From: a virus
Length of the DNA: 63,927 nt
Strand: one strand, 5' to 3'
Virus record (IMG/VR): IMGVR_UViG_3300048587_000084
Span: 1-63,927 of that record
This document shows positions 1 through 63,927 of this stretch, one piece after another (positions within the stretch are counted from its first letter, which is position 1; each line of letters begins with the position of its first letter). Under the pieces are notes generated by a model. That model worked only from the letters and a program-made list of their open reading frames with translations. It did no database searches and was not told the origin of the DNA. A program made the position numbers and the translations under genes.

Positions 1-127
1 ACGGTCAGCTGCTCTGCCGTGGTCGGCACGCGGTAGCCGTGCAGCGTGAGCGTGCCTGCAGCGTCCGGCACTGGCGCTACGGTGTAGCTGTCGCTGGCGA
101 TGTCGACGATGATGCGGCGGGTGATGC
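1..127. repeat. Terminal direct repeat (copy 1), assembly overlap
   Basis: Identical base for base to 63801-63927. A 127-base overlap equals a commonly used assembler k-mer, so it most simply means that the molecule is circular, or circularly permuted, with 63,800 unique bases. It lies inside the adaptor gene and not at a gene boundary, which argues against a true packaged terminal repeat. Confidence 0.95.
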
Positions 128-434
128 TGCCGGTGTCGGTCGCCCAGTTCGGCTCGTGGATCTGCGCAACGGCGAGCGAGGTGATCTCGATCGGATCGTT
201 GCTGGCGCTGTGCTCAGCGCGCGACAGCTCGAACCAGCCCGCCGGCATCGCATAGGCTGCGGTGCCGATCGCCAGCACCTGCGTGGTCGTGGCGCGCAAC
301 AGGCGCCCACGCTTGCACGCTTCCGCAATGCCGTCGTTCAGCGCCTCGATGCCGTGCGCAGTGGAGTGCAGCTGCGGCTCGGCGTTGTCGTCGATGACCT
401 GGCGCCAACGCGCCAGCAGCTCGCGTTGATTCAC
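1..434 (-). CDS. Head-to-tail adaptor protein, N-terminal part (gene split by window ends)
   Basis: The reading frame starts at a GTG at 434 (GTGA overlap with the stop of the upstream gene), runs to base 1 without a stop and continues across the circular junction to a TAA at 63572, giving a 220-residue protein. The N-terminus (MNQRELLARWRQVIDD) followed by a helix-rich region with ALNDGIAEACKRGRLL, and a C-terminal HWAAYWAFLTRDADAGD segment, resembles the phage adaptor family typified by SU10-like adaptors, which dock below the portal and connect it to the tail nozzle. Its place after portal, scaffold and capsid genes fits. The family assignment is from pattern recognition only. A shorter product starting at base 71 would miss most of the domain. 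Confidence 0.7.
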   Translation of the reverse strand, partial: MNQRELLARWRQVIDDNAEPQLHSTAHGIEALNDGIAEACKRGRLLRATTTQVLAIGTAAYAMPAGWFELSRAEHSASNDPIEITSLAVAQIHEPNWATDTGSITRRIIVDIASDSYTVAPVPDAAGTLTLHGYRVPTTAEQLT

Positions 435-901
435 GGCGTGAGCGCAGCGATGCGCGACTGGATCAGCGTCACCACCGACGTGCGGGGTGCCGGCGTGGTC
501 GACGCCTGCTCAGCAGCCAGCACAGCCTGCAGCACAGCCAGATCCTCGACGGTCGTGATGATGGAGCGCAGGTCGGCAACGGTGGATGCACGCAGCGCGG
601 CGGCGCGCTCATCCTGCTCCGGCGTGAGATCCACCGGCGACAGTGCGATGGCCGGCGTTTGCGGCAGACTCGGCGGCGGCGAAGTGATCTCGACCGGTGC
701 GGGCTGGCGCGTTAGCGCTACGGGCGGCGTTGCGGCCTTGTAGCCCTCGGTGATCGAAAGTAGGCGCTCGATGTGCTCGGGGTCGTCGACCTCGCACACG
801 TGCGGCGACTGCGGGTTGTTGTCGAGCGGCCGAAAGAAATACTCGCGCGTGCCGAGTGACACCGGCGCGTGTGGCCGCTTGAACAGAGATTCAATGAGCA
901 T
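431..901 (-). CDS. Hypothetical head-associated protein
   Basis: A 156-residue protein with three parts: a short N-terminal basic and aromatic stretch (SLFKRPHAP, REYFFRPLD), a proline-rich linker around residues 60-90, and a C-terminal helical region ending LIQSRIAALTP. Small proteins with such a C-terminal helix pair are common between capsid and adaptor genes of phages. An AGGA ribosome site lies upstream of the ATG at 901. It lies between the candidate decoration protein and the adaptor, so a head-completion role is plausible but unproven. No enzymatic motif is visible. Confidence 0.6.
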   Translation of the reverse strand: MLIESLFKRPHAPVSLGTREYFFRPLDNNPQSPHVCEVDDPEHIERLLSITEGYKAATPPVALTRQPAPVEITSPPPSLPQTPAIALSPVDLTPEQDERAAALRASTVADLRSIITTVEDLAVLQAVLAAEQASTTPAPRTSVVTLIQSRIAALTP

Positions 902-957
902 GGGGGTGTCCTGGAGCGGAAGGAAGCGAAGGGGCGGTTGCCCGCCCCCTCGTCAGA

Positions 958-1416
958 TCACGCGTGAGCCGGCCGGAAGGCCATCTTGAACACGATCTTC
1001 TTGGCGACCACACCGGTAGCAACGGCCGTTTTGACGGTGGCGATGATCAGGCGATCTTCGTCACTGGCAGCGGCGTTGTACGGGTCGATGAGGTTCGGCG
1101 CGTGGTTGTAGTACGCCTCGGTTCCACCGAGCGCAACCCCATCGAAAATCAGATCCAGGTTGCCATCGATGCCGACGTCGAGCGTGCCGGTCGGCGCGGC
1201 GTTGCTATCCAGTTCCTCGAACCGGACGCGGCACAGGTCCGGTTCGAGCACGTACCCAGCGGGCCAGTAGCACACATCGATGGTGTCGTTAATGGCCGGC
1301 GCGACAGCAGCGCCGAACTGGTATTCCGACTCGATGATGACGGGCACGCCAATCTGCCCGCGGTTGGTGATCGGCGCGTTGGACGCGGCGCCGCGCGTTG
1401 CGACATAAGCAGCCAT
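958..1416 (-). CDS. Hypothetical capsid-associated (decoration-like) protein
   Basis: A 152-residue, mostly beta-type sequence lacking charged clusters, directly downstream of the major capsid gene in the leftward late operon. It begins MAAYVATRGAASNAPI and has regular hydrophobic alternation (VRFEELDSN, LDVGIDGNLDLIFDG). Position, size and composition are those of a capsid decoration or cement protein, but no specific family is recognised. The ATG at 1416 is preceded by a good AGGAG-type ribosome site (CAGGAGTTTC), fitting a highly expressed structural gene. Confidence 0.6.
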   Translation of the reverse strand: MAAYVATRGAASNAPITNRGQIGVPVIIESEYQFGAAVAPAINDTIDVCYWPAGYVLEPDLCRVRFEELDSNAAPTGTLDVGIDGNLDLIFDGVALGGTEAYYNHAPNLIDPYNAAASDEDRLIIATVKTAVATGVVAKKIVFKMAFRPAHA

Positions 1417-1450
1417 TTTGAAACTCCTGAACTTGAGCGGTGGTAGACAG

Positions 1451-1470
1451 CGCCGGCATTGCTGCCGGCG
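1451..1470 (-). other. Stem-loop between capsid gene and downstream gene
   Basis: A perfect 8-bp inverted repeat (CGCCGGCA, loop of four, TGCCGGCG) lies 18 bases after the capsid stop codon. No T-tract follows on the minus strand, so it is more likely an mRNA-stabilising or partially attenuating hairpin than a full terminator. Confidence 0.5.
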
Positions 1471-1488
1471 GTGTCAATCGCTGATGGG

Positions 1489-2592
1489 TTACGCCGGGTC
1501 GGCGGCGGCGGTGTCGATCGAGATAACACCGTAGTCGTAGCCGTTGAATCGGGACTTCTTGCAGCCCACGATTACATCGGCGCCGATGATCAGGTCGTTA
1601 CCACGGTTCTCCATTTCCTCGTGCCACTGGAAGCGGAGGCCTTCGCCCGGCGAACCGAACGCAAGCACGCCAGCCTGGCGGCCAAGGAACAGCGCGCGCG
1701 CTGCAGCCACGTTGTTGCCCGCACCGTAGTCGTTGAACCGAACCACGCTCTCGTGCGAGTGCAGGATGGTCCCGCGCAGCATGCCCAGCGCTTCCCCGAA
1801 GATCGGGTTGCTGCGGCCCTCGGCACCGGCGGCGGCCTTCTGGATGTCCAGCCAGTCGCCCGTGGTGCTCGTGGTGCGCATGTCATGCTCTTGGTACGTG
1901 TGCATGAGCATGCAGTAACGGCCGGTGCCCTCGATGTTGCTCGGCTGCAGCTTGGTCAGCGCGTTCTGCGCCGAGCCGCCGCCCATCGTGGTCGCCTTGG
2001 TCACGGCGCGCTCGACCACCGCACGGCTCATCTTGCCGCCGCTGGTGAGCGTGGCCTTGGAGCTGCCATCGCCGTACATGATGTGCGAGCTGTCCGGCGC
2101 CTGGATCGCGTTGTTGGCGCGTCCCGTCCAGCCCAGCGGCCAGACGAAATCCGGGTTGATACCGCGGGCACCCGACAGGTAGATGAAAATCATCTCGTCG
2201 AACAGGCGCGCCCAGTATTCCCGGAGGCGAGCGCGGGCGATCGTGCGCAGGTTGTGGAGCGTGCGCTTGCGGCTCATCTTGCCGCCGGCATTCACACCCT
2301 TATACATCTGGTCGATGCGCACGTAGTCCTGGAAGAACTTGAGGTTCGACTCAGAGCCTTCGCGGGCGGCATCGCCCTCCACCGGCACGCCGTTGACGGC
2401 GACGCTGATGTCGTACTTGACCTCGTCACCGTCGTCGGATTCGAGATCGGTCTTCAGCTGGATCGGCAGCGTGTCACCGGTGCCCATCATCTTGCGGGTG
2501 AAATAGCTGGACTTGGAGATGTCGACGAACAGCGACGCGCTCCAGAGTTTCACTGCTTGGGGGCTGTTCAGCCCAATTACGGTCTGTGCCAT
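1489..2592 (-). CDS. Major capsid protein (N4-gp56/DUF4043-like)
   Basis: A 367-residue protein forming the icosahedral shell. The sequence starts MAQTVIGLNSPQAVKLWSA and carries features I associate with the N4 gp56-like major capsid family: an early SxxxFTRKMMGTG stretch, a DxGDEVKYDI segment near residue 55, GYKGVNAGG-like sequence (MYKGVNAGGKMSRKRT) near residue 97 and a C-terminal FNGYDYGVISIDTAA strand. Size and position, downstream of portal and scaffold and upstream of the adaptor, agree. The ATG at 2592 has an AGGA upstream. The fold is expected to be HK97-like, which is inference from the family. Confidence 0.85.
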   Translation of the reverse strand: MAQTVIGLNSPQAVKLWSASLFVDISKSSYFTRKMMGTGDTLPIQLKTDLESDDGDEVKYDISVAVNGVPVEGDAAREGSESNLKFFQDYVRIDQMYKGVNAGGKMSRKRTLHNLRTIARARLREYWARLFDEMIFIYLSGARGINPDFVWPLGWTGRANNAIQAPDSSHIMYGDGSSKATLTSGGKMSRAVVERAVTKATTMGGGSAQNALTKLQPSNIEGTGRYCMLMHTYQEHDMRTTSTTGDWLDIQKAAAGAEGRSNPIFGEALGMLRGTILHSHESVVRFNDYGAGNNVAAARALFLGRQAGVLAFGSPGEGLRFQWHEEMENRGNDLIIGADVIVGCKKSRFNGYDYGVISIDTAAADPA

Positions 2593-2603
2593 GGCATGAG
2601 TTC

Positions 2604-2837
2604 CTACATTGCGAGTGGGTTGTCGGCACTCATGCGCCTGGGTGTTGCATCCTCAGCACTCGTGCGCTGGGGAGTTGCCGGCCGCGTGAACGGCTTGGGC
2701 GGATCCTTGACTTGCGTGACACGGTCGGGGCCATCGATGCGCACGCGGATGCGCGCGCCGGTCTTGGCCTCGATCGTTACCGTGGTGTCAGCGATGCGGA
2801 TCTGGTTGCCGGGCACCAGATCCAGATAGAGCGCCAT
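2604..2837 (-). CDS. CsrA-like protein in the capsid operon
   Basis: A 77-residue protein. Residues 1-45 align well with CsrA/RsmA: an initial beta-strand (MALYLDLVPG), an IRIADTTVTIEAKTG core corresponding to IGDxITVTVLGVKG, and RIRVRIDGPDRV corresponding to QVRIGIDAPKDV. CsrA dimers bind GGA motifs in mRNA leaders and control translation in the host. The conserved R44 of CsrA appears retained within the DRV stretch, whereas N-terminal Arg contacts differ. Residues 46-77 are a proline- and threonine-rich tail not present in host CsrA. It sits between scaffold and capsid genes, an unusual site for a regulator; the protein could instead have been recruited as a small structural component. Confidence 0.6.
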   Translation of the reverse strand: MALYLDLVPGNQIRIADTTVTIEAKTGARIRVRIDGPDRVTQVKDPPKPFTRPATPQRTSAEDATPRRMSADNPLAM

Positions 2838-2840
2838 CGC

Positions 2841-3689
2841 TTAGGCTTGCTTCTCGACCACGCTGTACGAGCCGGGCGTTTTGAGCAACAGCTGCTCGAT
2901 CTGGTCGCCGCTCATGCGCATCAGCGCGGACTCGGCGTCCTCGATCGACAGATTGGCCAGCGCGCCCACGTCGTGGTGCACCGGCGATGCGGTCGATGCA
3001 GACGGCGCACTGGCCAGCCGCGGCGGAATGCCTGAGAGGTCCGGCGTGCGCGAGGGCGGGCCGGCTGGCGCTGCGGCCATGCCGGGCACGACAGCCCGGA
3101 ACTGCTTGTATGCCTCGCCCAGCAGTTCTGCGTTTCCGAGCTTGCGGCCCGTTTCCGCGTCGATGCGGTCGACCAGCGACTGAAACAGCTTGTTGCGCGT
3201 CGGGTCAGCGAGGTCGGCATTCTCCGGGCGCTGCATCAGCTGCACCGACAGATCCTCGAAGGTCTGCGCCTGCACCTGCGCGTTGTGCGCCGCGGTCTGC
3301 GTGCTGATCTGCGAGCCGATCGCCTGCAGCAATCGTCGCTCGGTTTCGGCCGCCGTGATGGCGTCGCGCTTCTCGTCGTACTCCGACTGCAGCAGATCGC
3401 CCTCCTCCATTGCAGCCTTAAGTGCTGCGCGCTCGGCCGCGAAGTCGCGCGCTGCGAGTTCTGCCGGCACCTCGATGTTGATCGTCGGCGCGACAGCCAC
3501 CGGCGCCTGTGCCTGCAGCACTGGCGCTTCGACGACGGGCGGCACTTCCGGAGCGGCTTCCGGCGCCGGCGCGTCTGCTGCAGCCTTTGCGGCCGCTGCG
3601 GCTGCGCGTTCGGCCTCATCCGCCTCGATGACGGCACGTTCGCCGTCGGTCAGCTCGTCAATCCCGCCCTGTGTTTGTGACTCGGTCAT
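2841..3689 (-). CDS. Scaffold protein
   Basis: A 282-residue acidic protein, rich in alanine and proline, with predicted long helices. It begins MTESQTQGGIDELTDGERA, has a helix of EADEAERAAAAAAKAAAD type, a Pro/Ala-rich hinge at about residues 45-75 and a coiled region around RDFAAERAALKAAMEEGD. The C-terminus (IEDAESALMRMSGDQIEQLLL) is helical. These properties and the position between portal and capsid genes identify an assembly scaffold. It overlaps the portal gene by ATGA, implying translational coupling. Confidence 0.8.
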   Translation of the reverse strand: MTESQTQGGIDELTDGERAVIEADEAERAAAAAAKAAADAPAPEAAPEVPPVVEAPVLQAQAPVAVAPTINIEVPAELAARDFAAERAALKAAMEEGDLLQSEYDEKRDAITAAETERRLLQAIGSQISTQTAAHNAQVQAQTFEDLSVQLMQRPENADLADPTRNKLFQSLVDRIDAETGRKLGNAELLGEAYKQFRAVVPGMAAAPAGPPSRTPDLSGIPPRLASAPSASTASPVHHDVGALANLSIEDAESALMRMSGDQIEQLLLKTPGSYSVVEKQA

Positions 3690-5791
3690 ATGGCACCCGG
3701 TTGTTGGTTGGCATTCGCGATGACCTGGTCGGCAGTTGGTGCAAACGGCAGCATCTGCGCGATCAGTTGCGCGGTGGTCAGGGCCTTGCCCTGTGTATCG
3801 ACTCGCTGCGACTCCGCATCTGCGAGTAGCTTCTTGGCCTGCGCTTCGGTGTACGTAACATTGGCGCCGCGCTCGCGCTGCACCATGGCCTGTTCCTCAG
3901 CTGCAGCCTGTTCCTTCTGCTGTCGCTTGGCCTGCTGCTCGGGATCGTTCTCGGATCCTGGGTCAGCGTGTCCGTTCAACTCACGGATGCGCTTGACGAT
4001 CACGTCCTTGCCCGGCAGGTCGGTCAGGTCAATGGCCAGATCCAGCAGCTGCAGGCCGATCTGCGGATCCAGCTGACCGATCGTCTCCATCAGCTGCTCG
4101 GCCATCGCGAGGCGCATCGTTTCGCGGTAGTCCTGCGCGTCGACCACGAAATCAGCCTGCTGCGCCGTGATGTCGTTGTGGTAGGTCCACTCACCGGTGG
4201 TTTCATCGAACACCGGCGTATTGATCTCCATCCAGTCGATGGAATGCTGGTTCTCTGTGATCCGGAACTGCATCGGCCCGGTGCAATACTGCTCGGCCAG
4301 GCTTAGTACCTTCTGCCCGCTGATTTTGAACGCGAGCCTGTAGTTGTCGAACAGCGCCGCGGTGGTCAGCGCGCCTTCGCTCTGCTTGGCCTGAATCGCC
4401 CGGCCGCTCTGGGCATTGGTGTCGCGCCCCAGCTGCTCGCGGTTGACGCCGGTGCCGTCGTGAATGTGCGCGGATGCCACTTCGGCGAGGTTCACCTGCC
4501 CTGCGGCCAGTGCCTCACCTCGAAGGATCTCGAAGCGCTTGCTGCCGGCGCCGTTCTTGGCGCTGTTGAGCTTGATGATGCCGTCCGGTCGCGCGGCGTT
4601 GTCCGCCACGTCGTCCCAGTCGTTGACCGCATCCTCGTCGCCAATGACCTGGTTGGCCGCCAGGTGAAACTGCGCCTTGCTCATGCGCTTGTTGAAATCG
4701 CTCTGCGCATCGCGCACGCCACGAATCACGCCGTAGGGCATGCCGTCGCGGTCGCGCCTGAACCCCCAGTATGGCGTGAGGCTGAACCGGTCATGCCGCA
4801 TCGGCATCTTGTCTGACCGCAGCACCCCGTTCGGAACCCACAGCGCGTAGTGGATTTGCTGCCGGATCGTGTCTGACAGGCTGATCGCCCCATCCTGGTA
4901 CAGCTTCACCAGATCCGGGTTGCTCGGATCAAACCACTGGCCGTGATTCCCACCGTCTCGCGCCGTGATGCGCTTGGCCGCCACCGGCTTGCGGAACTGC
5001 GTCTCGATGATCGTGACGCGCATACGCAGGCCGTAGGGCGCGATCCCTGCCCAGTTGCGCGATACCCTTGTGCGGCCGAACTCGTCCGCCCGCAGCCACA
5101 GCTGCGGCACGTCCTCGTCCGACATTTCATCGTCGATGTCGAAGCCGAGCCGGCCCTCGATGTTCGCTGCCGACTGAATCAGCGCCTCGTGCTCCGGGAA
5201 CATCGCCACCGCATATTCCACGTCAAGCGTGCGGCGCCGATGGATGTAGCGCGCGTCCTTGAGCTGCAGGTGCCGTGAGTGCGGGTCCAGCCACACATTG
5301 CGCCATGACTCGTGCTCGCACAGCACCGGCGGGTCGTTCGGGTCTGTCGTGACCGTCTCATCGGTCCAGCCGATGCCGACCTTGACCTGATCCTCGAATG
5401 CGCGTGAGCGCTCCCAGCTGAACCCGTTGACGTCGTCCAGATACTTCATGAAGGCCTGTTTGGCCTTCGCCGGCTCCGTGTCCTGCGGTCCACGCGGGCG
5501 GATGTTCCAATCCAGCCGGCTGCGTCGCTCCGTTCCCAGCAACCAATCGGTGGCGATCTTGACCTTGTTGAACACCAGCGGCGCCTGGAACCGCGCGTGC
5601 ATTTCCGCGATTTCCTCGGCGGTGTACTGCTCGTGGTCGTAGAACGCGGCGTCGGTCGCCTGCTCTGCGCGGTTCTGGCTGTGCCGATCGCGTGCGTCAT
5701 ACCACCAGTCGCTCAGCTGGCGCAGCAGCGCACTGTCATCCTTGCGCGGCGCTTGCGCGGCCGCGGTCGGCGTCGCCGGCTCCATGATCAT
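3686..5791 (-). CDS. Portal protein (P22-like)
   Basis: A 701-residue protein. It carries the pattern of P22-type portals: an N-terminal helical region, a FNKVKIATDWLLGTERRSR segment near residue 75, a wing and stem region including SFDKNRMSK-like sequence (QSDFNKRMSKAQFHL) near residue 360, and a Gln-rich C-terminal barrel region with KKLLADAESQR. Twelve copies are expected to form the DNA channel at one capsid vertex and to bind the terminase. It lies directly between terminase-linked genes and the scaffold, overlapping both neighbours by a few bases. Length is typical of podovirus portals of this type. Confidence 0.88.
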   Translation of the reverse strand: MIMEPATPTAAAQAPRKDDSALLRQLSDWWYDARDRHSQNRAEQATDAAFYDHEQYTAEEIAEMHARFQAPLVFNKVKIATDWLLGTERRSRLDWNIRPRGPQDTEPAKAKQAFMKYLDDVNGFSWERSRAFEDQVKVGIGWTDETVTTDPNDPPVLCEHESWRNVWLDPHSRHLQLKDARYIHRRRTLDVEYAVAMFPEHEALIQSAANIEGRLGFDIDDEMSDEDVPQLWLRADEFGRTRVSRNWAGIAPYGLRMRVTIIETQFRKPVAAKRITARDGGNHGQWFDPSNPDLVKLYQDGAISLSDTIRQQIHYALWVPNGVLRSDKMPMRHDRFSLTPYWGFRRDRDGMPYGVIRGVRDAQSDFNKRMSKAQFHLAANQVIGDEDAVNDWDDVADNAARPDGIIKLNSAKNGAGSKRFEILRGEALAAGQVNLAEVASAHIHDGTGVNREQLGRDTNAQSGRAIQAKQSEGALTTAALFDNYRLAFKISGQKVLSLAEQYCTGPMQFRITENQHSIDWMEINTPVFDETTGEWTYHNDITAQQADFVVDAQDYRETMRLAMAEQLMETIGQLDPQIGLQLLDLAIDLTDLPGKDVIVKRIRELNGHADPGSENDPEQQAKRQQKEQAAAEEQAMVQRERGANVTYTEAQAKKLLADAESQRVDTQGKALTTAQLIAQMLPFAPTADQVIANANQQPGAI

Positions 5792-6231
5792 CAGCGGGCG
5801 TCCAGCATGATGACCTTGTCACCCGACTTGTGCGTCGCGGTGACGCGCACGCCGTCCTGCTCGATCTGTCGCGCGAACTGCTCCGGCGTCTTCACCGGTG
5901 CCGGCGTCTTGCGCAGCAGATCCTGCGTCCACTCGTAGACCGTGTCCAGGATGCGGAACACGTGACGCTTGTCGACGAACCCCTCCGAATACAGCGTGTC
6001 GGCGGCCTGCATCGCATTCAGCATCGCAGCGCGCGGGTTTCCCTCTTGGCGGATGTCCCATTGGTGCGCATCGTCCATGTAGATGCACACTTGGCGCTCC
6101 GGCCGCAGATGGTGCGACAGCACGAGTACCGGCTGCCGGCGCGTCGACCCCTCGGTCTTCACGCCATAGCCGAACTCGACGCGCAGGTCTCCTTTGCGCC
6201 CGGTGGCGTAGATGTCGGTTGCGTTGCTCAT
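5791..6231 (-). CDS. Hypothetical protein between terminase and portal
   Basis: A 146-residue soluble protein of unknown function. It starts MSNATDIYATGRKGDLRVEF and has a central VLVLSHHLRPERQVCIYMDDAHQW segment and a C-terminal helix. No catalytic motif is evident. It shares its last base with the first base of the portal start region, so translation is probably coupled. Being in the packaging block, it may act in head assembly, but this rests on position only. Confidence 0.6.
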   Translation of the reverse strand: MSNATDIYATGRKGDLRVEFGYGVKTEGSTRRQPVLVLSHHLRPERQVCIYMDDAHQWDIRQEGNPRAAMLNAMQAADTLYSEGFVDKRHVFRILDTVYEWTQDLLRKTPAPVKTPEQFARQIEQDGVRVTATHKSGDKVIMLDAR

Positions 6232-6587
6232 GCCAGCTTTTCTGCACGCAGCTTTGAGCGCAACTCATAGCCAAGCAGCGGCCAGATCTTGTCTACGGCA
6301 TTTTGCCGCGCGATCTTGCGGCCGATAGCGGCATCGAAGTTGTCTGGGCTTGCGCAGGCTGACTCTCCCGTGGCAGTGAACCCGTTCCGCATGACCAGAA
6401 CGCAAAACGTCAATACAGCGAGAGCCCCTGGCACTCGGTGAGGATGGATTGCCGTTGCCTTTGCGCCATCCTCGGCCGTGAAATAATGCTCGCTTGTGAT
6501 TTCCGCCTCGATGGCTGTCGGTGTCACGCGTGGCGCGGTCAGGCCTTTGGCGAGGATTTCAGATTCGATGTCCATCACGTTGCTCAT
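6228..6587 (-). CDS. Gp49-like phage protein
   Basis: A 119-residue protein with the hallmark segments of the phage Gp49/gp66 family: TAPRVTPTAIEAEI near the N-terminus, then LTFCVLVMRNGFTATGESA and the ending IWPLLGYELRSKL. The family is common near terminase or regulatory genes of phages and has no established function. The start is set at the ATG at 6587, which overlaps the TGA of the large terminase (ATGA), in preference to upstream codons that lie inside the terminase gene in another frame. Confidence 0.75.
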   Translation of the reverse strand: MSNVMDIESEILAKGLTAPRVTPTAIEAEITSEHYFTAEDGAKATAIHPHRVPGALAVLTFCVLVMRNGFTATGESACASPDNFDAAIGRKIARQNAVDKIWPLLGYELRSKLRAEKLA

Positions 6588-8161
6588 GCGGTCTTCCAGT
6601 TCCCAGGGTTGCCCTTCTTGCGGCGCTCCTGGCGTTGTTTTTCGGGCTCGAACCCCTGCGCGGCCTGCCTGAAGGCATCCACCCAGTTGCTCGACCAGTC
6701 GTGTAGCGGGTGATCGCGGAAGGTGCCGGTGACGTCCGACCACTCTTTGCGGTACGTGGCCAGCGCCGGCAGCAGCCCAACGCCTTCGCCCTCCAGCAGC
6801 TCTCCGCACCGCACCTTGTCGAACCGGCACAGCGGCAGCATCTGGCGGGTCATGTCGATGCCTTCGCCGATCGTCGATATGCGCGGCACCACCTTGACCT
6901 TGAACCCCAGGCCTTCAAGCACTTCACGCCGGCTCTTGCGGTCCTCGCGTGAGTAGTCCGTGACCGCCGCGTCATGCGGCAGGTGCTGGAACCCGTACAC
7001 GTAACCGCGCTCCATCGCGCGCTGCTGCAGCCACTGGGCGTAGTGGTGGATCGCCTCGCCGTTGTTGGCGTAGCTGTCGATCCAGTCGTAGTAGTCGCCG
7101 TTGTGCTGCATCAGCAGCAGCACGTTGGTGTCGTTGCTGCCGATGTCCCAGAACACGTGCACCTTGGCGCCCGGCCGCACTGGCAGCGGCTGCAGAATCC
7201 GCCCCTCAGACTCTGCTCGCGTCATCAGCTTGCCGAAGTACGTGCCGTCCTTGGCCGCCTTGAAGGCTTCTTCCGGTGTGGATGGGTACTCCTTCCACAT
7301 CTGGTCGCCCTGCTCGATCCGCTTCTTGGCGTACCAAGCGCGCTGCGATGGCGTCAGCGTGTAGCCCGTTTCATCCTCGACCGCGGCGAAGTATTCCGCC
7401 AGCTCGTCGCTGATCTCGACCCCATCAGGGTCCAGTTGGTACGTCGGATCCTCGAACCACGGCAGGAAATGGACCTTGTAGTCCATCTGCCCCAGCTTCG
7501 CGGTGCCCGATGCGATGCGCCGCTGCAGCGTGAGGGCCGCTTGGCACTTCGCGTAGAAGTCTCCGAAACTGCCCTCGGCCGTCGACTCGATCGTGACGTA
7601 GTTGCCTGGCGCGACCGTGTTCAGCGCACCCGACTGGATTTCCTTTGCTCGGAGCGGATCTCGCGAACAGATGCGGCCGTATTCCGATATGTGCAGCCAC
7701 TGCAGCGTGCCGGAGCGATGCGACAGTGACACCGTGATCTTCGAGCCGTTCGACAGCTCGAGCACGCCATTCATGTCGCGGCGTTTCACCGGCCTTGCGG
7801 CGCGAATCGATGCGGGCAGCTCGTCGTAGGCAAACAGAATCTTGTCGATGAACGCTTCGCGCGCATCGTCCTTGGTGTGAAACACCAGGCCGCACGAGGT
7901 GTTCGAGCGAAACAGCGCGATGTCCAGCGCGCGGATGCACGCCCAGGTCGTGATTCCGTGCTGGCGCGCTTTCAGGATGATGTTGAGGTTGTGCAGGCCA
8001 GCGTCTACACGCTTCTGCACCGCGTTCAGCCGGAACCGTCTCAGGTTCCCGTGCTTGTCCTTGATCTTGTAGAGATTGTTGAGGCGCCACTCGCGCGACG
8101 CCAGCTTTTCACGTAGCGATGCCTCAACCGCCGAATCCGGTGTCGGCGCCGTCGAGTTCAT
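6584..8161 (-). CDS. terL: Terminase large subunit
   Basis: A 525-residue ATPase-nuclease that drives genome packaging. The ATPase N-terminal half has a variant Walker A, KARQHGITT (residues 64-72), and a Walker B with catalytic Glu, WLHISE (155-160), followed by the coupling-motif region YVTIESTAEG. The C-terminal half has an RNase H-like nuclease with its first Asp in HVFWDIGSND and a later Asp in DAAVTDYSRED. Length and order are normal. It overlaps the small subunit by 38 bases upstream and the Gp49-like gene by ATGA downstream. Confidence 0.9.
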   Translation of the reverse strand: MNSTAPTPDSAVEASLREKLASREWRLNNLYKIKDKHGNLRRFRLNAVQKRVDAGLHNLNIILKARQHGITTWACIRALDIALFRSNTSCGLVFHTKDDAREAFIDKILFAYDELPASIRAARPVKRRDMNGVLELSNGSKITVSLSHRSGTLQWLHISEYGRICSRDPLRAKEIQSGALNTVAPGNYVTIESTAEGSFGDFYAKCQAALTLQRRIASGTAKLGQMDYKVHFLPWFEDPTYQLDPDGVEISDELAEYFAAVEDETGYTLTPSQRAWYAKKRIEQGDQMWKEYPSTPEEAFKAAKDGTYFGKLMTRAESEGRILQPLPVRPGAKVHVFWDIGSNDTNVLLLMQHNGDYYDWIDSYANNGEAIHHYAQWLQQRAMERGYVYGFQHLPHDAAVTDYSREDRKSRREVLEGLGFKVKVVPRISTIGEGIDMTRQMLPLCRFDKVRCGELLEGEGVGLLPALATYRKEWSDVTGTFRDHPLHDWSSNWVDAFRQAAQGFEPEKQRQERRKKGNPGNWKTA

Positions 8162-8852
8162 CCATCATTCTCCGCAAGTCGTCGCCTCCCGCCTGCTCTG
8201 GCGTCTTGGCATCTTTGATGCCGTGTGCGATTCGCTCGATCGCATCCAGGTCGCGTAGCGATGCCACCAGTTGCCGCGCTGTCTTGGCCAACTGCTCGAC
8301 CTGCAGCGCAGCAAGCGTGGCCAGCACTGCTCGCCTGATCTCCGCGTCATCGAGCGCCATTGCCGCACCACCCAGCGCCGTGAGCGTCGCCTCGATGTCG
8401 GGCGCTCTGTCCATCATCTGCGTAAGCCGGTCCAGCACGCGCTGGACCGTTACACGCGCTGCGCGCTGGTCTGCGCGCTGGCGCCCGATCACCGTGGCCG
8501 TGGCCTCGATGAACGCCGTCTGCACGTCATCCGCGCTTGTCAGCGGCCTGCCGGTGGCGTGCTCTGCCACGTGGCGCTGCACCGTAGCGGCGATGCGCCC
8601 AGCGACGTCGTCCGCGTCCGCGCGCTGCGCGCCGTTGCGTTTCGCCAGGCGGTACACGTAGGTGTCGCTGGTTTCGAACCGCCGCGCGATCTCGCGCACG
8701 CTCATCGCGCTGGCTGTGAACGCGTCCAGGATGGCGCGATCACGCGGTGTCACAGCTGTTGCACCTGCCGTTGCACCGCAACGCTTCCGTTGCACGTGCG
8801 TTGCCCCACCGCTACCGCCCGTTTTCCTTGTCCTACCAGCCTTTCCGGCCAT
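8124..8852 (-). CDS. Terminase small subunit (putative)
   Basis: A 242-residue protein with a basic N-terminus and a helix-turn-helix at about residues 40-68 (FTASAMSVREIARRFETSDTY), the DNA-recognition element expected for a small terminase. The rest is helical and includes a probable oligomerisation region. It lies immediately upstream of and overlaps the large subunit. The ATG at 8852 is preferred to a GTG two codons upstream because an AGG element is better spaced. The assignment depends on context and the HTH, since small terminases diverge strongly. Confidence 0.75.
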   Translation of the reverse strand: MAGKAGRTRKTGGSGGATHVQRKRCGATAGATAVTPRDRAILDAFTASAMSVREIARRFETSDTYVYRLAKRNGAQRADADDVAGRIAATVQRHVAEHATGRPLTSADDVQTAFIEATATVIGRQRADQRAARVTVQRVLDRLTQMMDRAPDIEATLTALGGAAMALDDAEIRRAVLATLAALQVEQLAKTARQLVASLRDLDAIERIAHGIKDAKTPEQAGGDDLRRMMDELDGADTGFGG

Positions 8853-8916
8853 TTCCACACCTAGCTCTTAGTTCCCTCTCGCGCGTGCGCGTGGAGGTGC
8901 AACAGGTTGTGCAACA

Positions 8917-9369
8917 TCAGGGCATGTACGCCTTGCCCTTCGCCCCCGGCAGCAGCCCCGTCTGGATCCACTTACCAACGTCATCTCCAGACACGTTGCG
9001 TTTCAGTCCGTAACGCTTGAGCTTTGCGTCGATGCGATCTGCTGCGGATTGCGGGAACACCAGATCGTAATCGGTCACGAGTTGGGCCAGCGTCATCTGC
9101 TCCATGTGCTCGCCCAGCAGCGCGCGAACATTCTCGTGCAGCAGCATCTGCCGCTTGCGCTGTGCGTCTGCGCTGTCGGCCGTCTTGCCGTGACAGCCAC
9201 AACCGCCACCGAGGTCAGCAATGCGGATGCCGCGTCGAACGTGCTTTTCGTAGACCTTGGCGACGTCGATCACGGTCTTGGTGTCTGGCGTAATCGGCTC
9301 GCCTGCGTAGGTGATCTCAGCCGTTGCCAGCCTCAAACACTCCAGCCTGATCCCAACCAACGGATTCAC
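8917..9369 (-). CDS. Hypothetical protein upstream of terminase
   Basis: A 150-residue protein starting at a GTG that overlaps the Rz1 stop codon (GTGA). It begins with the residues of VNPLVGIRLECLRLATAEI, has a cysteine-histidine cluster GGGCGCHG near residue 55 that may bind metal, and a C-terminal region KRNVSGDDVGKWIQTGLLPG. It may be a packaging accessory or regulator by position, but no family is recognised. The 64 bases between this gene and the small terminase gene show no clear signal. Confidence 0.6.
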   Translation of the reverse strand: MNPLVGIRLECLRLATAEITYAGEPITPDTKTVIDVAKVYEKHVRRGIRIADLGGGCGCHGKTADSADAQRKRQMLLHENVRALLGEHMEQMTLAQLVTDYDLVFPQSAADRIDAKLKRYGLKRNVSGDDVGKWIQTGLLPGAKGKAYMP

Positions 9370-9659
9370 TTCGTCGCCCTCTCGTTGTGCCTGTTCACGC
9401 ACGCCCACAAGGCGCGCAAGCGCTCTGCGAGCTGCGCGGCGTCGCCTGCCATCGCAACTTCTTCTGTCGTTGCATCGGAGGCGTTCGCGGCTCGCGCGGG
9501 CGCAATGTCCGGCGCGGCCGGCACCTGACAGTCGATGCGCTCAATGACCACCACGCGCTTGGTTGGCGGCGGCGGCGGCGGCGGCGGCTTGCTGGTAGGC
9601 ATCAGCGCGCAGGCGCTGCACGTCATCAGGCAGCACACAAGTAGCCAAATTGCTCGCAC
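9366..9659 (-). CDS. Rz1: Rz1-like outer-membrane spanin lipoprotein
   Basis: A 97-residue protein starting with GTG at 9659. A short signal sequence (MRAIWLLVCCLM) ends in a lipobox-like TCSAC, followed by a proline run (PTSKPPPPPPPPTK), a typical o-spanin layout. The gene begins inside the 3' end of the Rz gene in another frame (9541-9659), the classical embedded or overlapping Rz/Rz1 arrangement. Together with Rz it would fuse inner and outer membranes at the last step of lysis of a Gram-negative host. The lipobox deviates at position -3, so the precise acylated Cys is uncertain. Confidence 0.8.
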   Translation of the reverse strand: MRAIWLLVCCLMTCSACALMPTSKPPPPPPPPTKRVVVIERIDCQVPAAPDIAPARAANASDATTEEVAMAGDAAQLAERLRALWACVNRHNERATK

Positions 9660-9930
9660 TCAACGCTCCCTTGAGCTGCGCGCCGATGCTGCCGGTGCGC
9701 TGCTCGATCGTCTTGATAGATGCCTGCACGGCCACAAGATCAGCGACGGCCTCTGAGGCGCGCTCCTTTCCCGAGTCCACCTGGTCGCGCAGTTCTGCGT
9801 TGGCTTCATCGCGCTCTTGGATCGCCTGCGCCTGCATTTCAGCCAGCATTTGCGTGCGGCCATAGTCGCGGCCGACAAACGCTGCGACCGCGATGGCCAG
9901 CACAGTGATGATCCAGCGCAGCCACTCCAT
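9541..9930 (-). CDS. Rz: Rz-like inner-membrane spanin
   Basis: A 129-residue protein with an N-terminal membrane anchor (WLRWIITVLAIAVAAFVG) and a long periplasmic coiled coil (ERDEANAELRDQVDSGKERA), the normal i-spanin design. The 3' end overlaps Rz1 in another frame. The ATG at 9930 overlaps the preceding TGA (TGATG); a GTG one codon upstream is possible. It follows endolysin and holin candidates, giving a complete lysis cassette. Confidence 0.82.
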   Translation of the reverse strand: MEWLRWIITVLAIAVAAFVGRDYGRTQMLAEMQAQAIQERDEANAELRDQVDSGKERASEAVADLVAVQASIKTIEQRTGSIGAQLKGALSASNLATCVLPDDVQRLRADAYQQAAAAAAAANQARGGH

Positions 9931-10079
9931 CACGCGTTGAAGCCTTCAAACTCTTTGATGCGCTGGCGCCAGAAGTGTAGGTAGAACCTGCGGAGTGCCG
10001 TCTCTGCGGGCCCGATGCGAAGCGCGTGCTTGATCGCCTCGGCAAGATTTCTTGGCGCTGTCGGACTACGTAGGTTCAC
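9930..10079 (-). CDS. Small hypothetical protein in lysis cassette
   Basis: A 49-residue frame that starts with GTG overlapping the previous stop (GTGA) and ends TGATG with Rz. It reads MNLRSPTAPRNLAEAIKHAL at the start and has a C-terminal WRQRIKEFEGFNA. Tight coupling on both sides supports a real gene. It has no membrane segment and no recognisable family. Confidence 0.6.
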   Translation of the reverse strand: MNLRSPTAPRNLAEAIKHALRIGPAETALRRFYLHFWRQRIKEFEGFNA

Positions 10080-10468
10080 GCCGGGGGCACCCACGCATCA
10101 GCCGCGCGTACCTCGCGCACATACGCATCGATGAACGGCCGTGCCATCGTCTCCCACCAGCTGTCGAACACCGCATCAGCAATGCCGACAGCGCCCCAGG
10201 CTGCGCGAACCGCAACGCGCACCTCGATCAGCTTCTCGTTTCCAGTGGCCGTCGCTGCAAACTCGGCAGCGCGCACCGCCAGGCGCACGTACTCCAAGTC
10301 TGCGATCTGCTCCGGCTCCAGCGCCGCGGCCTTGTCGCCGAGCACCAGCAGCGCATTGGCATACGCCCGGCGCTCGCGCCAAAGCACCTCGATTGGCGGC
10401 AGCTTGGCCAGCTTCGCCCGGATCTTTGCCTTCGCGCTGGATACCCAGCCCTTCACCATTTCAAACAC
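10076..10468 (-). CDS. Hypothetical protein in lysis cassette
   Basis: A 130-residue helical protein, MFEMVKGWVSSAKAKIRAKL at the N-terminus and DSWWETMARPFIDAYVREV near the C-terminus. It is not clearly membrane-embedded, although the alanine-rich middle is hydrophobic. It lies between endolysin and the spanins. No family is recognised; a role in lysis control is inference from position. Confidence 0.6.
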   Translation of the reverse strand: MFEMVKGWVSSAKAKIRAKLAKLPPIEVLWRERRAYANALLVLGDKAAALEPEQIADLEYVRLAVRAAEFAATATGNEKLIEVRVAVRAAWGAVGIADAVFDSWWETMARPFIDAYVREVRAADAWVPPA

Positions 10469-10477
10469 AGCAATCTC

Positions 10478-10984
10478 CTACCGATCAGACGGCGCAACGG
10501 CCGGCTTGGTCGATCCAAAGTAAGGTGCTTGCGGGTAGTGCGTGTGCGACGGCGCGCCCGCCGGCCACAGCACATGCACCACGCGGCTCAGCGGAAACTC
10601 GGCGACACTCACGGCGTTTCCTTGATTCCCGCCCAGCAGCCGCACAGATCCTTTGCTCACGCCTTCCAGAAACCCGACGTGCCCAGATGCCGGCCCGCGG
10701 TCGCTCGACAGCACCACGATGGCACCGAGCGTGTTGTCAGCGATCAGGCATCGGATGCCCGGCTCGAACCCCCGCGCGCGAGGCGTTCGTGGGCTGCGAT
10801 AGCCGGCGCTCTCGATCGCAGCACAGGCAAAAGCCGCGCACCATGGGGTTTCGTCGTCGTTGACGTCGAGCGGAACTTTACCGATGTCCCAATACTGCAC
10901 AACCCGCGGATTGTGCTTCGCCCCCACAATCTCACGCGTTCCAAATTCGCCGCGCGCCCAGGCAAGCCATGCTGGGATTAGCAT
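10478..10984 (-). CDS. Endolysin, CHAP/NlpC-like TIGR02594-type
   Basis: A 168-residue peptidoglycan hydrolase candidate. It carries the pattern of the TIGR02594 family: W-x-x-A-RGEFGTREI at the N-terminus, ETPWCAAFACAAIE with the probable nucleophile Cys49, and a GHVGFL segment with the probable catalytic His102. It has no N-terminal signal, so release through a holin is expected. The ATG at 10984 overlaps the TAA of a small membrane gene (TAATG) and is preferred to longer upstream extensions, which run through other genes. It is followed by spanin genes. Confidence 0.8.
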   Translation of the reverse strand: MLIPAWLAWARGEFGTREIVGAKHNPRVVQYWDIGKVPLDVNDDETPWCAAFACAAIESAGYRSPRTPRARGFEPGIRCLIADNTLGAIVVLSSDRGPASGHVGFLEGVSKGSVRLLGGNQGNAVSVAEFPLSRVVHVLWPAGAPSHTHYPQAPYFGSTKPAVAPSDR

Positions 10985-11088
10985 TACGACACCATCATTG
11001 CGATGAGACTGCGCACAGCCAACACGAACAGGCCTACAGCAACACCGAGCGTGAACGCGGATACTTCTCTGTCGCTGTATCGCTTCAC
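10984..11088 (-). CDS. Small single-span membrane protein (holin/antiholin candidate)
   Basis: A 34-residue frame missed by a usual length cutoff. It starts with GTG overlapping the stop of the holin candidate (GTGA) and ends overlapping the endolysin start (TAATG). After a charged N-terminus (MKRYSDREVSAF) comes one hydrophobic segment (TLGVAVGLFVLAVRSLIAMM). Perfect coupling on both sides supports it. A pinholin or antiholin role is suggested by size and position only. Confidence 0.6.
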   Translation of the reverse strand: MKRYSDREVSAFTLGVAVGLFVLAVRSLIAMMVS

Positions 11089-11567
11089 GGCGATTGGCCT
11101 TTGTCATTGTGGTCAGTGCGGCGTCGGCGTGGCGCTGGCGGTAGAACGCTGCCGAACCATCCACTAAACCATTGCGACCATGCCGCCTGTCCAAGCCTGA
11201 GCGTCACCCAGGCGACGAACGCAACGACGGTCGACAGCGCCAGCATCGCCTCCGCGGTATTCGGGAGGCTCGCCTCAATCACGCGGACGCCAGCAGCTGT
11301 TTCGATCGTTACCGCATGCGTCAAGCGCTGAAACAGGAACGGTGTGATCGCGATGCTTGTTAGGCTTGACACTGCCCACTTGAGCCCGATCGACCTTCGC
11401 GTTTCTGACGGCGCCTCCGGGACGATAGCCACGGATAAAAAACCTCCGATGATTCCGCCGATGGCAGCAACCCCAAGTGCGCCGTAGTCCGGCGGCAGGA
11501 TGGCTGTTGCAACCCCGGCTGAGGCCAGTGCGTAGGCCGCCAGATCCGTCACGTGCTGATGCGACAT
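11085..11567 (-). CDS. Membrane protein, holin candidate
   Basis: A 160-residue protein with several hydrophobic segments: about residues 8-25 (AYALASAGVATAILPP), 28-50 (GALGVAAIGGIIGGFLSVAI), 63-80 and 105-125 (AMLALSTVVAFVAWVTLRLG), ending in a basic tail (PAPRRRRTDHNDKG). Multi-span proteins with charged C-termini directly before the endolysin are typical holins. No specific holin family is recognised. Confidence 0.6.
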   Translation of the reverse strand: MSHQHVTDLAAYALASAGVATAILPPDYGALGVAAIGGIIGGFLSVAIVPEAPSETRRSIGLKWAVSSLTSIAITPFLFQRLTHAVTIETAAGVRVIEASLPNTAEAMLALSTVVAFVAWVTLRLGQAAWSQWFSGWFGSVLPPAPRRRRTDHNDKGQSP

Positions 11568-11572
11568 TGTCG

Positions 11573-12046
11573 TCAGCCGCCGCAGTACAAACCAAATTCA
11601 CGGCACATGCGTGGGTAGTGCGGTCCAGATGGTTGCGGCAGGGGCGTCACTGCAGCGCAACTGTCCTCGCCAACGTATGAGCCTGCCTGGAGCCACGTCC
11701 CACTTTCTCCGTTCAGGCTCAAGGTCAACCCACCAGCGCCATGAATTAGCGTCACAGAACCGACTGGCGTGGTCATCGGCCAGCGATACAGCTGCAACGT
11801 CAGCGGCGACTGATACGCTTGGTTGGGTTGCGCAACCCCAGTGACGTAGGACTGACCGCCCTGGACGCACATCACCGACACGCGGTGGTTGCAGTACGCG
11901 CCGGCGTTGATCTTGTCGATCATCACGTTGCACTGGCTGTGCACGCCAGTCTGCAGCCAGCCTGAATCGGTTGGCACCAGCGGCGCAGCAGCAACAGTCT
12001 CGCACAGCATGACGCACGCGGCGATTGCCGCGATCACGTGTCGCAT
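11573..12046 (-). CDS. Secreted cysteine-containing protein of unknown function
   Basis: A 157-residue protein with a clear signal peptide (MRHVIAAIAACVMLCETVAA, probable cleavage before APLVP). The mature part has paired cysteines (SQCNVMIDK, AYCNHRVSVMC, MCREFGLYCGG), suggesting disulfides in the periplasm. It is the first protein gene after the phage tRNA; its GGAG ribosome site lies only a few bases after the tRNA CCA end. It may act in lysis or lysogenic conversion, but there is no direct evidence. Confidence 0.65.
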   Translation of the reverse strand: MRHVIAAIAACVMLCETVAAAPLVPTDSGWLQTGVHSQCNVMIDKINAGAYCNHRVSVMCVQGGQSYVTGVAQPNQAYQSPLTLQLYRWPMTTPVGSVTLIHGAGGLTLSLNGESGTWLQAGSYVGEDSCAAVTPLPQPSGPHYPRMCREFGLYCGG

Positions 12047-12059
12047 GACGTACTCCAGT

Positions 12060-12134
12060 TGGTAGCAGGGGCCGGACTCGAACCGGCGACTTCCGGGGTA
12101 TGAGCCCAGCGATCTGCCGCTGATCTACCCTGCG
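12060..12134 (-). tRNA. Initiator-type tRNA-Met (CAU), encoded CCA
   Basis: A 75-base cloverleaf. D-stem GATC/GATC with an A11:U24 pair; anticodon stem CTGGG/CCCGG with loop CTCATAC (anticodon CAU) and three consecutive G:C pairs below the loop; T-arm GCCGG-TTCGAGT-CCGGC; acceptor GCAGGG/CCCTGC; discriminator A and encoded CCA. The first base C faces U72 and does not pair. Unpaired 1:72, A11:U24 and the three G:C pairs are the known hallmarks of bacterial initiator tRNA; the usual mismatch is C1:A72. It lies at the head of the late lysis and structural operon. Confidence 0.88.
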
Positions 12135-12142
12135 ATAGAAAT

Positions 12143-12160
12143 GCCGCGCGCCAGCGCGGC
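12143..12160 (-). terminator. Hairpin upstream of the tRNA (possible late-leader terminator)
   Basis: A perfect 7-bp GC stem (GCCGCGC, four-base loop, GCGCGGC) followed on the minus strand by ATTTCTATC and then the tRNA. It lies between the Q-like gene and the late genes, where a Q-dependent leader terminator would be expected. The T-tract is weak, so it could also be an RNA-processing structure. The rest of the 12161-12264 gap holds no convincing promoter by eye. Confidence 0.45.
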
Positions 12161-12264
12161 GAATGCACGAATGGCGTAACCAGCTAGGCTCTGGGTTTCA
12201 TCGTACCCTGACAGAATGGCATGGAATAGTGGTCCGTTTCACGAGCCATTTTTGCGACCGCCTC

Positions 12265-13038
12265 TCACGGCTCAGCCAGCTGATCTCGCAGGTGCCGAAC
12301 AGCATCCCTGCGCGCCGTGTATGCCTCTTGCCACATCCAGTGATACGCCGGCTTCACGGCCCTCGCGTACACCCCGCGGCTCACGCCAAGCAGATCCGCG
12401 CGCTCGCGCTCGCTGTAGCGCGTAAGCCCTGTACCAAAGCACCGCGGGCATGGTACCTCCCGTAGCCGGTCATCGCGCACGTAAGGCATTACGCCGGTGC
12501 CTGAGCAATCAGGGCAGCGCTCATCCTCGCGAAACTCGAACAGCACCCCATTGGCGATGCGTGCCATCAGCGTGCCGGTCAGGTCTTTCCACACCCTGTG
12601 CTGCGCCTCGATGACCTCGTCCGTGGCGCGACGCATGATGATGCGGGCTTTGTCGTTGCATATCTTCCCTGCCTGGCGCGCCATGTCCCGCTCCTCGCGC
12701 ACAATCTCCGCCAAGTGCAGCGCGTCCGAGCGCGCGCGGTGTTCGCGCCTCAGACGGTCGCGCGTCTGCTGCTGCATCTGCTGCGCCGACAGCCACTGCG
12801 GGATCTCGTCATCGCTGTCGCGTTGGTCGCCCATCCAGCGCTGCCACATTTCTTCGGTGGCATCACTGTGTAGCGCCAGTTGCGTGCCCCATCGCATCCA
12901 CTCCTTGTCGTGAGGGCGGCCGTCGTAGTCGACCGGTGCGGCAGCGCGTGAAGTGAAGACGATTGCTGCAATCAGATGCTGGCCGCAGCGCTTGTCGACC
13001 AGCGACAGCAGCCCACCGATTCCACCGTGCTGCATCAT
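12265..13038 (-). CDS. Q-like late antitermination protein (putative)
   Basis: A 257-residue protein. Its C-terminal third has a zinc-finger with two knuckles, CPDCSGTG and CPRCFGTG, followed by YSERERADLLGVSRGVY and a helical end, the layout I associate with the phage Q antiterminator family (Antiterm). Q proteins load onto RNA polymerase at the late promoter and allow read-through into lysis and structural genes. It is the last early gene before the tRNA and lysis block, exactly where Q belongs. The ATG at 13038 overlaps the preceding stop (ATGA). The N-terminal half is not recognised. Confidence 0.65.
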   Translation of the reverse strand: MMQHGGIGGLLSLVDKRCGQHLIAAIVFTSRAAAPVDYDGRPHDKEWMRWGTQLALHSDATEEMWQRWMGDQRDSDDEIPQWLSAQQMQQQTRDRLRREHRARSDALHLAEIVREERDMARQAGKICNDKARIIMRRATDEVIEAQHRVWKDLTGTLMARIANGVLFEFREDERCPDCSGTGVMPYVRDDRLREVPCPRCFGTGLTRYSERERADLLGVSRGVYARAVKPAYHWMWQEAYTARRDAVRHLRDQLAEP

Positions 13039-13511
13039 CGTAAACCCCCAGGCCTGCGCAGTTCGAGAGCAGTTTCCACATCGGCGATGATCGATCGGTC
13101 TTTCAGGTCGGCTGACGTGCACGGGAACACAATCCAGCCCATCAGCTGCGCTCTGCGACTCTTGCGACAGTCGCGCTTGAAGCCATCTGGCCGCACGTGG
13201 GCGCCGCGGCTATGCACCCCGCCCTGAACCTCGATGGCCACGCGCGCGGACAGCCACGCGAAGTCCAGTTCCCACCTACGTGGGGTATCAAATTGATAGT
13301 TGCGCTCGAACCCACCTAACCCGGCCTGCATCAGATCCACTACCAGCGCGCCCTCAAGATCCGGCGCGGCGCTGGACCGCTCACGCTTTGCCGACAGCGC
13401 AGCGCCAGCATTTGCCGGCTTCGGATCTGTAGGCAACTCGACGCGGGCAGGATCTTTGCCCGTGGTCTTCTTCCACGCGTCGTACTGCTCAGGCGTCCAA
13501 CGGATTGTCAC
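13035..13511 (-). CDS. PD-(D/E)XK-type endonuclease domain protein
   Basis: A 158-residue protein. The C-terminal half resembles DUF559/Vsr-like nucleases: FERNYQFDTPRRWELDFAW, then VAIEVQGGVHS supplying an E-x-Q catalytic pair, and the conserved YGW-like QLMGWIVFPC strand. A start GTG overlaps the upstream stop. It sits among replication-linked genes; processing of replication or recombination intermediates is plausible. Whether it is active cannot be told from sequence. Confidence 0.65.
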   Translation of the reverse strand: MTIRWTPEQYDAWKKTTGKDPARVELPTDPKPANAGAALSAKRERSSAAPDLEGALVVDLMQAGLGGFERNYQFDTPRRWELDFAWLSARVAIEVQGGVHSRGAHVRPDGFKRDCRKSRRAQLMGWIVFPCTSADLKDRSIIADVETALELRRPGGLR

Positions 13512-13744
13512 TCCGAGCCCCCGTCATAGACCGGCGGGATGGCGTAGTGGGCAATTGGCGTCCAGCCCAGATAGAGCATCCGCGCCATTTCCTCGCTCCA
13601 TGCCTGCATCCGCCCTGCGTGGAACGTGCAGGGCCCGGCTGTGCGCGCGCCGTTGGTAAACTGCAGCGTCACCATGTAGATCCCTGGCTGCTGCGGCAGG
13701 CCGCGCATCCATGTCGGCAGTGCCTGGGCTTTTTGTGCAGCCAC
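13508..13744 (-). CDS. Small hypothetical phage protein
   Basis: A 78-residue protein with the typical small-phage-protein pattern PGIYMVTLQFTNGART followed by WSEEMARMLYLGWTPIAHY. The GTG start at 13744 shares one base with the upstream TAG (TAGTG); an in-frame GTG at 13753 would add three residues. It ends overlapping the nuclease gene start. Function unknown. Confidence 0.6.
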   Translation of the reverse strand: MAAQKAQALPTWMRGLPQQPGIYMVTLQFTNGARTAGPCTFHAGRMQAWSEEMARMLYLGWTPIAHYAIPPVYDGGSE

Positions 13745-13968
13745 TACAGCCACTTCGCCAGCAGGCGCGCGACCAATGACGGCGCCTGCTTGGTGTCCTC
13801 CGGCTGCTGCGCGGCGCGCTCGCAGGCGGTTTCGATCTGACGCTCGGTAAACAGCGCCGGCACCCACTCCCCGCCTTGAGAGCGCACCCAGCACGGCACG
13901 TAGCGCGTGGCCTCGGCAAACCCGCGTTGCGCGTTGGGTTTCGGTGTTTTCACGATGATTCCGCTCAT
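13744..13968 (-). CDS. Small hypothetical protein
   Basis: A 74-residue protein, MSGIIVKTPKPNAQRGFAEA at the start, with a CWVRSQGGEWVPALFTERQ middle and a helical C-terminus. An ACAGGAGCC ribosome site precedes the ATG at 13968. No family is recognised. Confidence 0.6.
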   Translation of the reverse strand: MSGIIVKTPKPNAQRGFAEATRYVPCWVRSQGGEWVPALFTERQIETACERAAQQPEDTKQAPSLVARLLAKWL

Positions 13969-14002
13969 GTTTGGCTCCTGTAGTGATATGCGCGGGCACT
14001 GG

Positions 14003-14515
14003 TCATGCCGGCGCTGCAATACGCATTAACGCCTGCACCAGCGCCGAAGCGCGCGGCGCATCGCTGTCTTGCTTTGGTGGCGTGTAGGCCGCATCCGATG
14101 CCAGCGCGCATATGGCAGCCTCCACCAATGCGCCTGCTGCCTTGAGCTTCATCCCGGCCCGGCGATACGTTGCACGCTGATCCTCGCTGAACGTGAGTCC
14201 GGCGTTGCGGGCGGCCTCGAACAGTTTGACCGCAAGCTCGGCGCTGGCTGCCTCCGGCAACGGTGCCGACTGCACCTCCCGCGCAATGGCCCACAACCGT
14301 TCGTGCCTCACCAGCACACCCGTTGCTTTCGGCCACCCTGCCATGTTGGTTGCGCCGAAGTGGCCAGCACAGACGCGTTGTCCGCTCTCGGTCCTGATGG
14401 TTCCAGGGAGCGGGCAGCCATGGGCCGAACAGGCCTCAATTTGCCGCTGCGCTGGTGCCTGCGCCTGCCGCTGGTCGAACTGGTCGACCGGTGCTTCCCT
14501 TCGCTGCCGGCTCAT
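14003..14515 (-). CDS. Hypothetical protein with Cys/His cluster
   Basis: A 170-residue protein. Residues 28-55 hold CSAHGCPLPGT and RVCAGHFGATN, a C-x3-C...C-x2-H arrangement that looks like a small zinc-binding fold common in phage replication-region proteins. The C-terminal half is helical. Its first 80 bases overlap the 3' end of the replisome-organiser gene in a different frame. Function unknown; coupling suggests a replication-related role. Confidence 0.6.
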   Translation of the reverse strand: MSRQRREAPVDQFDQRQAQAPAQRQIEACSAHGCPLPGTIRTESGQRVCAGHFGATNMAGWPKATGVLVRHERLWAIAREVQSAPLPEAASAELAVKLFEAARNAGLTFSEDQRATYRRAGMKLKAAGALVEAAICALASDAAYTPPKQDSDAPRASALVQALMRIAAPA

Positions 14516-15476
14516 GGAAATGGCCCTCGATGATCTTGGTGAAGTTCTTTGGAGCGAACAGCCAGTCGAACGTCAGTGCGAATGGTCTGGAGCTGCGGTC
14601 CCGCGGCGGCTTCTTGCCCATCAGGAACTCGCTGGCTCTGCAGTACCGGAACAGGCGGTCAAACCACGCCATGCCGTCGTCCTGCGTTGGCCAGCGGTAG
14701 TGCGCGGCCTTCTCTCGCCAGCGGGCTGACACGGCGCTGCTGCGGTGGGGCGGCCAGTCGATTGGCTGGTGCTGGTCGGGCATGATCTCGGCCCACAGGT
14801 CCATCATCCGCGGCCCTGGCGAGGCAGGCAGCTCGGCCCGCTTGGGCTTGGCAGCATCGGCATCGTCGCTGGTGGCGCTGGGCGGCGAGTCGGCAGACTC
14901 GTCGGCCCTGACCGTCAGGTCAGAATCTTTTGATCTTGGAGACGGAGACGGAGACGGAGACGGAGACGGAGCAGAGCGCGCAGCACAATTCAGCATGCTA
15001 GGCTCTGCTACTAGCAGACTTGCAGCATGCTGCTTATCTGCTACGTCGTTGTTTTCGTCATCGTGCGCGTCTGCTACACCGATGCGCGCGGCGTACTCAG
15101 GCATGCGTTCAGCAGCGCCGTCGCGTCCATGGTGCTTGCACAGCGCACGCCATGCAGCACGCTGGCGGCGGTCATCTGATCCTGCCGACCATGGCTGATG
15201 CTCTGCCCAGTCGTGCACCTGGTAGCTGCCAGCCTCGCCGTCGATGAACTTGACGGCAGCCAGCGCACTCACCAGCGCACCGTCTTCGCCATCCCAGTCT
15301 GCAGCCAACTCGATGTCCTCATCGGACATTCCGGACAGATCGCCTGTAGGGCGGCTCTCTCTGCACCACAGGAATAGGCACACCAGCGCCCACGGCCCGG
15401 CGGGCCCGAGGCGCTTTTTCAGCTTCTTGGTCTTTGGGTGCGCCGGAAATCCGGTAGCAAGCCGTGCGTCGCTCAT
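14436..15476 (-). CDS. Replisome organiser / O-like replication protein
   Basis: A 346-residue protein. The N-terminal 120 residues (ARLATGFPAHPKTKKLKKRLG, ALVCLFLWCRES, DIELAADWDGEDGALVSAL) match the DNA-binding N-terminal domain of phage replisome organisers. A low-complexity Ser-Pro hinge at about residue 170 follows. The C-terminal domain has MAWFDRLFRYCRASEFLMG and LTFDWLFAPKNFTKIIEGHF, the usual ending of helicase-loader or O-like proteins. It probably marks the replication origin and recruits host replication proteins. No phage helicase or primase gene is adjacent. Confidence 0.75.
   Translation of the reverse strand: MSDARLATGFPAHPKTKKLKKRLGPAGPWALVCLFLWCRESRPTGDLSGMSDEDIELAADWDGEDGALVSALAAVKFIDGEAGSYQVHDWAEHQPWSAGSDDRRQRAAWRALCKHHGRDGAAERMPEYAARIGVADAHDDENNDVADKQHAASLLVAEPSMLNCAARSAPSPSPSPSPSPRSKDSDLTVRADESADSPPSATSDDADAAKPKRAELPASPGPRMMDLWAEIMPDQHQPIDWPPHRSSAVSARWREKAAHYRWPTQDDGMAWFDRLFRYCRASEFLMGKKPPRDRSSRPFALTFDWLFAPKNFTKIIEGHFHEPAAKGSTGRPVRPAAGAGTSAAAN
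14938..14967 (-). repeat. Hexanucleotide tandem repeat (GGAGAC on plus strand, 5 copies)
   Basis: Five perfect tandem units within the replisome-organiser gene encode the alternating Ser-Pro hinge. Its six-base period would change the protein by whole dipeptides and preserve the frame. Iterated sequences inside such a gene can also act as replication-origin iterons, but these units are short and purely translational in effect, so this remains a guess. Confidence 0.85.
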
Positions 15477-15478
15477 GG

Positions 15479-16195
15479 CTACGCCCCTGCGCGATCCAGA
15501 TCCCCAGCAATCTCCCGGAGGTAATGCGCCACGTTTGGCGGCATCAGCCCGGCCAGCGTCGTGAGGACGCTCTGCTTGATTCCCAGGTCAGCGATCACCG
15601 GCGGCGGCCGCTTGGCCCGCTCGATCAGCTGCTCAATGGCATGCAACTCATTCCCGACCGTGTCGACCCTTTCCTCTACGTCAGGCTCGCCAGCGCGGTC
15701 CGGATCGTCGCTGGCTTCGTCGTCCGGCCAGATGCGCTCGGCGATTGCAGCGCACTCTGCCTTGATGTCCAGCGCTGGCGGCTCTGTCGCGCGCGCGGCG
15801 CTGTGCTTCCGCACAATGTCGCCCAACGTGAGCTTTGGCGGCTCAGGCGCCGGGATCGGCTCAACTCGAATCGGCACCGAGCCAGCTGCAGGCGTGGTGA
15901 TCTCCATGCGCGTCGCTGTAGGCGCACGCGCAGTAGTGCGTGCATCCTCCACCAGCGCCATGCACTCCTTGATGCCAGTGCCTGCCCGCATGCGCCGGCT
16001 GATCTGGCCTGCCTGAGCCAGCGTCCATATGGCCTTTGCAATCGCATTGCGGCCGTCGTGCGTGTCGCACCCCAATGCCTTGGCGATCTCAGCTGCCGTC
16101 CGCCACGCATTGTTGCTGCCGATCAGCGACCGCAGGTGCAGGTACACGTTGCTTGGCGCTGCCGGGCTTGTTGCTACCGGTTTGACTTCGCTCAT
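15479..16195 (-). CDS. Hypothetical protein in replication block
   Basis: A 238-residue protein. The first 90 residues (NVYLHLRSLIGSNNAWRTAAEIAK, TWTLAQAGQISRRMR-like) have the look of a winged-helix domain; the middle is Pro/Ala-rich and the C-terminus helical. The ATG at 16195 overlaps the upstream TGA (TGATG) and is favoured over a longer form. It immediately precedes the replisome organiser. Possible DNA-binding protein; no family named. Confidence 0.6.
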   Translation of the reverse strand: MSEVKPVATSPAAPSNVYLHLRSLIGSNNAWRTAAEIAKALGCDTHDGRNAIAKAIWTLAQAGQISRRMRAGTGIKECMALVEDARTTARAPTATRMEITTPAAGSVPIRVEPIPAPEPPKLTLGDIVRKHSAARATEPPALDIKAECAAIAERIWPDDEASDDPDRAGEPDVEERVDTVGNELHAIEQLIERAKRPPPVIADLGIKQSVLTTLAGLMPPNVAHYLREIAGDLDRAGA

Positions 16196-16602
16196 CACTT
16201 CTTCCTCGCCCACCCGAAGCGCGGCCGCATCGGCAGCACCCACAGGTGACGCATGTTGGCGACGTCAACGACGTCGTCGTCAGGGGGGAACAGCTCGACG
16301 GCCCAACGGTCGCCGTAGCCGCATTCGGATTTCAGCCTCTGCATTTCGTCCCAGCTGATGCCGTCCTCCCAGCGATGACCGCCGGGCTTGAGCGCAGCTC
16401 GGATGATGGAAAGCCGGTGCCCTTGCGGGGCCCGGTAGATCTGGACCAGATGCGTGCGGCTGCGCCACACGTCGATCAGGCCTTCTGGCCGCGATTCGCG
16501 CGCCGGCCAATGTTCTTGCGGCAGCCGCGTCAACTTGACCGGATACCGCTCGGATTCCCGCTCCAGCGCGGCCGCATAGTCGGGATGCGCGCGCAGGTCC
16601 AT
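16195..16602 (-). CDS. DUF7694-like phage protein
   Basis: A 135-residue protein. It carries VWRSRTHLVQIYRAPQGHRL, then GISWDEMQRLKSECGYGD, WAVELFPPDDDVV and NMRHLWVLP, a series I recognise from a widespread phage family of unknown function (DUF7694-type). The start ATG at 16602 overlaps the upstream stop (TAATG). It lies within the leftward early operon. Confidence 0.65.
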   Translation of the reverse strand: MDLRAHPDYAAALERESERYPVKLTRLPQEHWPARESRPEGLIDVWRSRTHLVQIYRAPQGHRLSIIRAALKPGGHRWEDGISWDEMQRLKSECGYGDRWAVELFPPDDDVVDVANMRHLWVLPMRPRFGWARKK

Positions 16603-17243
16603 TACGCCCACCACCGGCGGCCGGGGATAACCATCATGGTTAGTTCTTCCAGCGCCCAGTGCAGCGGCCCCACGTCGTACACCAGCCCGAAGTGCGCGCG
16701 GCGGATGTGGTTGAGGAACGCGCCGAACTCGGTATCACCTTCGTCGTAGGCTGCTTTCAGGAAACGCTTGTTCAACTCCAGATCGAGCGTCGGCAGGTAC
16801 GTGCCCACCATCCGCTCACGCCGGGCACACTCGCGCACGATGAACCATCGCGCTTTGGCCAGATCCTCGGCCATGCGGCCCTTGTAGGGCGCGCGCCAGA
16901 CGTACTGCAGCGCCTGCGCCAGATTCGCGGACAGGTGTTCGGAGATCTCGATGCACTCGACGCCCGATCGATGGGCGGTGTAGTGCGATGGCCTGTTGAC
17001 CGGGTCTGTGCCGTCACCGGCGGGCGCACTGGGCGCGGGCGCAGCCGCGTTGTCCCCAGGCGCCGCACCGGGCAAGGTCACACTCGCCGGAGGAGTGCCG
17101 AGCGAGGAAGCACCCGGAACAGGTTGCGCAGTGCCCTTGCTGCCGCTGTTAGGCTGACCGGCGGCTGCAGCGCCATGTGCGTCCGGGCTGGCACCCGCGA
17201 TTCCTGGCGACGCACTCGCCTGGCCGCCGTGAGCAACAATCAC
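16602..17243 (-). CDS. DUF3310 domain protein
   Basis: A 213-residue protein. After a low-complexity Ala/Gly/Pro/Ser N-terminus of about 80 residues comes a DUF3310 core: DPVNRPSHYTAHRSGVECIE, ALQYVWRAPYKG and DLAKARWFI. DUF3310 occurs in T7 gp1.7, which has been described as a nucleotide kinase, but most members are uncharacterised. The long disordered extension is unusual. The gene overlaps both neighbours by a few bases, so it is part of one translational chain. Confidence 0.75.
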   Translation of the reverse strand: MIVAHGGQASASPGIAGASPDAHGAAAAGQPNSGSKGTAQPVPGASSLGTPPASVTLPGAAPGDNAAAPAPSAPAGDGTDPVNRPSHYTAHRSGVECIEISEHLSANLAQALQYVWRAPYKGRMAEDLAKARWFIVRECARRERMVGTYLPTLDLELNKRFLKAAYDEGDTEFGAFLNHIRRAHFGLVYDVGPLHWALEELTMMVIPGRRWWA

Positions 17244-17728
17244 AGCGGCCCCTCCCTGCTAAAGCTCGTGCGCGTCGGCGATTCAGCCTCGATGCGCGCG
17301 TCGTGTTGGTTGCGTTGCTCGATCAGCTGCCGCATGTCGCGCAGCTCGCCGATGTCGTGCTGGATCTGACTCAGGCGCGCGTCGATGCCCTCCACCAGCT
17401 CGGCATCAAACTCGCCATCTGGCACCTCGACCAGCCGGAAACCCGCGGACGCAGCCCAGAAAGCCAGCAGCGCATTCCCGCCGAACTGGCATGACAGCGC
17501 GATGATCTCCTGGGTGCGGAACCGCTCCCCGTGCGTCCCGTTCAGCGCGTGTCGGAACTTGCTCACCGCGCCGTCCAGGCTCAAGGTCTGCGGCCAGAAC
17601 CCGGCATCGATCAGCCACGCGGCCATGACCTTGACCGCCTCGGCCCGGTGATCGAAGTCCGCGCGAAACGCCTCGTGAGCGCGCGTCGACCAGCGATCGT
17701 TGATCACGCAGCGGGGGCGGTGTTTCAT
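17240..17728 (-). CDS. Hypothetical early protein
   Basis: A 162-residue protein: RPRCVINDRWSTRAHEAF at the start, then an alpha-helical middle, and a C-terminal coiled segment (LSQIQHDIGELRDMRQLIEQ). No catalytic motif is visible. It overlaps its neighbours by four bases. Function unknown. Confidence 0.6.
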   Translation of the reverse strand: MKHRPRCVINDRWSTRAHEAFRADFDHRAEAVKVMAAWLIDAGFWPQTLSLDGAVSKFRHALNGTHGERFRTQEIIALSCQFGGNALLAFWAASAGFRLVEVPDGEFDAELVEGIDARLSQIQHDIGELRDMRQLIEQRNQHDARIEAESPTRTSFSREGPL

Positions 17729-17943
17729 GCCGCCCCCCCATACTGGACCGCCAGCTCGTCAGTCGGCAGCGGCACGGGGGCCTCGACCGTTTCCGCAGCT
17801 GGCGGCTCGTCGTTCGGGCGGATGCCGGCGCTCGCTGCAGGCGTTTCCTGCCCTTCCTCCAGCAACCGATCGCACAACACGCACACCACGCGCTCAAGGT
17901 AGGCCACGCGCTTTTTCAGCTGCTTTCGCGTCGGCTTGCTCAC
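17725..17943 (-). CDS. Small hypothetical protein with N-terminal coiled coil
   Basis: A 72-residue protein starting with GTG at 17943 in a GTGA overlap. Basic KPTRKQLKKRVAYLERVV leads into a short coiled coil with CVLC, then an acidic Pro-rich tail. It resembles the many small early proteins of phages that bind host factors, but no partner can be named. Confidence 0.55.
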   Translation of the reverse strand: MSKPTRKQLKKRVAYLERVVCVLCDRLLEEGQETPAASAGIRPNDEPPAAETVEAPVPLPTDELAVQYGGAA

Positions 17944-18062
17944 AGATGGATGTCCTCGTCGCTGTATGGAGACGGCATGTAGAGCGCGATTGCGCGGACA
18001 ACCGCCGCAATCAGCAGAACACCGGCAGCCGCTAGAGCTATGGCGAAGGCGACTGTCTTCAC
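17940..18062 (-). CDS. Small single-span membrane protein
   Basis: A 40-residue frame, too short for most ORF calling, starting with GTG overlapping the Cro stop (GTGA) and ending GTGA with the next gene. Almost its whole N-terminal part is hydrophobic (VAFAIALAAAGVLLIAAVV), followed by a polar tail (MPSPYSDEDIHL). It is the second gene of the leftward early operon. Function unknown; superinfection exclusion is one possibility. Confidence 0.55.
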   Translation of the reverse strand: MKTVAFAIALAAAGVLLIAAVVRAIALYMPSPYSDEDIHL

Positions 18063-18376
18063 AGCGCCCCCTCAATAACCCCTGCATCCGCGGGATCGAC
18101 GGTTGACGCCGATTGCTCGACACTGGCATCCGTCGAGAACCGCACGCGATAGCCAGTCACCCGGCCAGCGTCGTCGCGGTCCCAGTCGACGTCGGGGCGC
18201 AGCTCCTCGCAGGCAACACCGGTAACGCGCTCGATGTCGGCGCAGCGTTCCGGTGGTGGTTGGGCATTTCGGACGTAATGCCAGATCAGGCCCTGAGTAA
18301 CACCGATCAGGCGCGCCAAAGCGGTTTGCCCTCCGGCAGCTTCTACGGCTCGTTGCATTGGTGTGGATGTGCTCAT
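18059..18376 (-). CDS. Cro/YdaS-like regulator
   Basis: A 105-residue protein. The N-terminal 60 residues (MQRAVEAAGGQTALARLIGV, GLIWHYVRNAQPPPERC) form a Cro/YdaS-type helix-turn-helix. It is the first gene of the leftward operon and faces the CI-like gene across a short operator region, the normal place of Cro. It would repress the repressor gene and early promoters during lytic growth. The C-terminal 45 residues are specific to this protein. Confidence 0.75.
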   Translation of the reverse strand: MSTSTPMQRAVEAAGGQTALARLIGVTQGLIWHYVRNAQPPPERCADIERVTGVACEELRPDVDWDRDDAGRVTGYRVRFSTDASVEQSASTVDPADAGVIEGAL

Positions 18377-18384
18377 ACGAACAG

Positions 18385-18399
18385 ACTAACGGAGTTAGT
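18385..18399. promoter_or_regulatory. Operator 1 (ACTAAC-GGA-GTTAGT)
   Basis: A perfect palindrome with 6-base arms and a 3-base centre lies 8 bases upstream of the Cro start. The same palindrome with a different centre recurs at 19176, upstream of the other early operon. Repetition at both divergent promoters marks it as the CI/Cro operator. Confidence 0.85.
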
Positions 18400-18409
18400 T
18401 GATGCGCGC

Positions 18410-18424
18410 AATAACTGAGTTCGT
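18410..18424. promoter_or_regulatory. Operator 2, degenerate (AATAAC-TGA-GTTCGT)
   Basis: Matches the operator consensus in 10 of 12 arm positions and lies 25 bases (centre to centre) from operator 1. Spacing of about 2.5 helical turns is compatible with graded repressor occupancy of the CI-Cro intergenic region. Confidence 0.6.
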
Positions 18425-18458
18425 TGGACACCTTGACCTGCCTACGTACCATCGCGGG

Positions 18459-18857
18459 ATGTCCAGAAAGACGCTTTCCCCTGCCGAGCTACAGGCTGCT
18501 GACGCGATTGCGGAGGCGGTTCGTCGTACTGATCGAAGTCAGGACGAGGTGGCTGCGGAGGTCGGCGTTTCTCAAGGGCTGATCTGGCAATGGGCCAACC
18601 GACGTGTTCCGGTGCCCGCCAACCGCGCTGTTGCCCTGGCTGCGGCAATTGGTTTAACGCCGCGAGTCGTCAGCCCGGCGTACTGTGAGATTGCCGATGT
18701 AGTGCAACAACAACTGCTTGCGCCAGATGAGGCCGCCTTACTCGCCAAGTACCGCACAGCGGACGCGGCGGGCAAGCGGTCCTTGCAGGCGGTTAGCGAC
18801 GCGCTTGCTCAATTCGACCCACACCAGAACGGAGGAAAGCATGGGCATGCTGGGTAG
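18459..18857 (+). CDS. CI-like repressor, short form without peptidase domain
   Basis: A 132-residue protein with an N-terminal HTH (RSQDEVAAEVGVSQGLIWQW) and a helical C-terminus (ALLAKYRTADAAGKRSLQAV). It is divergent from the Cro-like gene. There is no S24/LexA-type Ser-Lys peptidase domain, so RecA-stimulated self-cleavage is not expected. The ATG at 18459 is chosen because the operator region lies upstream; an in-frame start 20 codons earlier would run through operator 2. Confidence 0.72.
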   Translation: MSRKTLSPAELQAADAIAEAVRRTDRSQDEVAAEVGVSQGLIWQWANRRVPVPANRAVALAAAIGLTPRVVSPAYCEIADVVQQQLLAPDEAALLAKYRTADAAGKRSLQAVSDALAQFDPHQNGGKHGHAG

Positions 18858-19155
18858 GATCGCTGGCACCGACAGCACTGGTACAGTTTGTGCTGCGTCT
18901 CCAGATAAGCAGTACGTTGTCATGCAGTGCGATCGCAGCGCTGCCATTTCCGGCGCCAGAACAGTGTGGTCAGTGATTTCCATGCAGCGCGCATGGGATG
19001 GGTTTCATGGACCGTGGCACGGTGCGTTGACTGTGCTCGGTCCGGGGCAGGTTCGGGACGGCGACAACCGCGTGCTGTTCATTCACGTGCATGCGACATT
19101 CTGGTGTCGCAGCGACGCTGAGAAGCTACTGACGTGCGTTCCGTTGGATAACTAA
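18841..19155 (+). CDS. Hypothetical protein downstream of repressor
   Basis: A 104-residue protein whose ATG lies inside the last codons of the repressor gene, with a strong GGAGGAAAG ribosome site. It contains paired beta-type segments (GTVCAASPDKQYVVMQCD, VLFIHVHATFWCRSDAEK). Co-transcription with the repressor means expression in lysogens is likely, so a role in immunity or superinfection exclusion is possible. No family recognised. Confidence 0.6.
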   Translation: MGMLGRIAGTDSTGTVCAASPDKQYVVMQCDRSAAISGARTVWSVISMQRAWDGFHGPWHGALTVLGPGQVRDGDNRVLFIHVHATFWCRSDAEKLLTCVPLDN

Positions 19156-19165
19156 CCCAGCTATT
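19151..19165. promoter_or_regulatory. Operator 4, degenerate (left arm ACTAAC)
   Basis: One perfect ACTAAC arm with a weak right arm (GCTATT, four of six positions). It lies 25 bases, centre to centre, from the perfect operator at 19176, the same spacing as in the CI-Cro region. The repeated spacing is the main support. Confidence 0.5.
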
Positions 19166-19192
19166 GACTCGGGCGACTAACGCGGTTAGTTT
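19164..19192 (+). promoter_or_regulatory. Early rightward promoter overlapping operator 3
   Basis: TTGACT (19164-19169), a 17-base spacer and TAGTTT (19187-19192). The operator palindrome lies inside the spacer and -10 box, so bound repressor would block RNA polymerase. It would drive the 19.2-29.2 kb operon. The -10 match is weak. Confidence 0.55.
19176..19190. promoter_or_regulatory. Operator 3 (ACTAAC-GCG-GTTAGT)
   Basis: A perfect palindrome identical in its arms to operator 1 but with a different centre. It lies 33 bases upstream of the first gene of the rightward operon and within its likely promoter. Confidence 0.85.
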
Positions 19193-19222
19193 CCACCGGA
19201 ACCCCACCGGTGGAGCACCGCA

Positions 19223-19567
19223 GTGTCAGAACAACCCATCCCTTCCGGCGTCAGGCCCTATGCGGTCTATGACGCGCTGAACCCCGATCAGCAGCCGCGC
19301 GTCATCATCGAGCAATCCCCGAGCGGCGCCGTCGCTCACGTGGTCCGCGGCCGATTCACCGCCGAAGCCCTGCACTCGATGGACGTCCTGCGCCTGCAGG
19401 CCCTCGGCGTCGACATCGAAGATCCGCGCAAGACGCTGCCACAGCCCCAGGTAGAATTGCCGCTGGCGGCGCCGTCAGGCGCGCCCCTCCCGTCTGATCT
19501 CGGCCCGTGTCCGCCGGCTGCTTGCGGTCAGATCCAACCCGAGGCCACTGACGCGGTGTCGCCATGA
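19223..19567 (+). CDS. First gene of the rightward early operon, hypothetical
   Basis: A 114-residue protein starting with GTG after a GGAGCACC element. The N-terminal half is a compact beta-rich region (RPYAVYDALNPDQQPRVII, AHVVRGRFTAEAL); the C-terminus is Pro/Ala-rich and probably disordered. It is directly downstream of operator 3, so it is an immediate early product. No function recognised. Confidence 0.6.
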   Translation: MSEQPIPSGVRPYAVYDALNPDQQPRVIIEQSPSGAVAHVVRGRFTAEALHSMDVLRLQALGVDIEDPRKTLPQPQVELPLAAPSGAPLPSDLGPCPPAACGQIQPEATDAVSP

Positions 19568-19782
19568 ACGGCCGCCGGGCGAAGTTGCTGCGGTCGATAG
19601 CTCGGAGCCGGGCCAAAAAGGCTCCGCGACTCGTCGGCGGATGGGTCAAGAGCACCGCGAACGGCAAAGAGCGCTGGGATTATAAATCGGTGGTGCACGC
19701 CGCTGGCACGTATCGGCGCATCTACCAAGATCTTAAGCGCTTCCTGCAGGGCAAGTCGTTGCCGGCCGGAGCACTGTTTTGA
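19564..19782 (+). CDS. Small basic hypothetical protein
   Basis: A 72-residue, strongly basic protein (MNGRRAKLLRSIARSRAKKA, then YRRIYQDLKRFLQGKSL). Nucleic-acid binding is possible from charge alone. It overlaps the previous gene by ATGA and the next by one or more bases. Confidence 0.55.
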   Translation: MNGRRAKLLRSIARSRAKKAPRLVGGWVKSTANGKERWDYKSVVHAAGTYRRIYQDLKRFLQGKSLPAGALF

Positions 19783-19949
19783 CCGCCCGCCCCTACGCCA
19801 CGTGGGAGCTGATTCTGATGGCCGTCGTCGTGATCGGATGGGAGGCCATCGTAATCCGCGTCCTGGTCGCGCTTTGGCGGCAACGCCAGCGCGACCGCGA
19901 CCCGATCAACCGGTGGCGCCCGCCACCACCATGGAGGAACGATCAATGA
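19779..19949 (+). CDS. Small membrane protein
   Basis: A 56-residue frame with a TTG start overlapping the previous TGA; an internal ATG at 19818 is a possible alternative. One hydrophobic segment (ELILMAVVVIGWEAIVIRVL) is followed by a basic region and a Pro-rich tail (RWRPPPPWRNDQ). It ends in an ATGA overlap with the next gene. Confidence 0.5.
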   Translation: MTARPYATWELILMAVVVIGWEAIVIRVLVALWRQRQRDRDPINRWRPPPPWRNDQ

Positions 19950-20305
19950 GCATCTTCCGCAAGATCGCTGCGTGGGTACGCCTGCGCCTCGTGGCCGCCC
20001 AGTGGCGCGCCGAACAATCCAAGCCGCACGTCACCGAAGGCGCGCGCCGCTGCATCGCCAACCACAAGCAGCGCGTGCGGGCGGCGATCAGCCGCAACCA
20101 CCTCGACCACGCCGACGAACTGCGCGTGCTGCACCGCTCCGATGCCCTGGTCGACGCCTACCTGCGCGGCAAAATCTCCACGATCGACGACGTCACCGTG
20201 TGGACGCTCAACCTGGCGAACAAGCTCGGCAACGCCGCAGCCACGCAGCGCCTGATCCGCGCCCGCGGCGGTTCGCTTGGTCACACGTCGTTTCTGGCGA
20301 GGTGA
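19946..20305 (+). CDS. Hypothetical basic helical protein
   Basis: A 119-residue protein beginning MSIFRKIAAWVRLRLVAAQW, largely helical, with a HADELRVLHRSDALVDAYL middle. A GGAGGAACG ribosome site precedes the ATG at 19946. No family recognised. Confidence 0.58.
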   Translation: MSIFRKIAAWVRLRLVAAQWRAEQSKPHVTEGARRCIANHKQRVRAAISRNHLDHADELRVLHRSDALVDAYLRGKISTIDDVTVWTLNLANKLGNAAATQRLIRARGGSLGHTSFLAR

Positions 20306-20308
20306 GTC

Positions 20309-20581
20309 ATGCCCTACGTGACCGTGCATATCGACCTTGGCGAGATCGTTTCCGATCTGTCATCGGATGAGCTTCACGACCTGATCGACAAGGCGCGCGC
20401 AGCGCTGCTGCGCATGGGCAAGAACGCCCCGGCTGGCGTTCAGGCCGACTACGACGACGACACACCGGACGACATTCACGTCGACGTCGGTGAGCGCGAG
20501 CTGTGCGCTCGGCTGTCCGGCGTTCCGCTGTCCCGCCACGCCCTTTACATCGCGCGCACCCGCGCGTGCCTTCCGCTCTGA
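20309..20581 (+). CDS. Small acidic hypothetical protein
   Basis: A 90-residue protein (VTVHIDLGEIVSDLSSDELH, an acidic ADYDDDTPDDIHVDVGE patch, then a basic tail). It lies four bases after its neighbour and just upstream of rdgC. Function unknown. Confidence 0.58.
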   Translation: MPYVTVHIDLGEIVSDLSSDELHDLIDKARAALLRMGKNAPAGVQADYDDDTPDDIHVDVGERELCARLSGVPLSRHALYIARTRACLPL

Positions 20582-20589
20582 GGCATCTC

Positions 20590-21507
20590 ATGTTCAAGAA
20601 CATCAGCGCATTCCGCCTTCCCGCCGACTTCACATGGCTCGACGATATCGGCACCCTGCACGACGTGCTGTGCCAATTTCCACTGCGCGAGCCCGGCCCG
20701 CTGGAGCTTGAAACCCGCGGCTTCCTGTCCCCGTGGCGCAGTGGCGACCTCCTGTCCGCGCACACCACGGGCGCCGGTGGCGCTTTCCTTGTGCGCCTTG
20801 GCCAGATGTCCCGCCTGCTGCCCGCGTCCGTCCTGCGCGACGCCATGGATGCGCGCGTCGCTGACCACCAGGCCAAGACCGGCCGCAAGCCCGGCAAGCG
20901 CCTGCGCAACGACTTCCGCGAGGCCGCCCTGAGCGAACTGCTGCCGCGCGCCTTCATCCAGCGCCGCGTGGTCGACGCCATGTGGCTTCCGGCCCACCGC
21001 CTGCTGATCATCGACGCCACCAGCGACACGACCGCCGAGGCCGTTGCCTCTGCACTGCGCGAGGCCCTGGGCAGTTTTCCTGCCCGCCCGCTGGCCGCTG
21101 ACGCATCGCTCACGCTACTTATGTCCGAGTGGCTGGTCAGCAACACGCTGCCCGATGACTTCGAGTTCGGCGACAGCGCCGAGCTTAAAGACCCGTCCGA
21201 CAAGACCACCGTCGTGCGCGCCCGTCACCACGACCTGAGCGCCGACGAAGTGCGCGAGCACGCCCGGTGCGGCAAGCAGGTCACACAGCTCGGCCTGACC
21301 TACGACGGCCGCATCAGCTTCGTCCTCGACGCCAAGCTCAAGCTCCGCGGCATCTCGTTCGCGGACGGCATCCTCGAAGACCTGGACGACAAGGCCGCGG
21401 AAGGCGCCGACGCCGATCAGATGTTCGAAGCCGAGCTGTTCCTGCAGGCCGAAGAACTCACCCGCCTGTTCACCGCCCTCGATGGCGTGCTGCGGTTTGT
21501 GGACTGA
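20590..21507 (+). CDS. rdgC: Recombination-associated protein RdgC
   Basis: A 305-residue protein of the normal RdgC length. Typical segments are MFKNISAFRL at the start, FLSPWR near residue 40, RKPGKRLRNDFREAALSELLPRAF-type sequence (RKPGKRLRNDFREAALSELL) in the middle and EWLVSNTLPDDFEFGDSAEL in the second half. RdgC forms a dimeric ring on double-stranded DNA and can inhibit RecA. In a phage it could shield DNA, bias recombination or dampen RecA during infection. It sits in the early operon among small unknown genes. Family call is firm; the phage role is inference. Confidence 0.9.
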   Translation: MFKNISAFRLPADFTWLDDIGTLHDVLCQFPLREPGPLELETRGFLSPWRSGDLLSAHTTGAGGAFLVRLGQMSRLLPASVLRDAMDARVADHQAKTGRKPGKRLRNDFREAALSELLPRAFIQRRVVDAMWLPAHRLLIIDATSDTTAEAVASALREALGSFPARPLAADASLTLLMSEWLVSNTLPDDFEFGDSAELKDPSDKTTVVRARHHDLSADEVREHARCGKQVTQLGLTYDGRISFVLDAKLKLRGISFADGILEDLDDKAAEGADADQMFEAELFLQAEELTRLFTALDGVLRFVD

Positions 21508-21512
21508 GCGCC

Positions 21513-21761
21513 ATGCCGTACTTCGAGATCAAAGGCCAGCTGGTGCACGTCAACATTCCCACTGGCCGCTACATCGGCCAAGTGCGCCGCACGGGCGCCC
21601 GCACCTGGCGCACCGTAACCGGCAACCTGCAGTGCCTGCGGCGGGCGATGGCCAAGGCTGTCATGGCCATGGAGCGCGACGACATGCGCTGCCGTGTGCT
21701 GTTTGTGCCCACGTGTGGCTATTACGAGTCCAGCGTGGTCATGGAGGCGAAGCGCTCATGA
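21513..21761 (+). CDS. Small hypothetical protein
   Basis: An 82-residue protein (MPYFEIKGQLVHVNIPTGRY, then basic RRTGARTWRTV and CRVLFVPTCGYYESS). Two to three beta-strands and one helix are likely. It overlaps the next gene by ATGA. No family recognised. Confidence 0.58.
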   Translation: MPYFEIKGQLVHVNIPTGRYIGQVRRTGARTWRTVTGNLQCLRRAMAKAVMAMERDDMRCRVLFVPTCGYYESSVVMEAKRS

Positions 21762-22042
21762 CTGCCGTCGCCTACCGCCGCACATTCGCCGACGCCGGCA
21801 CCTTTGTTGCAACCCGCGCCGCTGAAGCGTGGTGCAAGGAAAACGGCATCAGCGTCGGAACAATGCAGGGCCCGGACCCGCGAGGCCTACTGGTTGGTGA
21901 CTTCTACATCGCCAAGTGGCGCAACCTCAGCCGCGACGAGCGAGCGGCCCTGCACGGCACGATCACGGGCAATGGTCGCGAGGGCCCGGTGCATGTCGAG
22001 CTGTTCGCCAACTGCCCGCCGATCACCGGAGTGATCGCATGA
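21758..22042 (+). CDS. Hypothetical protein
   Basis: A 94-residue protein (RTFADAGTFVATRAAEAWCK, GDFYIAKWRNLSRDERAAL, FANCPPITGVIA). The pattern of short beta-strands with a RDERAALHGTI helix is seen in small phage proteins of unknown role. It overlaps the SleB-like gene by ATGA. Confidence 0.58.
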   Translation: MTAVAYRRTFADAGTFVATRAAEAWCKENGISVGTMQGPDPRGLLVGDFYIAKWRNLSRDERAALHGTITGNGREGPVHVELFANCPPITGVIA

Positions 22043-22767
22043 TCCTCACCACCCTAACCGCCCTCTGGCTCATCGCATCCGGCCCGCAGCACGTGTCGGT
22101 CGATGCGATTGCCCAAACCACGTGCATCACGGTCGCGGTCTACACCGAGGCCGAAGGCGAGCCGTACCTTGGCAAGCTCGCCGTCGCAGCCGTCGTGCGA
22201 GAGCGCGCCAGGCGCTCCAACACCCCGCCGTGCGCGGTCGTCACCGCGCGCCACCAGTTTTCGGGACTGGGTAGGCGCGTGGGGCGCATTCACCCCGGAG
22301 CGCTGCTCGATTCGCTGGGTGCGGCACGCGCCAGCGCTCTGTCTACCGCGCCGGTGCCTGAGTGCGCCGGCGCAACTCACTTCGACAACAACTCGCGCGC
22401 GTCGTGGACACGCAAGTTTCCCGTTGTGTGCGCGATCGCCAACCACACCTTCTATGGAGAAACCACACGAACGAAACACCAAGCCCGCTTGCACTTGCGC
22501 TGGTGGCAGCCATGCTCGGCATGGCTGCCGAAGAATGCGAGTGCGCCAAGTGCGCGGCCAAACGCCAAGCTGATCTCGACGATAAAGCTGCGGATGTGCG
22601 CGCCGAACTGGCCGCTGGCGCAATGGCGTCCGTCAGCATCAGCGCTCCGCGCGACTTTGGATGGGCGCTGGCCATGCTTCGCGAAGGCTACGCGCTGCGC
22701 CGCGCCGGCTGGAACGGCAAAGGCCTCGCGCTGCACCTGCAGATACCCGACGCCAACTCCAAGATGA
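22039..22767 (+). CDS. SleB-like cell-wall hydrolase with read-through tail
   Basis: The frame is 242 codons, but the recognisable hydrolase (Hydrolase_2/SleB-like) occupies only residues 1-143: a hydrophobic N-terminus, AVYTEAEGEPYLGKLAVAAV with the catalytic-type Glu, QFSG, CAGATHFDNN and a final AIANHTFYGETT. Members usually end at about this point. Beyond it the frame runs through the next gene in a non-coding-looking, Arg/Ala/Pro-rich register. At 22468-22470 a CGA stands where TGA would complete an ATGA junction (see findings). It may degrade peptidoglycan during entry or lysis; an early position is odd for the latter. Confidence 0.7.
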   Translation: MILTTLTALWLIASGPQHVSVDAIAQTTCITVAVYTEAEGEPYLGKLAVAAVVRERARRSNTPPCAVVTARHQFSGLGRRVGRIHPGALLDSLGAARASALSTAPVPECAGATHFDNNSRASWTRKFPVVCAIANHTFYGETTRTKHQARLHLRWWQPCSAWLPKNASAPSARPNAKLISTIKLRMCAPNWPLAQWRPSASALRATLDGRWPCFAKATRCAAPAGTAKASRCTCRYPTPTPR

Positions 22768-22886
22768 CGCTGCCCTACATCTACATCGAGTACCCGAAGG
22801 ATGCCGCCAACACGCCGGGCGCGCGGTGCCCGTGGCTGGCGTCGCAGACCGACATGCTGGCTCAGGACTGGGAGCTGGCCCAGTAA
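22512..22886 (+). CDS. Tad2-like (DUF2829) anti-Thoeris candidate
   Basis: The C-terminal 75 residues carry the DUF2829/Tad2 signature: FGWALAMLREGYALRRAGWN-G-K-G near the start, an aliphatic strand (LALHLQIPD), and the ending WLASQTDMLAQDWELAQ. Tad2 binds the cyclic ADP-ribose-type signal of Thoeris defence and prevents its action. Upstream are about 50 helical residues with CECAKC. The ATG at 22512 gives 124 residues; an ACG at 22467 with an ideal GGAGA ribosome site would give 139. The frame overlaps the tail of the hydrolase frame. Domain assignment is strong; activity is not tested. Confidence 0.8.
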   Translation: MLGMAAEECECAKCAAKRQADLDDKAADVRAELAAGAMASVSISAPRDFGWALAMLREGYALRRAGWNGKGLALHLQIPDANSKMTLPYIYIEYPKDAANTPGARCPWLASQTDMLAQDWELAQ

Positions 22887-22889
22887 GCC

Positions 22890-23138
22890 ATGAAACTCGT
22901 CCCCCTCGACCGCCTTCTTGAACTGCACTTTGAAGACCGCTCGACGCGCATGCGTCGGCGCCTCGTCTCCCTCGCGCGCGCCGCCAAGCTCCCCGGTGCG
23001 CAAAAGCTGGGCTCGCAGTGGATGTGCGACCTTGAGGTGTTCGAGTCGCGACCGGCAAACGATCCACCGCCCACCGCTCCTGCTGCATCGCTGCGCGAGC
23101 TGGTGGAGGCGGCGAAGGCCAAGAGGGCAGCACAATGA
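22890..23138 (+). CDS. Excisionase-like DNA-binding protein (putative)
   Basis: An 82-residue protein. STRMRRRLVSLARAAKLPGA followed by QKLGSQWMCDLEVFES matches the winged-helix pattern of phage excisionases and MerR-like small DNA-binders. It lies two genes upstream of the integrase on the same strand. The assignment rests on pattern and position and could equally be a small transcription factor. Confidence 0.5.
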   Translation: MKLVPLDRLLELHFEDRSTRMRRRLVSLARAAKLPGAQKLGSQWMCDLEVFESRPANDPPPTAPAASLRELVEAAKAKRAAQ

Positions 23139-23851
23139 AAGAACGTCCGATCCTGTTCTCCGCCGCGATGGTCCGCGCCCTGCTCGCCGGCACGAAGACG
23201 CAGACGCGGCGGGTTGTGAAGCCGCAGCCGGCCAAGTCGTCCGGCACCCATCGTGGCTACCCGCTGGAACTCATGGCCAACGATTGGGCATGGCCGCATC
23301 CGCGCACCAGCGGCGCAACGACGATCAGCAACCGCCCGAACGGTCCACTGGGTTGGGAGATCCATTGCCCCTACGGCCAGCCCGGAGACCGGCTGTGGGT
23401 GCGGGAACGATTTACGCCGTTGCCGATGCAGGCGCCAACCGAAAACCCGTCGAGGTGGCAGATCCTTTACGCGGCTGGTGGCGCAGAAGAACGCGAGGCG
23501 CCGGCAGGCTACAACCCGATGCTCTACAACTATGAGCGTTGGTCGCCATCCATCCATATGCCCCACTGGGCCAGCCGCCTGACGCTCGAAATCACCGGCG
23601 TGCGAGTGGAGCGGTTGCAGGACATCAGCGAGGAGGATGCGCAGGCTGAGGGCATAGAGCGAGTGGGCGGCGAGTTCAGTTGCACGCCGTGGCGCAACTA
23701 CCGCATCGGATGCCCTGACGAGATGCGCAGCCACTGCTCGGCACGGTCGCGGTCTTACATGACTCTGTGGGAATCGATCAACGGCCCCGGATCGTGGGAT
23801 GCGAATCCGTGGGTGTGGGTTATCGAGTTCAAGCGAGTCGAGCAAGCGTGA
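23135..23851 (+). CDS. ASCH/PUA-like phage protein
   Basis: A 238-residue protein: RPILFSAAMVRALLAGTKTQ-TRRVVKPQ at the N-terminus, GQPGDRLWVRERFTP, LTLEITGVRVERLQDISEED and a C-terminal NPWVWVIEFKRV. These segments are typical of a phage ASCH-like family often labelled morphogenetic without evidence; the ASCH/PUA fold suggests RNA or modified-nucleotide binding. It overlaps its neighbours by GTGA-type junctions and sits next to the integrase. Confidence 0.72.
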   Translation: MKERPILFSAAMVRALLAGTKTQTRRVVKPQPAKSSGTHRGYPLELMANDWAWPHPRTSGATTISNRPNGPLGWEIHCPYGQPGDRLWVRERFTPLPMQAPTENPSRWQILYAAGGAEEREAPAGYNPMLYNYERWSPSIHMPHWASRLTLEITGVRVERLQDISEEDAQAEGIERVGGEFSCTPWRNYRIGCPDEMRSHCSARSRSYMTLWESINGPGSWDANPWVWVIEFKRVEQA

Positions 23852-24996
23852 CCCGCCCCCGCACCCCAGGCCGCCGCGACCTACCGCGCTGGTTCCGCGC
23901 CCGCAAGCGCGGCGGGGGCTATTACCTGGAACACCCGATCACCCGCGAATGTGCCACGCTCTCGGCCGATCGCGCCGAGGCGCTTGAGCTGTATTGGGCG
24001 CTGGTGCCGGAGATCGAAGCCCAGGTGCGCGCGGCGCGCGAAGGTCGCAAGGCCGGCAAGCTGGCCACCGTGCTGGAGGGCAAGCTCAAGGCCACCGGCG
24101 AAACCCTGCGCGCGTTCCTCGCGCGCTGGCGCACCGACGTGCTGCCCACGATGAACAAGCGCGGCAGCACCGGCGCGCTGTCGCCCAAGACGGCCGGCGA
24201 CTACGCCCGCATGCTGCGCCGCCAGATTGAACCCCTCGAAGCCACCCTGATCGAGCTGACCCGCATCGACGCCCAGTCCATGCGCGCCCTGCTCTCGCCC
24301 TGGCTGTCGATGCCCCACCAGTACAACTACATGCGCGCCGTCCTCACGCGCGCACTGCAACACGCCGTCGACGAAGGCGTGCTGTCCGTCAACCCCATGC
24401 GCTCGATCGACGCCCGCGCCAAGACCAAGCGTCGCGCCTACATCAGCGACGCTGATTACATCGCCATCACCGGAAAGATCACCGAACCCTACGCCGTGCG
24501 CGCGTGCGACCTGCTGTACCTGCTCGGCATGCGCCCGGCCGACTGTCTGGGCCTGCGCGCCGACGCACTGGTCAAGGTCGACGGCCGCTGGTGCGTCAAC
24601 TTCGCCGCCGGCAAGACCGGTGTCGAACAAGAACTGATCGGCAACCAGGCGCTGCACGATCAGCTCGAATGGTGGCGAGCATGGCGCGCCGAACACGCGC
24701 CACTGTCCGCGTACCTGCTGGTCCACCCACGCACCGCACACCGCAAGATCTGCTCACGTCAGATCAAGGTGGAATGGCTGTCCCGCACCTGGACCACCGC
24801 CACCCGCGAAGCCGGCCACCCCGAATACACCCTGCGCGACATCCGCCCCAAGTCCCTCACCGACGAGGCGCTTGCCGGCAACAAAGGCAACAAGGGCGGC
24901 CACCTCACCCAACAAATGCGCGACCACTACCAGCGCGTGCGGCTGCCGGAGCGGTCGGACGTGACCATCAACCTACCCAAGAGGAAATCCCAGTGA
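23848..24996 (+). CDS. int: Tyrosine recombinase integrase
   Basis: A 382-residue site-specific recombinase. The N-terminal arm-binding part is basic (GRRDLPRWFRARKRGGGYY); the core-binding part spans about residues 90-190. The catalytic domain shows Arg229 (LLGMRPADCLGLR), a Lys in AAGKTGVEQE, Arg333 in LRDIRPKSL, His352 (GGHLTQQ) and the nucleophile Tyr361 (RDHYQRV). It catalyses integration at the attP found 1.6 kb downstream. The GTG at 23848 overlaps the upstream stop (GTGA); longer upstream reading runs through another gene. Confidence 0.92.
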   Translation: MTRPRTPGRRDLPRWFRARKRGGGYYLEHPITRECATLSADRAEALELYWALVPEIEAQVRAAREGRKAGKLATVLEGKLKATGETLRAFLARWRTDVLPTMNKRGSTGALSPKTAGDYARMLRRQIEPLEATLIELTRIDAQSMRALLSPWLSMPHQYNYMRAVLTRALQHAVDEGVLSVNPMRSIDARAKTKRRAYISDADYIAITGKITEPYAVRACDLLYLLGMRPADCLGLRADALVKVDGRWCVNFAAGKTGVEQELIGNQALHDQLEWWRAWRAEHAPLSAYLLVHPRTAHRKICSRQIKVEWLSRTWTTATREAGHPEYTLRDIRPKSLTDEALAGNKGNKGGHLTQQMRDHYQRVRLPERSDVTINLPKRKSQ

Positions 24997-25625
24997 GCAC
25001 CATCAATCTCACTCCTTTTTGCAGCAAGAGCGACACGCGGGCCTACATGCAAGAGCCGTTCACTGTGCTCGGCGGAACCGGCGCCAGCAACGGGAACATA
25101 TTGGCCTGGCTCGCTGGCCAGACGTTCGGAAAGCCGCTTGGCGACTCCAAGACAGCTGAAAGTATCAAGATCTTGATTGAGAAAGCACAGGCCGAAGCAT
25201 CAGATAAGGACGCGCAGTGGATCGACGTCGAAACCATCCGCACGTCGTCGCGCAAATGCGCGCAGTGCGACGGCACCGGCGTGGTCACGATAGTGAAATG
25301 CGAGGACTGCGACGGCGACGGCGAGTTCTGGCATGGCAACCACGTCTACGACTGCAAAGAATGCAAGGGTGTTGGGCACAAGAACGAAACCGGAATTGGA
25401 GAGCGGTGCGACGAGTGCGGCGGCTATGGCATGTCCGAGATTGGGCTACCGTCGTCGTATGGCGCGGACGGGTTCACCGTTGCGTCGCACTTCATCAGTC
25501 GCATGCGCACGCTGCCGGGATGCAGGATCAGGCGTTACATAAGCCGCCCAGGTGGCGGCATCACATTCGCCTTCGATGGCGGTATCGGCATCGTGATGCC
25601 GATTCTGAAAGAGCCAATCCCATGA
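24993..25625 (+). CDS. DnaJ-type zinc-finger protein
   Basis: A 210-residue protein. The centre (about residues 88-150) has four CxxCxGxG-type knuckles: CAQCDGTG, CEDCDGDG, CKECKGVG and CDECGGYG, as in the zinc-binding domain of DnaJ, without a J-domain. The N-terminal 80 residues (TVLGGTGASNGNILAWLAGQ) and the C-terminus are not recognised. GAGGAAATCC precedes the GTG start at 24993. Such stand-alone domains may act in protein or RNA handling; no specific role can be assigned. Confidence 0.72.
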   Translation: MSTINLTPFCSKSDTRAYMQEPFTVLGGTGASNGNILAWLAGQTFGKPLGDSKTAESIKILIEKAQAEASDKDAQWIDVETIRTSSRKCAQCDGTGVVTIVKCEDCDGDGEFWHGNHVYDCKECKGVGHKNETGIGERCDECGGYGMSEIGLPSSYGADGFTVASHFISRMRTLPGCRIRRYISRPGGGITFAFDGGIGIVMPILKEPIP

Positions 25626-25936
25626 GCTACACCGTCGAGGTCAATGGAAAGGACGTGATCGTGTCGCATCCGTCGTCGCCGGAGCCGAAAGTGCTGGCAG
25701 GCTGGACATGGCACGCCGAGCTTGTGCGGCAACTGATCGCCGAGCGCGACCAACTCCGCGCCCGCCTCGCTGCGATTGATGCGGCGCCGACGGTGGCGTC
25801 ACTTGGTATAGGCCCCGACGGAAAGCATAGCGGGCTGTACTTCCCGCACCCGCACAGAAGTGCGCTTACTGCGACGATGGACGAGCGCGACGGGTGGACC
25901 ATCAAAGAGTTGATCGCCAGACCGGAGGCGAAATGA
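25622..25936 (+). CDS. Hypothetical protein with APTV/ELIARP motif
   Basis: A 104-residue protein with a short helical coil (LVRQLIAERDQLRARLAAID) leading to AAPTVASLG and a C-terminal WTIKELIARPEAK. The APTV...ELIARP module recurs in the gene two positions downstream and is common in phage early proteins of Eaa-like type. Function unknown. Confidence 0.6.
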   Translation: MSYTVEVNGKDVIVSHPSSPEPKVLAGWTWHAELVRQLIAERDQLRARLAAIDAAPTVASLGIGPDGKHSGLYFPHPHRSALTATMDERDGWTIKELIARPEAK

Positions 25937-26127
25937 AGACCCTTGCAGCGCCATTCCTGATCCGTGATGAGTGTGGCAACTTCGAGGAATTCGACGATTA
26001 CGAATCAGCACTGAGCAGCGCCAAATCCGCCGCAGAAGAAGGTGCCTTGGTGACTCTCTACGCTGCACAGATCGACATCGTGCCGACGAAGAGATACCGA
26101 ATCGTCAAGTATGGAGATGCGAAATGA
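25933..26127 (+). CDS. Small hypothetical protein
   Basis: A 64-residue protein (MKTLAAPFLIRDECGNFEEF, then SSAKSAAEEGALVTLYAAQ and RYRIVKYGDAK) starting at an ATG that overlaps the upstream TGA. It also ends in an ATGA overlap. No family recognised. Confidence 0.58.
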   Translation: MKTLAAPFLIRDECGNFEEFDDYESALSSAKSAAEEGALVTLYAAQIDIVPTKRYRIVKYGDAK

Positions 26128-26948
26128 ACGAGCGATACGAAATAGCCGCGCAAAATGACGGAGCTATCGACATCGCGCGCAATGGAGTGGACGAGGTGAT
26201 TCGGCTGGGCAAGCGGGTGGCGGAACTGGAGGCAGAGAATGCTTACCTTCGCGCAGCCAATAGCGATGGCGCGGAACTCGCGCAGAAGCTGCAAGTTGAT
26301 CGAGAAACGTTGCGCAACGAAGCATCCCGTCTACAGATGTTGGCGCGGCACCTCGTCCGCACCGAAGGCGACGACATCAAGCCTGGTCTCGCACTATTTG
26401 TGCAGGCAGAGCATATCGGCGCACTGCGCCTACAGCTTGACGCGATCGAGCGGGCGCCGACTGTTGGCCATGTGCGGTGCGCGATGGGTACTCTCTACAA
26501 GTTCCTGGCCGCGGACGCGCTGCACTACGACGAGATGCCGCCGGATGGTACTGAGCTGATAGCGCGGCCTGTGCCGTTACAGCAAACACACAGCAAAGTT
26601 ACAGCCACTTCTGAAAAAGGCGCGCAAGATGTTGATTTTGGTGCCGCTGGCCCGAATCGAACGGGCGACCTACTGATTACGAATCAGGGCGGAGATTGCT
26701 CGGAATCGCCGCAGAATCAAGAGCATAGGCAAGAACTGGCACCAGCCGCAACGGCTGATTCAGTGCGTTTGGGATCAAGCACCTACGATCCAGTTACAGC
26801 AACGCCAGCAGCGCTCAAAGACCACGAGATCGCCCAGCTGGTGAACGAGCTGCGCGACACGGCCATCAAGTATCGCGACGCCCAGCAGCTGCGCGAACGC
26901 ATCGCCGCCCTGGTGGTTCCGGCGCTGCGCGGGAAGCGCGCGCCGTGA
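26124..26948 (+). CDS. Early protein containing the attP core (possible fusion)
   Basis: A 274-residue frame in three parts. Residues 1-152 are a coiled-coil protein ending in LDAIERAPTV...GTELIARP, a natural end for that family. Residues 172-187 (FGAAGPNRTGDLLITN) are translated from a tRNA-Thr fragment. The last 55 residues (DHEIAQLVNELRDTAIKYRD) are a separate helical module also common at C-termini of phage proteins. The frame is open across all three, so the gene may be a fusion formed at the attachment site; integration would split it. Function unknown. Confidence 0.6.
   Translation: MNERYEIAAQNDGAIDIARNGVDEVIRLGKRVAELEAENAYLRAANSDGAELAQKLQVDRETLRNEASRLQMLARHLVRTEGDDIKPGLALFVQAEHIGALRLQLDAIERAPTVGHVRCAMGTLYKFLAADALHYDEMPPDGTELIARPVPLQQTHSKVTATSEKGAQDVDFGAAGPNRTGDLLITNQGGDCSESPQNQEHRQELAPAATADSVRLGSSTYDPVTATPAALKDHEIAQLVNELRDTAIKYRDAQQLRERIAALVVPALRGKRAP
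26576..26606. promoter_or_regulatory. Candidate integrase arm sites, left pair (GTTACAGC)
   Basis: GTTACAGCAA at 26576-26585 and GTTACAGCC at 26598-26606 lie 33-63 bases left of the tRNA-derived core in the same orientation. Spaced short direct repeats flanking an attP core are typical arm-type binding sites for tyrosine integrases. No footprint evidence. Confidence 0.45.
26639..26687 (-). other. attP core: 3' half of a tRNA-Thr(CGU) gene
   Basis: On the minus strand this 49-base stretch reads as the 3' part of a tRNA: anticodon loop TTCGTAA within CTGA/TCAG, T-arm GCCCG-TTCGATT-CGGGC, acceptor 3' strand CAGCGGC and ACCA. The 5' half is absent (the sequence diverges after 26687), so it is not a functional tRNA. 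It should be the identity segment that restores the host tRNA-Thr gene after integration. Confidence 0.85.
26793..26802. promoter_or_regulatory. Candidate integrase arm site, right (GTTACAGCAA)
   Basis: Identical over ten bases to the copy at 26576, in the same orientation and 106 bases right of the attP core. With the two left copies it gives a core flanked on both sides, as expected of P and P' arms. Confidence 0.45.
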
Positions 26949-27151
26949 TCTGCCCCACCTGCCAGAACTTCCTACCCCTCGGCCAAAAGAACCCGATCGC
27001 CCCGCGCTGCACGTGGCAAGCGTCGCCCGAACAGATCGCCGTTCTGCGCTCAATTCTTCCCGCCCCGTCACTTTCGCGCGCGCTGGTGCAGTCGACACCA
27101 CACGAGGTGGAGGCCTGCGGCGCGCATTCACCTATTGGAGATTCACCATGA
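26945..27151 (+). CDS. Small protein with CxxC zinc knuckle
   Basis: A 68-residue protein with an N-terminal ICPTCQNFLPLGQK, one half of a zinc ribbon, and a probably disordered C-terminus. It starts at a GTG overlapping the previous stop and ends overlapping the next gene start. Function unknown. Confidence 0.5.
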   Translation: MICPTCQNFLPLGQKNPIAPRCTWQASPEQIAVLRSILPAPSLSRALVQSTPHEVEACGAHSPIGDSP

Positions 27152-27762
27152 CCTACCGCCGCGCCACCCTATCTGAGATCCGCCCAGGCTCCGTTGTGTT
27201 TGTCGACGCCGCGGTGATGTCGCTGGCCGACACCGACGAGCGCGTGAACGACGGCCGCACGGCCGTCCGCGTGCTGGACTCTGACGCTGCGCGCACGGGC
27301 GCAATCGTCGTTTGCGGGTTCCCATCCGTGACCATGGGGCGCGCGGCGGTCGCCGCGGTGCGGCCCAACATGATCTGGGTCCAGCTGGGCAACCCCGGCG
27401 ACCCGCTGCAGCCCGGCGCAATCCAGGAGCATCCGGACAAGGCGCCGACGCAGCTGGTCTACCCGCCCGGCATCGATATGTCGACGGTCGGCACGCCTGG
27501 CGGTCCAGCCGTCCCGCCGGCCGCCGTCCTCGCCCGCCCAGCTATCATGCACGCGGACGATCACACGTGGCAGCTCGAATGCCCCACCTGCCCGCTGGCC
27601 GCTGACGGCCCGCCGATGATCTGCGCCGCCGGCACGCGCCTGCCCGGTGGCGGCTTCATGATGGGCATGCACTGCCCGCACAACCACGGGCTGCGCCAAG
27701 AGTCGGGCGGCAGCAAGATTAGCATTGGGTGTTCGTACAGTGGAGTCGGGCATGAACCTTGA
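27148..27762 (+). CDS. Hypothetical protein with C-terminal Cys/His cluster
   Basis: A 204-residue protein. The N-terminal 90 residues are a compact mixed region (SEIRPGSVVFVDAAVMSLAD, NMIWVQLGNPGD). After a Pro-rich linker comes ECPTCPLAADGP...CPHNHG...C, a probable zinc site. A GGAG ribosome site precedes the ATG at 27148. Its last residues overlap the next gene. No family recognised. Confidence 0.58.
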   Translation: MTYRRATLSEIRPGSVVFVDAAVMSLADTDERVNDGRTAVRVLDSDAARTGAIVVCGFPSVTMGRAAVAAVRPNMIWVQLGNPGDPLQPGAIQEHPDKAPTQLVYPPGIDMSTVGTPGGPAVPPAAVLARPAIMHADDHTWQLECPTCPLAADGPPMICAAGTRLPGGGFMMGMHCPHNHGLRQESGGSKISIGCSYSGVGHEP

Positions 27763-27925
27763 ACCGTATGCCGCCGAGATTGAACATCTGTACGAAACGT
27801 CGAACCACGGAACAAGAAAAGAAGACATTGAGGCGGCATTCATAGCTGGGTTCAATGCCTGCAAGCTCGTAGTCCAAGCCAAGATCAAGAAGTATTTGGA
27901 TGCCGCCGCGCGCCGCAAGCCATGA
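27752..27925 (+). CDS. Small helical hypothetical protein
   Basis: A 57-residue protein (MNLEPYAAEIEHLYETSNHG, then FIAGFNACKLVVQAKIKKYL). It overlaps both neighbours (upstream by 11 bases, downstream by ATGA). The FIAGFNACK pattern is common in small phage proteins of unknown function. Confidence 0.55.
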   Translation: MNLEPYAAEIEHLYETSNHGTRKEDIEAAFIAGFNACKLVVQAKIKKYLDAAARRKP

Positions 27926-28407
27926 TCACCCTCCCCTACCTCACCTTTTACATCGAGCGCCTGCGCGCGCACGACTGGCATTACGAGCAGTCTGACGATC
28001 CGCGCGTGTTCAAGGCTGGGCAGGCGGCCAAGCTGGCGCTGCAGCGTGAGGCGAAGCTCGACGACAGCGGCATGTTGCAATCGCTCTACGAGGCGATGGA
28101 GCGATCAGCATGGCGCCGTAGCAGCGGCCCGCACCAAGTTGTTGCGGATCTCACCTTCGACGAATACGCCGCCGTGATCCTCAAGCGCATCGATCCGAAG
28201 GCCTCGATGCCGACCGCCGTCCAGAAGCTGGCCAAGATCGTCCACACCCTCGCCGTCGCCCTCGCGCGCGCCGATCCTGACAACCGCGCCCCGCAACGCG
28301 CCCTCGATGCGCTCCAGTCCATGGGGCTGCTGGAGGCGACGCTCACTACGCCACCCAAGGAAGCTGCGGCGCTGTGCACACAAAATCAGGAGGTTAAACG
28401 TGGCTGA
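27922..28407 (+). CDS. Hypothetical protein
   Basis: A 161-residue helical protein (YLTFYIERLRAHDWHYEQSD, LTFDEYAAVILKRIDP, QRALDALQSMGLLEATL). No catalytic motif and no clear family. Its 3' end overlaps the start of the next gene by eight bases. Confidence 0.58.
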   Translation: MITLPYLTFYIERLRAHDWHYEQSDDPRVFKAGQAAKLALQREAKLDDSGMLQSLYEAMERSAWRRSSGPHQVVADLTFDEYAAVILKRIDPKASMPTAVQKLAKIVHTLAVALARADPDNRAPQRALDALQSMGLLEATLTTPPKEAAALCTQNQEVKRG

Positions 28408-29206
28408 GTTGCGCGCTTTCTACCACTGTGCGCATGTTCTGGACGAGGCAAGGACCACCCGGCTATTCCAGGCAAGCGAGGTCTGCGCAGAGATTTGCAG
28501 GATCATCAGTGCCTCACAAAAGTTTGCGGTGCCTGATAACTGCGAGATTCTTCGGCTCAGCCCCGCAGGCGTTAGGAAGGCGCTGCAAGAGTTCCCCATC
28601 AGGCTTCCCTATGAAAGCGTGGTTCTTGAGTTTGCCGGCGACGCCGATGGCGGCGGCAAGGACAAGTTAGTCCTTGCCATGGAACAGATCGGGGACAACA
28701 TCCAGTGCTATCGGGTACACAACCGCGAAGCTCGCGAGTCCCGCAAGCAATGGGTAGCCGACAATGTGCGGTATGACTTCATAGGGATCAGTGGGCATAG
28801 CCCAACGATTGGCCTGCACCATGCTGATTTTGGCACTTTTGACGATTGGCCGGAATACTACAAAGACATGGCGGCACTCATTCTTGGCTCTGTTGTCGAG
28901 TTCTGTGCGGCATTGGCGTGCAAGAACGTGGACGCACGGGATGTGATAGTTCCGCCAGAAAAGCTCAACAGGGCAAGAGTGAGACGCGGAAAGTCGCCGC
29001 TGCATGTCTACCGCGTGTTGTCGATATCCGGCCAGTCTGCCAACTCTGATGATCGCGGCGGGACGCACGCAAGCCCGCGCATCCACCTTCGGCGCGGTCA
29101 CATTCGCCGGCTTCCTATCGGTCCTGTGTGGGTAAACGCATGCGTCGTGGGCGACAAGTCGCGCGGCATCGTAACCAAAGACTACGCCGTTGTTGCACGC
29201 GTCTGA
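28400..29206 (+). CDS. Last gene of the rightward operon, hypothetical
   Basis: A 268-residue protein starting with GTG after a CAGGAGG ribosome site. It has MAELRAFYHCAHVLDEARTT at the start, a conserved-looking C-terminus (SPRIHLRRGHIRRLP, VWVNACVVGDKSRGIVTKDY) that I associate with phage proteins of unknown function, and the only sizeable predicted globular domain in this end of the operon. It is not GC- or codon-distinct by eye except for a slightly lower GC middle. A defence-related or regulatory role cannot be excluded. Confidence 0.6.
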   Translation: MAELRAFYHCAHVLDEARTTRLFQASEVCAEICRIISASQKFAVPDNCEILRLSPAGVRKALQEFPIRLPYESVVLEFAGDADGGGKDKLVLAMEQIGDNIQCYRVHNREARESRKQWVADNVRYDFIGISGHSPTIGLHHADFGTFDDWPEYYKDMAALILGSVVEFCAALACKNVDARDVIVPPEKLNRARVRRGKSPLHVYRVLSISGQSANSDDRGGTHASPRIHLRRGHIRRLPIGPVWVNACVVGDKSRGIVTKDYAVVARV

Positions 29207-29226
29207 CTTTCTAACCCGGTGAACCT

Positions 29227-29252
29227 CAAATTCCCGTGATTACGGGTATTTG
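29227..29252. terminator. Hairpin between convergent operons
   Basis: An imperfect 11-bp inverted repeat with one internal T-T mismatch (CAAAT-T-CCCGT, four-base loop, ACGGG-T-ATTTG). It lies in the 66-base gap where the rightward early operon meets the leftward accessory block and ends with A/T pairs at its base, so it could serve both directions. Confidence 0.6.
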
Positions 29253-29272
29253 AATCCTTGCCACCCCTCAGA

Positions 29273-30001
29273 TCAGGGGGCAGCCATACCCAGCTGCCCC
29301 TCCAGCCGCGCCCGGATCCGCTTGTCCACGATGACCCCGTTGTCAGCCTGCGCGCTGTAGCGTGCGCGCGACTCCAGGCTGCGGCGGATGCTTTCGCTGG
29401 TGATGGCAAGCTCCGGGTAGGTGCGACTGAATGCGCGCATCTTCTGCAGTACGGCCTCGCGCGCGTCGACGTCGCCCAGGCGCCATGCCAGCGCGAAGGC
29501 ATCCATCAGGCGCGATCGGCGGCTGAGGATCGCCTGCTCGTAGTTCTTGATGTCGCGCGCGGTGTCGTAGGCGTTGGCCACGCTCGCCGGGCTGAACCCT
29601 GCGATCTGCGCTAGGCTCTCGAACACATTGAGGTCTTCGACGATCGCGTCGCCGCGGATGTTGTTCACGCCCTCGTCGAGATACCGCAGCGACTTCATCG
29701 CGTCCTTGAGCGCTTTGGGCATCATGGTTTCGACGCCACGCCACACGTGTCCCTCGCTCATCAGCTGCTGGCCGCGGAAGAAGTTGGTGATCATGCCGCC
29801 CATGGGGCCCGCCGCCTGCTCGAACAGATAGTTCGACCACGCGCGCCCTTCCAGCTCCCGATCGGGCTCGCGGAACCACAGATCGCTCATGCTCACGCGG
29901 CTGGCGATGCCGACACCGGTTAGCGCCTGAACTGGTCCACGCAACACCGCCTCGGATCCAGTATCGCCCAGCATGTCGCGCAGGAACGCGCGCGCCGTCA
30001 C
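29273..30001 (-). CDS. Truncated paralogue of the giant protein C-terminus
   Basis: A 242-residue frame that aligns end to end with the last 245 or so residues of the 5,138-residue protein: RGPVQALTGVGIASRV matches RGPVQAATGMGIASRV, VWRGVETMMPKALKDAMK matches VWRGVETMLPKAIKDAMK, and AFSRTYPELAITSESIR matches AFSRKYPELAITSDSIR. About six residues in ten agree by eye. The GTG at 30001 lies 17 bases after the DUF4124 gene, with no clear ribosome site. It may be a remnant of a replaced giant gene or a functional free copy. Confidence 0.75.
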   Translation of the reverse strand: MTARAFLRDMLGDTGSEAVLRGPVQALTGVGIASRVSMSDLWFREPDRELEGRAWSNYLFEQAAGPMGGMITNFFRGQQLMSEGHVWRGVETMMPKALKDAMKSLRYLDEGVNNIRGDAIVEDLNVFESLAQIAGFSPASVANAYDTARDIKNYEQAILSRRSRLMDAFALAWRLGDVDAREAVLQKMRAFSRTYPELAITSESIRRSLESRARYSAQADNGVIVDKRIRARLEGQLGMAAP

Positions 30002-30017
30002 CGGGCGGTGCGCGCTT

Positions 30018-30578
30018 TTAGCAGTCGCGGCTCCCAGCCAGCGCCCTGCATCTAGCCCTCTCGTAAGCAGAGTTGTTTCGGCGATCGGTGTCGGACGGCC
30101 GGTAATAGTTGCTTTGGTCGCGGTACTCGGTCCGCCCGCTCATGTGAATATCTGAGTTGTACCGTTCTGGCAATGGCGCCTGCGGTGTGGTCTGCCGCGC
30201 GCGCGGAGGCACTGGCGGCTGCGGCACTGGACGGCGCACATCAACCAGCGCTTCGCGCGGAATCCCCGTCTGCGGATCCACAACCGTCCTGAACTCGCGA
30301 GTGATGTAGAAGGCTCCATTCGGAGGCGCCGGGCCATCGTGCCACGCCTCAGTTGGCGCGCCAGTTCCCGGATCGAATGCCTGCACCATGCGCCGCGTCT
30401 GCACCGGTGTCGGTGGCGGCGGCGCTACGATCTTCAGGTCTTGCTGCTGGTCGGCGGTTGCGCATGGCAGTTGCTGGTAGGACGTTACGCCGTCGTCCTG
30501 CTTGCACTTGAACATCTTCTGAGCTGGCGCAGCCCACGCGATCGCAATCAGCACCACAAACACCAGCCACCTGCCCAT
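30018..30578 (-). CDS. Secreted DUF4124-type protein
   Basis: A 186-residue protein with a signal peptide (MGRWLVFVVLIAIAWAAPAQ) followed by MFKCKQDDGVTSYQQLPC, the DUF4124 signature, then a long Pro-rich region and a polar C-terminus with two late Cys. DUF4124 proteins are frequent in the cell envelope of gamma- and betaproteobacteria. In this position, outside the main late operon, it looks like a moron expressed by the lysogen or late in infection. Function unknown. Confidence 0.7.
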   Translation of the reverse strand: MGRWLVFVVLIAIAWAAPAQKMFKCKQDDGVTSYQQLPCATADQQQDLKIVAPPPPTPVQTRRMVQAFDPGTGAPTEAWHDGPAPPNGAFYITREFRTVVDPQTGIPREALVDVRRPVPQPPVPPRARQTTPQAPLPERYNSDIHMSGRTEYRDQSNYYRPSDTDRRNNSAYERARCRALAGSRDC

Positions 30579-30650
30579 AGCCCCGCTCCGCTCGATCGAC
30601 GCGACAGCCTATTCCCGCCAGCGCGCGGCGGCAACCCCTCGAAATGGGGG

Positions 30651-31142
30651 TTAGTTGAGGGCGAGCCTCATCTGCGGATGCAGTTGCGCCAGCGCCTGCA
30701 GCTGCTGCGGCTTGATGTCCTGCCATCGCCGCATGTCGCGCGCGGACTCTGACACGTGGCGCTTGTCCGACAGGTGCTGCTGATAGGCCTTGTTGAAGGC
30801 GTCGAACGCCTGCATGGCTTGGGCGCGGATGAACTCGGCCATGCAGTCGAAGGCCCTGATGAACGCTTCTTTGATGCGTGCGGCCTCTCGCCCTGTGAAG
30901 CCCATCACGAGAAACATGAAGCCGTTTTTCGTCATGCGGACTTCGCGCCTGCTTTCGCCTTTTGCATCCAGGTATTCAACGGGCTCAAAATTGAGCCGGT
31001 TGAAATCCTCGCTGCACTCGATGTTCTCGTAGGCGCGAAGCACGTTCTTGTGCTGCTTCTTGAAATGCTTTGCCACGGTGCGCGAATCGGTGAACACGCC
31101 AGCATCGCTGGCGACAACAAAGTCCTGCGGAACGATATTCAT
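30651..31142 (-). CDS. rha: Rha-family phage regulatory protein
   Basis: A 163-residue protein with the Rha domain: DSRTVAKHFKKQHKNVLRAY near residue 20, LDAKGESRREVRMTKNGFMF and LVMGFTGREAARIKEAFIRAF. Rha proteins are phage regulators, known from phi80 and P22-like phages, that interfere with infection of some hosts. The ATG at 31142 with GGAG six bases upstream is preferred to a longer form. It begins right after the terminator of the giant gene, so it needs its own promoter; none is obvious by eye. Confidence 0.8.
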   Translation of the reverse strand: MNIVPQDFVVASDAGVFTDSRTVAKHFKKQHKNVLRAYENIECSEDFNRLNFEPVEYLDAKGESRREVRMTKNGFMFLVMGFTGREAARIKEAFIRAFDCMAEFIRAQAMQAFDAFNKAYQQHLSDKRHVSESARDMRRWQDIKPQQLQALAQLHPQMRLALN

Positions 31143-31242
31143 AGTGAACTCCAATCTCCGGGCATAGGAGCGCGGCCGGCCGGGCTAGGAGACATCGCCC
31201 GGCACGTCGGCCGATCGTGCCTAGGCCGCGCGTAGAAACGAG

Positions 31243-31268
31243 AAAGGCCCGCGCGATGGCGGGCCTTT
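31243..31268. terminator. Strong terminator after the giant gene
   Basis: A perfect 10-bp stem (AAAGGCCCGC / GCGGGCCTTT) with a 6-base loop, 29 bases beyond the giant gene stop, followed on the minus strand by CTCGTTT. The A and T ends make it bidirectional. It closes the late operon. Confidence 0.85.
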
Positions 31269-31297
31269 CGGTGTTGCGTGTGTCGCTTGGTGGGTTG

Positions 31298-34200
31298 CTA
31301 CTGGGCCATACCGAGCTGACTTTCCAGCCTTGCCTTGATCCGCGGATCAACTACCACACCGTTCTCCGCCTGCGCGCTGAACCGTGCACGCTGCTGGAAG
31401 CTCTTGCGAATGCTGTCGCTGGTGATGGCCAGCTCTGGGTACTTGCGGCTGAACGCCATCATCTTGACGCGCACGTCTTCCTGCGCGTCGGTATCGCCCA
31501 GGCGCCAGGCCATGGCAAAGGCGTCCATCAGGCGGGTGCGGCGGGCCTTGATGTAGTCGGCGTAGCCCTTCACGTCGCCTCGGATGTCGTAGGCGTTGGC
31601 CACTGCGGCCGGCGCCATGCCCATAAGCTGGGCAATGGTCGGGATCACGCCCAGGTCATCCACCACCGGATCGCCGCGCATGTTGTTCACGCCCTCATCC
31701 ATGTAGCGCACGGCCTTCATCGCGTCCTTGATGGCCTTGGGCAGCATGGTTTCGACGCCGCGCCACACCTGACCTTCCTCCATGAGCTGCATGCCGCGCA
31801 GCGCACTGACGAACATGCCGCCCGCCACAGGGCCCGCTGCCTGCTCCAGCCAGTAGTGAGCCAGCGCCTGCCCTTCCATCTCGCGATCTGGCGAGCGGAA
31901 CCACAGTTCGCCCAAGCCAACGCGTGAGGCGATGCCCATGCCGGTGGCGGCCTGCACCGGCCCGCGCATGACGTACTCGGCGCCCTTCTCGCCCAGCATC
32001 TCGCGCCAGAATGCGCGCAGCTCGGTTTCAGCGTCCCACGGCTCGTCATCGTCGCCGAAAGCTGCTGCCAGCGCGTTCATGATGCCCATGACCATGCCCA
32101 TCATCGGCAAGCCCATGGTGCCGGAGAACAGCGCCGTCATCCCCAGCGTGCCGGTCAGCGCGCGCATGTTTTCCTTGCGGGTTGCGGGATCAGCGTCCTT
32201 GAGCGACTTCCACGCCATGCGGCCCAGCAGCCAGGTCATGCCCATGCTGTACTGCTTGAACTGCAGCAGCACCTTGGCCACGGCGCCGCGCATGTAGCGG
32301 CTGCGGTTGGACGCGCTGTAGTCGAAGTGGGTCTGGTTGACCGCCTTGTCGCCCAGCTCGATCGCCATGTCGTGGCTCTTGCCGGAGGCGCGCGCCATCC
32401 GGTAGGTGGCCAGCGACGTGGACTCACGGTTGACCACCTCGGCGCGGTGGAATAGGAACGAGGCCCAGCTCAGCGCCTTGTGCAGCATCGGGTTGTAGGT
32501 GTGCGTATCGGTTTCGCTCAAGCCTGCCAGGTTGTGCACCTGCGACTTGTCGAACGTGCCGCGGCGCTTGAACTCCGCGTAGGCGCGCTGCTCATCGTCG
32601 GTGAGCGCGCCCGGTCCCTCGATCTTGTCGGTATTGCCCAGGGTACGTGCCGACTGCTTGAACCCGCGCCACAGCTCGCGCGCGGCGACGTCGAAGCCAT
32701 AGCGCGCGCCGAGCACGGGGAACGACACCATGGCCGTCTGCAGCAGGTTGACCAGCGCGGCAGCGGGTGACACGGCCAGATACCAGAGGAAGCCTAGCGT
32801 GGTGAGCTTCTGCGCGGCGCCGGAGTCCTGCGGGTTCATCACCCACTCGTGCCGGTCGCGCAGCTCGCCCACCAGCTGCCCCGCCTTGTTGGCGTCCGGG
32901 CTGTCCACCTCGGCCATGCTGTCGGCCAGCGCCTGCGCCTTCAGTACCTGCGCATCCAGCTTGTGCGTGTATTTCAGGCGGGCAATCTGGTAGCTGCTGT
33001 GAAACACGTGGCTGGCCAGCGCGCGCACCACGTCCTCGCTGAATCCGGGCGTGCCCTTGCGATGGATGAAGTTCTTGCGCATGGACATTTCCGGCAGCGT
33101 CGTCAGGTACAGCTGATAGACGTCGTTGCGGATCTTGTCTGGCGCGTGGCTCTCCTGCAGCACTTTGTCCACCTCGGCGATGAACGATGCGCTGGCGCCT
33201 TCGAGCTGCCGCGTCATCTTCGACTTCACGCCGCTGCTGATTCGGGTGTAGCCGGCCGCGCTCAGGCGCTTTTTCACCATCCGCTGTTCTTCGGTGGACT
33301 CCTGCATGTGGAACTCGCGCGTGCCATCTGGCGCGGTCGCGGCCACAAAGTATTCGCCCCAGCGCGACAGAGGCACGTAGAACGGTACCCGGTTGCTTTC
33401 AAAGTTCAGCTTGAGCTGCGCGATCATCCGCGCCTTCTGGCGGTCGTCGGTGATGGCCGCTTTCAGGCTTTCCATCAGCGCGTCCTGATACTTGTCGCTC
33501 TGCGAGGCGTAGGCGTCGCGCAGCTCCACCCACAGCTTTTTGCCCTCGGGCGACAGCTTAGACCAGATCGGCTTCATGGCTGCGTGCGAGTCAGCGCGCT
33601 TTTTCTCCTGCGCCAGCATCTTCTTCGCCTGCTTTTTGCGCGCGATGAAGTGCTGCGCCGAGCCCGGCGACATTTTGGCCAGGTTGTCCATGAGCTTGGT
33701 GAACGCCTTGACGTTCGCCGGGGTCACGGGCTGGTTGCTCTGCTCGGTGGCGTCCAGCATCAGCAGCGGCTGGTGATCGGCCGCCGGGTCGACGCCGGCC
33801 AAGGTCGCATCCATCAGCATGCGGTACATCTTCAGCGCCTCGGCCTTGTTGGCGCCCTGGTACTTCATGGCGCCTTCGACAATGTCGATGCTCACCTGCT
33901 GCAGCTCATTGCGCAGCGTCTGCATGTGCTGCACGGTGTCCGCGTATTCGGCCACCGGCGGCAGCAAGTCCTCACCAAGCTCGCCAAGGTGGCGTAGCTG
34001 CAGCGCGCCGAGTGCAGCCGGGCGCCAGTCGGCGGCCTTGTCCTTGAGGCGCTGCAGCAGCGTCGTGTCCTTCGGGCTGATCGCTTCCTGGAGGCGGTCG
34101 ACGATGGTGGGCTCGGAGCCTTTGGCGAATAGTGCCCCTTGACGTGGCGCAACATCAGCAACCGAGTCATGCTCGATCGCGATCTTAGTTGGCGACTCCA

Positions 34201-37200
34201 TCACGGCACCCCACGCGCGACGCATGTCCTCTATCGCCACGGCGTTCGTTGCGTTATCAGCAAGGTAATTGGTCATCCCGCGAAGCATTGCGCGCGCTCC
34301 ACTGAAGCGCTGTCGACCAAGGAATACATCGTTGATCTGAGGCGATAGTGGCCGAGGCCCCTTCATGTTCGGCGTCATCCCAAGCGAGCGCTCTCGATGA
34401 AACGTCTCGATTGTTGCCCTACCAACAGAGTCGACGCGTGCAATCAGGTAGCGGCCATCCATGCGATTCACCCGGATGTCAGCAGTTGGCTTTTCGCCAG
34501 TCAGGTCAAGGTCGACGTACTCGACCTCCCACCCAGCATCACGCATAACCCGATTGAGCTGGATCGCGCGCTTGTTAACCGGCGCGGCGTCCTTCCCCTT
34601 CGCGAACAGCGCCTGCCCCCCAGATGCGCCAAGCCCCTCGCTGGGAGGGGCTTGGCGGGTGTCTTGCTGGTCGGGTGATGGCGGAGGCTCATCCATCAGA
34701 TCCAGCGCCATTCGTCCGCGCTTGCGAACGTCCGCGCCTGGGAACTGGCTATGAATCGCCTCCGCAGACTCCTCTTCGTTCGCGCGGTCAAGGGCTGCGT
34801 AGGCGATCTCCATGTCGTCGAAACCAGCGGCAGTTAGACGCTGGTACTCATTGGCCGAAACATCCACGATTGGCAGCTTGTGCCCGCGCTCGGCAGCGAC
34901 TGAGGCGCGGTTGTGACCATCAAGAATCTCGCGCGTCCCATCGTCCTGCAAGATCGTGACCGCAGGGAAATACTCGTCGCCTGGGAAGTCTTCACGTACC
35001 GCATCAAGTCGGTTCTGTTCCGACTCACGAAACACCAGTTCGGCAGGATCGACAAGCGTGCGCTTCATGCCCCCAACGCTACCACCATCCTTTCCAAAGC
35101 TATACCGCTCCATCGCCTCCCGCTGCGTCGTCGGCTCCGGCCGCCCAAGGATCTTCTCAGCGCTCGATCGATACGCACGCCCCTCCAGCTTCTGCCCAGC
35201 CTCCCACAGCAGTTGCCGCAGCTCGCCATGGCTCAGCTCCAACTGCGGGAACAGCTTTCGCAGCCACGCGCGCACGGCGTTCATGGCGCGCTGCAGGATG
35301 CTTGTCTGGATGTTGCGCTCGGCGAACACGGCGATCGCCTCGCTGGCGAAAGTCGCATCGTTCAGCGGCCGGAACGTGCCATCGGCGTTGCGCTCGTAGC
35401 GCCTTTCCACCTCGGCGAACACCTCGGGCCACTTGCCGCGGTCCTTCAGCGACACAATGCGGTCGGTCAGCTCGCGGAACAGCTTGGGCCCCAGCATCTG
35501 CTCCATCGACAGATGCCCCACCATCTCGTGCGCGAACAGCTTGGCCGCATGCTTCGGGCTGCGGATGCGAGCGGCCACGAAGTACACGGTCTTGCGGTCG
35601 CCGGTGATGGCGGCCTGCACCGTGTCGTCATAGTCGTCCTGCGCAACCACCTCGGGCGCCACGCTGGCCAGCTCGGCGCCGTTGGCGACCACCACCACGC
35701 GGATGCCCTGCTCCTGCATCGCATCTGCAGCGCGCTTGAATTGAGCCTGCAGTGCAGCCTTGCTCAGTCCGCGCGCGCCGGCATCGCCAGCGCCGCGGGC
35801 GTACAGGATGCTTTCTAGCTCTGACCCGCGTAAGCCAGCGCGGCCGAGCTGAAGCAGGCGCGTAACCACCCCTCGCCATGCAGGCGTGCCTGCTCTGCGT
35901 TCCAGGGATCGCGACACCACTCCACGACGAAGCGTTGATACTCCCGCTCGCGCCGCTCTGCCTGCTGGGGACTCGGCGAGTGTTTGGAAATCAGCGCGCG
36001 TAAACGGCTTTCCGCTTGCACCAACGAATTGTCCGCTGTCCCAGTCATAGTCGATCGCCTGCAGGTCTGGCACGTTGTCGACGACATTGTCTGCCGAAGC
36101 GCGGATCAGCTCAAGCAGGTTGTTCTGGTCGTCGCCCTCGATCCAGTCGAGCCCCTGGTCCTCGTGCGGCAGCATGTGTTTCGTGGTGCCGGTCTTGAGC
36201 GCGCTTGACAGCATGTGCTCGCCGCGGCGCTGCATCGCGGCCTCGCTGACGTCGGCCGGGTCCGGAATGAAGGTGATGCCGTTGTTGTGCGCATAGGCCA
36301 GCGCGATCGAGTACAACGCGCTGCCACGGTGCACGCCTTCCTGTAGCTGGCTGGCGTCCATCGCCAGTTCGCCATCAAGGATGGTCATGGTCACGGCCTT
36401 AGGCTTGCCAAGCGGGTTCACCTTGACGCCGGTGAGCGCGCGCACGTGCGTGTTGAGCCCGGCGGATCTGCCGGCGGTGCCGCTCTGCGCAAGCAGGCGG
36501 TCGGCGATCTCTTGCCCGAACTCCGTCACCACGTCCGCACGGCCGTTCACCGGCATGCTGAACGCCTCTTTGCCGTCTTTGGTGTAGCCGAACAGCGTTC
36601 CGTGACCAATGTCCGTTGGCGCAATGCCCACGCCACCGCTGGTGCGCACGTATTCCACCCGAACCAGCGTGGTGCCCATGTCGCGGGCGACGTTGCCGGC
36701 ATCATCCTTCTGCGGCTGCACCGTGATCGTGGCGCCGTCGTCCACCTCCACCACCTCAGCATCCGGAAGGATCGCCTTGGTGATGTCCTCGAAGCTCTTG
36801 GCATACGTGCGCGGGCGCTGGAACGTGCCGGGGATCTCCGCCAGCGCCTGCCAGGCGCGCGCCGTGGCGGGGGTGAACTTGGGGGCGTCGGCGGACTTGG
36901 AGAAGCTGGCGCGGTTTCCGCCATCTAGCTTAGCGATCTCCGCGTCGAGCTTGTCCTTCGGGAAGGCTCTCTGTTCAAGCGCGGTTTTGATTGTGCCGCG
37001 ATTCTCGACGATGGCCTTGTTTGCCGCCTCGATGGCTGCCTTGCGCGTCTTGCCGAGCCCAACACGCAGCCCGGTTGTTGCCTCCATGATCTCGAACTGC
37101 CCGCTATCTCTGCCAACGCCTGGGGCGATGTAGAACTGGCCATCTGGCATCTCAGACAACTCGATGCTCTTGGCGTTCGGCTCGTGCACGATATCGCCGC

Positions 37201-40200
37201 CAAAGTTGCGGAAGTACGGCCGACTACTCACTACACTACGCGCCGGTGTCGACTCGATACCTGCGGCAGGCGGCGCCGGTAACGCTGGCGCAGCATTGGA
37301 AACATTCGTCTGGACGACAGTCTCCGGGGTCGGCCCCGTGCCGTCCTTCGGCGTCTCGCCTGGCTTAGCGTGCACGATCGGCGCCTTGAACTCGCGCTGC
37401 TCGTACAGCGGCATGCCTTGCGCGTCCTTGGCGTCAAGGTACGGGATTACGACCTCCCCGCCCTTCGCGTCTTGCGCGATGACAAACCACCCGGCGCCGT
37501 TCCAACGATGGCCGGTCACGACGAATGCCGTTCCGTTCCACCGCACCTTAGTATCAATCGCGGCGCCGTTGCGCAGCCACGCCGGCGGCGGCACCGGGTT
37601 GAGCTGGATGTCCTTTTCAAGATTGAGCAACTGCTGCTCGGCGCGCTTGAGTTGATCGGCGCGCTGGAACTTCTGCCCCGCCACTTCGTCAAGTCGCTGG
37701 ATTGTTTCGAGAGCCGGTTGAATCCGCGCGCGCAGCTTGTCGACTGTGCCCGTGTACGCCCGCAGTGACGACTCCAGGCTTGCCACCGATGCGGCGCCCG
37801 TCGCGACTTCCTCTCCGGCAACCACTGCGACGAATACCGGGGCCTCATAGAAGCGAGGCCACGCCACATGCAGCGGCAGGCCGCCGTATGAGCCGATGCG
37901 CATTGGATCGGCGCCGGTCCTCATGTTGGCGCCGATGAACTTGCCGATCGCCTCGTTCGCCTCCTTGCGCTCGGAGATCTCTACGCCGTCGACTGTGATT
38001 CTGAACTTGTCGCCAGCATGGTCAGCAACCGCCTTGGCGGCCATTTCTTGGGCGCCGGACTTCTCGATGCGATCGATCTCGGCCCGCTGACGCGCCAAGC
38101 CGTCGCGAGCGTTGCGCGCGGTGCTCTTGGCATCCGCCACGCCTTGCGTGTGCAGGCGCTCGCGCTTTTGCAACTGCTCAACTTGCGCGACCAGCTTTTG
38201 ACGAATCAGAACGCGCGGATCACCGGCAGCTTCGGCAAACGTGCTGATGATGTCGCTTTCCTCATCGGATGCAGCGTCGCCCTCAATTACGCGAGTGTCC
38301 CCGTCGGCCTTCAGGAAGTCCGTAATGAACTTCTGTTTGATGGCCAGCACCTGCCAGCGCCGCCCGTCGATGCGGTCGGTGATGTACCGGTACTCCATGA
38401 CCGTGTTCCACTGGTTGCCCTGGCGGTGCCCGCGGCCGTTGCGTTGCTCCAAGTCGCCAGGCATCCATGGCGCGTCCAGGTGGTGCATGGCGCGCAAGTT
38501 GCGTTGCATGTTGACGCCAACGCCAAGGGACTGCGTGGAGCCGATGACGATGCGCACCGTGCCGGCGTTCATGGCGTCGGCGATCTCCTTTCGCCTGTCC
38601 TTGCTGGTAGAGCCGTCGACGATCTCGATCTCTGAACGCGGGACGCCCTGCTGCACCAGGCGTTCAACCATATCTCTGATGGGCGAGAACACCTTGACCT
38701 GCCTGCGCAGCGTTACCCCGTCCGCGTCCTTGATCGTCCCGCCTGCGGCGTCACGCAGTGCGCGGTTGGCTGTAGTTCCAAGCCCGGTGTTGGTGAACAC
38801 CACTTGCGTAGCGCGCGTGTCGCTGCGGTAGATCTCCAGCAGGTTGCGGATGGCGCGAGATACCTTGCTGTCCGGGTGATCTGGGACGTTGCCCTCCTTG
38901 CCTGCCAGCGCCTCATCGTTTTCCATGCGCGCGTCGAAGCTCGCGCGCGCCGCCAACTGCTCGTAGACGATCGGGACAACCGGCAGTCCGGCCGACATGG
39001 CGTCACGACGTGCCTTGCCGCCCATGTTCCGCCACTCATTGGCAAGCGACTGCACGCCTTCGAAGATCCGCATCTGATCTGGCGTTGGGTCCGCCGTCTC
39101 GTTGACCACCTTCTTGTATGGCCTGTCCTTGGCGCCCTCGGTGCGTCCGTTCAGTAGCTCGGCGCGCTCCCGCTCGGTCAGGCTTTGATCCGCCAGCAGC
39201 TTGCCGGATGCGGTTCGACGCGGCTGCATTTCCGGCATGTCGTCGGAAAACACCACGTCCATGTATTGCCCGACCATCTTGCGCAGCTCGGGCACGTTGA
39301 TGAACCCGCGCAGCCTGTTGACCGCCTCATAGTCGCCGGCTGCGGTGAGTTCCACGTCCTGAATTTCTTTGGCAAACGATCCAAACCACCCGTCCCACTG
39401 ATCCACACCCACCGCGGCCATTTCGTCGGCCATGATGTAGCGCATTTGGTGGAAGATCTCGGTCAGGGTGTTGGTGATCGGTGTCCCGGTGAACAGGTGG
39501 ACGTTGCCGCCATTGTTCTGCTCGCGGACGTAGCGCGTCAGGAAACTGAGCTGGATCGAGCCCAGGGACGATTGGGTCTGCAGCCCTTTCATCTTCATGC
39601 GTGTGGCGATCGGCGGCTTCTTGAACTCGTGCGCCTCGTCGACCAGCACCATGTCGATGCCCAAATCCTCGAACGGCACAGCGCCTTCGCGCGATGACTG
39701 CTGCGCCTGCTTCTTGATCGTCTCGATGATGCGTGCGCGGGCCTTGACCAGTTCCTTGGCGGTTGGCGATCGCAGCTTCTTCAGTTCGTCCGGGTCATCC
39801 AGCATTGCGTCGGTGAAGTTCTGGCCATCGTCGCTCGCAGCCAGGCGGGCCTCCGCCTCAAGCGCTTCGATTTCCTCTCGGGCCATGGCCATGAGCGTTT
39901 CCTCACGGAAGGACAGGCGCTCAATCAGCGAGTGCGGCAGCACAATCAGATCCCAGTCGTCATTGGCGATCTGCCGCAAGCGCACGTCGATGGCCTTGGG
40001 CGACAGGTTGTCGATGTAAAGCACCTTCGCCGCCGGGTACATCATTTGGATTTCAGACGCGACGGACTTACTGTTGGCATTGTGTGCCAGCAGAACAGGC
40101 TTCTTGGCGATGCCGTACCTGCGCGACTCGACTGCAATGCCGCCCATGGTGAAGGTCTTGCCGGTGCCGACCTCATGGGCGTTCAGGGATCGGCGCATGA

Positions 40201-43200
40201 CCAGCGCGCGCCAGATGGCGTTGACCTGGTGCTGGCGCAGGTCGAAGGGGCCGCGACCGACGCTCAGCGCCATGCCGTCGAAGTTGAGGAACGAACCATC
40301 GAACGACGGCGAGGCGTAAGCGTTGCGCACCTCGTTGTATTCGCGCTCGATCTCGATCCGGCGCTCGGCGTCCGACCATAGCCAGTCGCCGAACTTCTCC
40401 CGCATATCGGCAATCTTGGCGTTGGTTTCGTCCGTTGCGGTCTGGTCGACAAACTCGCGCCCGTCCCGGTCCCTCTCCTTGATCACAACCGTCTGGTTGC
40501 TGATGGCCGCGTTGACCAGCTTTCCGAATCGGTAGTACCTGGTCCCGAAGCCGGTCTGTGCCTCCGTGGAACGCTGCAGGCTAGGATCGACCGTCACCTT
40601 CCAGCGCCCCATGGTGTAATTGGCGGAGATCCCGTCAGTGTCGCCGCGGTTGAGCATGTGCGCGACAAACTGCTCGTAGGCGCGCGTCGGAACCCAGGTG
40701 GCGCCCATCTGCACTTCGATGTTGAAGTACGGAATGTCGGCTGGCTGCACTTTCTCCAGCGCCTCCACGTTGCGCTGCATGGCGTCGTTGCCATCGGCCA
40801 GCGCCACCTTGGCCTGACGCAGCTTCTCGCGCACGTTGCCGGACAGGTACATATCGGACGGCACGATGTCGCCGCCCGGCGTCTCGAACACGGCGCCGCT
40901 GTCCACAAGCTCGGCGCGCACCATGGCTTCCGGCTTCTGGGCGATCTTCGCGATCTCATCCAGGGATGGGTTCACATTGCCATTGCGCGCCAACACAAAG
41001 GCATCGCGGATCGATGGGTTCGTGATCCGTTTCGCTGACCGGATGGTGCTTTGCGACAGGATTGCAGCCGGGCGGTAGGTGTTGCCGTCCTTTGTTTCCA
41101 GCGCCGCAAGGGCGTAATAGAACGGGTCGTCGATCCTCTCCAGGTAGCCCAGGCCGAAGCTCTCACTCATCGGGCCATATGCCTTGACGAAAGCCTCGTA
41201 CCGCTCCCGTAGTTGCGTGCGGATCGGATCTGGCGCTGCCCCCGACGTTCCGCGCTCGGCTTCGATCAACTGCCCGTAGGACTTGCGCATGTCGATCAAC
41301 GCATTGAGCTGAGCCTCGCGCGCGGCGGTGTCCTTCTGGCTCTTGACCTGATACTTGAGCACCTCATGAGCTGGCGCCAGGTGTTCCCCGCGGACGATGA
41401 ACAGCCCGGCATCGGTGCGCGTGAGCGCCCCCTCTCGGTCGCTGGTGTGATTGGCGATGTAGCTGACCGCATCCTGGCGCGTCGCGGACAGGTAGGCGCC
41501 TTCCGGGACCATCGACACGATGCGGTCGAGCTGCGCCTGCATGTCATCCGGGCGGTGCACGATCATTCCGGGGCGGAACGTGGTCGTCCCGTGGCCATAG
41601 TCGATGGTCCCCACCACGCTTTGCGGGTTGTTCTGGTAGTAGGCGTTGACGCGGACCTTTTCGCCAGCTGGCGTGTCCATCTCGACCGTATCGACCCACG
41701 CCTCGCCGTCCACGTTCGACGCGGGCTCGGGCCGCTTGCGCAACACGATGATGTCAGTGACAACCTTCGTGCCTGCGTAGTTCTCGAAGGCCCCGGACGG
41801 CAGGCGGAAAGATGCCAACAGCTCGGCCTTCTTCGCCAGCTCACGGCGCACCACGGTGCCCTTCTTGTCCATGGACCCAGCGGACGTAATGCCGATCACA
41901 ATGCCGCCCGGCCGCACTTGGTCGAGCGTCTTCAGGAAGAAGTAATCGTGCAGCATTGGGTTCAGGCGGTTGTACCGCCGATCGGCGACCGGGGTGTTCT
42001 CGAACGGCCAGTTGCCGATCACCAGGTCATAGAAGTCGTCTGGCGTCTTCGAGTCCTGGTAGCCCATCACCTTGACCGTGGCGTCAGGGTAGAGCATCTG
42101 AGCCATGCCGCCAGTCACCGGGTCAAGCTCGATGCCGGCGAGCTTGCTGCGCTCTTTCAGGTCCAGCGGCATCATGCCAAAGAAATTGCCAATGCCCATT
42201 CCGGGCTCCAGCACGCGCCCTCCTTTGAACCCCATGCGCCGCACCATTTCCCACATAGCCATGACGGTTGGCGGGTCGGTGTAGTGCGCGTTGGTGATCG
42301 AGCGCTGCAGGCCTTCCCAGTCCGACCTGCCAAGGTGATCGCGCAGCCATTGGTCGCGCTGCTCCCATCCCTGCTTTGGCTGCGGGTATGCCCAGCTGCC
42401 CTGAAACAGATCCTGGCCAAACGAGCCCCAGCCGGTGTATCCGGCCAAGACCTCCTGTTCCTCGCGGGTTGGCCGGCGGCCTTCGTCGCGCAGCGCGACG
42501 AACAACTCGATAGCGGCCTTGTTCTTGTTGAAGCGCGCGACCTGCCCACCGCCGACGATTTCAAGCGGGTTGGCAATGTGGAAGTTGCCGGGGCCTGGGT
42601 TTGCCGGACTGACAGTCTCCGGCTTGGTTACGCCTGGGCGATCTGTTCCTCTTGTGCTTCCGGCTCCAGCATCAGGTGATTTCTTTCTGCCTGCTCCCTT
42701 GCGTCCGGTGCCGGCATTCCCGCTTCCCTGAGACTCTTGCTCTCCTGCCACATCCTCTGTTGGAGAACGAACGCCAGCGGCACTGCCAGATTGTTGCGCT
42801 CCAGGCTTCGCCACATCTTCGGACTGTGCAGCCGCCACGTCTCCAGTATCCGGCGGTGCATTTCCAGATTGTGCATCACGCTCTCGTCGTTCTTGAGCGC
42901 CTGATACTCCTTCCTGATCGCCGCCGCGAACGCTGGGCTCAGTTGGCTTTGGTGCTGCATCGGTGCTGTCCTCCGTGACGTCATCTTGCGCCGGTGCTGG
43001 CGTGCTGTCCACCACCGCATTCTCAACGCTGGCCGCGCTGTCCATACCATCGAAGCCAGCGGCGCGCGGGTCGTACTTCACTCCCATGTACCAGCTCTTG
43101 AGGTACGGCTTTACCGCGTCGCCCAGGTCGTCGACCATCGCCTTGGCGTAGGCCGCGAACGTGCGCGCGCCGCGCTCGATGTGGTACATGCCAAGCGTGA

Positions 43201-46200
43201 TACCGTCGAGCATCATTTCCGGGTCGATGCCGCTGTTCAGCCGGTTGAACTTGGCTTTCAGGCGCGCACGCGCGGCCTCGGCGTCGGCGTCGGTAACGAT
43301 GGTGTTGGCGGATGGTGCGGGCTTGGCCTTTGGTTGCTCGGTCGGCGCTGTGTCTTTGGTGGCTGCAGCTGATTCCTCTGCAGTCATGAACTCCCGCTGC
43401 AGAACACCGCGGTCGATCTGCATGCCTTGGCGTGTCGGCCGCATGCTGACCGTCTCGAAGATGCGAACTCCGCCCTGCGCATACCAACGCACACCGCGCT
43501 CGTCCTCGCGGATCATTACGCCGTCAGCGCGGCGTCCGACAATGCCTTTCTCTGGCTGTGCCGGCGCTGGCGCAGCTTCCACCACCTCTATTTGACGGCT
43601 ACTTGATTGCTTGGCCTGCTCCCGCTCAATCGCCGCACGCACGTCCGCGGCCTGCACCGTCCTCGGCTTGAGGTTGTACGTCACCCCGTCCAGGTTCTTC
43701 GCTTCGGACTTGATCTCCCCAACGATCTCCTGCGCGCGCTTTTTCGTGACCTTGAGCGTATCGCGCACGATCGCAATGGCGTCGCTGCGCAGAATGATGT
43801 TGCGCTTGCTCAGCAGCGCTTCCGGCTTGGCTGCTTCGGCGGCTGGCCCGGCCTCGGCTGCTTGCTCGGTGCGTGGGGCTTCTTGCTTGGCATTGGTCGG
43901 CTCCTGTGCGGCCGCGGTCGCCGCAGTCGCGCCATTGGCCTGCGCCGCCGCCCGCCGCTTCACTTCCGCGATCGTGATCGTGGTGCGCTCCGGCGTGGTG
44001 CGAACTGCCTCCCACACCGCTTCCTCGGCTTTTGTCAGGGTATCCACGCTGATGTTGCCGAGCACCGGTCGATCGTCGCCTTTGGCCTTCACGGCGGCTG
44101 GCGTTGCTACCTGCGCAACCTGTAAGCCTTCCTTACCAGTTGCCTCCGACGTGTTCGCTTCTGGCGCTTTTGCTGACACGTCCGGCGCAGCCGTCAAGGA
44201 TTCCTTGACAGCTCCCACTTTTGGCACCCGCACCACAAACCCGCCATCCACCTCGATCACCTTGCCGCCCGGCGTCCTCTTGGCCGCAGCATCGGCCGCG
44301 GTGCGAATCGTCCACGGCGAGCCACTTGGAGGCGTAATATCGCCTTCCAACTGGTCCGTGCTGGTATCGTATGACTGAGTTTCCGCCGCCCCCTGCGTTC
44401 CGACCGCCACCGATGCGGATGTTTGCGAACTACCAGCTTGGAGTGGCGTGCTACCAGCTTGCGCAGCTGCAGTTTCAGGTTGATCAACTGAAGTGGATTG
44501 AACAGCTGCGGCTGATGCAGTCGGAACGGCTTGTGCAGTGGTCGCTGCCGCCAGATCCTGACTGGCACTCGCCTTCGCCGCTGTAGCCTTCCGCTTCTGC
44601 GCCAGCGCCTGCCGCATCTGATCCACGCGCAGCGGCGTAACGCCGAGCTTCTTGGCCATCGCCATCATGCTTGCGCCGTCGATGGGCTTGCCAGCGTCGA
44701 TGTTGGCCTGCACTACAGCCTGAATATCCGCGTCGGTGGTCTTGAGCGCTTCGGCCTGCGCGTCTTTCTCGGCTTGCCGGCGGTCCTTGTCCGCCTGGCG
44801 CGCGGCTTTGTCGGCTTCCTTGGCCTGCTTCTCGGCGACCTTCTGCTGCTGCACCTGCGCGCGCTCGGCCTCGGCCTGCTGCGCGGCCTGAGCCTGCAGC
44901 TGCTGATCCTGCTCGGTCTGCACGCGCTGCTGCTCGGCGATCGCTGCGGCACCGGTGTCGAACGCGGCCGCAGCGGCCGCCGACGTCGGGCCTGCTGCCG
45001 GATCTGGCCGCGGCGCACGCGTGAGCGCGCTTTCGCGCTTCGCTTCCATCTTCGCCTGGAACGCTGCCGGGTCCGGCGGCGTGGATAGGCGCGTGATCGG
45101 CGTCGGGCCTGCCGGTGCCTGCGCAGTCCCCTGCGCTTCCGCAGCGGCGGCCACTGCGGAGGCCTCCGGCCCACCACGCACGGCCGCTTCGAGCGCCTTC
45201 TGCTGCTCGGCCGCCTGCGCCTTCTTGTCGAGCTTGGCGATTTCCTTCGGGTCGACCACGGTGCCAGTTGCCGGATCGACCAGCAGCTTGCGGCCCTTGC
45301 CCTTCTCCCATCCGCTCACGTAGCCCAGCCGTTCCAGCTCCGCGAACAACTGTTGCTCGGTCTGCCCGTCGATGTTCAGCTTCTGCGCGAGCTTGCCCTT
45401 GCCCGGTACCTTGCCCTTTGTGGTCGCCAGCACCGCCATGGCATCGGCCACCAGGTCGCGCTCTGGCGATGCGGCCGGAACCTGCGCCGCGGTGTCCGCA
45501 ATCAACGGCGGGGCAGCCGGGGCAGTCGTTACTCCCGGCGCCGCACCAGTCGCCACCGCAGTCTCCGCGGCCGCGCCAACCGGTCCGGACGGGCGCGTGA
45601 TCGGCGCTGGCACCGGCGTAATCGCTTGGCTGGCCAGTTCTTCTGGCCGCGGCTCTGGCGCCGTGCTGATATTTGCCGGTGTCGGTGGCGCCTTCGGCTG
45701 CACTTCCGGTGGCCGCGCGAGCGCACCCGCTGGCGCGCCGAGCGCGAAGCCACCAACAGCGCCAAGGCCTGCTTGCTCGCCCACACCCTCGAACGCGGCT
45801 GCATTCGGGTTGACGGTCTGCTCGGCAAGATTGCCGAACAAGCGTCCGCCACCTTCCTCGATGGCTTCCTGAGTTGCCTCGCCAAATCCGCCCTTCGCTG
45901 CTCCGATTACGCGCCCCATGCCCGGTAGCGCATTGCCCGCACCAGCGACCGCACGTTCCAGTGCCCTGGCGCCCGGAAACACCTGACTGGCCAGCGACAC
46001 GCCGGCCGCTCCGGGAAATGCCGTGCGCGCGGCGCCAAGTGCCAAGGCCTCACGAACCGCGGCCGGATCTTCGCCAGCGTCCACGCGCTGCAGGTATTCC
46101 GGGTTGCTCTGCCACACCTCCGGCTTCGCGTCAGACACGCGCTCGTAGGTGCCGGCAGATGCGTCGGCGCCGGCCTGTGCTGCGCCCGTACCAACGCCAG

Positions 46201-46714
46201 CAGCCACGCCAACCAGTGGACTCGCCAGCGCGCCAATACGGCCAGCAGCGAACGCCGGCACCATGCTCGCCGCCGTCGACGCAGCCGTGTCCACAAACAG
46301 CGCAGGGTCTGTGATCGTTTCCGCGATGCCGACGCCGAACTTTGCCAGCTCGCCATCCGCCGAGTTGATCGCATCCTGACGCTGCTGCCGCTTGAGCTTG
46401 AGTTGCGGGCTAATGCCTGCATCCCAGTATTCGCGCGTGCTCTGACCAGTGCGCGTGATCGGGTTGTTCATCTCGCCGGTGGCGAGCCCCGCAAGCGTCC
46501 CGATGTTCTCCACGGCCGAGCCCACACCGCTGGCCAGCGCGCGGCCGGTGTCGGCGATCGCGGTGCCCATGGAACGCGTGATTGGCGGCGGCTTGGCAAT
46601 GCCGGACAGGATGTCCGCATACCGACTTGCCTTCGGCTTTCGTTGCGCATCAGGTGCGCTCTGGACAGCAGGACTCTGCGGCTTTACGCCGAGAATGTCG
46701 TCATAACGACCCAT
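31298..46714 (-). CDS. Giant polyvalent protein (5,138 aa; methylase, SNF2 helicase, metallopeptidase, ParB, PLxRFG)
   Basis: One uninterrupted gene covers 24% of the genome. In order: two RYxDIL repeats (residues 3 and 31); a Gly/Ala-rich hydrophobic stretch (about 140-300); low-complexity and coiled regions (to about 1,100); an adenine-methylase-like domain with motif I VLEPGMGIGNFF (about 1,501) and a variant NWPF (about 1,566) in place of NPPF; a SNF2-like helicase with GTGKT (about 2,183), VDEAH (about 2,357), FTGTP and QRNGRGHRQG (about 2,755); a metallopeptidase HEMVGH (about 3,729); a ParB-like DGHNRAS (about 3,932); and a PLxRFG-type region with PLSRWG (about 4,447) and a hydrophobic segment near 4,850-4,886. 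Such proteins are known or inferred to be packaged and injected, to protect or process entering DNA. The location after internal virion genes supports this. Activities are predicted, not shown. Confidence 0.9.
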   Translation of the reverse strand: MGRYDDILGVKPQSPAVQSAPDAQRKPKASRYADILSGIAKPPPITRSMGTAIADTGRALASGVGSAVENIGTLAGLATGEMNNPITRTGQSTREYWDAGISPQLKLKRQQRQDAINSADGELAKFGVGIAETITDPALFVDTAASTAASMVPAFAAGRIGALASPLVGVAAGVGTGAAQAGADASAGTYERVSDAKPEVWQSNPEYLQRVDAGEDPAAVREALALGAARTAFPGAAGVSLASQVFPGARALERAVAGAGNALPGMGRVIGAAKGGFGEATQEAIEEGGGRLFGNLAEQTVNPNAAAFEGVGEQAGLGAVGGFALGAPAGALARPPEVQPKAPPTPANISTAPEPRPEELASQAITPVPAPITRPSGPVGAAAETAVATGAAPGVTTAPAAPPLIADTAAQVPAASPERDLVADAMAVLATTKGKVPGKGKLAQKLNIDGQTEQQLFAELERLGYVSGWEKGKGRKLLVDPATGTVVDPKEIAKLDKKAQAAEQQKALEAAVRGGPEASAVAAAAEAQGTAQAPAGPTPITRLSTPPDPAAFQAKMEAKRESALTRAPRPDPAAGPTSAAAAAAFDTGAAAIAEQQRVQTEQDQQLQAQAAQQAEAERAQVQQQKVAEKQAKEADKAARQADKDRRQAEKDAQAEALKTTDADIQAVVQANIDAGKPIDGASMMAMAKKLGVTPLRVDQMRQALAQKRKATAAKASASQDLAAATTAQAVPTASAAAVQSTSVDQPETAAAQAGSTPLQAGSSQTSASVAVGTQGAAETQSYDTSTDQLEGDITPPSGSPWTIRTAADAAAKRTPGGKVIEVDGGFVVRVPKVGAVKESLTAAPDVSAKAPEANTSEATGKEGLQVAQVATPAAVKAKGDDRPVLGNISVDTLTKAEEAVWEAVRTTPERTTITIAEVKRRAAAQANGATAATAAAQEPTNAKQEAPRTEQAAEAGPAAEAAKPEALLSKRNIILRSDAIAIVRDTLKVTKKRAQEIVGEIKSEAKNLDGVTYNLKPRTVQAADVRAAIEREQAKQSSSRQIEVVEAAPAPAQPEKGIVGRRADGVMIREDERGVRWYAQGGVRIFETVSMRPTRQGMQIDRGVLQREFMTAEESAAATKDTAPTEQPKAKPAPSANTIVTDADAEAARARLKAKFNRLNSGIDPEMMLDGITLGMYHIERGARTFAAYAKAMVDDLGDAVKPYLKSWYMGVKYDPRAAGFDGMDSAASVENAVVDSTPAPAQDDVTEDSTDAAPKPTEPSVRGGDQEGVSGAQERRERDAQSGNAPPDTGDVAAAQSEDVAKPGAQQSGSAAGVRSPTEDVAGEQESQGSGNAGTGRKGAGRKKSPDAGAGSTRGTDRPGVTKPETVSPANPGPGNFHIANPLEIVGGGQVARFNKNKAAIELFVALRDEGRRPTREEQEVLAGYTGWGSFGQDLFQGSWAYPQPKQGWEQRDQWLRDHLGRSDWEGLQRSITNAHYTDPPTVMAMWEMVRRMGFKGGRVLEPGMGIGNFFGMMPLDLKERSKLAGIELDPVTGGMAQMLYPDATVKVMGYQDSKTPDDFYDLVIGNWPFENTPVADRRYNRLNPMLHDYFFLKTLDQVRPGGIVIGITSAGSMDKKGTVVRRELAKKAELLASFRLPSGAFENYAGTKVVTDIIVLRKRPEPASNVDGEAWVDTVEMDTPAGEKVRVNAYYQNNPQSVVGTIDYGHGTTTFRPGMIVHRPDDMQAQLDRIVSMVPEGAYLSATRQDAVSYIANHTSDREGALTRTDAGLFIVRGEHLAPAHEVLKYQVKSQKDTAAREAQLNALIDMRKSYGQLIEAERGTSGAAPDPIRTQLRERYEAFVKAYGPMSESFGLGYLERIDDPFYYALAALETKDGNTYRPAAILSQSTIRSAKRITNPSIRDAFVLARNGNVNPSLDEIAKIAQKPEAMVRAELVDSGAVFETPGGDIVPSDMYLSGNVREKLRQAKVALADGNDAMQRNVEALEKVQPADIPYFNIEVQMGATWVPTRAYEQFVAHMLNRGDTDGISANYTMGRWKVTVDPSLQRSTEAQTGFGTRYYRFGKLVNAAISNQTVVIKERDRDGREFVDQTATDETNAKIADMREKFGDWLWSDAERRIEIEREYNEVRNAYASPSFDGSFLNFDGMALSVGRGPFDLRQHQVNAIWRALVMRRSLNAHEVGTGKTFTMGGIAVESRRYGIAKKPVLLAHNANSKSVASEIQMMYPAAKVLYIDNLSPKAIDVRLRQIANDDWDLIVLPHSLIERLSFREETLMAMAREEIEALEAEARLAASDDGQNFTDAMLDDPDELKKLRSPTAKELVKARARIIETIKKQAQQSSREGAVPFEDLGIDMVLVDEAHEFKKPPIATRMKMKGLQTQSSLGSIQLSFLTRYVREQNNGGNVHLFTGTPITNTLTEIFHQMRYIMADEMAAVGVDQWDGWFGSFAKEIQDVELTAAGDYEAVNRLRGFINVPELRKMVGQYMDVVFSDDMPEMQPRRTASGKLLADQSLTERERAELLNGRTEGAKDRPYKKVVNETADPTPDQMRIFEGVQSLANEWRNMGGKARRDAMSAGLPVVPIVYEQLAARASFDARMENDEALAGKEGNVPDHPDSKVSRAIRNLLEIYRSDTRATQVVFTNTGLGTTANRALRDAAGGTIKDADGVTLRRQVKVFSPIRDMVERLVQQGVPRSEIEIVDGSTSKDRRKEIADAMNAGTVRIVIGSTQSLGVGVNMQRNLRAMHHLDAPWMPGDLEQRNGRGHRQGNQWNTVMEYRYITDRIDGRRWQVLAIKQKFITDFLKADGDTRVIEGDAASDEESDIISTFAEAAGDPRVLIRQKLVAQVEQLQKRERLHTQGVADAKSTARNARDGLARQRAEIDRIEKSGAQEMAAKAVADHAGDKFRITVDGVEISERKEANEAIGKFIGANMRTGADPMRIGSYGGLPLHVAWPRFYEAPVFVAVVAGEEVATGAASVASLESSLRAYTGTVDKLRARIQPALETIQRLDEVAGQKFQRADQLKRAEQQLLNLEKDIQLNPVPPPAWLRNGAAIDTKVRWNGTAFVVTGHRWNGAGWFVIAQDAKGGEVVIPYLDAKDAQGMPLYEQREFKAPIVHAKPGETPKDGTGPTPETVVQTNVSNAAPALPAPPAAGIESTPARSVVSSRPYFRNFGGDIVHEPNAKSIELSEMPDGQFYIAPGVGRDSGQFEIMEATTGLRVGLGKTRKAAIEAANKAIVENRGTIKTALEQRAFPKDKLDAEIAKLDGGNRASFSKSADAPKFTPATARAWQALAEIPGTFQRPRTYAKSFEDITKAILPDAEVVEVDDGATITVQPQKDDAGNVARDMGTTLVRVEYVRTSGGVGIAPTDIGHGTLFGYTKDGKEAFSMPVNGRADVVTEFGQEIADRLLAQSGTAGRSAGLNTHVRALTGVKVNPLGKPKAVTMTILDGELAMDASQLQEGVHRGSALYSIALAYAHNNGITFIPDPADVSEAAMQRRGEHMLSSALKTGTTKHMLPHEDQGLDWIEGDDQNNLLELIRASADNVVDNVPDLQAIDYDWDSGQFVGASGKPFTRADFQTLAESPAGRAARAGVSTLRRGVVSRSLERRAGTPAWRGVVTRLLQLGRAGLRGSELESILYARGAGDAGARGLSKAALQAQFKRAADAMQEQGIRVVVVANGAELASVAPEVVAQDDYDDTVQAAITGDRKTVYFVAARIRSPKHAAKLFAHEMVGHLSMEQMLGPKLFRELTDRIVSLKDRGKWPEVFAEVERRYERNADGTFRPLNDATFASEAIAVFAERNIQTSILQRAMNAVRAWLRKLFPQLELSHGELRQLLWEAGQKLEGRAYRSSAEKILGRPEPTTQREAMERYSFGKDGGSVGGMKRTLVDPAELVFRESEQNRLDAVREDFPGDEYFPAVTILQDDGTREILDGHNRASVAAERGHKLPIVDVSANEYQRLTAAGFDDMEIAYAALDRANEEESAEAIHSQFPGADVRKRGRMALDLMDEPPPSPDQQDTRQAPPSEGLGASGGQALFAKGKDAAPVNKRAIQLNRVMRDAGWEVEYVDLDLTGEKPTADIRVNRMDGRYLIARVDSVGRATIETFHRERSLGMTPNMKGPRPLSPQINDVFLGRQRFSGARAMLRGMTNYLADNATNAVAIEDMRRAWGAVMESPTKIAIEHDSVADVAPRQGALFAKGSEPTIVDRLQEAISPKDTTLLQRLKDKAADWRPAALGALQLRHLGELGEDLLPPVAEYADTVQHMQTLRNELQQVSIDIVEGAMKYQGANKAEALKMYRMLMDATLAGVDPAADHQPLLMLDATEQSNQPVTPANVKAFTKLMDNLAKMSPGSAQHFIARKKQAKKMLAQEKKRADSHAAMKPIWSKLSPEGKKLWVELRDAYASQSDKYQDALMESLKAAITDDRQKARMIAQLKLNFESNRVPFYVPLSRWGEYFVAATAPDGTREFHMQESTEEQRMVKKRLSAAGYTRISSGVKSKMTRQLEGASASFIAEVDKVLQESHAPDKIRNDVYQLYLTTLPEMSMRKNFIHRKGTPGFSEDVVRALASHVFHSSYQIARLKYTHKLDAQVLKAQALADSMAEVDSPDANKAGQLVGELRDRHEWVMNPQDSGAAQKLTTLGFLWYLAVSPAAALVNLLQTAMVSFPVLGARYGFDVAARELWRGFKQSARTLGNTDKIEGPGALTDDEQRAYAEFKRRGTFDKSQVHNLAGLSETDTHTYNPMLHKALSWASFLFHRAEVVNRESTSLATYRMARASGKSHDMAIELGDKAVNQTHFDYSASNRSRYMRGAVAKVLLQFKQYSMGMTWLLGRMAWKSLKDADPATRKENMRALTGTLGMTALFSGTMGLPMMGMVMGIMNALAAAFGDDDEPWDAETELRAFWREMLGEKGAEYVMRGPVQAATGMGIASRVGLGELWFRSPDREMEGQALAHYWLEQAAGPVAGGMFVSALRGMQLMEEGQVWRGVETMLPKAIKDAMKAVRYMDEGVNNMRGDPVVDDLGVIPTIAQLMGMAPAAVANAYDIRGDVKGYADYIKARRTRLMDAFAMAWRLGDTDAQEDVRVKMMAFSRKYPELAITSDSIRKSFQQRARFSAQAENGVVVDPRIKARLESQLGMAQ

Positions 46715-48276
46715 TACTGTGCCCCTTGCGGTGCGCCGAAGTACCGATCCTGAATCGCCGCGGTCTTTGCTGGGTCGCCCGCAGCCTGATTGAGCGCATC
46801 CATGTACTCGATGTATGCCTGCTCCTGCGGCGTTACCGGGTCCAGTCGATTACCGCGAGCATCGAATCGGCGATCTACCTTGGCCGTTTTGACCTCCCCC
46901 CCGAACCCGCGCGAGATTGGGATCTCGAACGAAGACGTGAACGGCTGGCCTGGCTCAATGTTCTGCAGTTTGGCCCATTGCTGGGTGGCGGCCGGATCGC
47001 CAGCAAGCATCTGGGTTTGCAGTTCTTGCATTTTCTGCGCCTGCTGCAGCTGCAGCTGCTGCGCCTGGGTCTGCACCTGCGTTTGCTCGTTGGCCAGCCC
47101 CTGCGTCTGCTGATCCATGCCCAGGCGCTGTTGCTCCATCGCAAGGCGCGTGGCGTCGTTGGGGTCTGGGCGCGTCATTGGCGTGATGCGCGGCGGCTGC
47201 GCGATCGAAGCGGTTTGCGCAGCCTCCTGCAGCGCGGCAGCCTTCCCGGCATCGCCGTACTTTGCCGCGCGCGTCGCACGCTCATTGAAATCGCGCACTT
47301 TGTAGTCCCGGCCCTGCCTGTCCAGGTTGTCGGCCTGCGCTGCCCGGTCCTCAGCCGTGAAGCCTCGCGGCGCGCGGCTGATCACCCCAGGCGTAACCCC
47401 GCCACTGACCATCGATGCCGCAACACCCGGCGCTGGCGTGCCCATCGGCATCACGTTGCGGCCGGCATACTCGTCAATGAGCCCGCGGTTCTTGTCCACC
47501 CACGCCTGGTCGTACTGCACCGATCCATCGGCTCCGACCAGTGGCGCACCCGGCAGCGCACGCCCACCGACCTGCTCACCATTGACCGTGCGCCGTTCGC
47601 TGAGCGCTACCTGCCCCGGCGCCGCTTCGTTGGCTTTGCCCGACCTGCCGTCGCCGCGAAATGCGATGAATGTGCTGTCGGACGGCGGCGTGGCAATTCC
47701 AGCCGGCGCGGATTGGCCCTGCACTGGCGGCGGCCGCGTCACGGGCCCAACCGTTGGCGGCTGCGCTGGTTGCTGCGGCATGAACCCAGGCGCCTGCGGC
47801 GGCCATGCCGCGCCAGGTGCGGCTGGCTGGGTGCTGCGGGCGATGGCTGCGGGGACGGCCGGCGGTGGGGCAGCCATCGATGGCTGCTGTTGCGCAGCGG
47901 TAGGCTCTCGCATCGGCGGCCCAGGAACGCCTGGCCAGCCAGAATTGAACCGCGGCCTCGTGTCGACAGCTGCTCGCACCTCTGGCAACGCGCGATGGCC
48001 GCGCTTGGTGGGGCTTGGAGACGCCTGCATCACAGGAGGCGCAGCGATCCCCGGAGCCGGCGGCCCAATCTGACTGGGCATCGGCTGCCCTCCGCGCGCT
48101 AGCCTGCTATCCACCAGCTTCGCAGCAGCGGCGCCAGGCGAGAAATGGTTGGTGACGGGCGCGAACATCGCCGCGTCCCGCCGCAGCTTCGGCGCCACGA
48201 CGTCGTTGACCACTGGCGCGCTGCCGATCGCCCCTGCTTTCTGGCGCTGTCGCGTGTACGTATCGTCATTGAACAT
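46714..48276 (-). CDS. Internal virion protein candidate (Pro/Gln-rich)
   Basis: A 520-residue protein with a Pro/Ala-rich N-terminal half (many PPAV, QPPT runs) and a C-terminal half containing a long Gln-rich coil (LGMDQQTQGLANEQTQVQTQ). It overlaps the giant gene by one base (TAATG), so the two are produced together. Disorder and coil are common in podovirus ejection or internal proteins. No named family. Confidence 0.62.
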   Translation of the reverse strand: MFNDDTYTRQRQKAGAIGSAPVVNDVVAPKLRRDAAMFAPVTNHFSPGAAAAKLVDSRLARGGQPMPSQIGPPAPGIAAPPVMQASPSPTKRGHRALPEVRAAVDTRPRFNSGWPGVPGPPMREPTAAQQQPSMAAPPPAVPAAIARSTQPAAPGAAWPPQAPGFMPQQPAQPPTVGPVTRPPPVQGQSAPAGIATPPSDSTFIAFRGDGRSGKANEAAPGQVALSERRTVNGEQVGGRALPGAPLVGADGSVQYDQAWVDKNRGLIDEYAGRNVMPMGTPAPGVAASMVSGGVTPGVISRAPRGFTAEDRAAQADNLDRQGRDYKVRDFNERATRAAKYGDAGKAAALQEAAQTASIAQPPRITPMTRPDPNDATRLAMEQQRLGMDQQTQGLANEQTQVQTQAQQLQLQQAQKMQELQTQMLAGDPAATQQWAKLQNIEPGQPFTSSFEIPISRGFGGEVKTAKVDRRFDARGNRLDPVTPQEQAYIEYMDALNQAAGDPAKTAAIQDRYFGAPQGAQ

Positions 48277-48278
48277 GG

Positions 48279-50201
48279 CTACGCCTCGTGGTTATAGCTG
48301 TGGGTTTCTGAATACGAGTTGCTGCTGCTGCCACTGGCCGAACCGTTGCCGCTAAGACTGGCCTGCACGTGCATGGCACTCATCGCACCCGCCGACAGTT
48401 GCGCGCCCATGGCGCCGGCTGCCTTGAGCGCTTCACTCAGGATCTGGGCTTGTGCCAGCAGCCTGCTTTGCCGATCGGTGTACTGGCGGCTGGCGATCTC
48501 GATGCCGGCGATTACGTTGCGCAGTCGCGCCTCGATGACCTGCACGCGCAGGTTTCGCTCGGTGCTGTCGGCCTGCAGCTCTGCGGAGTAGCGCCCGAGG
48601 TCTGCCCGGAACCCTTCGGCCTTGGCCTGGATCTCGGACACCTCGGCGCGGACGCGGTCGCTCTCGGCGCGCGTGGCGCTGTCGAACTTCTGCACGCTGG
48701 CCAGCAGAGCATCACGGCGCGCGCCGATGCGGCCGAGCTTGATGTTCTCGGTCGTTCCGAAAGCATCGACGGTGGCCGCGAACGCGCGCGACTCACTGTC
48801 ATACATGCCAGCGCGCGCCGCGGCTGCGCGGGTCTGCGCCTCGTAGGCGTCGAACTCCACCTTGCGCGCGCCGATGCGCTCTGCCCACGCCTGTACCTCG
48901 GTGCGGTAGATGTCGGCCTTCGTGCGCTCGATCTCGGCGTTGGCCTGCGCCGCGCTGATGTCGGCGCGGTAGATCTCCACCAGGTTCTTGATCGCGTCCA
49001 AGCGCGCCGAATACTGGCGGATCAGCTGCTCGTTGACCGTACCCTTGAGCGCCTCGGCCTCGATGTAGAGTTTCAGCGCTTCCAGCGGCGCCAGCGCAGC
49101 GCGCAGCTGCGCCTCGAAGATCTGCACCTTGACCGAGCGGGCGGCCTGTTTGCTGTTGAACAGCGCGATGTAGACGTTGACCAGCGCCACTTCGGCGGCT
49201 GATCGCTGCACCGCAGCTTCCAGCGCGCGCGACGCAGCGGCGTTGAACAGCCCGATCAGCATCGTTTCGCACGCGATTCCCTGCGACACGGCGTTGCGCA
49301 GGTTTTCCTGCTCCCACTCTGCGCTCTTGATATAGATCTCGCGACTGAGTACCTGGCTGGCGAGCTGGTTGCGCTCGATGACCTGCGCCACCGCATCCAC
49401 CAGCACGCCGGGCGGCAGCTCGTAGCCGCGGGCAGCAATCGCCGCGTGCGTGTCGTCGATCGCCTTGCGCGCGGCGGTGTCCTCACGAGCGCGGCCGCGC
49501 TCGAACAGCGCTACCTCGACAGCCGGGTGCATGCCGGTGCCACCAGCCATCCAGCGGCGGATCTGCGCCGTGATGTCGGCTTGTAGCGTGGCCGTATAGG
49601 TCGGCTCGGTATAGCTGAACCCGGCGCTTGGCATCGGACCCTGATACTGCGGATCTTCGCCTGCTTCGAGCGTCGGCAGCGTCGGGAACGCCACTTGCGG
49701 GATGGTGATCTCGATCAGCGTCGGTTCCGGCACGTTCGGCAGCATCGGACGCTCCGGAATGACGATCTCGGCCAGCGTTGGCGCTGTTGGTGCGTCGCTA
49801 ACCTGAATCGGTGCCGGCGGGCGTGGCACCTCGAAGCTGGTGATCGACGGCGTGAACGTCGGCGCCGTGCCCCAGGTGATGCCCTCGTCGAAACTGAGCG
49901 TTTCGTAGTTCGGCATCACAAACGGGTCGATCTCGCCCAGCAACGTCACATCCGGGGTATTCAGCTGCGCGCGCGGCGGCAAAGTAACGTCAGGAATCGT
50001 GATCGCAGGTGGAGGTGTATCTCCGGGCAGAAACCTGCCAATTCCCTGCAGGCCCTCGATTGCGGTGAATACGACGTCACTGAACTGGTTTACGCGCTCA
50101 TCCATCGCCGCCATCTGCTGCACGACAACGCCCGCCGGGAACTCATACACGTATGGCATTGACGGCACTTCTGGGAATGTTACATCGGGCTGGAGCGGCA
50201 T
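48279..50201 (-). CDS. Coiled-coil virion/ejection protein candidate
   Basis: A 640-residue protein. The first 200 residues are a Pro-rich beta-type region with repeated I-P-x-V-T-L-P motifs; residues 200-590 are a nearly continuous alpha-helical coil (EIERTKADIYRTEVQAWAER and similar) rich in Ala and Glu; the tail is Ser/Gly-rich (GNGSASGSSSNSYS). Long helical proteins between tail and giant genes suggest an internal core or ejection function. The start overlaps the preceding gene. Confidence 0.6.
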   Translation of the reverse strand: MPLQPDVTFPEVPSMPYVYEFPAGVVVQQMAAMDERVNQFSDVVFTAIEGLQGIGRFLPGDTPPPAITIPDVTLPPRAQLNTPDVTLLGEIDPFVMPNYETLSFDEGITWGTAPTFTPSITSFEVPRPPAPIQVSDAPTAPTLAEIVIPERPMLPNVPEPTLIEITIPQVAFPTLPTLEAGEDPQYQGPMPSAGFSYTEPTYTATLQADITAQIRRWMAGGTGMHPAVEVALFERGRAREDTAARKAIDDTHAAIAARGYELPPGVLVDAVAQVIERNQLASQVLSREIYIKSAEWEQENLRNAVSQGIACETMLIGLFNAAASRALEAAVQRSAAEVALVNVYIALFNSKQAARSVKVQIFEAQLRAALAPLEALKLYIEAEALKGTVNEQLIRQYSARLDAIKNLVEIYRADISAAQANAEIERTKADIYRTEVQAWAERIGARKVEFDAYEAQTRAAAARAGMYDSESRAFAATVDAFGTTENIKLGRIGARRDALLASVQKFDSATRAESDRVRAEVSEIQAKAEGFRADLGRYSAELQADSTERNLRVQVIEARLRNVIAGIEIASRQYTDRQSRLLAQAQILSEALKAAGAMGAQLSAGAMSAMHVQASLSGNGSASGSSSNSYSETHSYNHEA

Positions 50202-51412
50202 CAGAGTCTCCTGGACGTCTGCAACGCGATTGGCGTCATGTCATGTATGGCGAACGGCACGCCGTCCTCAGTGGTCACGGTGATGCGGTAGTACCGATTG
50301 CGTAGCCCGCGCCCGAACTTGCAGCGCGTTGTGACTGGCACAGCGGCCGCGCGCGCCGGAACGGTGTAGTCATAGGTAACTTCCTCGCTGCCTTCCTGCG
50401 TGTTGCCCACGGATACCAGCAACCCGGACTCGCCGGTGAGCGCGAGATACACGCCCTCCATGCGCCACTGCTCGATCGGGCGTCCGTACTTGTTGGCGGC
50501 CAGATCAGCCGTGTCGAGTAGCCCGGTGCTGAACGCTTGCGACGTGAGCGCCGCGCCCTGGTCGGTGGCACCGGTCATGGCCACGATGCCGGCGTCAGTG
50601 CCCAGCAGCAGTAGCCCGAACGCGCTGCATGAGCTGTTGGCCGGCGTGTTGCTGTACTGGCTGATCGCCAGCAGGTCAGTGCTTGCCGTCCACGCGCCGT
50701 CGATCGCGTCCTCGCTGGTGCGTAGCTGGTCGTCGGCATAGGCTTGGTCGTACAGCGACAGCTGCAGTGCCGTGCTCCACGCCAGCGCATCGCTGCCGCG
50801 CGCAGCATCGGCGTAGTTACCCCTGAACCGCAGCGTGTAGCTGAACGTGTCGCTGGCTGTCGCGCCATCGGCGTAGGCCTTGCGCAGCTTCATGCGCCTG
50901 CTGAGCGCGTCATTGCCGGTGGCGCCATCGGTGTAGATGCCGCGGGACCGCGGCAGGAACACCTCACTGGCAGTCGCCGCGTCCGTGACCGCACACACCA
51001 GCCGCATGTGTGGTGTCAGCGTTTCGCTCGCGCGTGCGCCGTCGGTCAGCGATATGCCGTAGCGCCAGCTCCAGGTTACTGAATCACCACCGGTCGCTTC
51101 ATCGGTCGCCGTTGCGCGGCTACGGGGCAGGAATGCGTCGCTTCCTGTGGCGCCGTCGGAATACTGCCGCGTGAGTGCCATGTGCGGCGTAAGCACGTCG
51201 CCAGCAGTGGCGCCGTCGATGATCGCGGCGCGGCCTGCGCACGACAGCGCGTCATCAGCGGTGGCGCCATCGGACAGCACTACCTTGCCGCTCATTGCCA
51301 GCGCATCGGCGCCTGTGGCCGCGTCGGTCAGCGCATAGACCCACCGGAACGTTAGGCTTTCGCTCGCGGTTGCGCCGTCAGTGTAGTGCTCGCATTGGTC
51401 AGCCATCGACAA
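50201..51412 (-). CDS. DGATASD-repeat structural protein
   Basis: A 403-residue protein. Residues 1-245 are about a dozen units spaced roughly 20-30 residues, each centred on DGATASDxL or a close variant (TDGATASESL, SDGATADDAL, IDGATAGDVL, YADGATASDTF). The C-terminal 155 residues form a different, probably beta-sandwich domain (AFGLLLLGTDAGIVAMTGAT, EVTYDYTVPARAAAVPV). It overlaps neighbouring structural genes, so a tail or fibre-linked role is likely. No family recognised. Confidence 0.68.
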   Translation of the reverse strand: MSMADQCEHYTDGATASESLTFRWVYALTDAATGADALAMSGKVVLSDGATADDALSCAGRAAIIDGATAGDVLTPHMALTRQYSDGATGSDAFLPRSRATATDEATGGDSVTWSWRYGISLTDGARASETLTPHMRLVCAVTDAATASEVFLPRSRGIYTDGATGNDALSRRMKLRKAYADGATASDTFSYTLRFRGNYADAARGSDALAWSTALQLSLYDQAYADDQLRTSEDAIDGAWTASTDLLAISQYSNTPANSSCSAFGLLLLGTDAGIVAMTGATDQGAALTSQAFSTGLLDTADLAANKYGRPIEQWRMEGVYLALTGESGLLVSVGNTQEGSEEVTYDYTVPARAAAVPVTTRCKFGRGLRNRYYRITVTTEDGVPFAIHDMTPIALQTSRRL

Positions 51413-53912
51413 CTCCGACGTATGTAGCCTGGTTGCGGGTCAGCTCGTTGATCAGCGGACCACCCGCCACGCGGAACTCGCTGGCGTTGGGGTGCGGGTC
51501 GTACTGTGTCTGCTCGCGATCGCCGAGCGTATTGCGTGTCGATGCGATGTACTGCTTCTCAAACGTGAGCGGGTCCGGGCTGGTCCGGCTCCACTGGTCA
51601 ACCGCATTGGTCATCAGCCCGACCTGCGTGCGTTGATCGACCTGTATCGGCGACAGCTGGCTGGCGTTGTAGAGCATGACCGTCAGGTCTACTCGATCAA
51701 CATTGACTTCCGATGTCCACGCCGGCAGCGGTGGTAGCGGGTTGTCGTAGACCATTTGATCGGCGTTGTCGCAGACACTGGCCCATGAGCCCTGGTCGGC
51801 GTCCTCGCTGCACGGGTAGTCGCTGCGACTCTCTGACCACACCGTGCGCGCTGTCACCGGCCCGCAGCCCGCGGGGTGCTCTGATCGCGGTTGCCCGGAG
51901 CGACTGTAAACGGTGTACCCGGCGAAGTTGCGCCATGTCGGATAGCGATGCGGGTCGCCCAGGTGCACATACACCCACGTCTGACTGAACGATCGCGTTC
52001 CCCACCCGTAGTGATAGGCGTAGTAGTACGCCGATCGATCAAAGAACGGCACGCGCACCGTAGCCCCAATTCGCGGGCCTGATTCAATCAACGTGGTTCC
52101 ATGGCGTTTGAACGTCCGTCGGCGCGACATAACGCCGTGCGGCGGGTAATTGATGTCATCCGCCACGATGACGCGTGTGTAACCGATTGCGTTTGCCGTC
52201 AGCGTGTAGGTTTCGCGGTACTCGTGCGCATCAGCGCGGTCGTCGGCATCGGTCGTGAACATCGTTGGCTGCACTGTTGCCGGTGCCGTGCTGGTAGTTC
52301 GCGTCCATGACCCTTGGTACTGACACTCCTCGAAGGTGTCGTCGTCGCTTGGCGCTGCTGGCCGCGGGTCGCTGAGAAACGACACAGTCTTGAGGATGTC
52401 CCCGTGGTGCAATACGTGAACTACCGTTTCGCAGCGCGGGGCGGGTGAGATATTTGGCCCGAACTGCTGCCGCATCTTGTGGCTGATGCAGTAGCCCAAC
52501 ATCGGCTCCGGAAACTGAATCCAAGGCTGATACAGGCCTGGCCAATACAGCTTGCCTTCCTGCATCTGCCGTACCGATCCAGTCGCCTGCGCAATTGGAT
52601 CAAGCGTGATTCCGCGCAACATAGCGACAGCCGCCGCAGTTGATGACTGCGCCAGAACGCCCTGGCACTGGGTTCGCGTCATCCTGTTCGCCTTGGCGGT
52701 CAGCCAACGCTTTTCATCGCCGCCGATCTGCGCCAGATCCAAGCGGCGAATGACTCCGCGCGCTTCCGGAGCAGGCTCTACGGTGATCGTTGCCCCAACC
52801 GACAGCTGAATGGCGTACCACACGCCTCGCTGCACCCGATCGGACTCGTACCGCCATGCCGTGACGTGCGCCTCGCTGCCTCGCTGGTTGAAGCTCCAGC
52901 CCATGGCGGTGCTGTACGGGCTGTGATGGTCGTAAAGCGGTTCGAGGTCTTCCGGCGTCAGCAACTCCTGCACGTAACCGGCACGAATCGCCTGTGTGAG
53001 CGCGTCTCCAGTCGGGAATGCCTCACCAGTCGGCCATCCACCGAACGCTTCGAGCGCCGTCAGCGCCGGCGTGTCTCCGAGCGCTTCGAGCTTCTGCCGA
53101 AACCGCTCGTCTTGCTGCGTCACCTCGTTGAGCGGTAAAGGCATCGCGAGAACGCCGCTTTGCACGCTGATCTCGATCAGCCACAGTACGTCATCGGCCG
53201 CTGTCGTGATTCCGTGCGTGCGCGCGAACGACCAGTCGTAGAGCACGCGGCGGCCTGTACTTCTGACACGTTGCTCATAGGCCGGCAGGATCTGTCGACG
53301 CGCAGCGTCAACCCCATATTTTGTCAGCAACGGCGGCTCGTTGTCATAGCGGCTGCGGTCCGGCTCCTTGCCGAACCCCAGCAGCATCTGCACGACCTGG
53401 CACATCTTGCCCGAGTACAACGTCGGCACCACGCGCATGGTCTGCGCGGGCCGGATCACGCCCGTCATTTGCTTCCACCGGGCTTCGAGCGCGTCGTCCG
53501 GCTTGATGGCAAGCCGTTCATTGAGTGCCGCCCCAGATGGCAGGTCGAACACGGTAGCGCAGTACGGCGTTGGCCAGAACGACTCCATCGTCGGCGGCCT
53601 TTCTTCCTGCTCGACCAGTACCGAGCGGAGTGCCACACCAGACAGAAAGTCCGGAACGTCGGTGACTGCCCTGTATCTGCTGTCAGCGGATTCCTTTGCT
53701 GAGTAGCCCGCCGTAATGACGGCCTTGGCAATGCCTGGCCCAATGAATGCCACCACGTAGGCCTTGTCCGACAGCCGCATCTGCGTCGACGCGGTTTCAG
53801 CGCCGCTTCCGCCGAGCTTGGCGCGCAGTGCCTCAAGACACTTGCGCGCCATCTTGACGTGCCTACCCGCCTCGATTGGATCGCCCTCGAAGGCGATCGA
53901 GTCGACCGCCAT
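51399..53912 (-). CDS. Large structural protein of unknown function
   Basis: An 837-residue protein. The N-terminal 430 residues are mixed (AYVVAFIGPGIAKAVITAGY, MAMPLPLNEVTQQDERFRQ-type helices); the C-terminal half is beta-rich with many Tyr and Trp (SAYYYAYHYGWGTRSFSQTW). It lies in the tail block before the DGATASD-repeat gene and overlaps it. Size and place suit a tail tube or internal tail component; no homologue is recognised. Confidence 0.6.
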   Translation of the reverse strand: MAVDSIAFEGDPIEAGRHVKMARKCLEALRAKLGGSGAETASTQMRLSDKAYVVAFIGPGIAKAVITAGYSAKESADSRYRAVTDVPDFLSGVALRSVLVEQEERPPTMESFWPTPYCATVFDLPSGAALNERLAIKPDDALEARWKQMTGVIRPAQTMRVVPTLYSGKMCQVVQMLLGFGKEPDRSRYDNEPPLLTKYGVDAARRQILPAYEQRVRSTGRRVLYDWSFARTHGITTAADDVLWLIEISVQSGVLAMPLPLNEVTQQDERFRQKLEALGDTPALTALEAFGGWPTGEAFPTGDALTQAIRAGYVQELLTPEDLEPLYDHHSPYSTAMGWSFNQRGSEAHVTAWRYESDRVQRGVWYAIQLSVGATITVEPAPEARGVIRRLDLAQIGGDEKRWLTAKANRMTRTQCQGVLAQSSTAAAVAMLRGITLDPIAQATGSVRQMQEGKLYWPGLYQPWIQFPEPMLGYCISHKMRQQFGPNISPAPRCETVVHVLHHGDILKTVSFLSDPRPAAPSDDDTFEECQYQGSWTRTTSTAPATVQPTMFTTDADDRADAHEYRETYTLTANAIGYTRVIVADDINYPPHGVMSRRRTFKRHGTTLIESGPRIGATVRVPFFDRSAYYYAYHYGWGTRSFSQTWVYVHLGDPHRYPTWRNFAGYTVYSRSGQPRSEHPAGCGPVTARTVWSESRSDYPCSEDADQGSWASVCDNADQMVYDNPLPPLPAWTSEVNVDRVDLTVMLYNASQLSPIQVDQRTQVGLMTNAVDQWSRTSPDPLTFEKQYIASTRNTLGDREQTQYDPHPNASEFRVAGGPLINELTRNQATYVGVVDG

Positions 53913-53918
53913 CAGTGA

Positions 53919-54578
53919 TCAGATGTCGGCGAGCGTCAGCGTGTAGTCGGCGTCGAACAGCAGTCCATTGGGGAGGACCAGCTGCGTCGGCGTGCGCACC
54001 GCATTGACCAGGATGCCCGTCGTGCCGCCACGCGTGGCCACGGTGTTGAGCCCGAACCCGTTGACGTTGATCGACGTGGTGGCAACGATCGTGAAGCGCG
54101 CCAGCGATGCGGTGTTGCTGATCGACTTGGCTGCCGCGGTGCCATCCACCCATTCCGGCCGCGTCGCCTCCGAGTAGCCCTCGGTGGTGCTGGTGATCTC
54201 GGTGGCGTTGGCCGCGTAGTTGGCCGCCGTCCAGTTGGATGCCGGGTCAACTGCGCCGCTGCTCATGCCAAGGTAGAAGCTGGTCGGCTTCGCTGTGGCT
54301 CCAAGGTACACCGCCAGCGCAGCGGTCAGGCCTTCGTCGGTCCACAAGTTGTGTGCCGGCTCGAAGCTCATCGCGCCGTCCGGCGTGCTGAAGTGGAACC
54401 AGCCGCCCAGCTGCAGCTCTCGCTTGATCAGCACGCCCTTGTCGTTCATGGCGTAGTCGCCATTGCGCACGGCGCGCAGGATTTCGAGCCGGTGGCGCAT
54501 CACGCGGTTCTTGGCCTTGAGAATGCGAGACAGCAGCGCCCGACTGTGCCCGAAGCACAGATTCATGATTTCGCCCAT
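53919..54578 (-). CDS. Tail-associated protein
   Basis: A 219-residue protein. After a basic start (LLSRILKAKNRVMRHRLEIL) come GGWFHFSTPDGAMSFEPAHN, LWTDEGLTAALAVYLGA and SFYLGMSSGAVDPAS, segments I recognise from short-tailed phage structural proteins. AGGAG lies upstream of the ATG at 54578. Probably a tail or head-tail component; exact role unknown. Confidence 0.62.
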   Translation of the reverse strand: MGEIMNLCFGHSRALLSRILKAKNRVMRHRLEILRAVRNGDYAMNDKGVLIKRELQLGGWFHFSTPDGAMSFEPAHNLWTDEGLTAALAVYLGATAKPTSFYLGMSSGAVDPASNWTAANYAANATEITSTTEGYSEATRPEWVDGTAAAKSISNTASLARFTIVATTSINVNGFGLNTVATRGGTTGILVNAVRTPTQLVLPNGLLFDADYTLTLADI

Positions 54579-54589
54579 TGGTGGTGCTC

Positions 54590-55762
54590 CTACGTTTCGA
54601 GAAACGCCGTGATCCGGCGGTCGTGAACAACCAGAGATCCGCGTTGCGCGGCCCCGGAACTGAATGTCTTTGCGCGCGGCTCGATGACCTGTCCGCTGGA
54701 AGTGCCAAACGCAAACCCGCGGCGACCGAACCAGCACGCTGCGCGTGTCTGCCCGAGGCCCAGCTCAGCATCAAACAGCGTCGGCTCGACGACTGCGCTG
54801 CAGCCCGGTATCGGCGGAGCGGCCGCTGTCGCCGCCGGGTTCCACGCTGCCGGGTCCGTGCCCGCGAGGAATCTGACGCCCATTGCCGTTGCTACCCACA
54901 CGCCACCCTCGACCGGCTCGACCATCGTCAGCCACGCCGGCATGCGCACAAAAGCGCGCGTCGGCGAGCACAAATGCGTGCGGTACGGCTCGGTGTACCA
55001 AAGCGTGTCGCCGCGGGCGATCAGCAGCCGGCCCATCCACCAACGGACAATGTGCCCGCCTGGCGTGCGGCGCAGGTGCTGCGTCGATGGCGTGGTGCTC
55101 ACGTCTCCGGATCCGATGAGGTACGTGGTCATTCCCGTGGGCACAGTCGCGCACCGGTGCAGCACGTCACCGTTTGCATCCGTTCGGTAGATCCACGCGC
55201 TTGCCGCATCCGCAGGCCATGCCAGCGTCAACGTCAGCCCGCCACCTTCGGCGATTCGTACATACCCGAGCCCGGACAGCGATCCTTCCTCGCCACTGGC
55301 GCCGATATAGCTCAGGCCCACGGCGTAGGTGCCGGCGCGCAGGCCTCCGGATGCGGATGCCGCAACAGCCACCATTGACCCATCGTGCACGCCTACCTGG
55401 CGCGCGCCGGTGCTCGTGATCTGCCCCGTCATGCTGGACTGCGTGAAGTACACGCGGTCAGGCCCTGCCGCAAAGCTCACCGGGCCCGTGCTCGGCAGCG
55501 TCAGCAACGTGGTACGCGTGTAGTCGCTTGCGATGCGCACCAGCGAGGCGCCCACCGCTCCATAGAGCGTCGAGCCATCCGACCATAGCGAGTGCACACC
55601 TGCTACCGCGGACGCCAGCGCCTGGCCGGCGCGCGTCTGCAGCCAGCCATCGCGGTTGATGTCTAAATCGATGCACGTGCGCAGCGCTGACGGGCGCAAA
55701 GCCACGTCGCGACTGATCGTGTCGATGCCGTCAGTGAACGGCCCGATGCGCAGGTCAGTCAT
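54590..55762 (-). CDS. Tail nozzle / stabilisation-like protein (beta-propeller type)
   Basis: A 390-residue, beta-rich protein. It starts MTDLRIGPFTDGIDTISRDV, has repeated blade-like units (GSTLYGAVGASLVRI, DRVYFTQSS, GRLLIARGDTLWYTEPY) and WVATAMGVRFLAGTDPAAWN. This layout is shared with P22 gp10-like and T7 gp12-like hub or nozzle proteins that close the tail below the adaptor. Assignment is from fold-like pattern only. Confidence 0.55.
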   Translation of the reverse strand: MTDLRIGPFTDGIDTISRDVALRPSALRTCIDLDINRDGWLQTRAGQALASAVAGVHSLWSDGSTLYGAVGASLVRIASDYTRTTLLTLPSTGPVSFAAGPDRVYFTQSSMTGQITSTGARQVGVHDGSMVAVAASASGGLRAGTYAVGLSYIGASGEEGSLSGLGYVRIAEGGGLTLTLAWPADAASAWIYRTDANGDVLHRCATVPTGMTTYLIGSGDVSTTPSTQHLRRTPGGHIVRWWMGRLLIARGDTLWYTEPYRTHLCSPTRAFVRMPAWLTMVEPVEGGVWVATAMGVRFLAGTDPAAWNPAATAAAPPIPGCSAVVEPTLFDAELGLGQTRAACWFGRRGFAFGTSSGQVIEPRAKTFSSGAAQRGSLVVHDRRITAFLET

Positions 55763-58721
55763 GGGCTACCTCGTGAGATCCGATTCCACCCGCGTCGAAC
55801 GCGGCCAGTGCCATCGCCAATGCGTATTGGCTGTTGCAGATGCGGTTGCCGCCGTCATGCGCAGCGGTAGCAAGTCCGAACTCCGCCGCATCGCGCCCGG
55901 TCGGTTCGACTGGCAGCGTGATCGCAATATCGCCCGTGAGCAGCGCATCGAGCCCGCTCCCGCCCACGACGAACGACAGTAGCGTCGAGCCCATGCCGCC
56001 CATGGCCTCGCCGTAGGGCTGAACGTCGTCACCTGCCTGCCACTTGCTCGGCGTGCCGATCGTGCCGGCGCTCACGCCGGACGGATCGATGCGACTTACG
56101 CCGCGAACCTGCGCGCCTTCGGGCACCTGGAACTGCGGCCGCTCGATTCCATTGACGCCCCACACCCGATCGATATGCGTGACCGTTGCCGTTCCGCTGG
56201 CCGTGTGGACAGATCCCACCGGGCTGAGGAACGTGCGCGAGCGCACTCGCATTCGATCGCCCGACCAGCCGGGGAACGGCGTCATGTCAAGCATGTCGGT
56301 TCCGCCGAACCCATCGAACGTGCGGTGCAGGTACTGCACCAGCATCTCGCCCCATTGCGTCGAGTAGATCGCGGTCATTGGGAACGGGTCGTATTGGTAC
56401 GATGCCCACTGCGTTCCAATGCGTGTTGCAACCAATCCGGACAGATCCAGCTGCCGATGCTGGTTCTGCACCTCCTGATTGCCAAACGCTCCCGCCATCC
56501 CCTGAACGATCAGCGTCTGGTCGCCGGTGTACGGTGGTGGCGCAACGATCGTGTCGCCGAACAGCGTGGCATCCAGTCCATTGCCATCGCAGTCCACATC
56601 GGTCTTGCTGTTGACGATTGGAAAGCCTGATCGAAACGCCCGCCAACCAAGCAGCGGCAGCGTGCGCTGCTGGTTGGTCACAGCCGTATCAAAGCCGTAC
56701 AGGCTCATGAGCGTCCCAACGCCGGTCATGGCGCGGTGCTCGTGCGTGACCAGTGTGGACCCAAACCGTGGCCGAGTCGGATCGAACCCAAAGATCCGCG
56801 TGTCTATCAGCTCGCCCTGCCCGCGGCCTATTCCGAGCGGGCCGAATATCCAATGCGGGGTAAGGCGAATGTCGCCAATCCTGCCGAAGTCGTGCTCGTC
56901 ACTTGTTGTTACAAACTGCGTGCCAGGCATTGTCGGAATGCCGACGGGCCCACCCTCGCCGTAGCCCGGAGATGGAATGCCGATTGGCCAAATACCATTG
57001 GCCACCACATTCGCGGTGCCAAACTCAGCCGAAGCTATGCCGTATGGGTACACGTAGTTGGTGCGGACGCTGACACCACCAACGGCCGTTGTTGTTCCGA
57101 CTGACGCTGCCTCAAGGAATTGCGTGACTGGCGGATCCGGCAACTCGTTGCGAATCCAATGCGTCTCCGGCACAAACCCGCCAGCCCCGGCAAACGACGT
57201 GCGCACCGTCTGGCGACTGTCGCGCACCATCGCCAGCGCGAACAGGCTGTGCGTTTCTCCGGCCAGCGTCAGGTACTCAGGATCACGGGACACGCGCGGC
57301 AACCCACGCGGGCCGGCGTCGAGCCCACCTATGCGCAGCTCGCGGTCCTCATTGACCAGCGATGCGGTGCCATAACTCGTGTGCGGCAGAACGCGGTCAG
57401 GGATAATCCTGTTTTGCCGATGTTCCAGGTACAGCGTGCCGGTCGTTGGCGTCCAGTAGCCATCTGGCGCAATGAAGCGCTCCCAGTTCTGCGCCAGCGG
57501 CGCCGGCCACAGCGGTTGCGGCGGCCCCTCGATGATGGCGACTGACCTCACCGCCCGCGACACCCAGGGATCGCCGGTTGCGCCAGCGTCCGGGAATATC
57601 TGCTGCACAAACCGCAGCTCATTGAACACGATCGGCTGCGTCATGGTGAGCGTCGACAGCCCAACTGGCCGCAGCAGGCGCCCATTATTCAGCGCGTGGT
57701 GCCACGTGGAACTGTAGAAGCTCTCGAACGGCTCAGCCGCCAGCGTGCGCTCCCAGTAGGTGGCGGTAGTACCCGCACCAACGGCACCCGCGGCGAGTCC
57801 TGCCGGGTTGATCACATGGCCACTGCGCGTCACGTCGACGCGGTCTGCAGCGACACCTGCGACGAGGCCCTCGGACCACACCGTCATCATGCGCATGTAC
57901 GGCGTGCCGATGCCTCGATCTTCCGCCGTGACACCGTATGAGTGCAGCAGCGTGCGCAGCAGCGGCACCATTTCAGCCGTGCCGAACAGCGTTTGCGCGT
58001 ATCCCAGCGGCTTCAGTTCGCGCAGCGACGAGATCACCTCGTGCGTGCCGACAGCGCCTGCAGCGACCGCATAACCGTAGACGCGCTGCAGGTTGCTTGC
58101 GACCGTTGCAGTGCCCCACTGCCCAGCCAAGCCGTCCAGCGGCCCAATCGTCAGGTACTCTCCAACGAATGCACGCCCGAACGATGTCGCGTAGAACCAT
58201 GGCGGCCGCACATCACGCGGAGACTCGCCAATGGATGGCGTTCCTATGCTTCCGGCGATCAGTGCCTCCGGCCGTGCATGCTGCAGCCAATGCGTGACGT
58301 CAGGTTCATCCAGCATCGGTGCGAGCAGCGCGGCCGGCGACAACCAGCGCAGGTCGTTGCGGATCTCTACACTGCCTAGCGCACCTGCGTAGAAGCCAGT
58401 CGGCCAAAGCGCTTCAAGGTCGTTTTGAAGTGCTGCGGTGCCGAACGCGCTGTGCGTGGCCCCTGATGGGCTGACGCGGTCTGCATCAAGACGCGCTGTC
58501 GTTGTACCAATCGCGCCGGCCGAAACGCCTGCAGGCGACAGCGTTTCGAGCACGTTGACAACACTGGCTGCTCCGAACGCAAGGCTCAGCCAGCCAATCC
58601 CGACGATTGTGCCGTCAGGTATCTGCAGATCGCCGCCAACGTCTGTGAATGCGGGCGGGGTGTAGCCGTTTGTGATCGATCCACCCGCATCCGTAAATGC
58701 GGGCGGGTTGTAGGTGCTCAT
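55755..58721 (-). CDS. Large repetitive tail protein
   Basis: A 988-residue protein made of about 30 related units of roughly 28-32 residues with the pattern P-x-G-x2-A-x3-G-T/S-x2-V (for example LSPAGVSAGAIGTTTA, VSPSGATHSAFGTAAL, LWPTGFYAGALGSVEI). Beta-solenoid or stacked-strand architecture is likely, as in tail fibre shafts or tailspikes. It overlaps the nozzle-like gene by a few bases. No enzymatic domain is visible, so receptor binding rather than depolymerase activity is more likely. Confidence 0.65.
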   Translation of the reverse strand: MSTYNPPAFTDAGGSITNGYTPPAFTDVGGDLQIPDGTIVGIGWLSLAFGAASVVNVLETLSPAGVSAGAIGTTTARLDADRVSPSGATHSAFGTAALQNDLEALWPTGFYAGALGSVEIRNDLRWLSPAALLAPMLDEPDVTHWLQHARPEALIAGSIGTPSIGESPRDVRPPWFYATSFGRAFVGEYLTIGPLDGLAGQWGTATVASNLQRVYGYAVAAGAVGTHEVISSLRELKPLGYAQTLFGTAEMVPLLRTLLHSYGVTAEDRGIGTPYMRMMTVWSEGLVAGVAADRVDVTRSGHVINPAGLAAGAVGAGTTATYWERTLAAEPFESFYSSTWHHALNNGRLLRPVGLSTLTMTQPIVFNELRFVQQIFPDAGATGDPWVSRAVRSVAIIEGPPQPLWPAPLAQNWERFIAPDGYWTPTTGTLYLEHRQNRIIPDRVLPHTSYGTASLVNEDRELRIGGLDAGPRGLPRVSRDPEYLTLAGETHSLFALAMVRDSRQTVRTSFAGAGGFVPETHWIRNELPDPPVTQFLEAASVGTTTAVGGVSVRTNYVYPYGIASAEFGTANVVANGIWPIGIPSPGYGEGGPVGIPTMPGTQFVTTSDEHDFGRIGDIRLTPHWIFGPLGIGRGQGELIDTRIFGFDPTRPRFGSTLVTHEHRAMTGVGTLMSLYGFDTAVTNQQRTLPLLGWRAFRSGFPIVNSKTDVDCDGNGLDATLFGDTIVAPPPYTGDQTLIVQGMAGAFGNQEVQNQHRQLDLSGLVATRIGTQWASYQYDPFPMTAIYSTQWGEMLVQYLHRTFDGFGGTDMLDMTPFPGWSGDRMRVRSRTFLSPVGSVHTASGTATVTHIDRVWGVNGIERPQFQVPEGAQVRGVSRIDPSGVSAGTIGTPSKWQAGDDVQPYGEAMGGMGSTLLSFVVGGSGLDALLTGDIAITLPVEPTGRDAAEFGLATAAHDGGNRICNSQYALAMALAAFDAGGIGSHEVAHD

Positions 58722-59077
58722 CCCGGCTGCATGCCAGGCACAATCACGTCACGCTCGCCGCTGGAGACCACGCCGCGGATGACCACATCGTAGCCCTCTG
58801 TGCGCGCTGCAAGGCCTGTGAAAGCATAGGTGCCGTCGCTGGCTGACGTCGTCGTAGCGACGAACACGCGCGATTCGCGGTCAAACAGGTCGACGACGCG
58901 TGCAGCTGGCGCTCCGCCGACACGCACCAATCCGTCTGGTGCGTCGCCGCCGATGCGCAGTGCACCTGTGGATATTGTTGCTCGCACCGTGTCATGGACG
59001 CGCAAACGGAACGCTAGGCGTAGTCCGTCGACCGGCACCAATGGCGTATTTAGCAGTGTATCGATGATGAGCGGCAC
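58718..59077 (-). CDS. Small Ig-like/transthyretin-like tail protein
   Basis: A 119-residue beta-sandwich protein: GGAPAARVVDLFDRESRVFV then SDGTYAFTGLAARTEGYDVV, the usual pattern of carboxypeptidase-regulatory/transthyretin-like domains in phage tails. It overlaps the large repetitive tail gene by ATGA. Likely a tail accessory or fibre-attachment component. Confidence 0.6.
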   Translation of the reverse strand: MPLIIDTLLNTPLVPVDGLRLAFRLRVHDTVRATISTGALRIGGDAPDGLVRVGGAPAARVVDLFDRESRVFVATTTSASDGTYAFTGLAARTEGYDVVIRGVVSSGERDVIVPGMQPG

Positions 59078-59080
59078 AGC

Positions 59081-59998
59081 CTACGCTTCCCAGATCAGCC
59101 CAAAAAAATCGAAGTAGCTGAATGCACGACCGACGCTTATGTACTCATACTCAGTAACGCCGGTAACGGTGGCGTCGAAGATAGTGCCACGCACAATGTT
59201 GTCCGCGGGCACTAAGGACACTACGTTGAGAAGTGGCAGGATTAGCGGCGTTGGGACGTAGTGTCGGAAGATTTGGAAATCCCCCGGAGAGCCCGCAACC
59301 ACCGTGCCTGTTGCGACCAGATTGTAAGGAATTGCGGCGGCATACGAGTTAGGCGCCCCTCCGAATGACTGTATGCTCCCGCCTGCGGCTTGCGTGAACC
59401 CAGTTGCGAACATATAGCAGACCGCCCAGCAACAGTAGTTGGCGCCACCTTGCGGTCCCCTGTAGAACACAAATCCAGTACCTGTACTACTCCCGGCGGT
59501 ATCCTTCGTGCGCTCAATAACGAATGAGGCGCTCGCATATTGAGTGTTGCGGCTCTCGCACTTGAACGCCGCCCACACGCAGCCGTTCGCCATGCCGGCG
59601 TAAGAGACTCTTGGCGTTGTTGGCGAGGTGATGTTTTGTGAGTTTGTCTGCCCATTCTCGCGCGCAATGCAGATGCCAGTAATGGTGCCAGAACCATTAC
59701 TTCCAGTGCCTATCGTATACCAAACTCCGGGGCACGTAGCTCCGCCACTCCCCGTCCCGTACTCGATTTTGACGAAGATTGGAGCTGTCGCGTGTAGCGA
59801 GTCATCCAGGTAACGTATTTCGTAGCCTGCAGCTGTGTTTGAGGCTGGCCTCGTCACCGTCGCCCAATTTATTTGCCCACTATCCCCGGACTTGGTGAAC
59901 CCGATGTCGTCGAGCATGTTGGACAGCTCAGACCCCCACGCCCGGAACGTAGCGTCGTCGGTATGCGCAATTACCGCTGTGTTTGTCGCTCTGGCCAT
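59081..59998 (-). CDS. Tail structural protein, beta-rich
   Basis: A 305-residue protein, MARATNTAVIAHTDDATFRA, with DDIGFTKSGDSGQINWATV and a central region of Gly/Thr-rich strands (GVWYTIGTGSNGSGTITG). The WGSELSNMLDDIGFTKSG opening is frequent in phage tail proteins. AT content is somewhat higher than in neighbours. Function unknown. Confidence 0.6.
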   Translation of the reverse strand: MARATNTAVIAHTDDATFRAWGSELSNMLDDIGFTKSGDSGQINWATVTRPASNTAAGYEIRYLDDSLHATAPIFVKIEYGTGSGGATCPGVWYTIGTGSNGSGTITGICIARENGQTNSQNITSPTTPRVSYAGMANGCVWAAFKCESRNTQYASASFVIERTKDTAGSSTGTGFVFYRGPQGGANYCCWAVCYMFATGFTQAAGGSIQSFGGAPNSYAAAIPYNLVATGTVVAGSPGDFQIFRHYVPTPLILPLLNVVSLVPADNIVRGTIFDATVTGVTEYEYISVGRAFSYFDFFGLIWEA

Positions 59999-60471
59999 TA
60001 CTGCACCATCTCCCGAAACTCCCTGATCACCCCATCCGCCCGCGTGGCCGCATCACCCACCAGCAGATCAGTCGGCGCCTGCGCCCCACACCGCTGCAGC
60101 AGCCACGCTGCCGCGTGCTCCACTGCATCCTGCGGAAGCTGTGCCATGCCGCTGCGCTGCCACGCGAACGCTTGGAACGTGGGCGTCTGCACCAGCTTGT
60201 GGATCATCTGCATGCGCTGTGCGTGCTCCGGCCGTACCGGCGAGTTGTGGCCGAGCTGCAGCGATTCCGCGCCATCTGTCGAGATCGTCTGCGCTGGCGC
60301 TGTCGGCTGCTCCGCGCGCGGCTGTTCGCGCTCGAACATCAGCACCATTCCAGCGCCGATCGCATGCTCCGCAGCGGCCAGCGCCTGCTCGCGCGTTAGC
60401 GCCACGTCCATGACCCACGTGCCATCTGCCAGTTCGCGCAGCGCACCGCGCGCGCCGCTGATCTCACGCAT
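59998..60471 (-). CDS. Hypothetical protein in tail block
   Basis: A 157-residue helical protein (DVALTREQALAAAEHAIGAG, QMIHKLVQTPTFQAFAWQRS). It overlaps both neighbours by a few bases. It is not obviously structural; a chaperone-like role for fibres is conceivable but unsupported. Confidence 0.55.
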   Translation of the reverse strand: MREISGARGALRELADGTWVMDVALTREQALAAAEHAIGAGMVLMFEREQPRAEQPTAPAQTISTDGAESLQLGHNSPVRPEHAQRMQMIHKLVQTPTFQAFAWQRSGMAQLPQDAVEHAAAWLLQRCGAQAPTDLLVGDAATRADGVIREFREMVQ

Positions 60472-60640
60472 AGCGGATGCCGGCCTCCGCGTTGACGTCG
60501 GCCGGCCCCGCCGTGACTAGCCCGTCGCAGGCTTTCGACAGCGCCTGCTCGGTGTCCGTGCTCAACGGCGAGTCAAATCCGAAGCGCGTCGCCACAAAGC
60601 CCTGCGGCTTGATGACCTGCAGCAAGTGATCGTTGTTCAT
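60464..60640 (-). CDS. Small hypothetical protein
   Basis: A 58-residue protein (MNNDHLLQVIKPQGFVATRF, then TDTEQALSKACDGLVTAG). An AGGGG element precedes the ATG at 60640, which is preferred to a longer start inside the upstream gene. No family recognised. Confidence 0.55.
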   Translation of the reverse strand: MNNDHLLQVIKPQGFVATRFGFDSPLSTDTEQALSKACDGLVTAGPADVNAEAGIRYA

Positions 60641-60650
60641 TGAGCGCCCC

Positions 60651-61079
60651 TTACAGCTTGAAAATACGATTCGGCCCGTTATCCCAGGACACGATGATGT
60701 CGCCCGAGTTGCCCGTGATGGGCAGCCCATTGGCCACGTCGATCCACAGGATCAGCGGGCTTGTCGCCTCCGACCCTGAGTCGGCATAGCCGATGATTGC
60801 CTCGATCGTTACACCCGTCGCCACTGACACGAACCGGATGTCATCACCATCTGCAGCGCCGCCGGTCGTGGTCTTGTTCGCCAGCGTGATCGGCCCCGAG
60901 ATCCGCGGCGGTGTCGGCGGCGTGCTCGACGTGATGTCGATGAACTCGTGCGTCGAGAAATTGGGCGTGTACGCACTCGTGTCGATCAGATAGAACCTGA
61001 TCGTCGCCGTGAGCCACGCGACCGACGAGACGCACTCCAGGTAGCGCTTGCGCCCCAAGTCAAACAACGTATTTGCCAT
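60651..61079 (-). CDS. Tail-block protein, beta-rich
   Basis: A 142-residue protein: LFDLGRKRYLECVSSVAWLT, RFYLIDTSAYTPNFSTHEFI, and a C-terminal GDIIVSWDNGPNRIFKL. The opening is typical of small podovirus tail or fibre proteins annotated as hypothetical. A GGAG ribosome site lies upstream of the ATG at 61079, just after a hairpin. Confidence 0.6.
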   Translation of the reverse strand: MANTLFDLGRKRYLECVSSVAWLTATIRFYLIDTSAYTPNFSTHEFIDITSSTPPTPPRISGPITLANKTTTGGAADGDDIRFVSVATGVTIEAIIGYADSGSEATSPLILWIDVANGLPITGNSGDIIVSWDNGPNRIFKL

Positions 61080-61099
61080 TTTTGCGGCTCCATAACGAC

Positions 61100-61123
61100 G
61101 AAACCCGCCAGTTGGCGGGTTTC
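61100..61123. terminator. Hairpin within tail block
   Basis: A perfect 10-bp stem GAAACCCGCC / GGCGGGTTTC with a four-base loop. It stands in the 139-base gap between the 61219 and 60651 genes. Its symmetric A/T ends make it terminator-like, so it may partly separate fibre genes from the rest of the tail block. The remaining gap holds an AT-rich patch (about 61130-61150) that might contain a leftward promoter. Confidence 0.7.
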
Positions 61124-61218
61124 AGGTGGTGAATTTATGTGTGTTTTATCAGTCGGAACTGGAAGGGTTGGGTCACGTCACCACCGCACCAGCCGCCACG
61201 AACAGCGCGTCGACCTGC

Positions 61219-61623
61219 TCAGTACGCGAGCAATGCACTTGCCTGCTCCTGCGTCAGCAGCCCCGCGCCAACCAGTGCTTGCACGCCCGCAATCGTCTCG
61301 TCAGAGCCCAGCCACACCAGCGGCTCGGCGTCGAGTCGCGCGAGGTAGGCTTGAAGCTCGGGCACTACTTCCGCTGCCGCGAGGATCGCCAGATAACTCT
61401 GCGCCGGAATGCGCCGGATGAACGCCGCCGTCGAGATTGCGTCGCTGCGCGTCGTGTCGCGCAACTGCTCGGCATACTGCTCGATTGCCAGTTGCACGAA
61501 ACCCTCGACACTGCCGCCCGTGCCAGCAGTCGTCGGCGGGACAGTGGTCGGAATCGTCGCCGCGTAGGCCGCATGCACTGCGGCGAGGTGGCGCGGGTGC
61601 GTGAGAGTGGCTGTGATGGTCAT
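61219..61623 (-). CDS. Hypothetical protein downstream of fibre
   Basis: A 134-residue protein (TATLTHPRHLAAVHAAYAAT, a Thr/Pro/Gly linker, then FVQLAIEQYAEQLRDTTRSD and a helical end LLTQEQASALLAY). Small helical proteins after fibre genes are often fibre-assembly chaperones; that is inference from position. AAGGA lies upstream of the ATG. Confidence 0.58.
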   Translation of the reverse strand: MTITATLTHPRHLAAVHAAYAATIPTTVPPTTAGTGGSVEGFVQLAIEQYAEQLRDTTRSDAISTAAFIRRIPAQSYLAILAAAEVVPELQAYLARLDAEPLVWLGSDETIAGVQALVGAGLLTQEQASALLAY

Positions 61624-61635
61624 GTTAGTTTGTCC

Positions 61636-63153
61636 TTATGCCGCGATCACGGTGCGGATGTGCCCGGATGGGTAAATGGTCGTCGCCGCGATGCCGGTAA
61701 ACGTGACTTGAAGCGCGCCGTTTGTCGTGTCAGCAGTGCAGGTCACACCGGGCGATCCGCCCGACAGGTCGGAGCCGAAAGTGGTCGTCACGTTGGTCCC
61801 AACGATTGCAGTTGCCGCCGCATTCGCCCCGCGCCGGATTGTGCCCTGCACTTTCCAGCTCGCGGATTTAAGCGAGGCATCGTGCGCCACGACATCGACC
61901 TCGAAAAACATACTGGAGTTATTCGGTAGCACCATCTGATTGGTTGCACTTGCAGCGCCCGCGTCGGACGTCATTACCGTTGCAGTGGCGTCGGTGCGGG
62001 CCGCGCAGGAGATCGGCAACACCATTGTCTGCCGGTCGCCAGCGGCAGATCGCTGGACCGACGAATATGACCCGGCGCCATAAATGCCGCGCGTAGTGCC
62101 GCGTGCGCCGCCAGGAATCCAGGAGTCTTGCCCGGTGACTTGGTTAAACCGCCCGCCGGCTGCTGTCGCGCCAGTTGCCGACGCCAAATTGTTGATTCCG
62201 CCGCCCACAGTTGAGTTTGTCCCGGACGCTGTGTGCTGCTCGCCGCCAGCGATCACAGACTGCGCGCCGCTCGCGACTTGGGCTGCCGCATTCCGCGCTT
62301 GCTGCCAGTCGACTGCGCGAGTGCCTCGTTTGTTGCCGGCAGCAGTGGTCGCGTCTGGTATTTGCGCTAGCAGCGCGCCAGTCCCCTTCGGAATCAGCGC
62401 GGCGTCAACATTCGTCGCCGCGTTGTTTGCAGTAAATGATGCAACTGGCACCGTTGAGTTTGGCGCTGACGTGTTTTCGGCGGCAGTAAATCCGGTTATT
62501 GACGCGGCTGGCGTCCCACCCACCGCCGTCGACCCCACGCGGCGGATGTACTCGCCATCAGCGACAGCGCCGAGTGTGAGCAGCGTCGGGCCAGATGTCT
62601 CGCGTAGGCCGGATGCGGTGCGGTCGTCTGTCCCCTGCGCTGCCGTCGCATAGCGCGTGTCGGCATCGCCGCGAGTCGGGATCGATGTCGAGGCGCCGAC
62701 GCCGATTGCGCGCGAAACTACCGTGCTGCCGTTGCCCTCAAGTAGGCCGGTTAGATCGGTTGCGGTCGCGACGGTGACGGAGTTTGGGCCAGTCGCGCCC
62801 GTTGCGCCTGCTGCCCCGGTAGCGCCTGCTGCGCCAGTCGGGCCGGTTGGACCTGCTGCGCCTGCGTCGCCCTGCGGGCCTGTTGGGCCAGTTGGGCCGG
62901 CAGCACCATTGGCACCGGCAGCGCCGGTTGGACCAGTCGGGCCGGCAACGCCAGCGTCACCTTGAGGGCCGGTCGGGCCGATGGACCCGGTCGGGCCTGC
63001 GGGTCCGGTGGGGCCGGCTGGGCCAGTTGGTCCGGTTGGTCCGACGGGACCGGTTGGTCCGATTGCGCCAACACCACCCTCGCTAAGTAATACCTCGCGT
63101 GCAACCGTAACCGCGAGCGTCGCCCCGCGCACGGTGATGTTGATCGTGCTCAT
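61636..63153 (-). CDS. Collagen-like tail fibre
   Basis: A 505-residue protein. Residues 1-27 are a beta-type anchor ([20 protein letters not shown]). Residues 30-122 are about 30 Gly-X-Y triplets, mainly GPT, GPA and GAA, which form a trimeric collagen-like shaft. The rest is Ala/Thr/Gly-rich with a [20 protein letters not shown] repeat of the trimeric adhesin-head type and a C-terminal beta domain. It overlaps the upstream gene by ATGA. It most likely forms a side fibre or receptor-binding fibre. Confidence 0.82.
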
Positions 63154-63572
63154 CGGGTCGTGTCCGGCTGCACTTCAAATCGCCCACCGAACGGCGTGAT
63201 GACAACGCCACTCGCCCAGGTAATCTGCTGGTCATACCAGCGCTTGATGTTTCTGCGCTCCGACGCCGGGCACAGTGCATTGGTCAGAGCCGGCGGCATC
63301 TGCTCCCACCGCCACGCGCCAGCCGCCGCATCTGTGATGGTGATCTCGAACTCCGGAACCCCACCAGGCGCAGCCGGAGCCCCGCTGGTTCGCCCGACCG
63401 CAAGCACAGCCCCGGCGATCGCGTCTCGGAACTGCACGTAGATCTCCGCTCCCGTGAGATCGACGGGCGTTCCATCGTCGTTCGTCCAGACGTGCTCGAC
63501 AATCGGGTACGTATCGCCGCGCACGCATACCAGCGCCGGGTCGACCTCGGCAACGAAGTGCACCATGTCCAT
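63150..63572 (-). CDS. BppU-like N-terminal domain protein of the tail
   Basis: A 140-residue protein: [20 protein letters not shown], then [20 protein letters not shown] and a C-terminal [17 protein letters not shown]. The RGDTYPI...[12 protein letters not shown] pattern matches the small beta-domain found at the N-terminus of phage upper-baseplate or fibre-linked proteins. The ATG at 63572 shares a base with the adaptor stop (TAATG). It probably joins the fibre to the tail hub. Confidence 0.6.
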
Positions 63573-63927
63573 TACCAACACGCCCTTGTGCGCTGCCCGC
63601 GCACCTGTTGTCGGATGCGCAGCGAGTGCGCAGTCACTGGTGGACCGAAGTGGGTTTCAAACTGCTCCAGGTGCATTGCAGCGCGTCGCAGGTCGCCAGC
63701 ATCTGCATCGCGCGTCAGGAATGCCCAGTAGGCGGCCCAGTGCACCAGCTGCAGGTGCATGTGCGACGGCACGCCAACTGGCACACCGGTCGCGCCACTC
63801 ACGGTCAGCTGCTCTGCCGTGGTCGGCACGCGGTAGCCGTGCAGCGTGAGCGTGCCTGCAGCGTCCGGCACTGGCGCTACGGTGTAGCTGTCGCTGGCGA
63901 TGTCGACGATGATGCGGCGGGTGATGC
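63572..63927 (-). CDS. Head-to-tail adaptor protein, C-terminal part (gene split by window ends)
   Basis: The C-terminal part of the 220-residue adaptor whose beginning is at 434 to 1; 63801-63927 repeats bases 1-127. The segment here includes GTLTLHGYRVPTTAEQLTVS, then HMHLQLVHWAAYWAFLTRDA and a C-terminal basic tail RIRQQVRGQRTRACW. The stop TAA is at 63572-63574. It should be joined to the piece at the start for any analysis. Confidence 0.7.
   Translation of the reverse strand, partial: ITRRIIVDIASDSYTVAPVPDAAGTLTLHGYRVPTTAEQLTVSGATGVPVGVPSHMHLQLVHWAAYWAFLTRDADAGDLRRAAMHLEQFETHFGPPVTAHSLRIRQQVRGQRTRACW
63801..63927. repeat. Terminal direct repeat (copy 2), assembly overlap
   Basis: Exact copy of bases 1-127; see that entry. 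It should be removed to give the circular 63,800-bp sequence. Confidence 0.95.

Follow-up and report, generated by a model that had tools for sequence, protein, structure and literature searches.

The locus described here raises the question of what a phage might gain from carrying an initiator-type tRNA gene. The reason for tRNA carriage by phages is a long-standing open question and, as codon compensation cannot explain an initiator tRNA, a gene of this kind isolates the remaining hypotheses. The one considered here is the sole tRNA that ARAGORN predicts in the whole window, by which we mean the complete IMG/VR record of 63,927 bases.

On the minus strand, ARAGORN places the gene at 12060-12134 and calls it tRNA-Met(cat); its match to Rfam family RF00005 scores 58.2 bits (cut-off 29, E 5.5e-10). 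Both programs confirm the coordinates given in an earlier, sequence-only reading of this DNA, which was silent on the strand. Read 5' to 3', the gene consists of CGCAGGG (acceptor), TA, GATC-AGCGGCA-GATC (D arm) and G, then CTGGG-CTCATAC-CCCGG (anticodon arm) and AAGTC (variable), and lastly GCCGG-TTCGAGT-CCGGC (T arm), CCCTGCT, A and CCA. In tRNA numbering, C1 lies at 12134, A11 at 12124, U24 at 12112, G29-31 at 12107-12105, C38 at 12098, C39-41 at 12097-12095, U72 at 12064, A73 at 12063 and the CCA at 12062-12060. Nearest-neighbour folding of the unmodified RNA prefers a non-cloverleaf structure by about 5 kcal/mol (-34.0 kcal/mol, against -28.9 kcal/mol for the cloverleaf). Of 200 comparable initiator-type tRNAs, viral and cellular, 54 likewise have no anticodon hairpin in their minimum free energy structure, so that this is weak evidence against a tRNA, and folding was dropped as uninformative on the cloverleaf. 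The gene does not seem to be the remnant of an attachment site, being complete and about 11.6 kb away from the integrase gene (23767-24996), next to which attP would usually lie, nor does it come from host contamination, since phage genes are found on both of its flanks. Bases 13-29 of the tRNA, running from the D arm into the anticodon stem, recur as a perfect 17-base match on the plus strand at 62040-62056, within a tail-fibre gene (61636-63153; BLAST E 0.0012); this match could be due either to chance or to function.

A purine at position 11 opposite a pyrimidine at position 24 is a further element of bacterial initiators, and an A11:U24 pair is present in the GATC/GATC D stem of the phage tRNA. 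So are the three G:C pairs 29-31:39-41 (CTGGG/CCCGG), which form the P-site element of initiators (PMC11497404), and the 1:72 position is unpaired (C1/U72). The elements used by the formylase are an unpaired 1-72, A73, G2-C71, C3-G70 and G4-C69, of which 4:69 is minor (PMC9976931); the phage tRNA has G2:C71, C3:G70 and A73, with A:U instead of G4:C69. Nearly all of the initiator identity elements that can be read from a sequence are present, 4:69 being the exception, and each of those named in the sequence-only reading (the CAU anticodon, three consecutive G:C pairs, A11:U24 and C1/U72) is seen in the minus-strand sequence. The E. coli metZWV tRNA-fMet and the phage tRNA have in common CAU, GGG/CCC, A11:U24, G2:C71, C3:G70, A73 and the unpaired 1:72, and differ in that the phage tRNA has C1:U72 and not C1:A72, C38 and not A38, A4:U69 and not G4:C69, and a D loop shorter by 2 bases.

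Identity to the E. coli initiator metZ amounts to 80% (60/75), against 60% (45/75) to the elongator metT and the same to ileX, the lysidine tRNA-Ile2. The phage tRNA shows neither the traits of an elongator tRNA-Met (paired 1:72, no GGG/CCC, a pyrimidine at 11) nor those of tRNA-Ile2 (paired 1:72, elongator-type stems like those of ileX), having an initiator stem and an unpaired 1:72. The CAU anticodon and the ARAGORN label, merely 'tRNA-Met', would agree with the role of an elongator Met or of a lysidine tRNA-Ile2, but C1/U72, A11:U24, GGG/CCC and the far poorer fit to metT and ileX make this exceedingly improbable. The comparison of identity elements and of E. coli genes excludes both of these classes, which the sequence-only reading had named as outcomes that would speak against it; judging from its sequence, the gene is very probably of the initiator type, as had been proposed.

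The window represents a 64-kb podovirus from the vicinity of the Bcep22 group. The major head protein shows 50-56% identity to its counterparts in Lessievirus, PBC5 and other Bcep22-group and related podoviruses of 60 kb, in agreement with the portal and terminase, and the genome has the ~60 kb size of these phages. A 5138-aa ORF with LPD37, LPD39 and helicase C-terminal domains (31298-46714, minus strand), taking up ~24% of the genome, occupies the place of the DarB-like giant protein found in Bcep22-group phages (PMC9144972). A Rha-type phage regulatory protein is encoded at 30651-31154 on the minus strand (PF09669, E 8.6e-28). As an integrase gene is present, the phage is probably temperate. 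No close DNA match to the window was found among phage records.

An initiator-type tRNA is not a conserved trait of this family, its Bcep22-group relatives having mostly tRNA-Ser, tRNA-Arg, tRNA-Gln or none, and in the nearest prophages found (one in Stenotrophomonas, one in a different Lysobacteraceae genome) the 10 kb upstream of the head gene contain no tRNA. POI1126 and one further record (G007) of the same wider group also carry initiator-like CAU tRNAs, at other places. Two viral contigs recovered by the tRNA pattern scan described below, L090 and L047, likewise have terminase or head genes of the Bcep22-like group, and for this reason more than one gain of an initiator-type tRNA within it is probable.

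On the minus strand, the tRNA stands in the order O-like replication gene, Q-like gene, GC hairpin, tRNA, orphan ORF with a signal peptide, holin-like gene, CHAP endolysin, terminase, portal and head (Table 1). This is the lambda-type gene order with the tRNA just behind the Q-like gene, from which late, Q-dependent expression follows as the natural inference. We consider it likely that the tRNA is co-expressed with the late genes, gene order being what suggests dependence on Q, and the sequence-only reading was on sound ground in putting it first in the late operon, with a Q-like gene upstream and lysis and packaging genes downstream. That reading put four bases between the CCA and the ribosome site of the next gene; the gap from CCA to GGAG is in fact 3 bases (ACT), and 6 bases separate the GGAG from the ATG.

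Table 1. Features around the tRNA gene and in the adjoining late region of the window
Feature	Position	Strand	Evidence
Antitermination protein Q-like gene, directly upstream of the tRNA	12265..13122	-	PHROG phrog_127, E 6.1e-8; phrog_6060, E 5.8e-4
GC hairpin with weak T tail, between Q-like gene and tRNA	12143..12160	-	Pattern scan
Initiator-type tRNA-Met(CAU) gene (very probable), CCA encoded	12060..12134	-	ARAGORN; Rfam RF00005; metZ identity
Anticodon CAU	12100..12102	-	ARAGORN: cat at position 33
Orphan ORF, 157 aa, signal-peptide-like start	11573..12046	-	No match in PHROG or Pfam
Small hydrophobic protein; only its position and composition are holin-like	11085..11567	-	No family match
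CHAP-type endolysin-like gene	10478..11194	-	PF05257, E 1.7e-5, just under cut-off; phrog_1259 tail lysozyme, E 5e-27
Rz-like spanin candidate	9541..9933	-	phrog_9841, E 0.009, weak
Terminase small subunit	8124..8858	-	phrog_1206, E 9.3e-15
Terminase large subunit	6584..8161	-	phrog_2, E 1.5e-22
Major head protein	1489..2592	-	phrog_334, E 3.7e-105

The Q-like protein contains a Zn-finger-like stretch, found by Pfam at sub-threshold level only. The GC hairpin is a candidate Q-responsive terminator or leader hairpin; the scan that found it returned one hairpin for 0.5 expected in shuffled sequences, which alone is not significant. A sigma-70 promoter scan of 11500-12500 gave no match, and searches of viral contigs returned neither homologues of the Q-like protein nor relatives of the orphan protein encoded downstream of the tRNA.

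The rarity of such genes among phages that the sequence-only reading implied is not borne out. A DNA pattern combining initiator stem-loop and T-arm matched at least 120 stretches in the viral collection, and initiator-type tRNAs are found in more than 100 viral contigs as well as in named isolates (D3, Haboob, Aeromonas phage 31 and QDWS359). The E. coli metZ query retrieved similar tRNAs from 282 phage records (E up to 1e-6), these being similarity matches and not singly assigned to a class; most are labelled tRNA-Met. As phage records mostly give initiator-type tRNAs this label, isotype surveys miss them. The matches listed include 119 CAU tRNAs with GGG/CCC at viral loci, with 1:72 pairs of C:A (25), T:A (23), A:C (11), T:T (11), C:T (9, including that of the window) and others. 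The C1:U72 of the window tRNA was therefore correctly noted as departing from the usual C1:A72, but is nothing special, occurring in 9 of these 119 and also in D3.

The position behind Q is similarly not unique to the window, as at one other viral locus (L038) the gene upstream of the initiator-type tRNA is Q-like (family phrog_79), and at another (L100) the upstream gene belongs to phrog_3373, the family of Haboob's, with a weak Q-like match. Solitary viral initiator-type tRNAs do not, as a general rule, stand behind Q: the genes next to them vary (portal, terminase, primase, holin, integrase) and are Q-like in few cases. Precedents nevertheless exist for a phage initiator-type tRNA, for C1:U72 and for a location close to the start of the late genes. 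Bordetella phage PHB09 harbours an unannotated CAU tRNA (3995-4069, plus strand) with GGG/CCC but an elongator-like C11:G24, directly after a phrog_9226 gene and before BrnT.

One feature went unnoticed in the sequence-only reading: the anticodon loop of the phage tRNA is CUCAUAC, with C at position 38, which is A in E. coli. A38/C39 is the single bond of tRNA-fMet that is cleaved by the VapC toxins of Shigella and Salmonella (PMC4105405), and C38 is the base 5' of this reported cut. The first viral pattern scan left positions 37 and 38 free, and 106 distinct viral initiator-type tRNAs are among the matches listed. A38 is missing in 17 of these 106 (12 CUCAUAU, 1 CUCAUAC, 2 CUCAUUC and 2 CUCAUGC); 13 of the 17 keep A37, and A37 alone is changed in a single case. 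A second viral scan, for non-A38 loops with A37, matched at least 119 stretches. In 299 Pseudomonadota genomes, the GGG/CCC pattern found non-A38 in none and A38 in 159; widened to A29:U41 stems, it found non-A38 in 2 and A38 in 64. One of these two is not called a CAU tRNA by ARAGORN. The other, the sole intact non-A38 copy in the 299 genomes, is borne by a Mu-like prophage (L373, G211:C6:3418000-3437900; loop TTCATAC) among baseplate, neck, protease and minor head genes, and the same genome also has a normal A38 copy. Fisher's test of 17/106 (viral, matches listed) against 0/159 (genomes) gives 7e-8, for sequences that are non-independent and of unmatched host phyla, the viral sample spanning many host phyla and the cellular control Pseudomonadota only. 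The excess of A38 changes in viral over chromosomal copies is a strong hint, not proof.

Phages with named hosts show both states. TTCATAC is the loop of PHB09 (Bordetella), of POI1126 (Ochrobactrum) and, with TCC after it, of PaMx74 (P. aeruginosa), and that of Aeromonas phage 31 is CTCATAT; A38 is kept in D3, Haboob, QDWS359, VBv52 and Donnerlittchen. Phage tRNAs other than tRNA-fMet have been proposed as nuclease-resistant replacements, and in the S. flexneri case phages were found generally to avoid encoding tRNA-fMet (PMC10264068). The present survey suggests that such avoidance is not general.

The explanation that we prefer for the locus as a whole, and to which we give an even chance, is a working late initiator tRNA that mainly replaces host tRNA-fMet depleted by VapC. 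The gene would encode a working tRNA of the tRNA-fMet type, transcribed together with the lysis, packaging and virion genes after the Q-like protein is made. Its product would be charged by the host MetRS, presumably formylated, and placed by IF2 in the ribosomal P site, so that late initiation could continue even if host tRNA-fMet ran short, chiefly through VapC-type nucleases, with C38 in place of A38 predicted to confer resistance to the VapC cut. It is the A38C change that suggests VapC-like cleavage as the relevant threat. Replacement of host tRNA cleaved by defences had already been suggested in the sequence-only reading and gains further support from A38C; as the selected function, a nuclease-resistant replacement can be put forward only tentatively, at somewhat less than an even chance, since resistance is predicted from the loop. 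Help for the many GTG starts of this genome, also suggested there, found no specific support: any CAU initiator tRNA reads AUG, GUG and UUG. A 174-aa protein encoded at 22362-22886 on the plus strand has a Tad2-like (Thoeris anti-defence 2) domain (PF11195, E 5.7e-19). This anti-Thoeris domain and the DarB-like giant are in keeping with an investment in counter-defence; PADLOC found no defence genes among the early ORFs.

Several observations weigh against the preferred explanation. Relaxed constraint on spare phage copies could alone account for the changes at position 38, many viral copies, including that of D3, keep A38, and the S. flexneri case argues for avoidance of tRNA-fMet (PMC10264068). 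The lack of a tRNA in the nearest prophages searched means that the family as a whole does not require it, and the unmodified fold favours a non-cloverleaf. A serious rival, possible even if we lean against it, is simple dosage, in which a functional initiator only raises late initiation capacity and C38 is neutral drift. It would account for the nearly intact set of initiator identity elements and for the place of the tRNA ahead of highly expressed late genes, and since A38 is retained in the majority of viral initiator-type tRNAs, their persistence can be explained without resistance. It accounts less well for position 38 being non-A in 17 of the 106 listed viral copies (13 of which retain A37), against A37 alone being changed in one, and for the retention of A38 by chromosomal copies in the 299-genome Pseudomonadota sample.

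Two further readings were considered. The tRNA could be a captured passenger of little or no benefit, retained by chance at a variable spot, in line with the other tRNAs or none in Bcep22-group relatives, the absence of a tRNA from this region of the nearest prophages and the lack of a close DNA match to any phage record; this is rather improbable, given that the tRNA is intact through CCA, that initiator-type tRNAs recur in unrelated phages and that initiator-like CAU tRNAs are also seen in G007 and POI1126, which belong to the same wider group. Alternatively, its 5' and 3' maturation could mainly serve to set the mRNA end before the ribosome site of the following ORF, as the 3 bases between CCA and GGAG and the GC hairpin just upstream might suggest. 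A spacer, however, would have no need of an almost full complement of initiator identity elements, the ORF that follows is an orphan, and initiator-type tRNAs recur elsewhere without this ORF, making such a processing or spacing element highly improbable.

A phage initiator-type tRNA is already known in kind, and it is the pattern at position 38 that constitutes a testable addition. It provides a cheap and direct test of the anticodon-nuclease hypothesis, involving one base, one enzyme family and one predicted outcome, and merits a proper census. We regard as unlikely, on present evidence, the broader proposition that spare phage initiator tRNAs are widely altered at position 38 and expressed late, so that fMet-cutting toxins (VapC) cannot halt protein synthesis. 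If true, these tRNAs would be an anti-abortive-infection device acting at the initiation step, as opposed to the avoidance of tRNA-fMet concluded for the enteric case (PMC10264068).

Among related podoviruses, the Bcep22-like Lessievirus phages BcepIL02, CSP3 and JC1 resemble the window phage in having a single tRNA, but of a different isotype, tRNA-Ser (PMC9144972). Stenotrophomonas phage vB_Sm_QDWS359 has an initiator-type tRNA, annotated there as tRNA-fMet; unlike that of the window it lies between terminase and ribonucleotide reductase genes, has A38 and is followed by tRNA-Ile. Pseudomonas phages D3 and Haboob share with the window an initiator-type tRNA with C1:U72 and the acceptor strand CGCAGGG, located behind a Q-position gene after NinG and ahead of the late region (in D3 behind orf84, the Q-position gene after NinG and orf83, with the same arrangement in Haboob). 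Theirs differs from the window tRNA (79% identity) in its loop, CCCATAA, where A38 is kept and position 33 is C, and in having three more tRNAs behind it. Stx phages such as 933W resemble the window phage in that their tRNA genes lie behind Q and ahead of lysis, and differ from it in that these are of elongator isotypes serving rare codons.

Follow-up and report, generated by a model that had tools for sequence, protein, structure and literature searches.

A DarB-like polyvalent protein of 5,138 residues in a complete-looking phage genome: a conserved NWPF methylase motif and a putative exchangeable cargo slot

The window analyzed here is the entire IMG/VR virus record IMGVR_UViG_3300048587_000084, with a length of 63,927 nucleotides. 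A single open reading frame on the minus strand runs from position 46714 to position 31298, starts with ATG and comprises 5,138 codons plus a stop codon (15,417 of 63,927 bases, 24.1%). This confirms the claim of an earlier note on the same DNA that one gene takes 24% of the genome. The GC contents at the three codon positions are 67, 47 and 79%. The ATG shares one base with the stop codon of the nearer of the two upstream genes (TAATG), and the sequence AAGGGG is located just 5' of the start. The features of the giant gene and its product are summarized in Table 1.

Table 1. Predicted features of the giant gene and its upstream neighbours in the window.
Feature	Residues	Position	Strand	Motif or match
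DarB-like polyvalent protein, whole gene	1-5138	31298..46714	-
N-terminal region, Ala/Gly/Gln-rich, poorly conserved	1-1080	43475..46714	-
Conserved uncurated domain	1110-1240	42995..43387	-	roughly 40-58% identity, many relatives
LPD36-like helical domain		42287..42577	-	GXGU motif (GWGS at residue 1428)
N6-adenine methylase	1477-1760	41435..42286	-	motif X HYTDPPT, motif I EPGMGIGN
Methylase motif IV	1568-1571	42002..42013	-	NWPF
SNF2-type SF2 ATPase	about 2130-2830	38225..40327	-	EVGTGKT, DEAHEF, TGTPITN, QRNGRGHRQG
LPD37 domain	3436-3607	35894..36409	-	PF18853, E 8e-48
Zincin-like metallopeptidase	about 3640-3850	35165..35797	-	HEMVGH + SEAIAVFAE Glu
ParB/Srx-like domain (likely, fold only)	3862-4028	34631..35131	-	ILDGHNRA
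LPD39 domain	4219-4433	33416..34060	-	PF18858, E 5e-25
PLxRFG (tail-700) domain	4445-5126	31337..33382	-	NCBIfam NF032893, 732.5 bits
PLSRWG motif	4448	33356-33373	-
Two upstream genes, 520 and 640 aa, within virion gene block		46714..50201	-

The giant gene is placed among virion (late) genes, as is characteristic of DarB-like antirestriction proteins. The genes for the major head protein, the portal and the terminase (1489-8161), as well as those for head closure and tail fibres (54590-63153), are located on the minus strand, like the giant gene. An exact direct repeat of 127 bp at the two ends of the record (1-127 and 63801-63927) suggests that the genome is closed and complete-looking. Since 127 is a common assembler k-mer length, the repeat does not prove a physical terminal repeat and probably arose where the ends of a circular assembly overlap. 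When the adjoining 9.3 kb were compared with phage records by megablast, no match was obtained. A gene for a Phage_pRha regulatory protein (30651-31154) lies directly downstream of the giant gene; Pseudomonas phage vB_PaeM_USP_18 has lysis genes at that place, where none were identified in the window. Elsewhere, a 373-aa ORF (24504-25625) matches the DnaJ-type CXXCXGXG zinc finger just under the Pfam cut-off, and a single tRNA-Met gene (anticodon CAT) is present at 12060-12134 on the minus strand.

Being an IMG/VR record, the genome is known from assembled sequence, and the long reading frame might in principle represent two genes joined through loss of a stop codon, or a chimera. Such an artefact is extremely improbable, given that isolate phages show the same single-gene organization with proteins of 4,515-5,145 aa. 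Moreover, the homologues are collinear with the giant protein over residues 1110-3120 and 4210-5130 without the frame breaks that had been raised as a concern, and the order of homologous regions, core before C-terminal part, is the same throughout.

Sequence comparisons place the giant protein in an already known family, the DarB-like polyvalent proteins. Pieces from its N-terminus, its middle and its C-terminus all matched PHROG 10089 (profile length 4,647; DarB-like antirestriction), with 1,747 bits for the middle one, and the Pfam families LPD37, LPD39 and Helicase_C scored above their cut-offs. The LPD36-like domain, which carries the expected GWGS-type motif included in the published definition (PMC5512222), is found in one polypeptide with the adenine methylase and the SNF2 ATPase, the arrangement that marks a DarB-like protein. 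A tblastn search with the core of the giant protein identified 118 phage records with a related core. The nearest isolate relative is from phage USP_18 (60% identity over the core, 4,947 aa), for which a literature search matched only unrelated USP25 papers. Other homologues were found in PEp14 (4,914 aa), Atu_ph08 (4,877 aa), BcepMigl (4,658 aa), JC1 (4,515 aa), Mwe-JY07 (4,985 aa) and Pseudomonas phage 8P (5,145 aa). Relatives in IMG/VR are up to 73% identical in the LPD36-methylase segment and include longer ORFs of 5,364, 5,559 and 5,722 aa. The suggestion that the length approaches the largest known in phages of this size therefore holds only loosely: because the proteins of 8P and of these IMG/VR relatives, in genomes of the same size, are longer, 5,138 aa is within the usual family range and no record. 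With it, one more complete-looking phage is known to encode a large DarB-like protein.

Pairwise alignment of the giant protein to 35 proteins revealed distinct zones. Residues 1-1080 were without matches, whereas residues 1250-3120, the methylase-ATPase core, were matched in nearly all of the 35 proteins with a best identity of 64%. Residues 3120-4210 again showed almost no matches, and residues 4210-5130, the LPD39/PLxRFG part, were up to 36% identical. The segment of the relatives that corresponds to residues 3120-4210 is about 234-886 aa long (some of the boundaries were placed by eye) and contains ART-PolyVal, LPD3 or LPD37; in the giant protein it holds LPD37, the zincin and the ParB/Srx-like domain. 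These alignments suggest that the giant gene combines a constant chassis with a slot for exchangeable cargo at about residues 3120-4210, which provides a simple map for assigning the role of each module on entry. P1 DarB is located in the head, and its 30 N-terminal residues are enough to target it to the capsid (PMC9024508). By analogy, residues 1-1080 of the giant protein may carry a capsid-targeting signal. A search of the N-terminal 450 residues against phages gave one weak match. Residues 93-433, in an Ala/Gly-rich stretch, also weakly matched the N4 virion RNA polymerase in PHROG (2e-9).

The methylase domain displays the hallmarks of gamma-class N6-adenine methylases, namely motif I, the Asn and the Pro-aromatic pair of motif IV, and the fold. 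The closest PDB structures to its AlphaFold2 model (pLDDT 84.5) are HsdM subunits and M.TaqI, with Z-scores of 19-19.6. It does not have the strict NPP(F/Y) form of motif IV, since the giant protein has NWPF, from which the earlier note had proposed that the module may be altered or inactive. An alignment of 21 sequences shows no variation at the Asn, Pro and Phe of motif IV; the second position is occupied by W in 18 sequences, by Y in two and by V in one. Among 114 database loci, drawn from two collections with the help of patterns in motifs other than IV, motif IV is NWPF in 77, NVPF in 29, NPPF in three, NYPF in two, and other or unreadable in three. Thus, among related methylases NWPF is the most frequent form of motif IV. 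With ten isolate proteins (nine NPPF, one NWPF) and the window added, the totals are 79 NWPF, 29 NVPF and 12 NPPF out of 125, where the share among isolates is a biased count because these ten were anchored on the motif string itself. The state of motif IV changed five times on a tree with 114 tips, inferred with the variable column of the motif left out. P1 DarB has GNVPF at the place aligned with motif IV. Since most of the clade and P1 DarB have NWPF or NVPF, a strict NPP is not diagnostic of the DarB clade. Simple pairwise counting against four relatives yielded dN/dS values of about 0.2-0.26 at dS values of 0.7-1.1, which places the methylase domain under purifying selection.

It may be asked whether the methylase is catalytically dead and kept as a DNA-binding or structural guide for the SNF2 motor. 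The first Pro of NPPF is indeed replaced, and we found no report of measured methylase activity for any DarB. We consider this rather unlikely, however, because distant relatives retain motif I, the HYTDPP region and the Asn, Pro and Phe of motif IV, and because the variation among W, V, Y and P is confined to a single position in otherwise fixed surroundings. The low dN/dS values, the NVPF of P1 DarB, which is genetically functional in antirestriction, and the NLPY used by the N6-adenine dimethylases KsgA/Erm also speak against it. Taken together, the distribution of motif IV states, the P1 motif, the dN/dS values and the fold model give no sign of inactivation and speak against it. Our reading is that NWPF represents a functional variant of motif IV and not a defect, and methylase activity is predicted. 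As NWPF is a conserved state, motif-based calls of dead methylases in polyvalent proteins are unsafe. A more far-reaching proposal is that DarB-type methylases with NWPF or NVPF form a distinct group in which the change in motif IV alters the substrate or the mode of action, and that this form, not NPPF, is the working antirestriction enzyme; we regard this as very unlikely. Possible illustrations of an altered mode, to which we give just as little credence, are that the adenine is bound and flipped without methylation, or that the enzyme acts only during translocation by the ATPase.

The motifs of the ATPase were found to be intact, as the earlier note had stated. EVGTGKT is located at residue 2181 and VDEAHEF at residue 2358. 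EVGTGKT, DEAHEF, TGTPITN and QRNGRGHRQG are kept in 18 aligned sequences; the DEAH of relatives varies as DEVH, DEGH or DESH. The PDB sequence matches of the ATPase are SNF2-family remodellers.

In the slot, the site HEMVGH begins at residue 3729 (35513-35530). It is present as previously claimed, although not in the canonical HEXXH form: there are four residues between the histidines, giving HEXXXH. A HEXXXH set of zincins in polyvalent proteins has been described by Iyer and colleagues (PMC5512222). Four aligned sequences have a HEMVGH-type site followed downstream by a Glu (SEAIAVFAE), in agreement with a zincin. A scan for loci related to the zincin segment alone confirmed no relatives. 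For the adjacent ParB-like segment, close relatives, short proteins among them, were found in a small number of IMG/VR contigs. Its signature is FRExxQN...ILDGHNRA...GFDDMEIAYA, and the domain also occurs in short proteins of the viral contigs L158, L159 and L041. The segment had no Pfam family match, and a PDB profile search with the ParB-like alignment returned nothing relevant. The top PDB rows for its structural model (pLDDT 73.7) are ParB, Noc, sulfiredoxin and similar, with Z-scores up to 8.4, as compared to 4.6 or less for ribosomal and other unrelated rows. The model thus points to a likely ParB/Srx-like fold, and to the fold only. With this qualification, the combination of methylase, SNF2-type helicase, zincin-like peptidase and ParB-like modules is supported.

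The C-terminal domain scored far above the cut-off of 100 bits for NF032893 and is thus assigned as a PLxRFG domain. The other 27 proteins in which the motif was found have PLxRFG or PLxRYG, whereas the giant protein has PLSRWG, which had also been taken as a possible sign of alteration or inactivity. Because a single aromatic residue has been swapped, a conservative change, and the domain match is 732 bits, PLSRWG is uninformative about loss of function.

Comparison with named systems showed that the cores of Pseudomonas phages vB_PaeM_USP_18 and USP_25 are most similar, with 60% identity over residues 1350-3100, GNWPF and, likewise, a single gene after the virion block. Their slots differ, with two HExxH sites and no LPD37 or ParB match, and their C-termini have PLSRFG and are only 28% identical. 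The 8P protein resembles the giant protein in length, in its 63.8-kb genome and in a PLSRFG C-terminus, but has NPPF, different cargo and a core that is about 30-35% identical. Single giant virion genes are also found in Bcep22-like phages, where JC1 gp69 takes 22% of the JC1 genome (PMC9144972); unlike the giant protein, JC1 gp69 and the BcepMigl homologue have NPPF, no PLxRFG by pattern and a core of about 28-30% identity. P1 DarB shares the order of methylase then SNF2 ATPase and scores 178 bits against the core profile, but it is 2,255 aa long, has NVPF and shows no match to the PLxRFG/LPD39 part or the zincin-ParB cargo.

For the giant protein itself, the analysis establishes its ancestry, its set of domains, the integrity of the motifs in methylase, ATPase and peptidase, and constraint on the methylase. 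Its role is modelled on homologues that are only about 28-33% identical to it. JC1 gp69 was identified in CsCl-purified virions by mass spectrometry with 51 unique peptides (PMC9144972), and P1 DarB is a virion-borne antirestriction protein (PMC9024508) that guards DNA in cis from EcoK-like (type I) enzymes (PMC5512222). By this analogy the giant protein is probably virion-borne. We are fairly confident in the overall reading of a DarB-like polyvalent protein, carried in the capsid and released together with the DNA, with an antirestriction core in which NWPF is functional. The protein would be packed into the capsid and ejected alongside the DNA, on which the LPD36-methylase-SNF2 core would translocate and probably methylate, so that the incoming genome would be shielded against type I-like restriction. 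A model of methylation in transit has been put forward in PMC5512222. The zincin would probably cleave the polyprotein, and the slot between the helicase and the C-terminal domain would hold LPD37, the zincin and a ParB/Srx-like nuclease or NTPase as exchangeable cargo. P1 DarB requires partners, including DarA, DdrB and Ulx. Alternatively, the giant protein might mainly be a structural or ejection protein of the virion in which antirestriction is minor or lost, as the PLxRFG/LPD39 C-terminus is kept in Skulduggery, a relative that lacks a matching methylase core, and the homologue in 8P carries the annotation of a structural protein. This is unlikely, since conservation is highest in the methylase-ATPase core (up to 64%), which P1 DarB shares.
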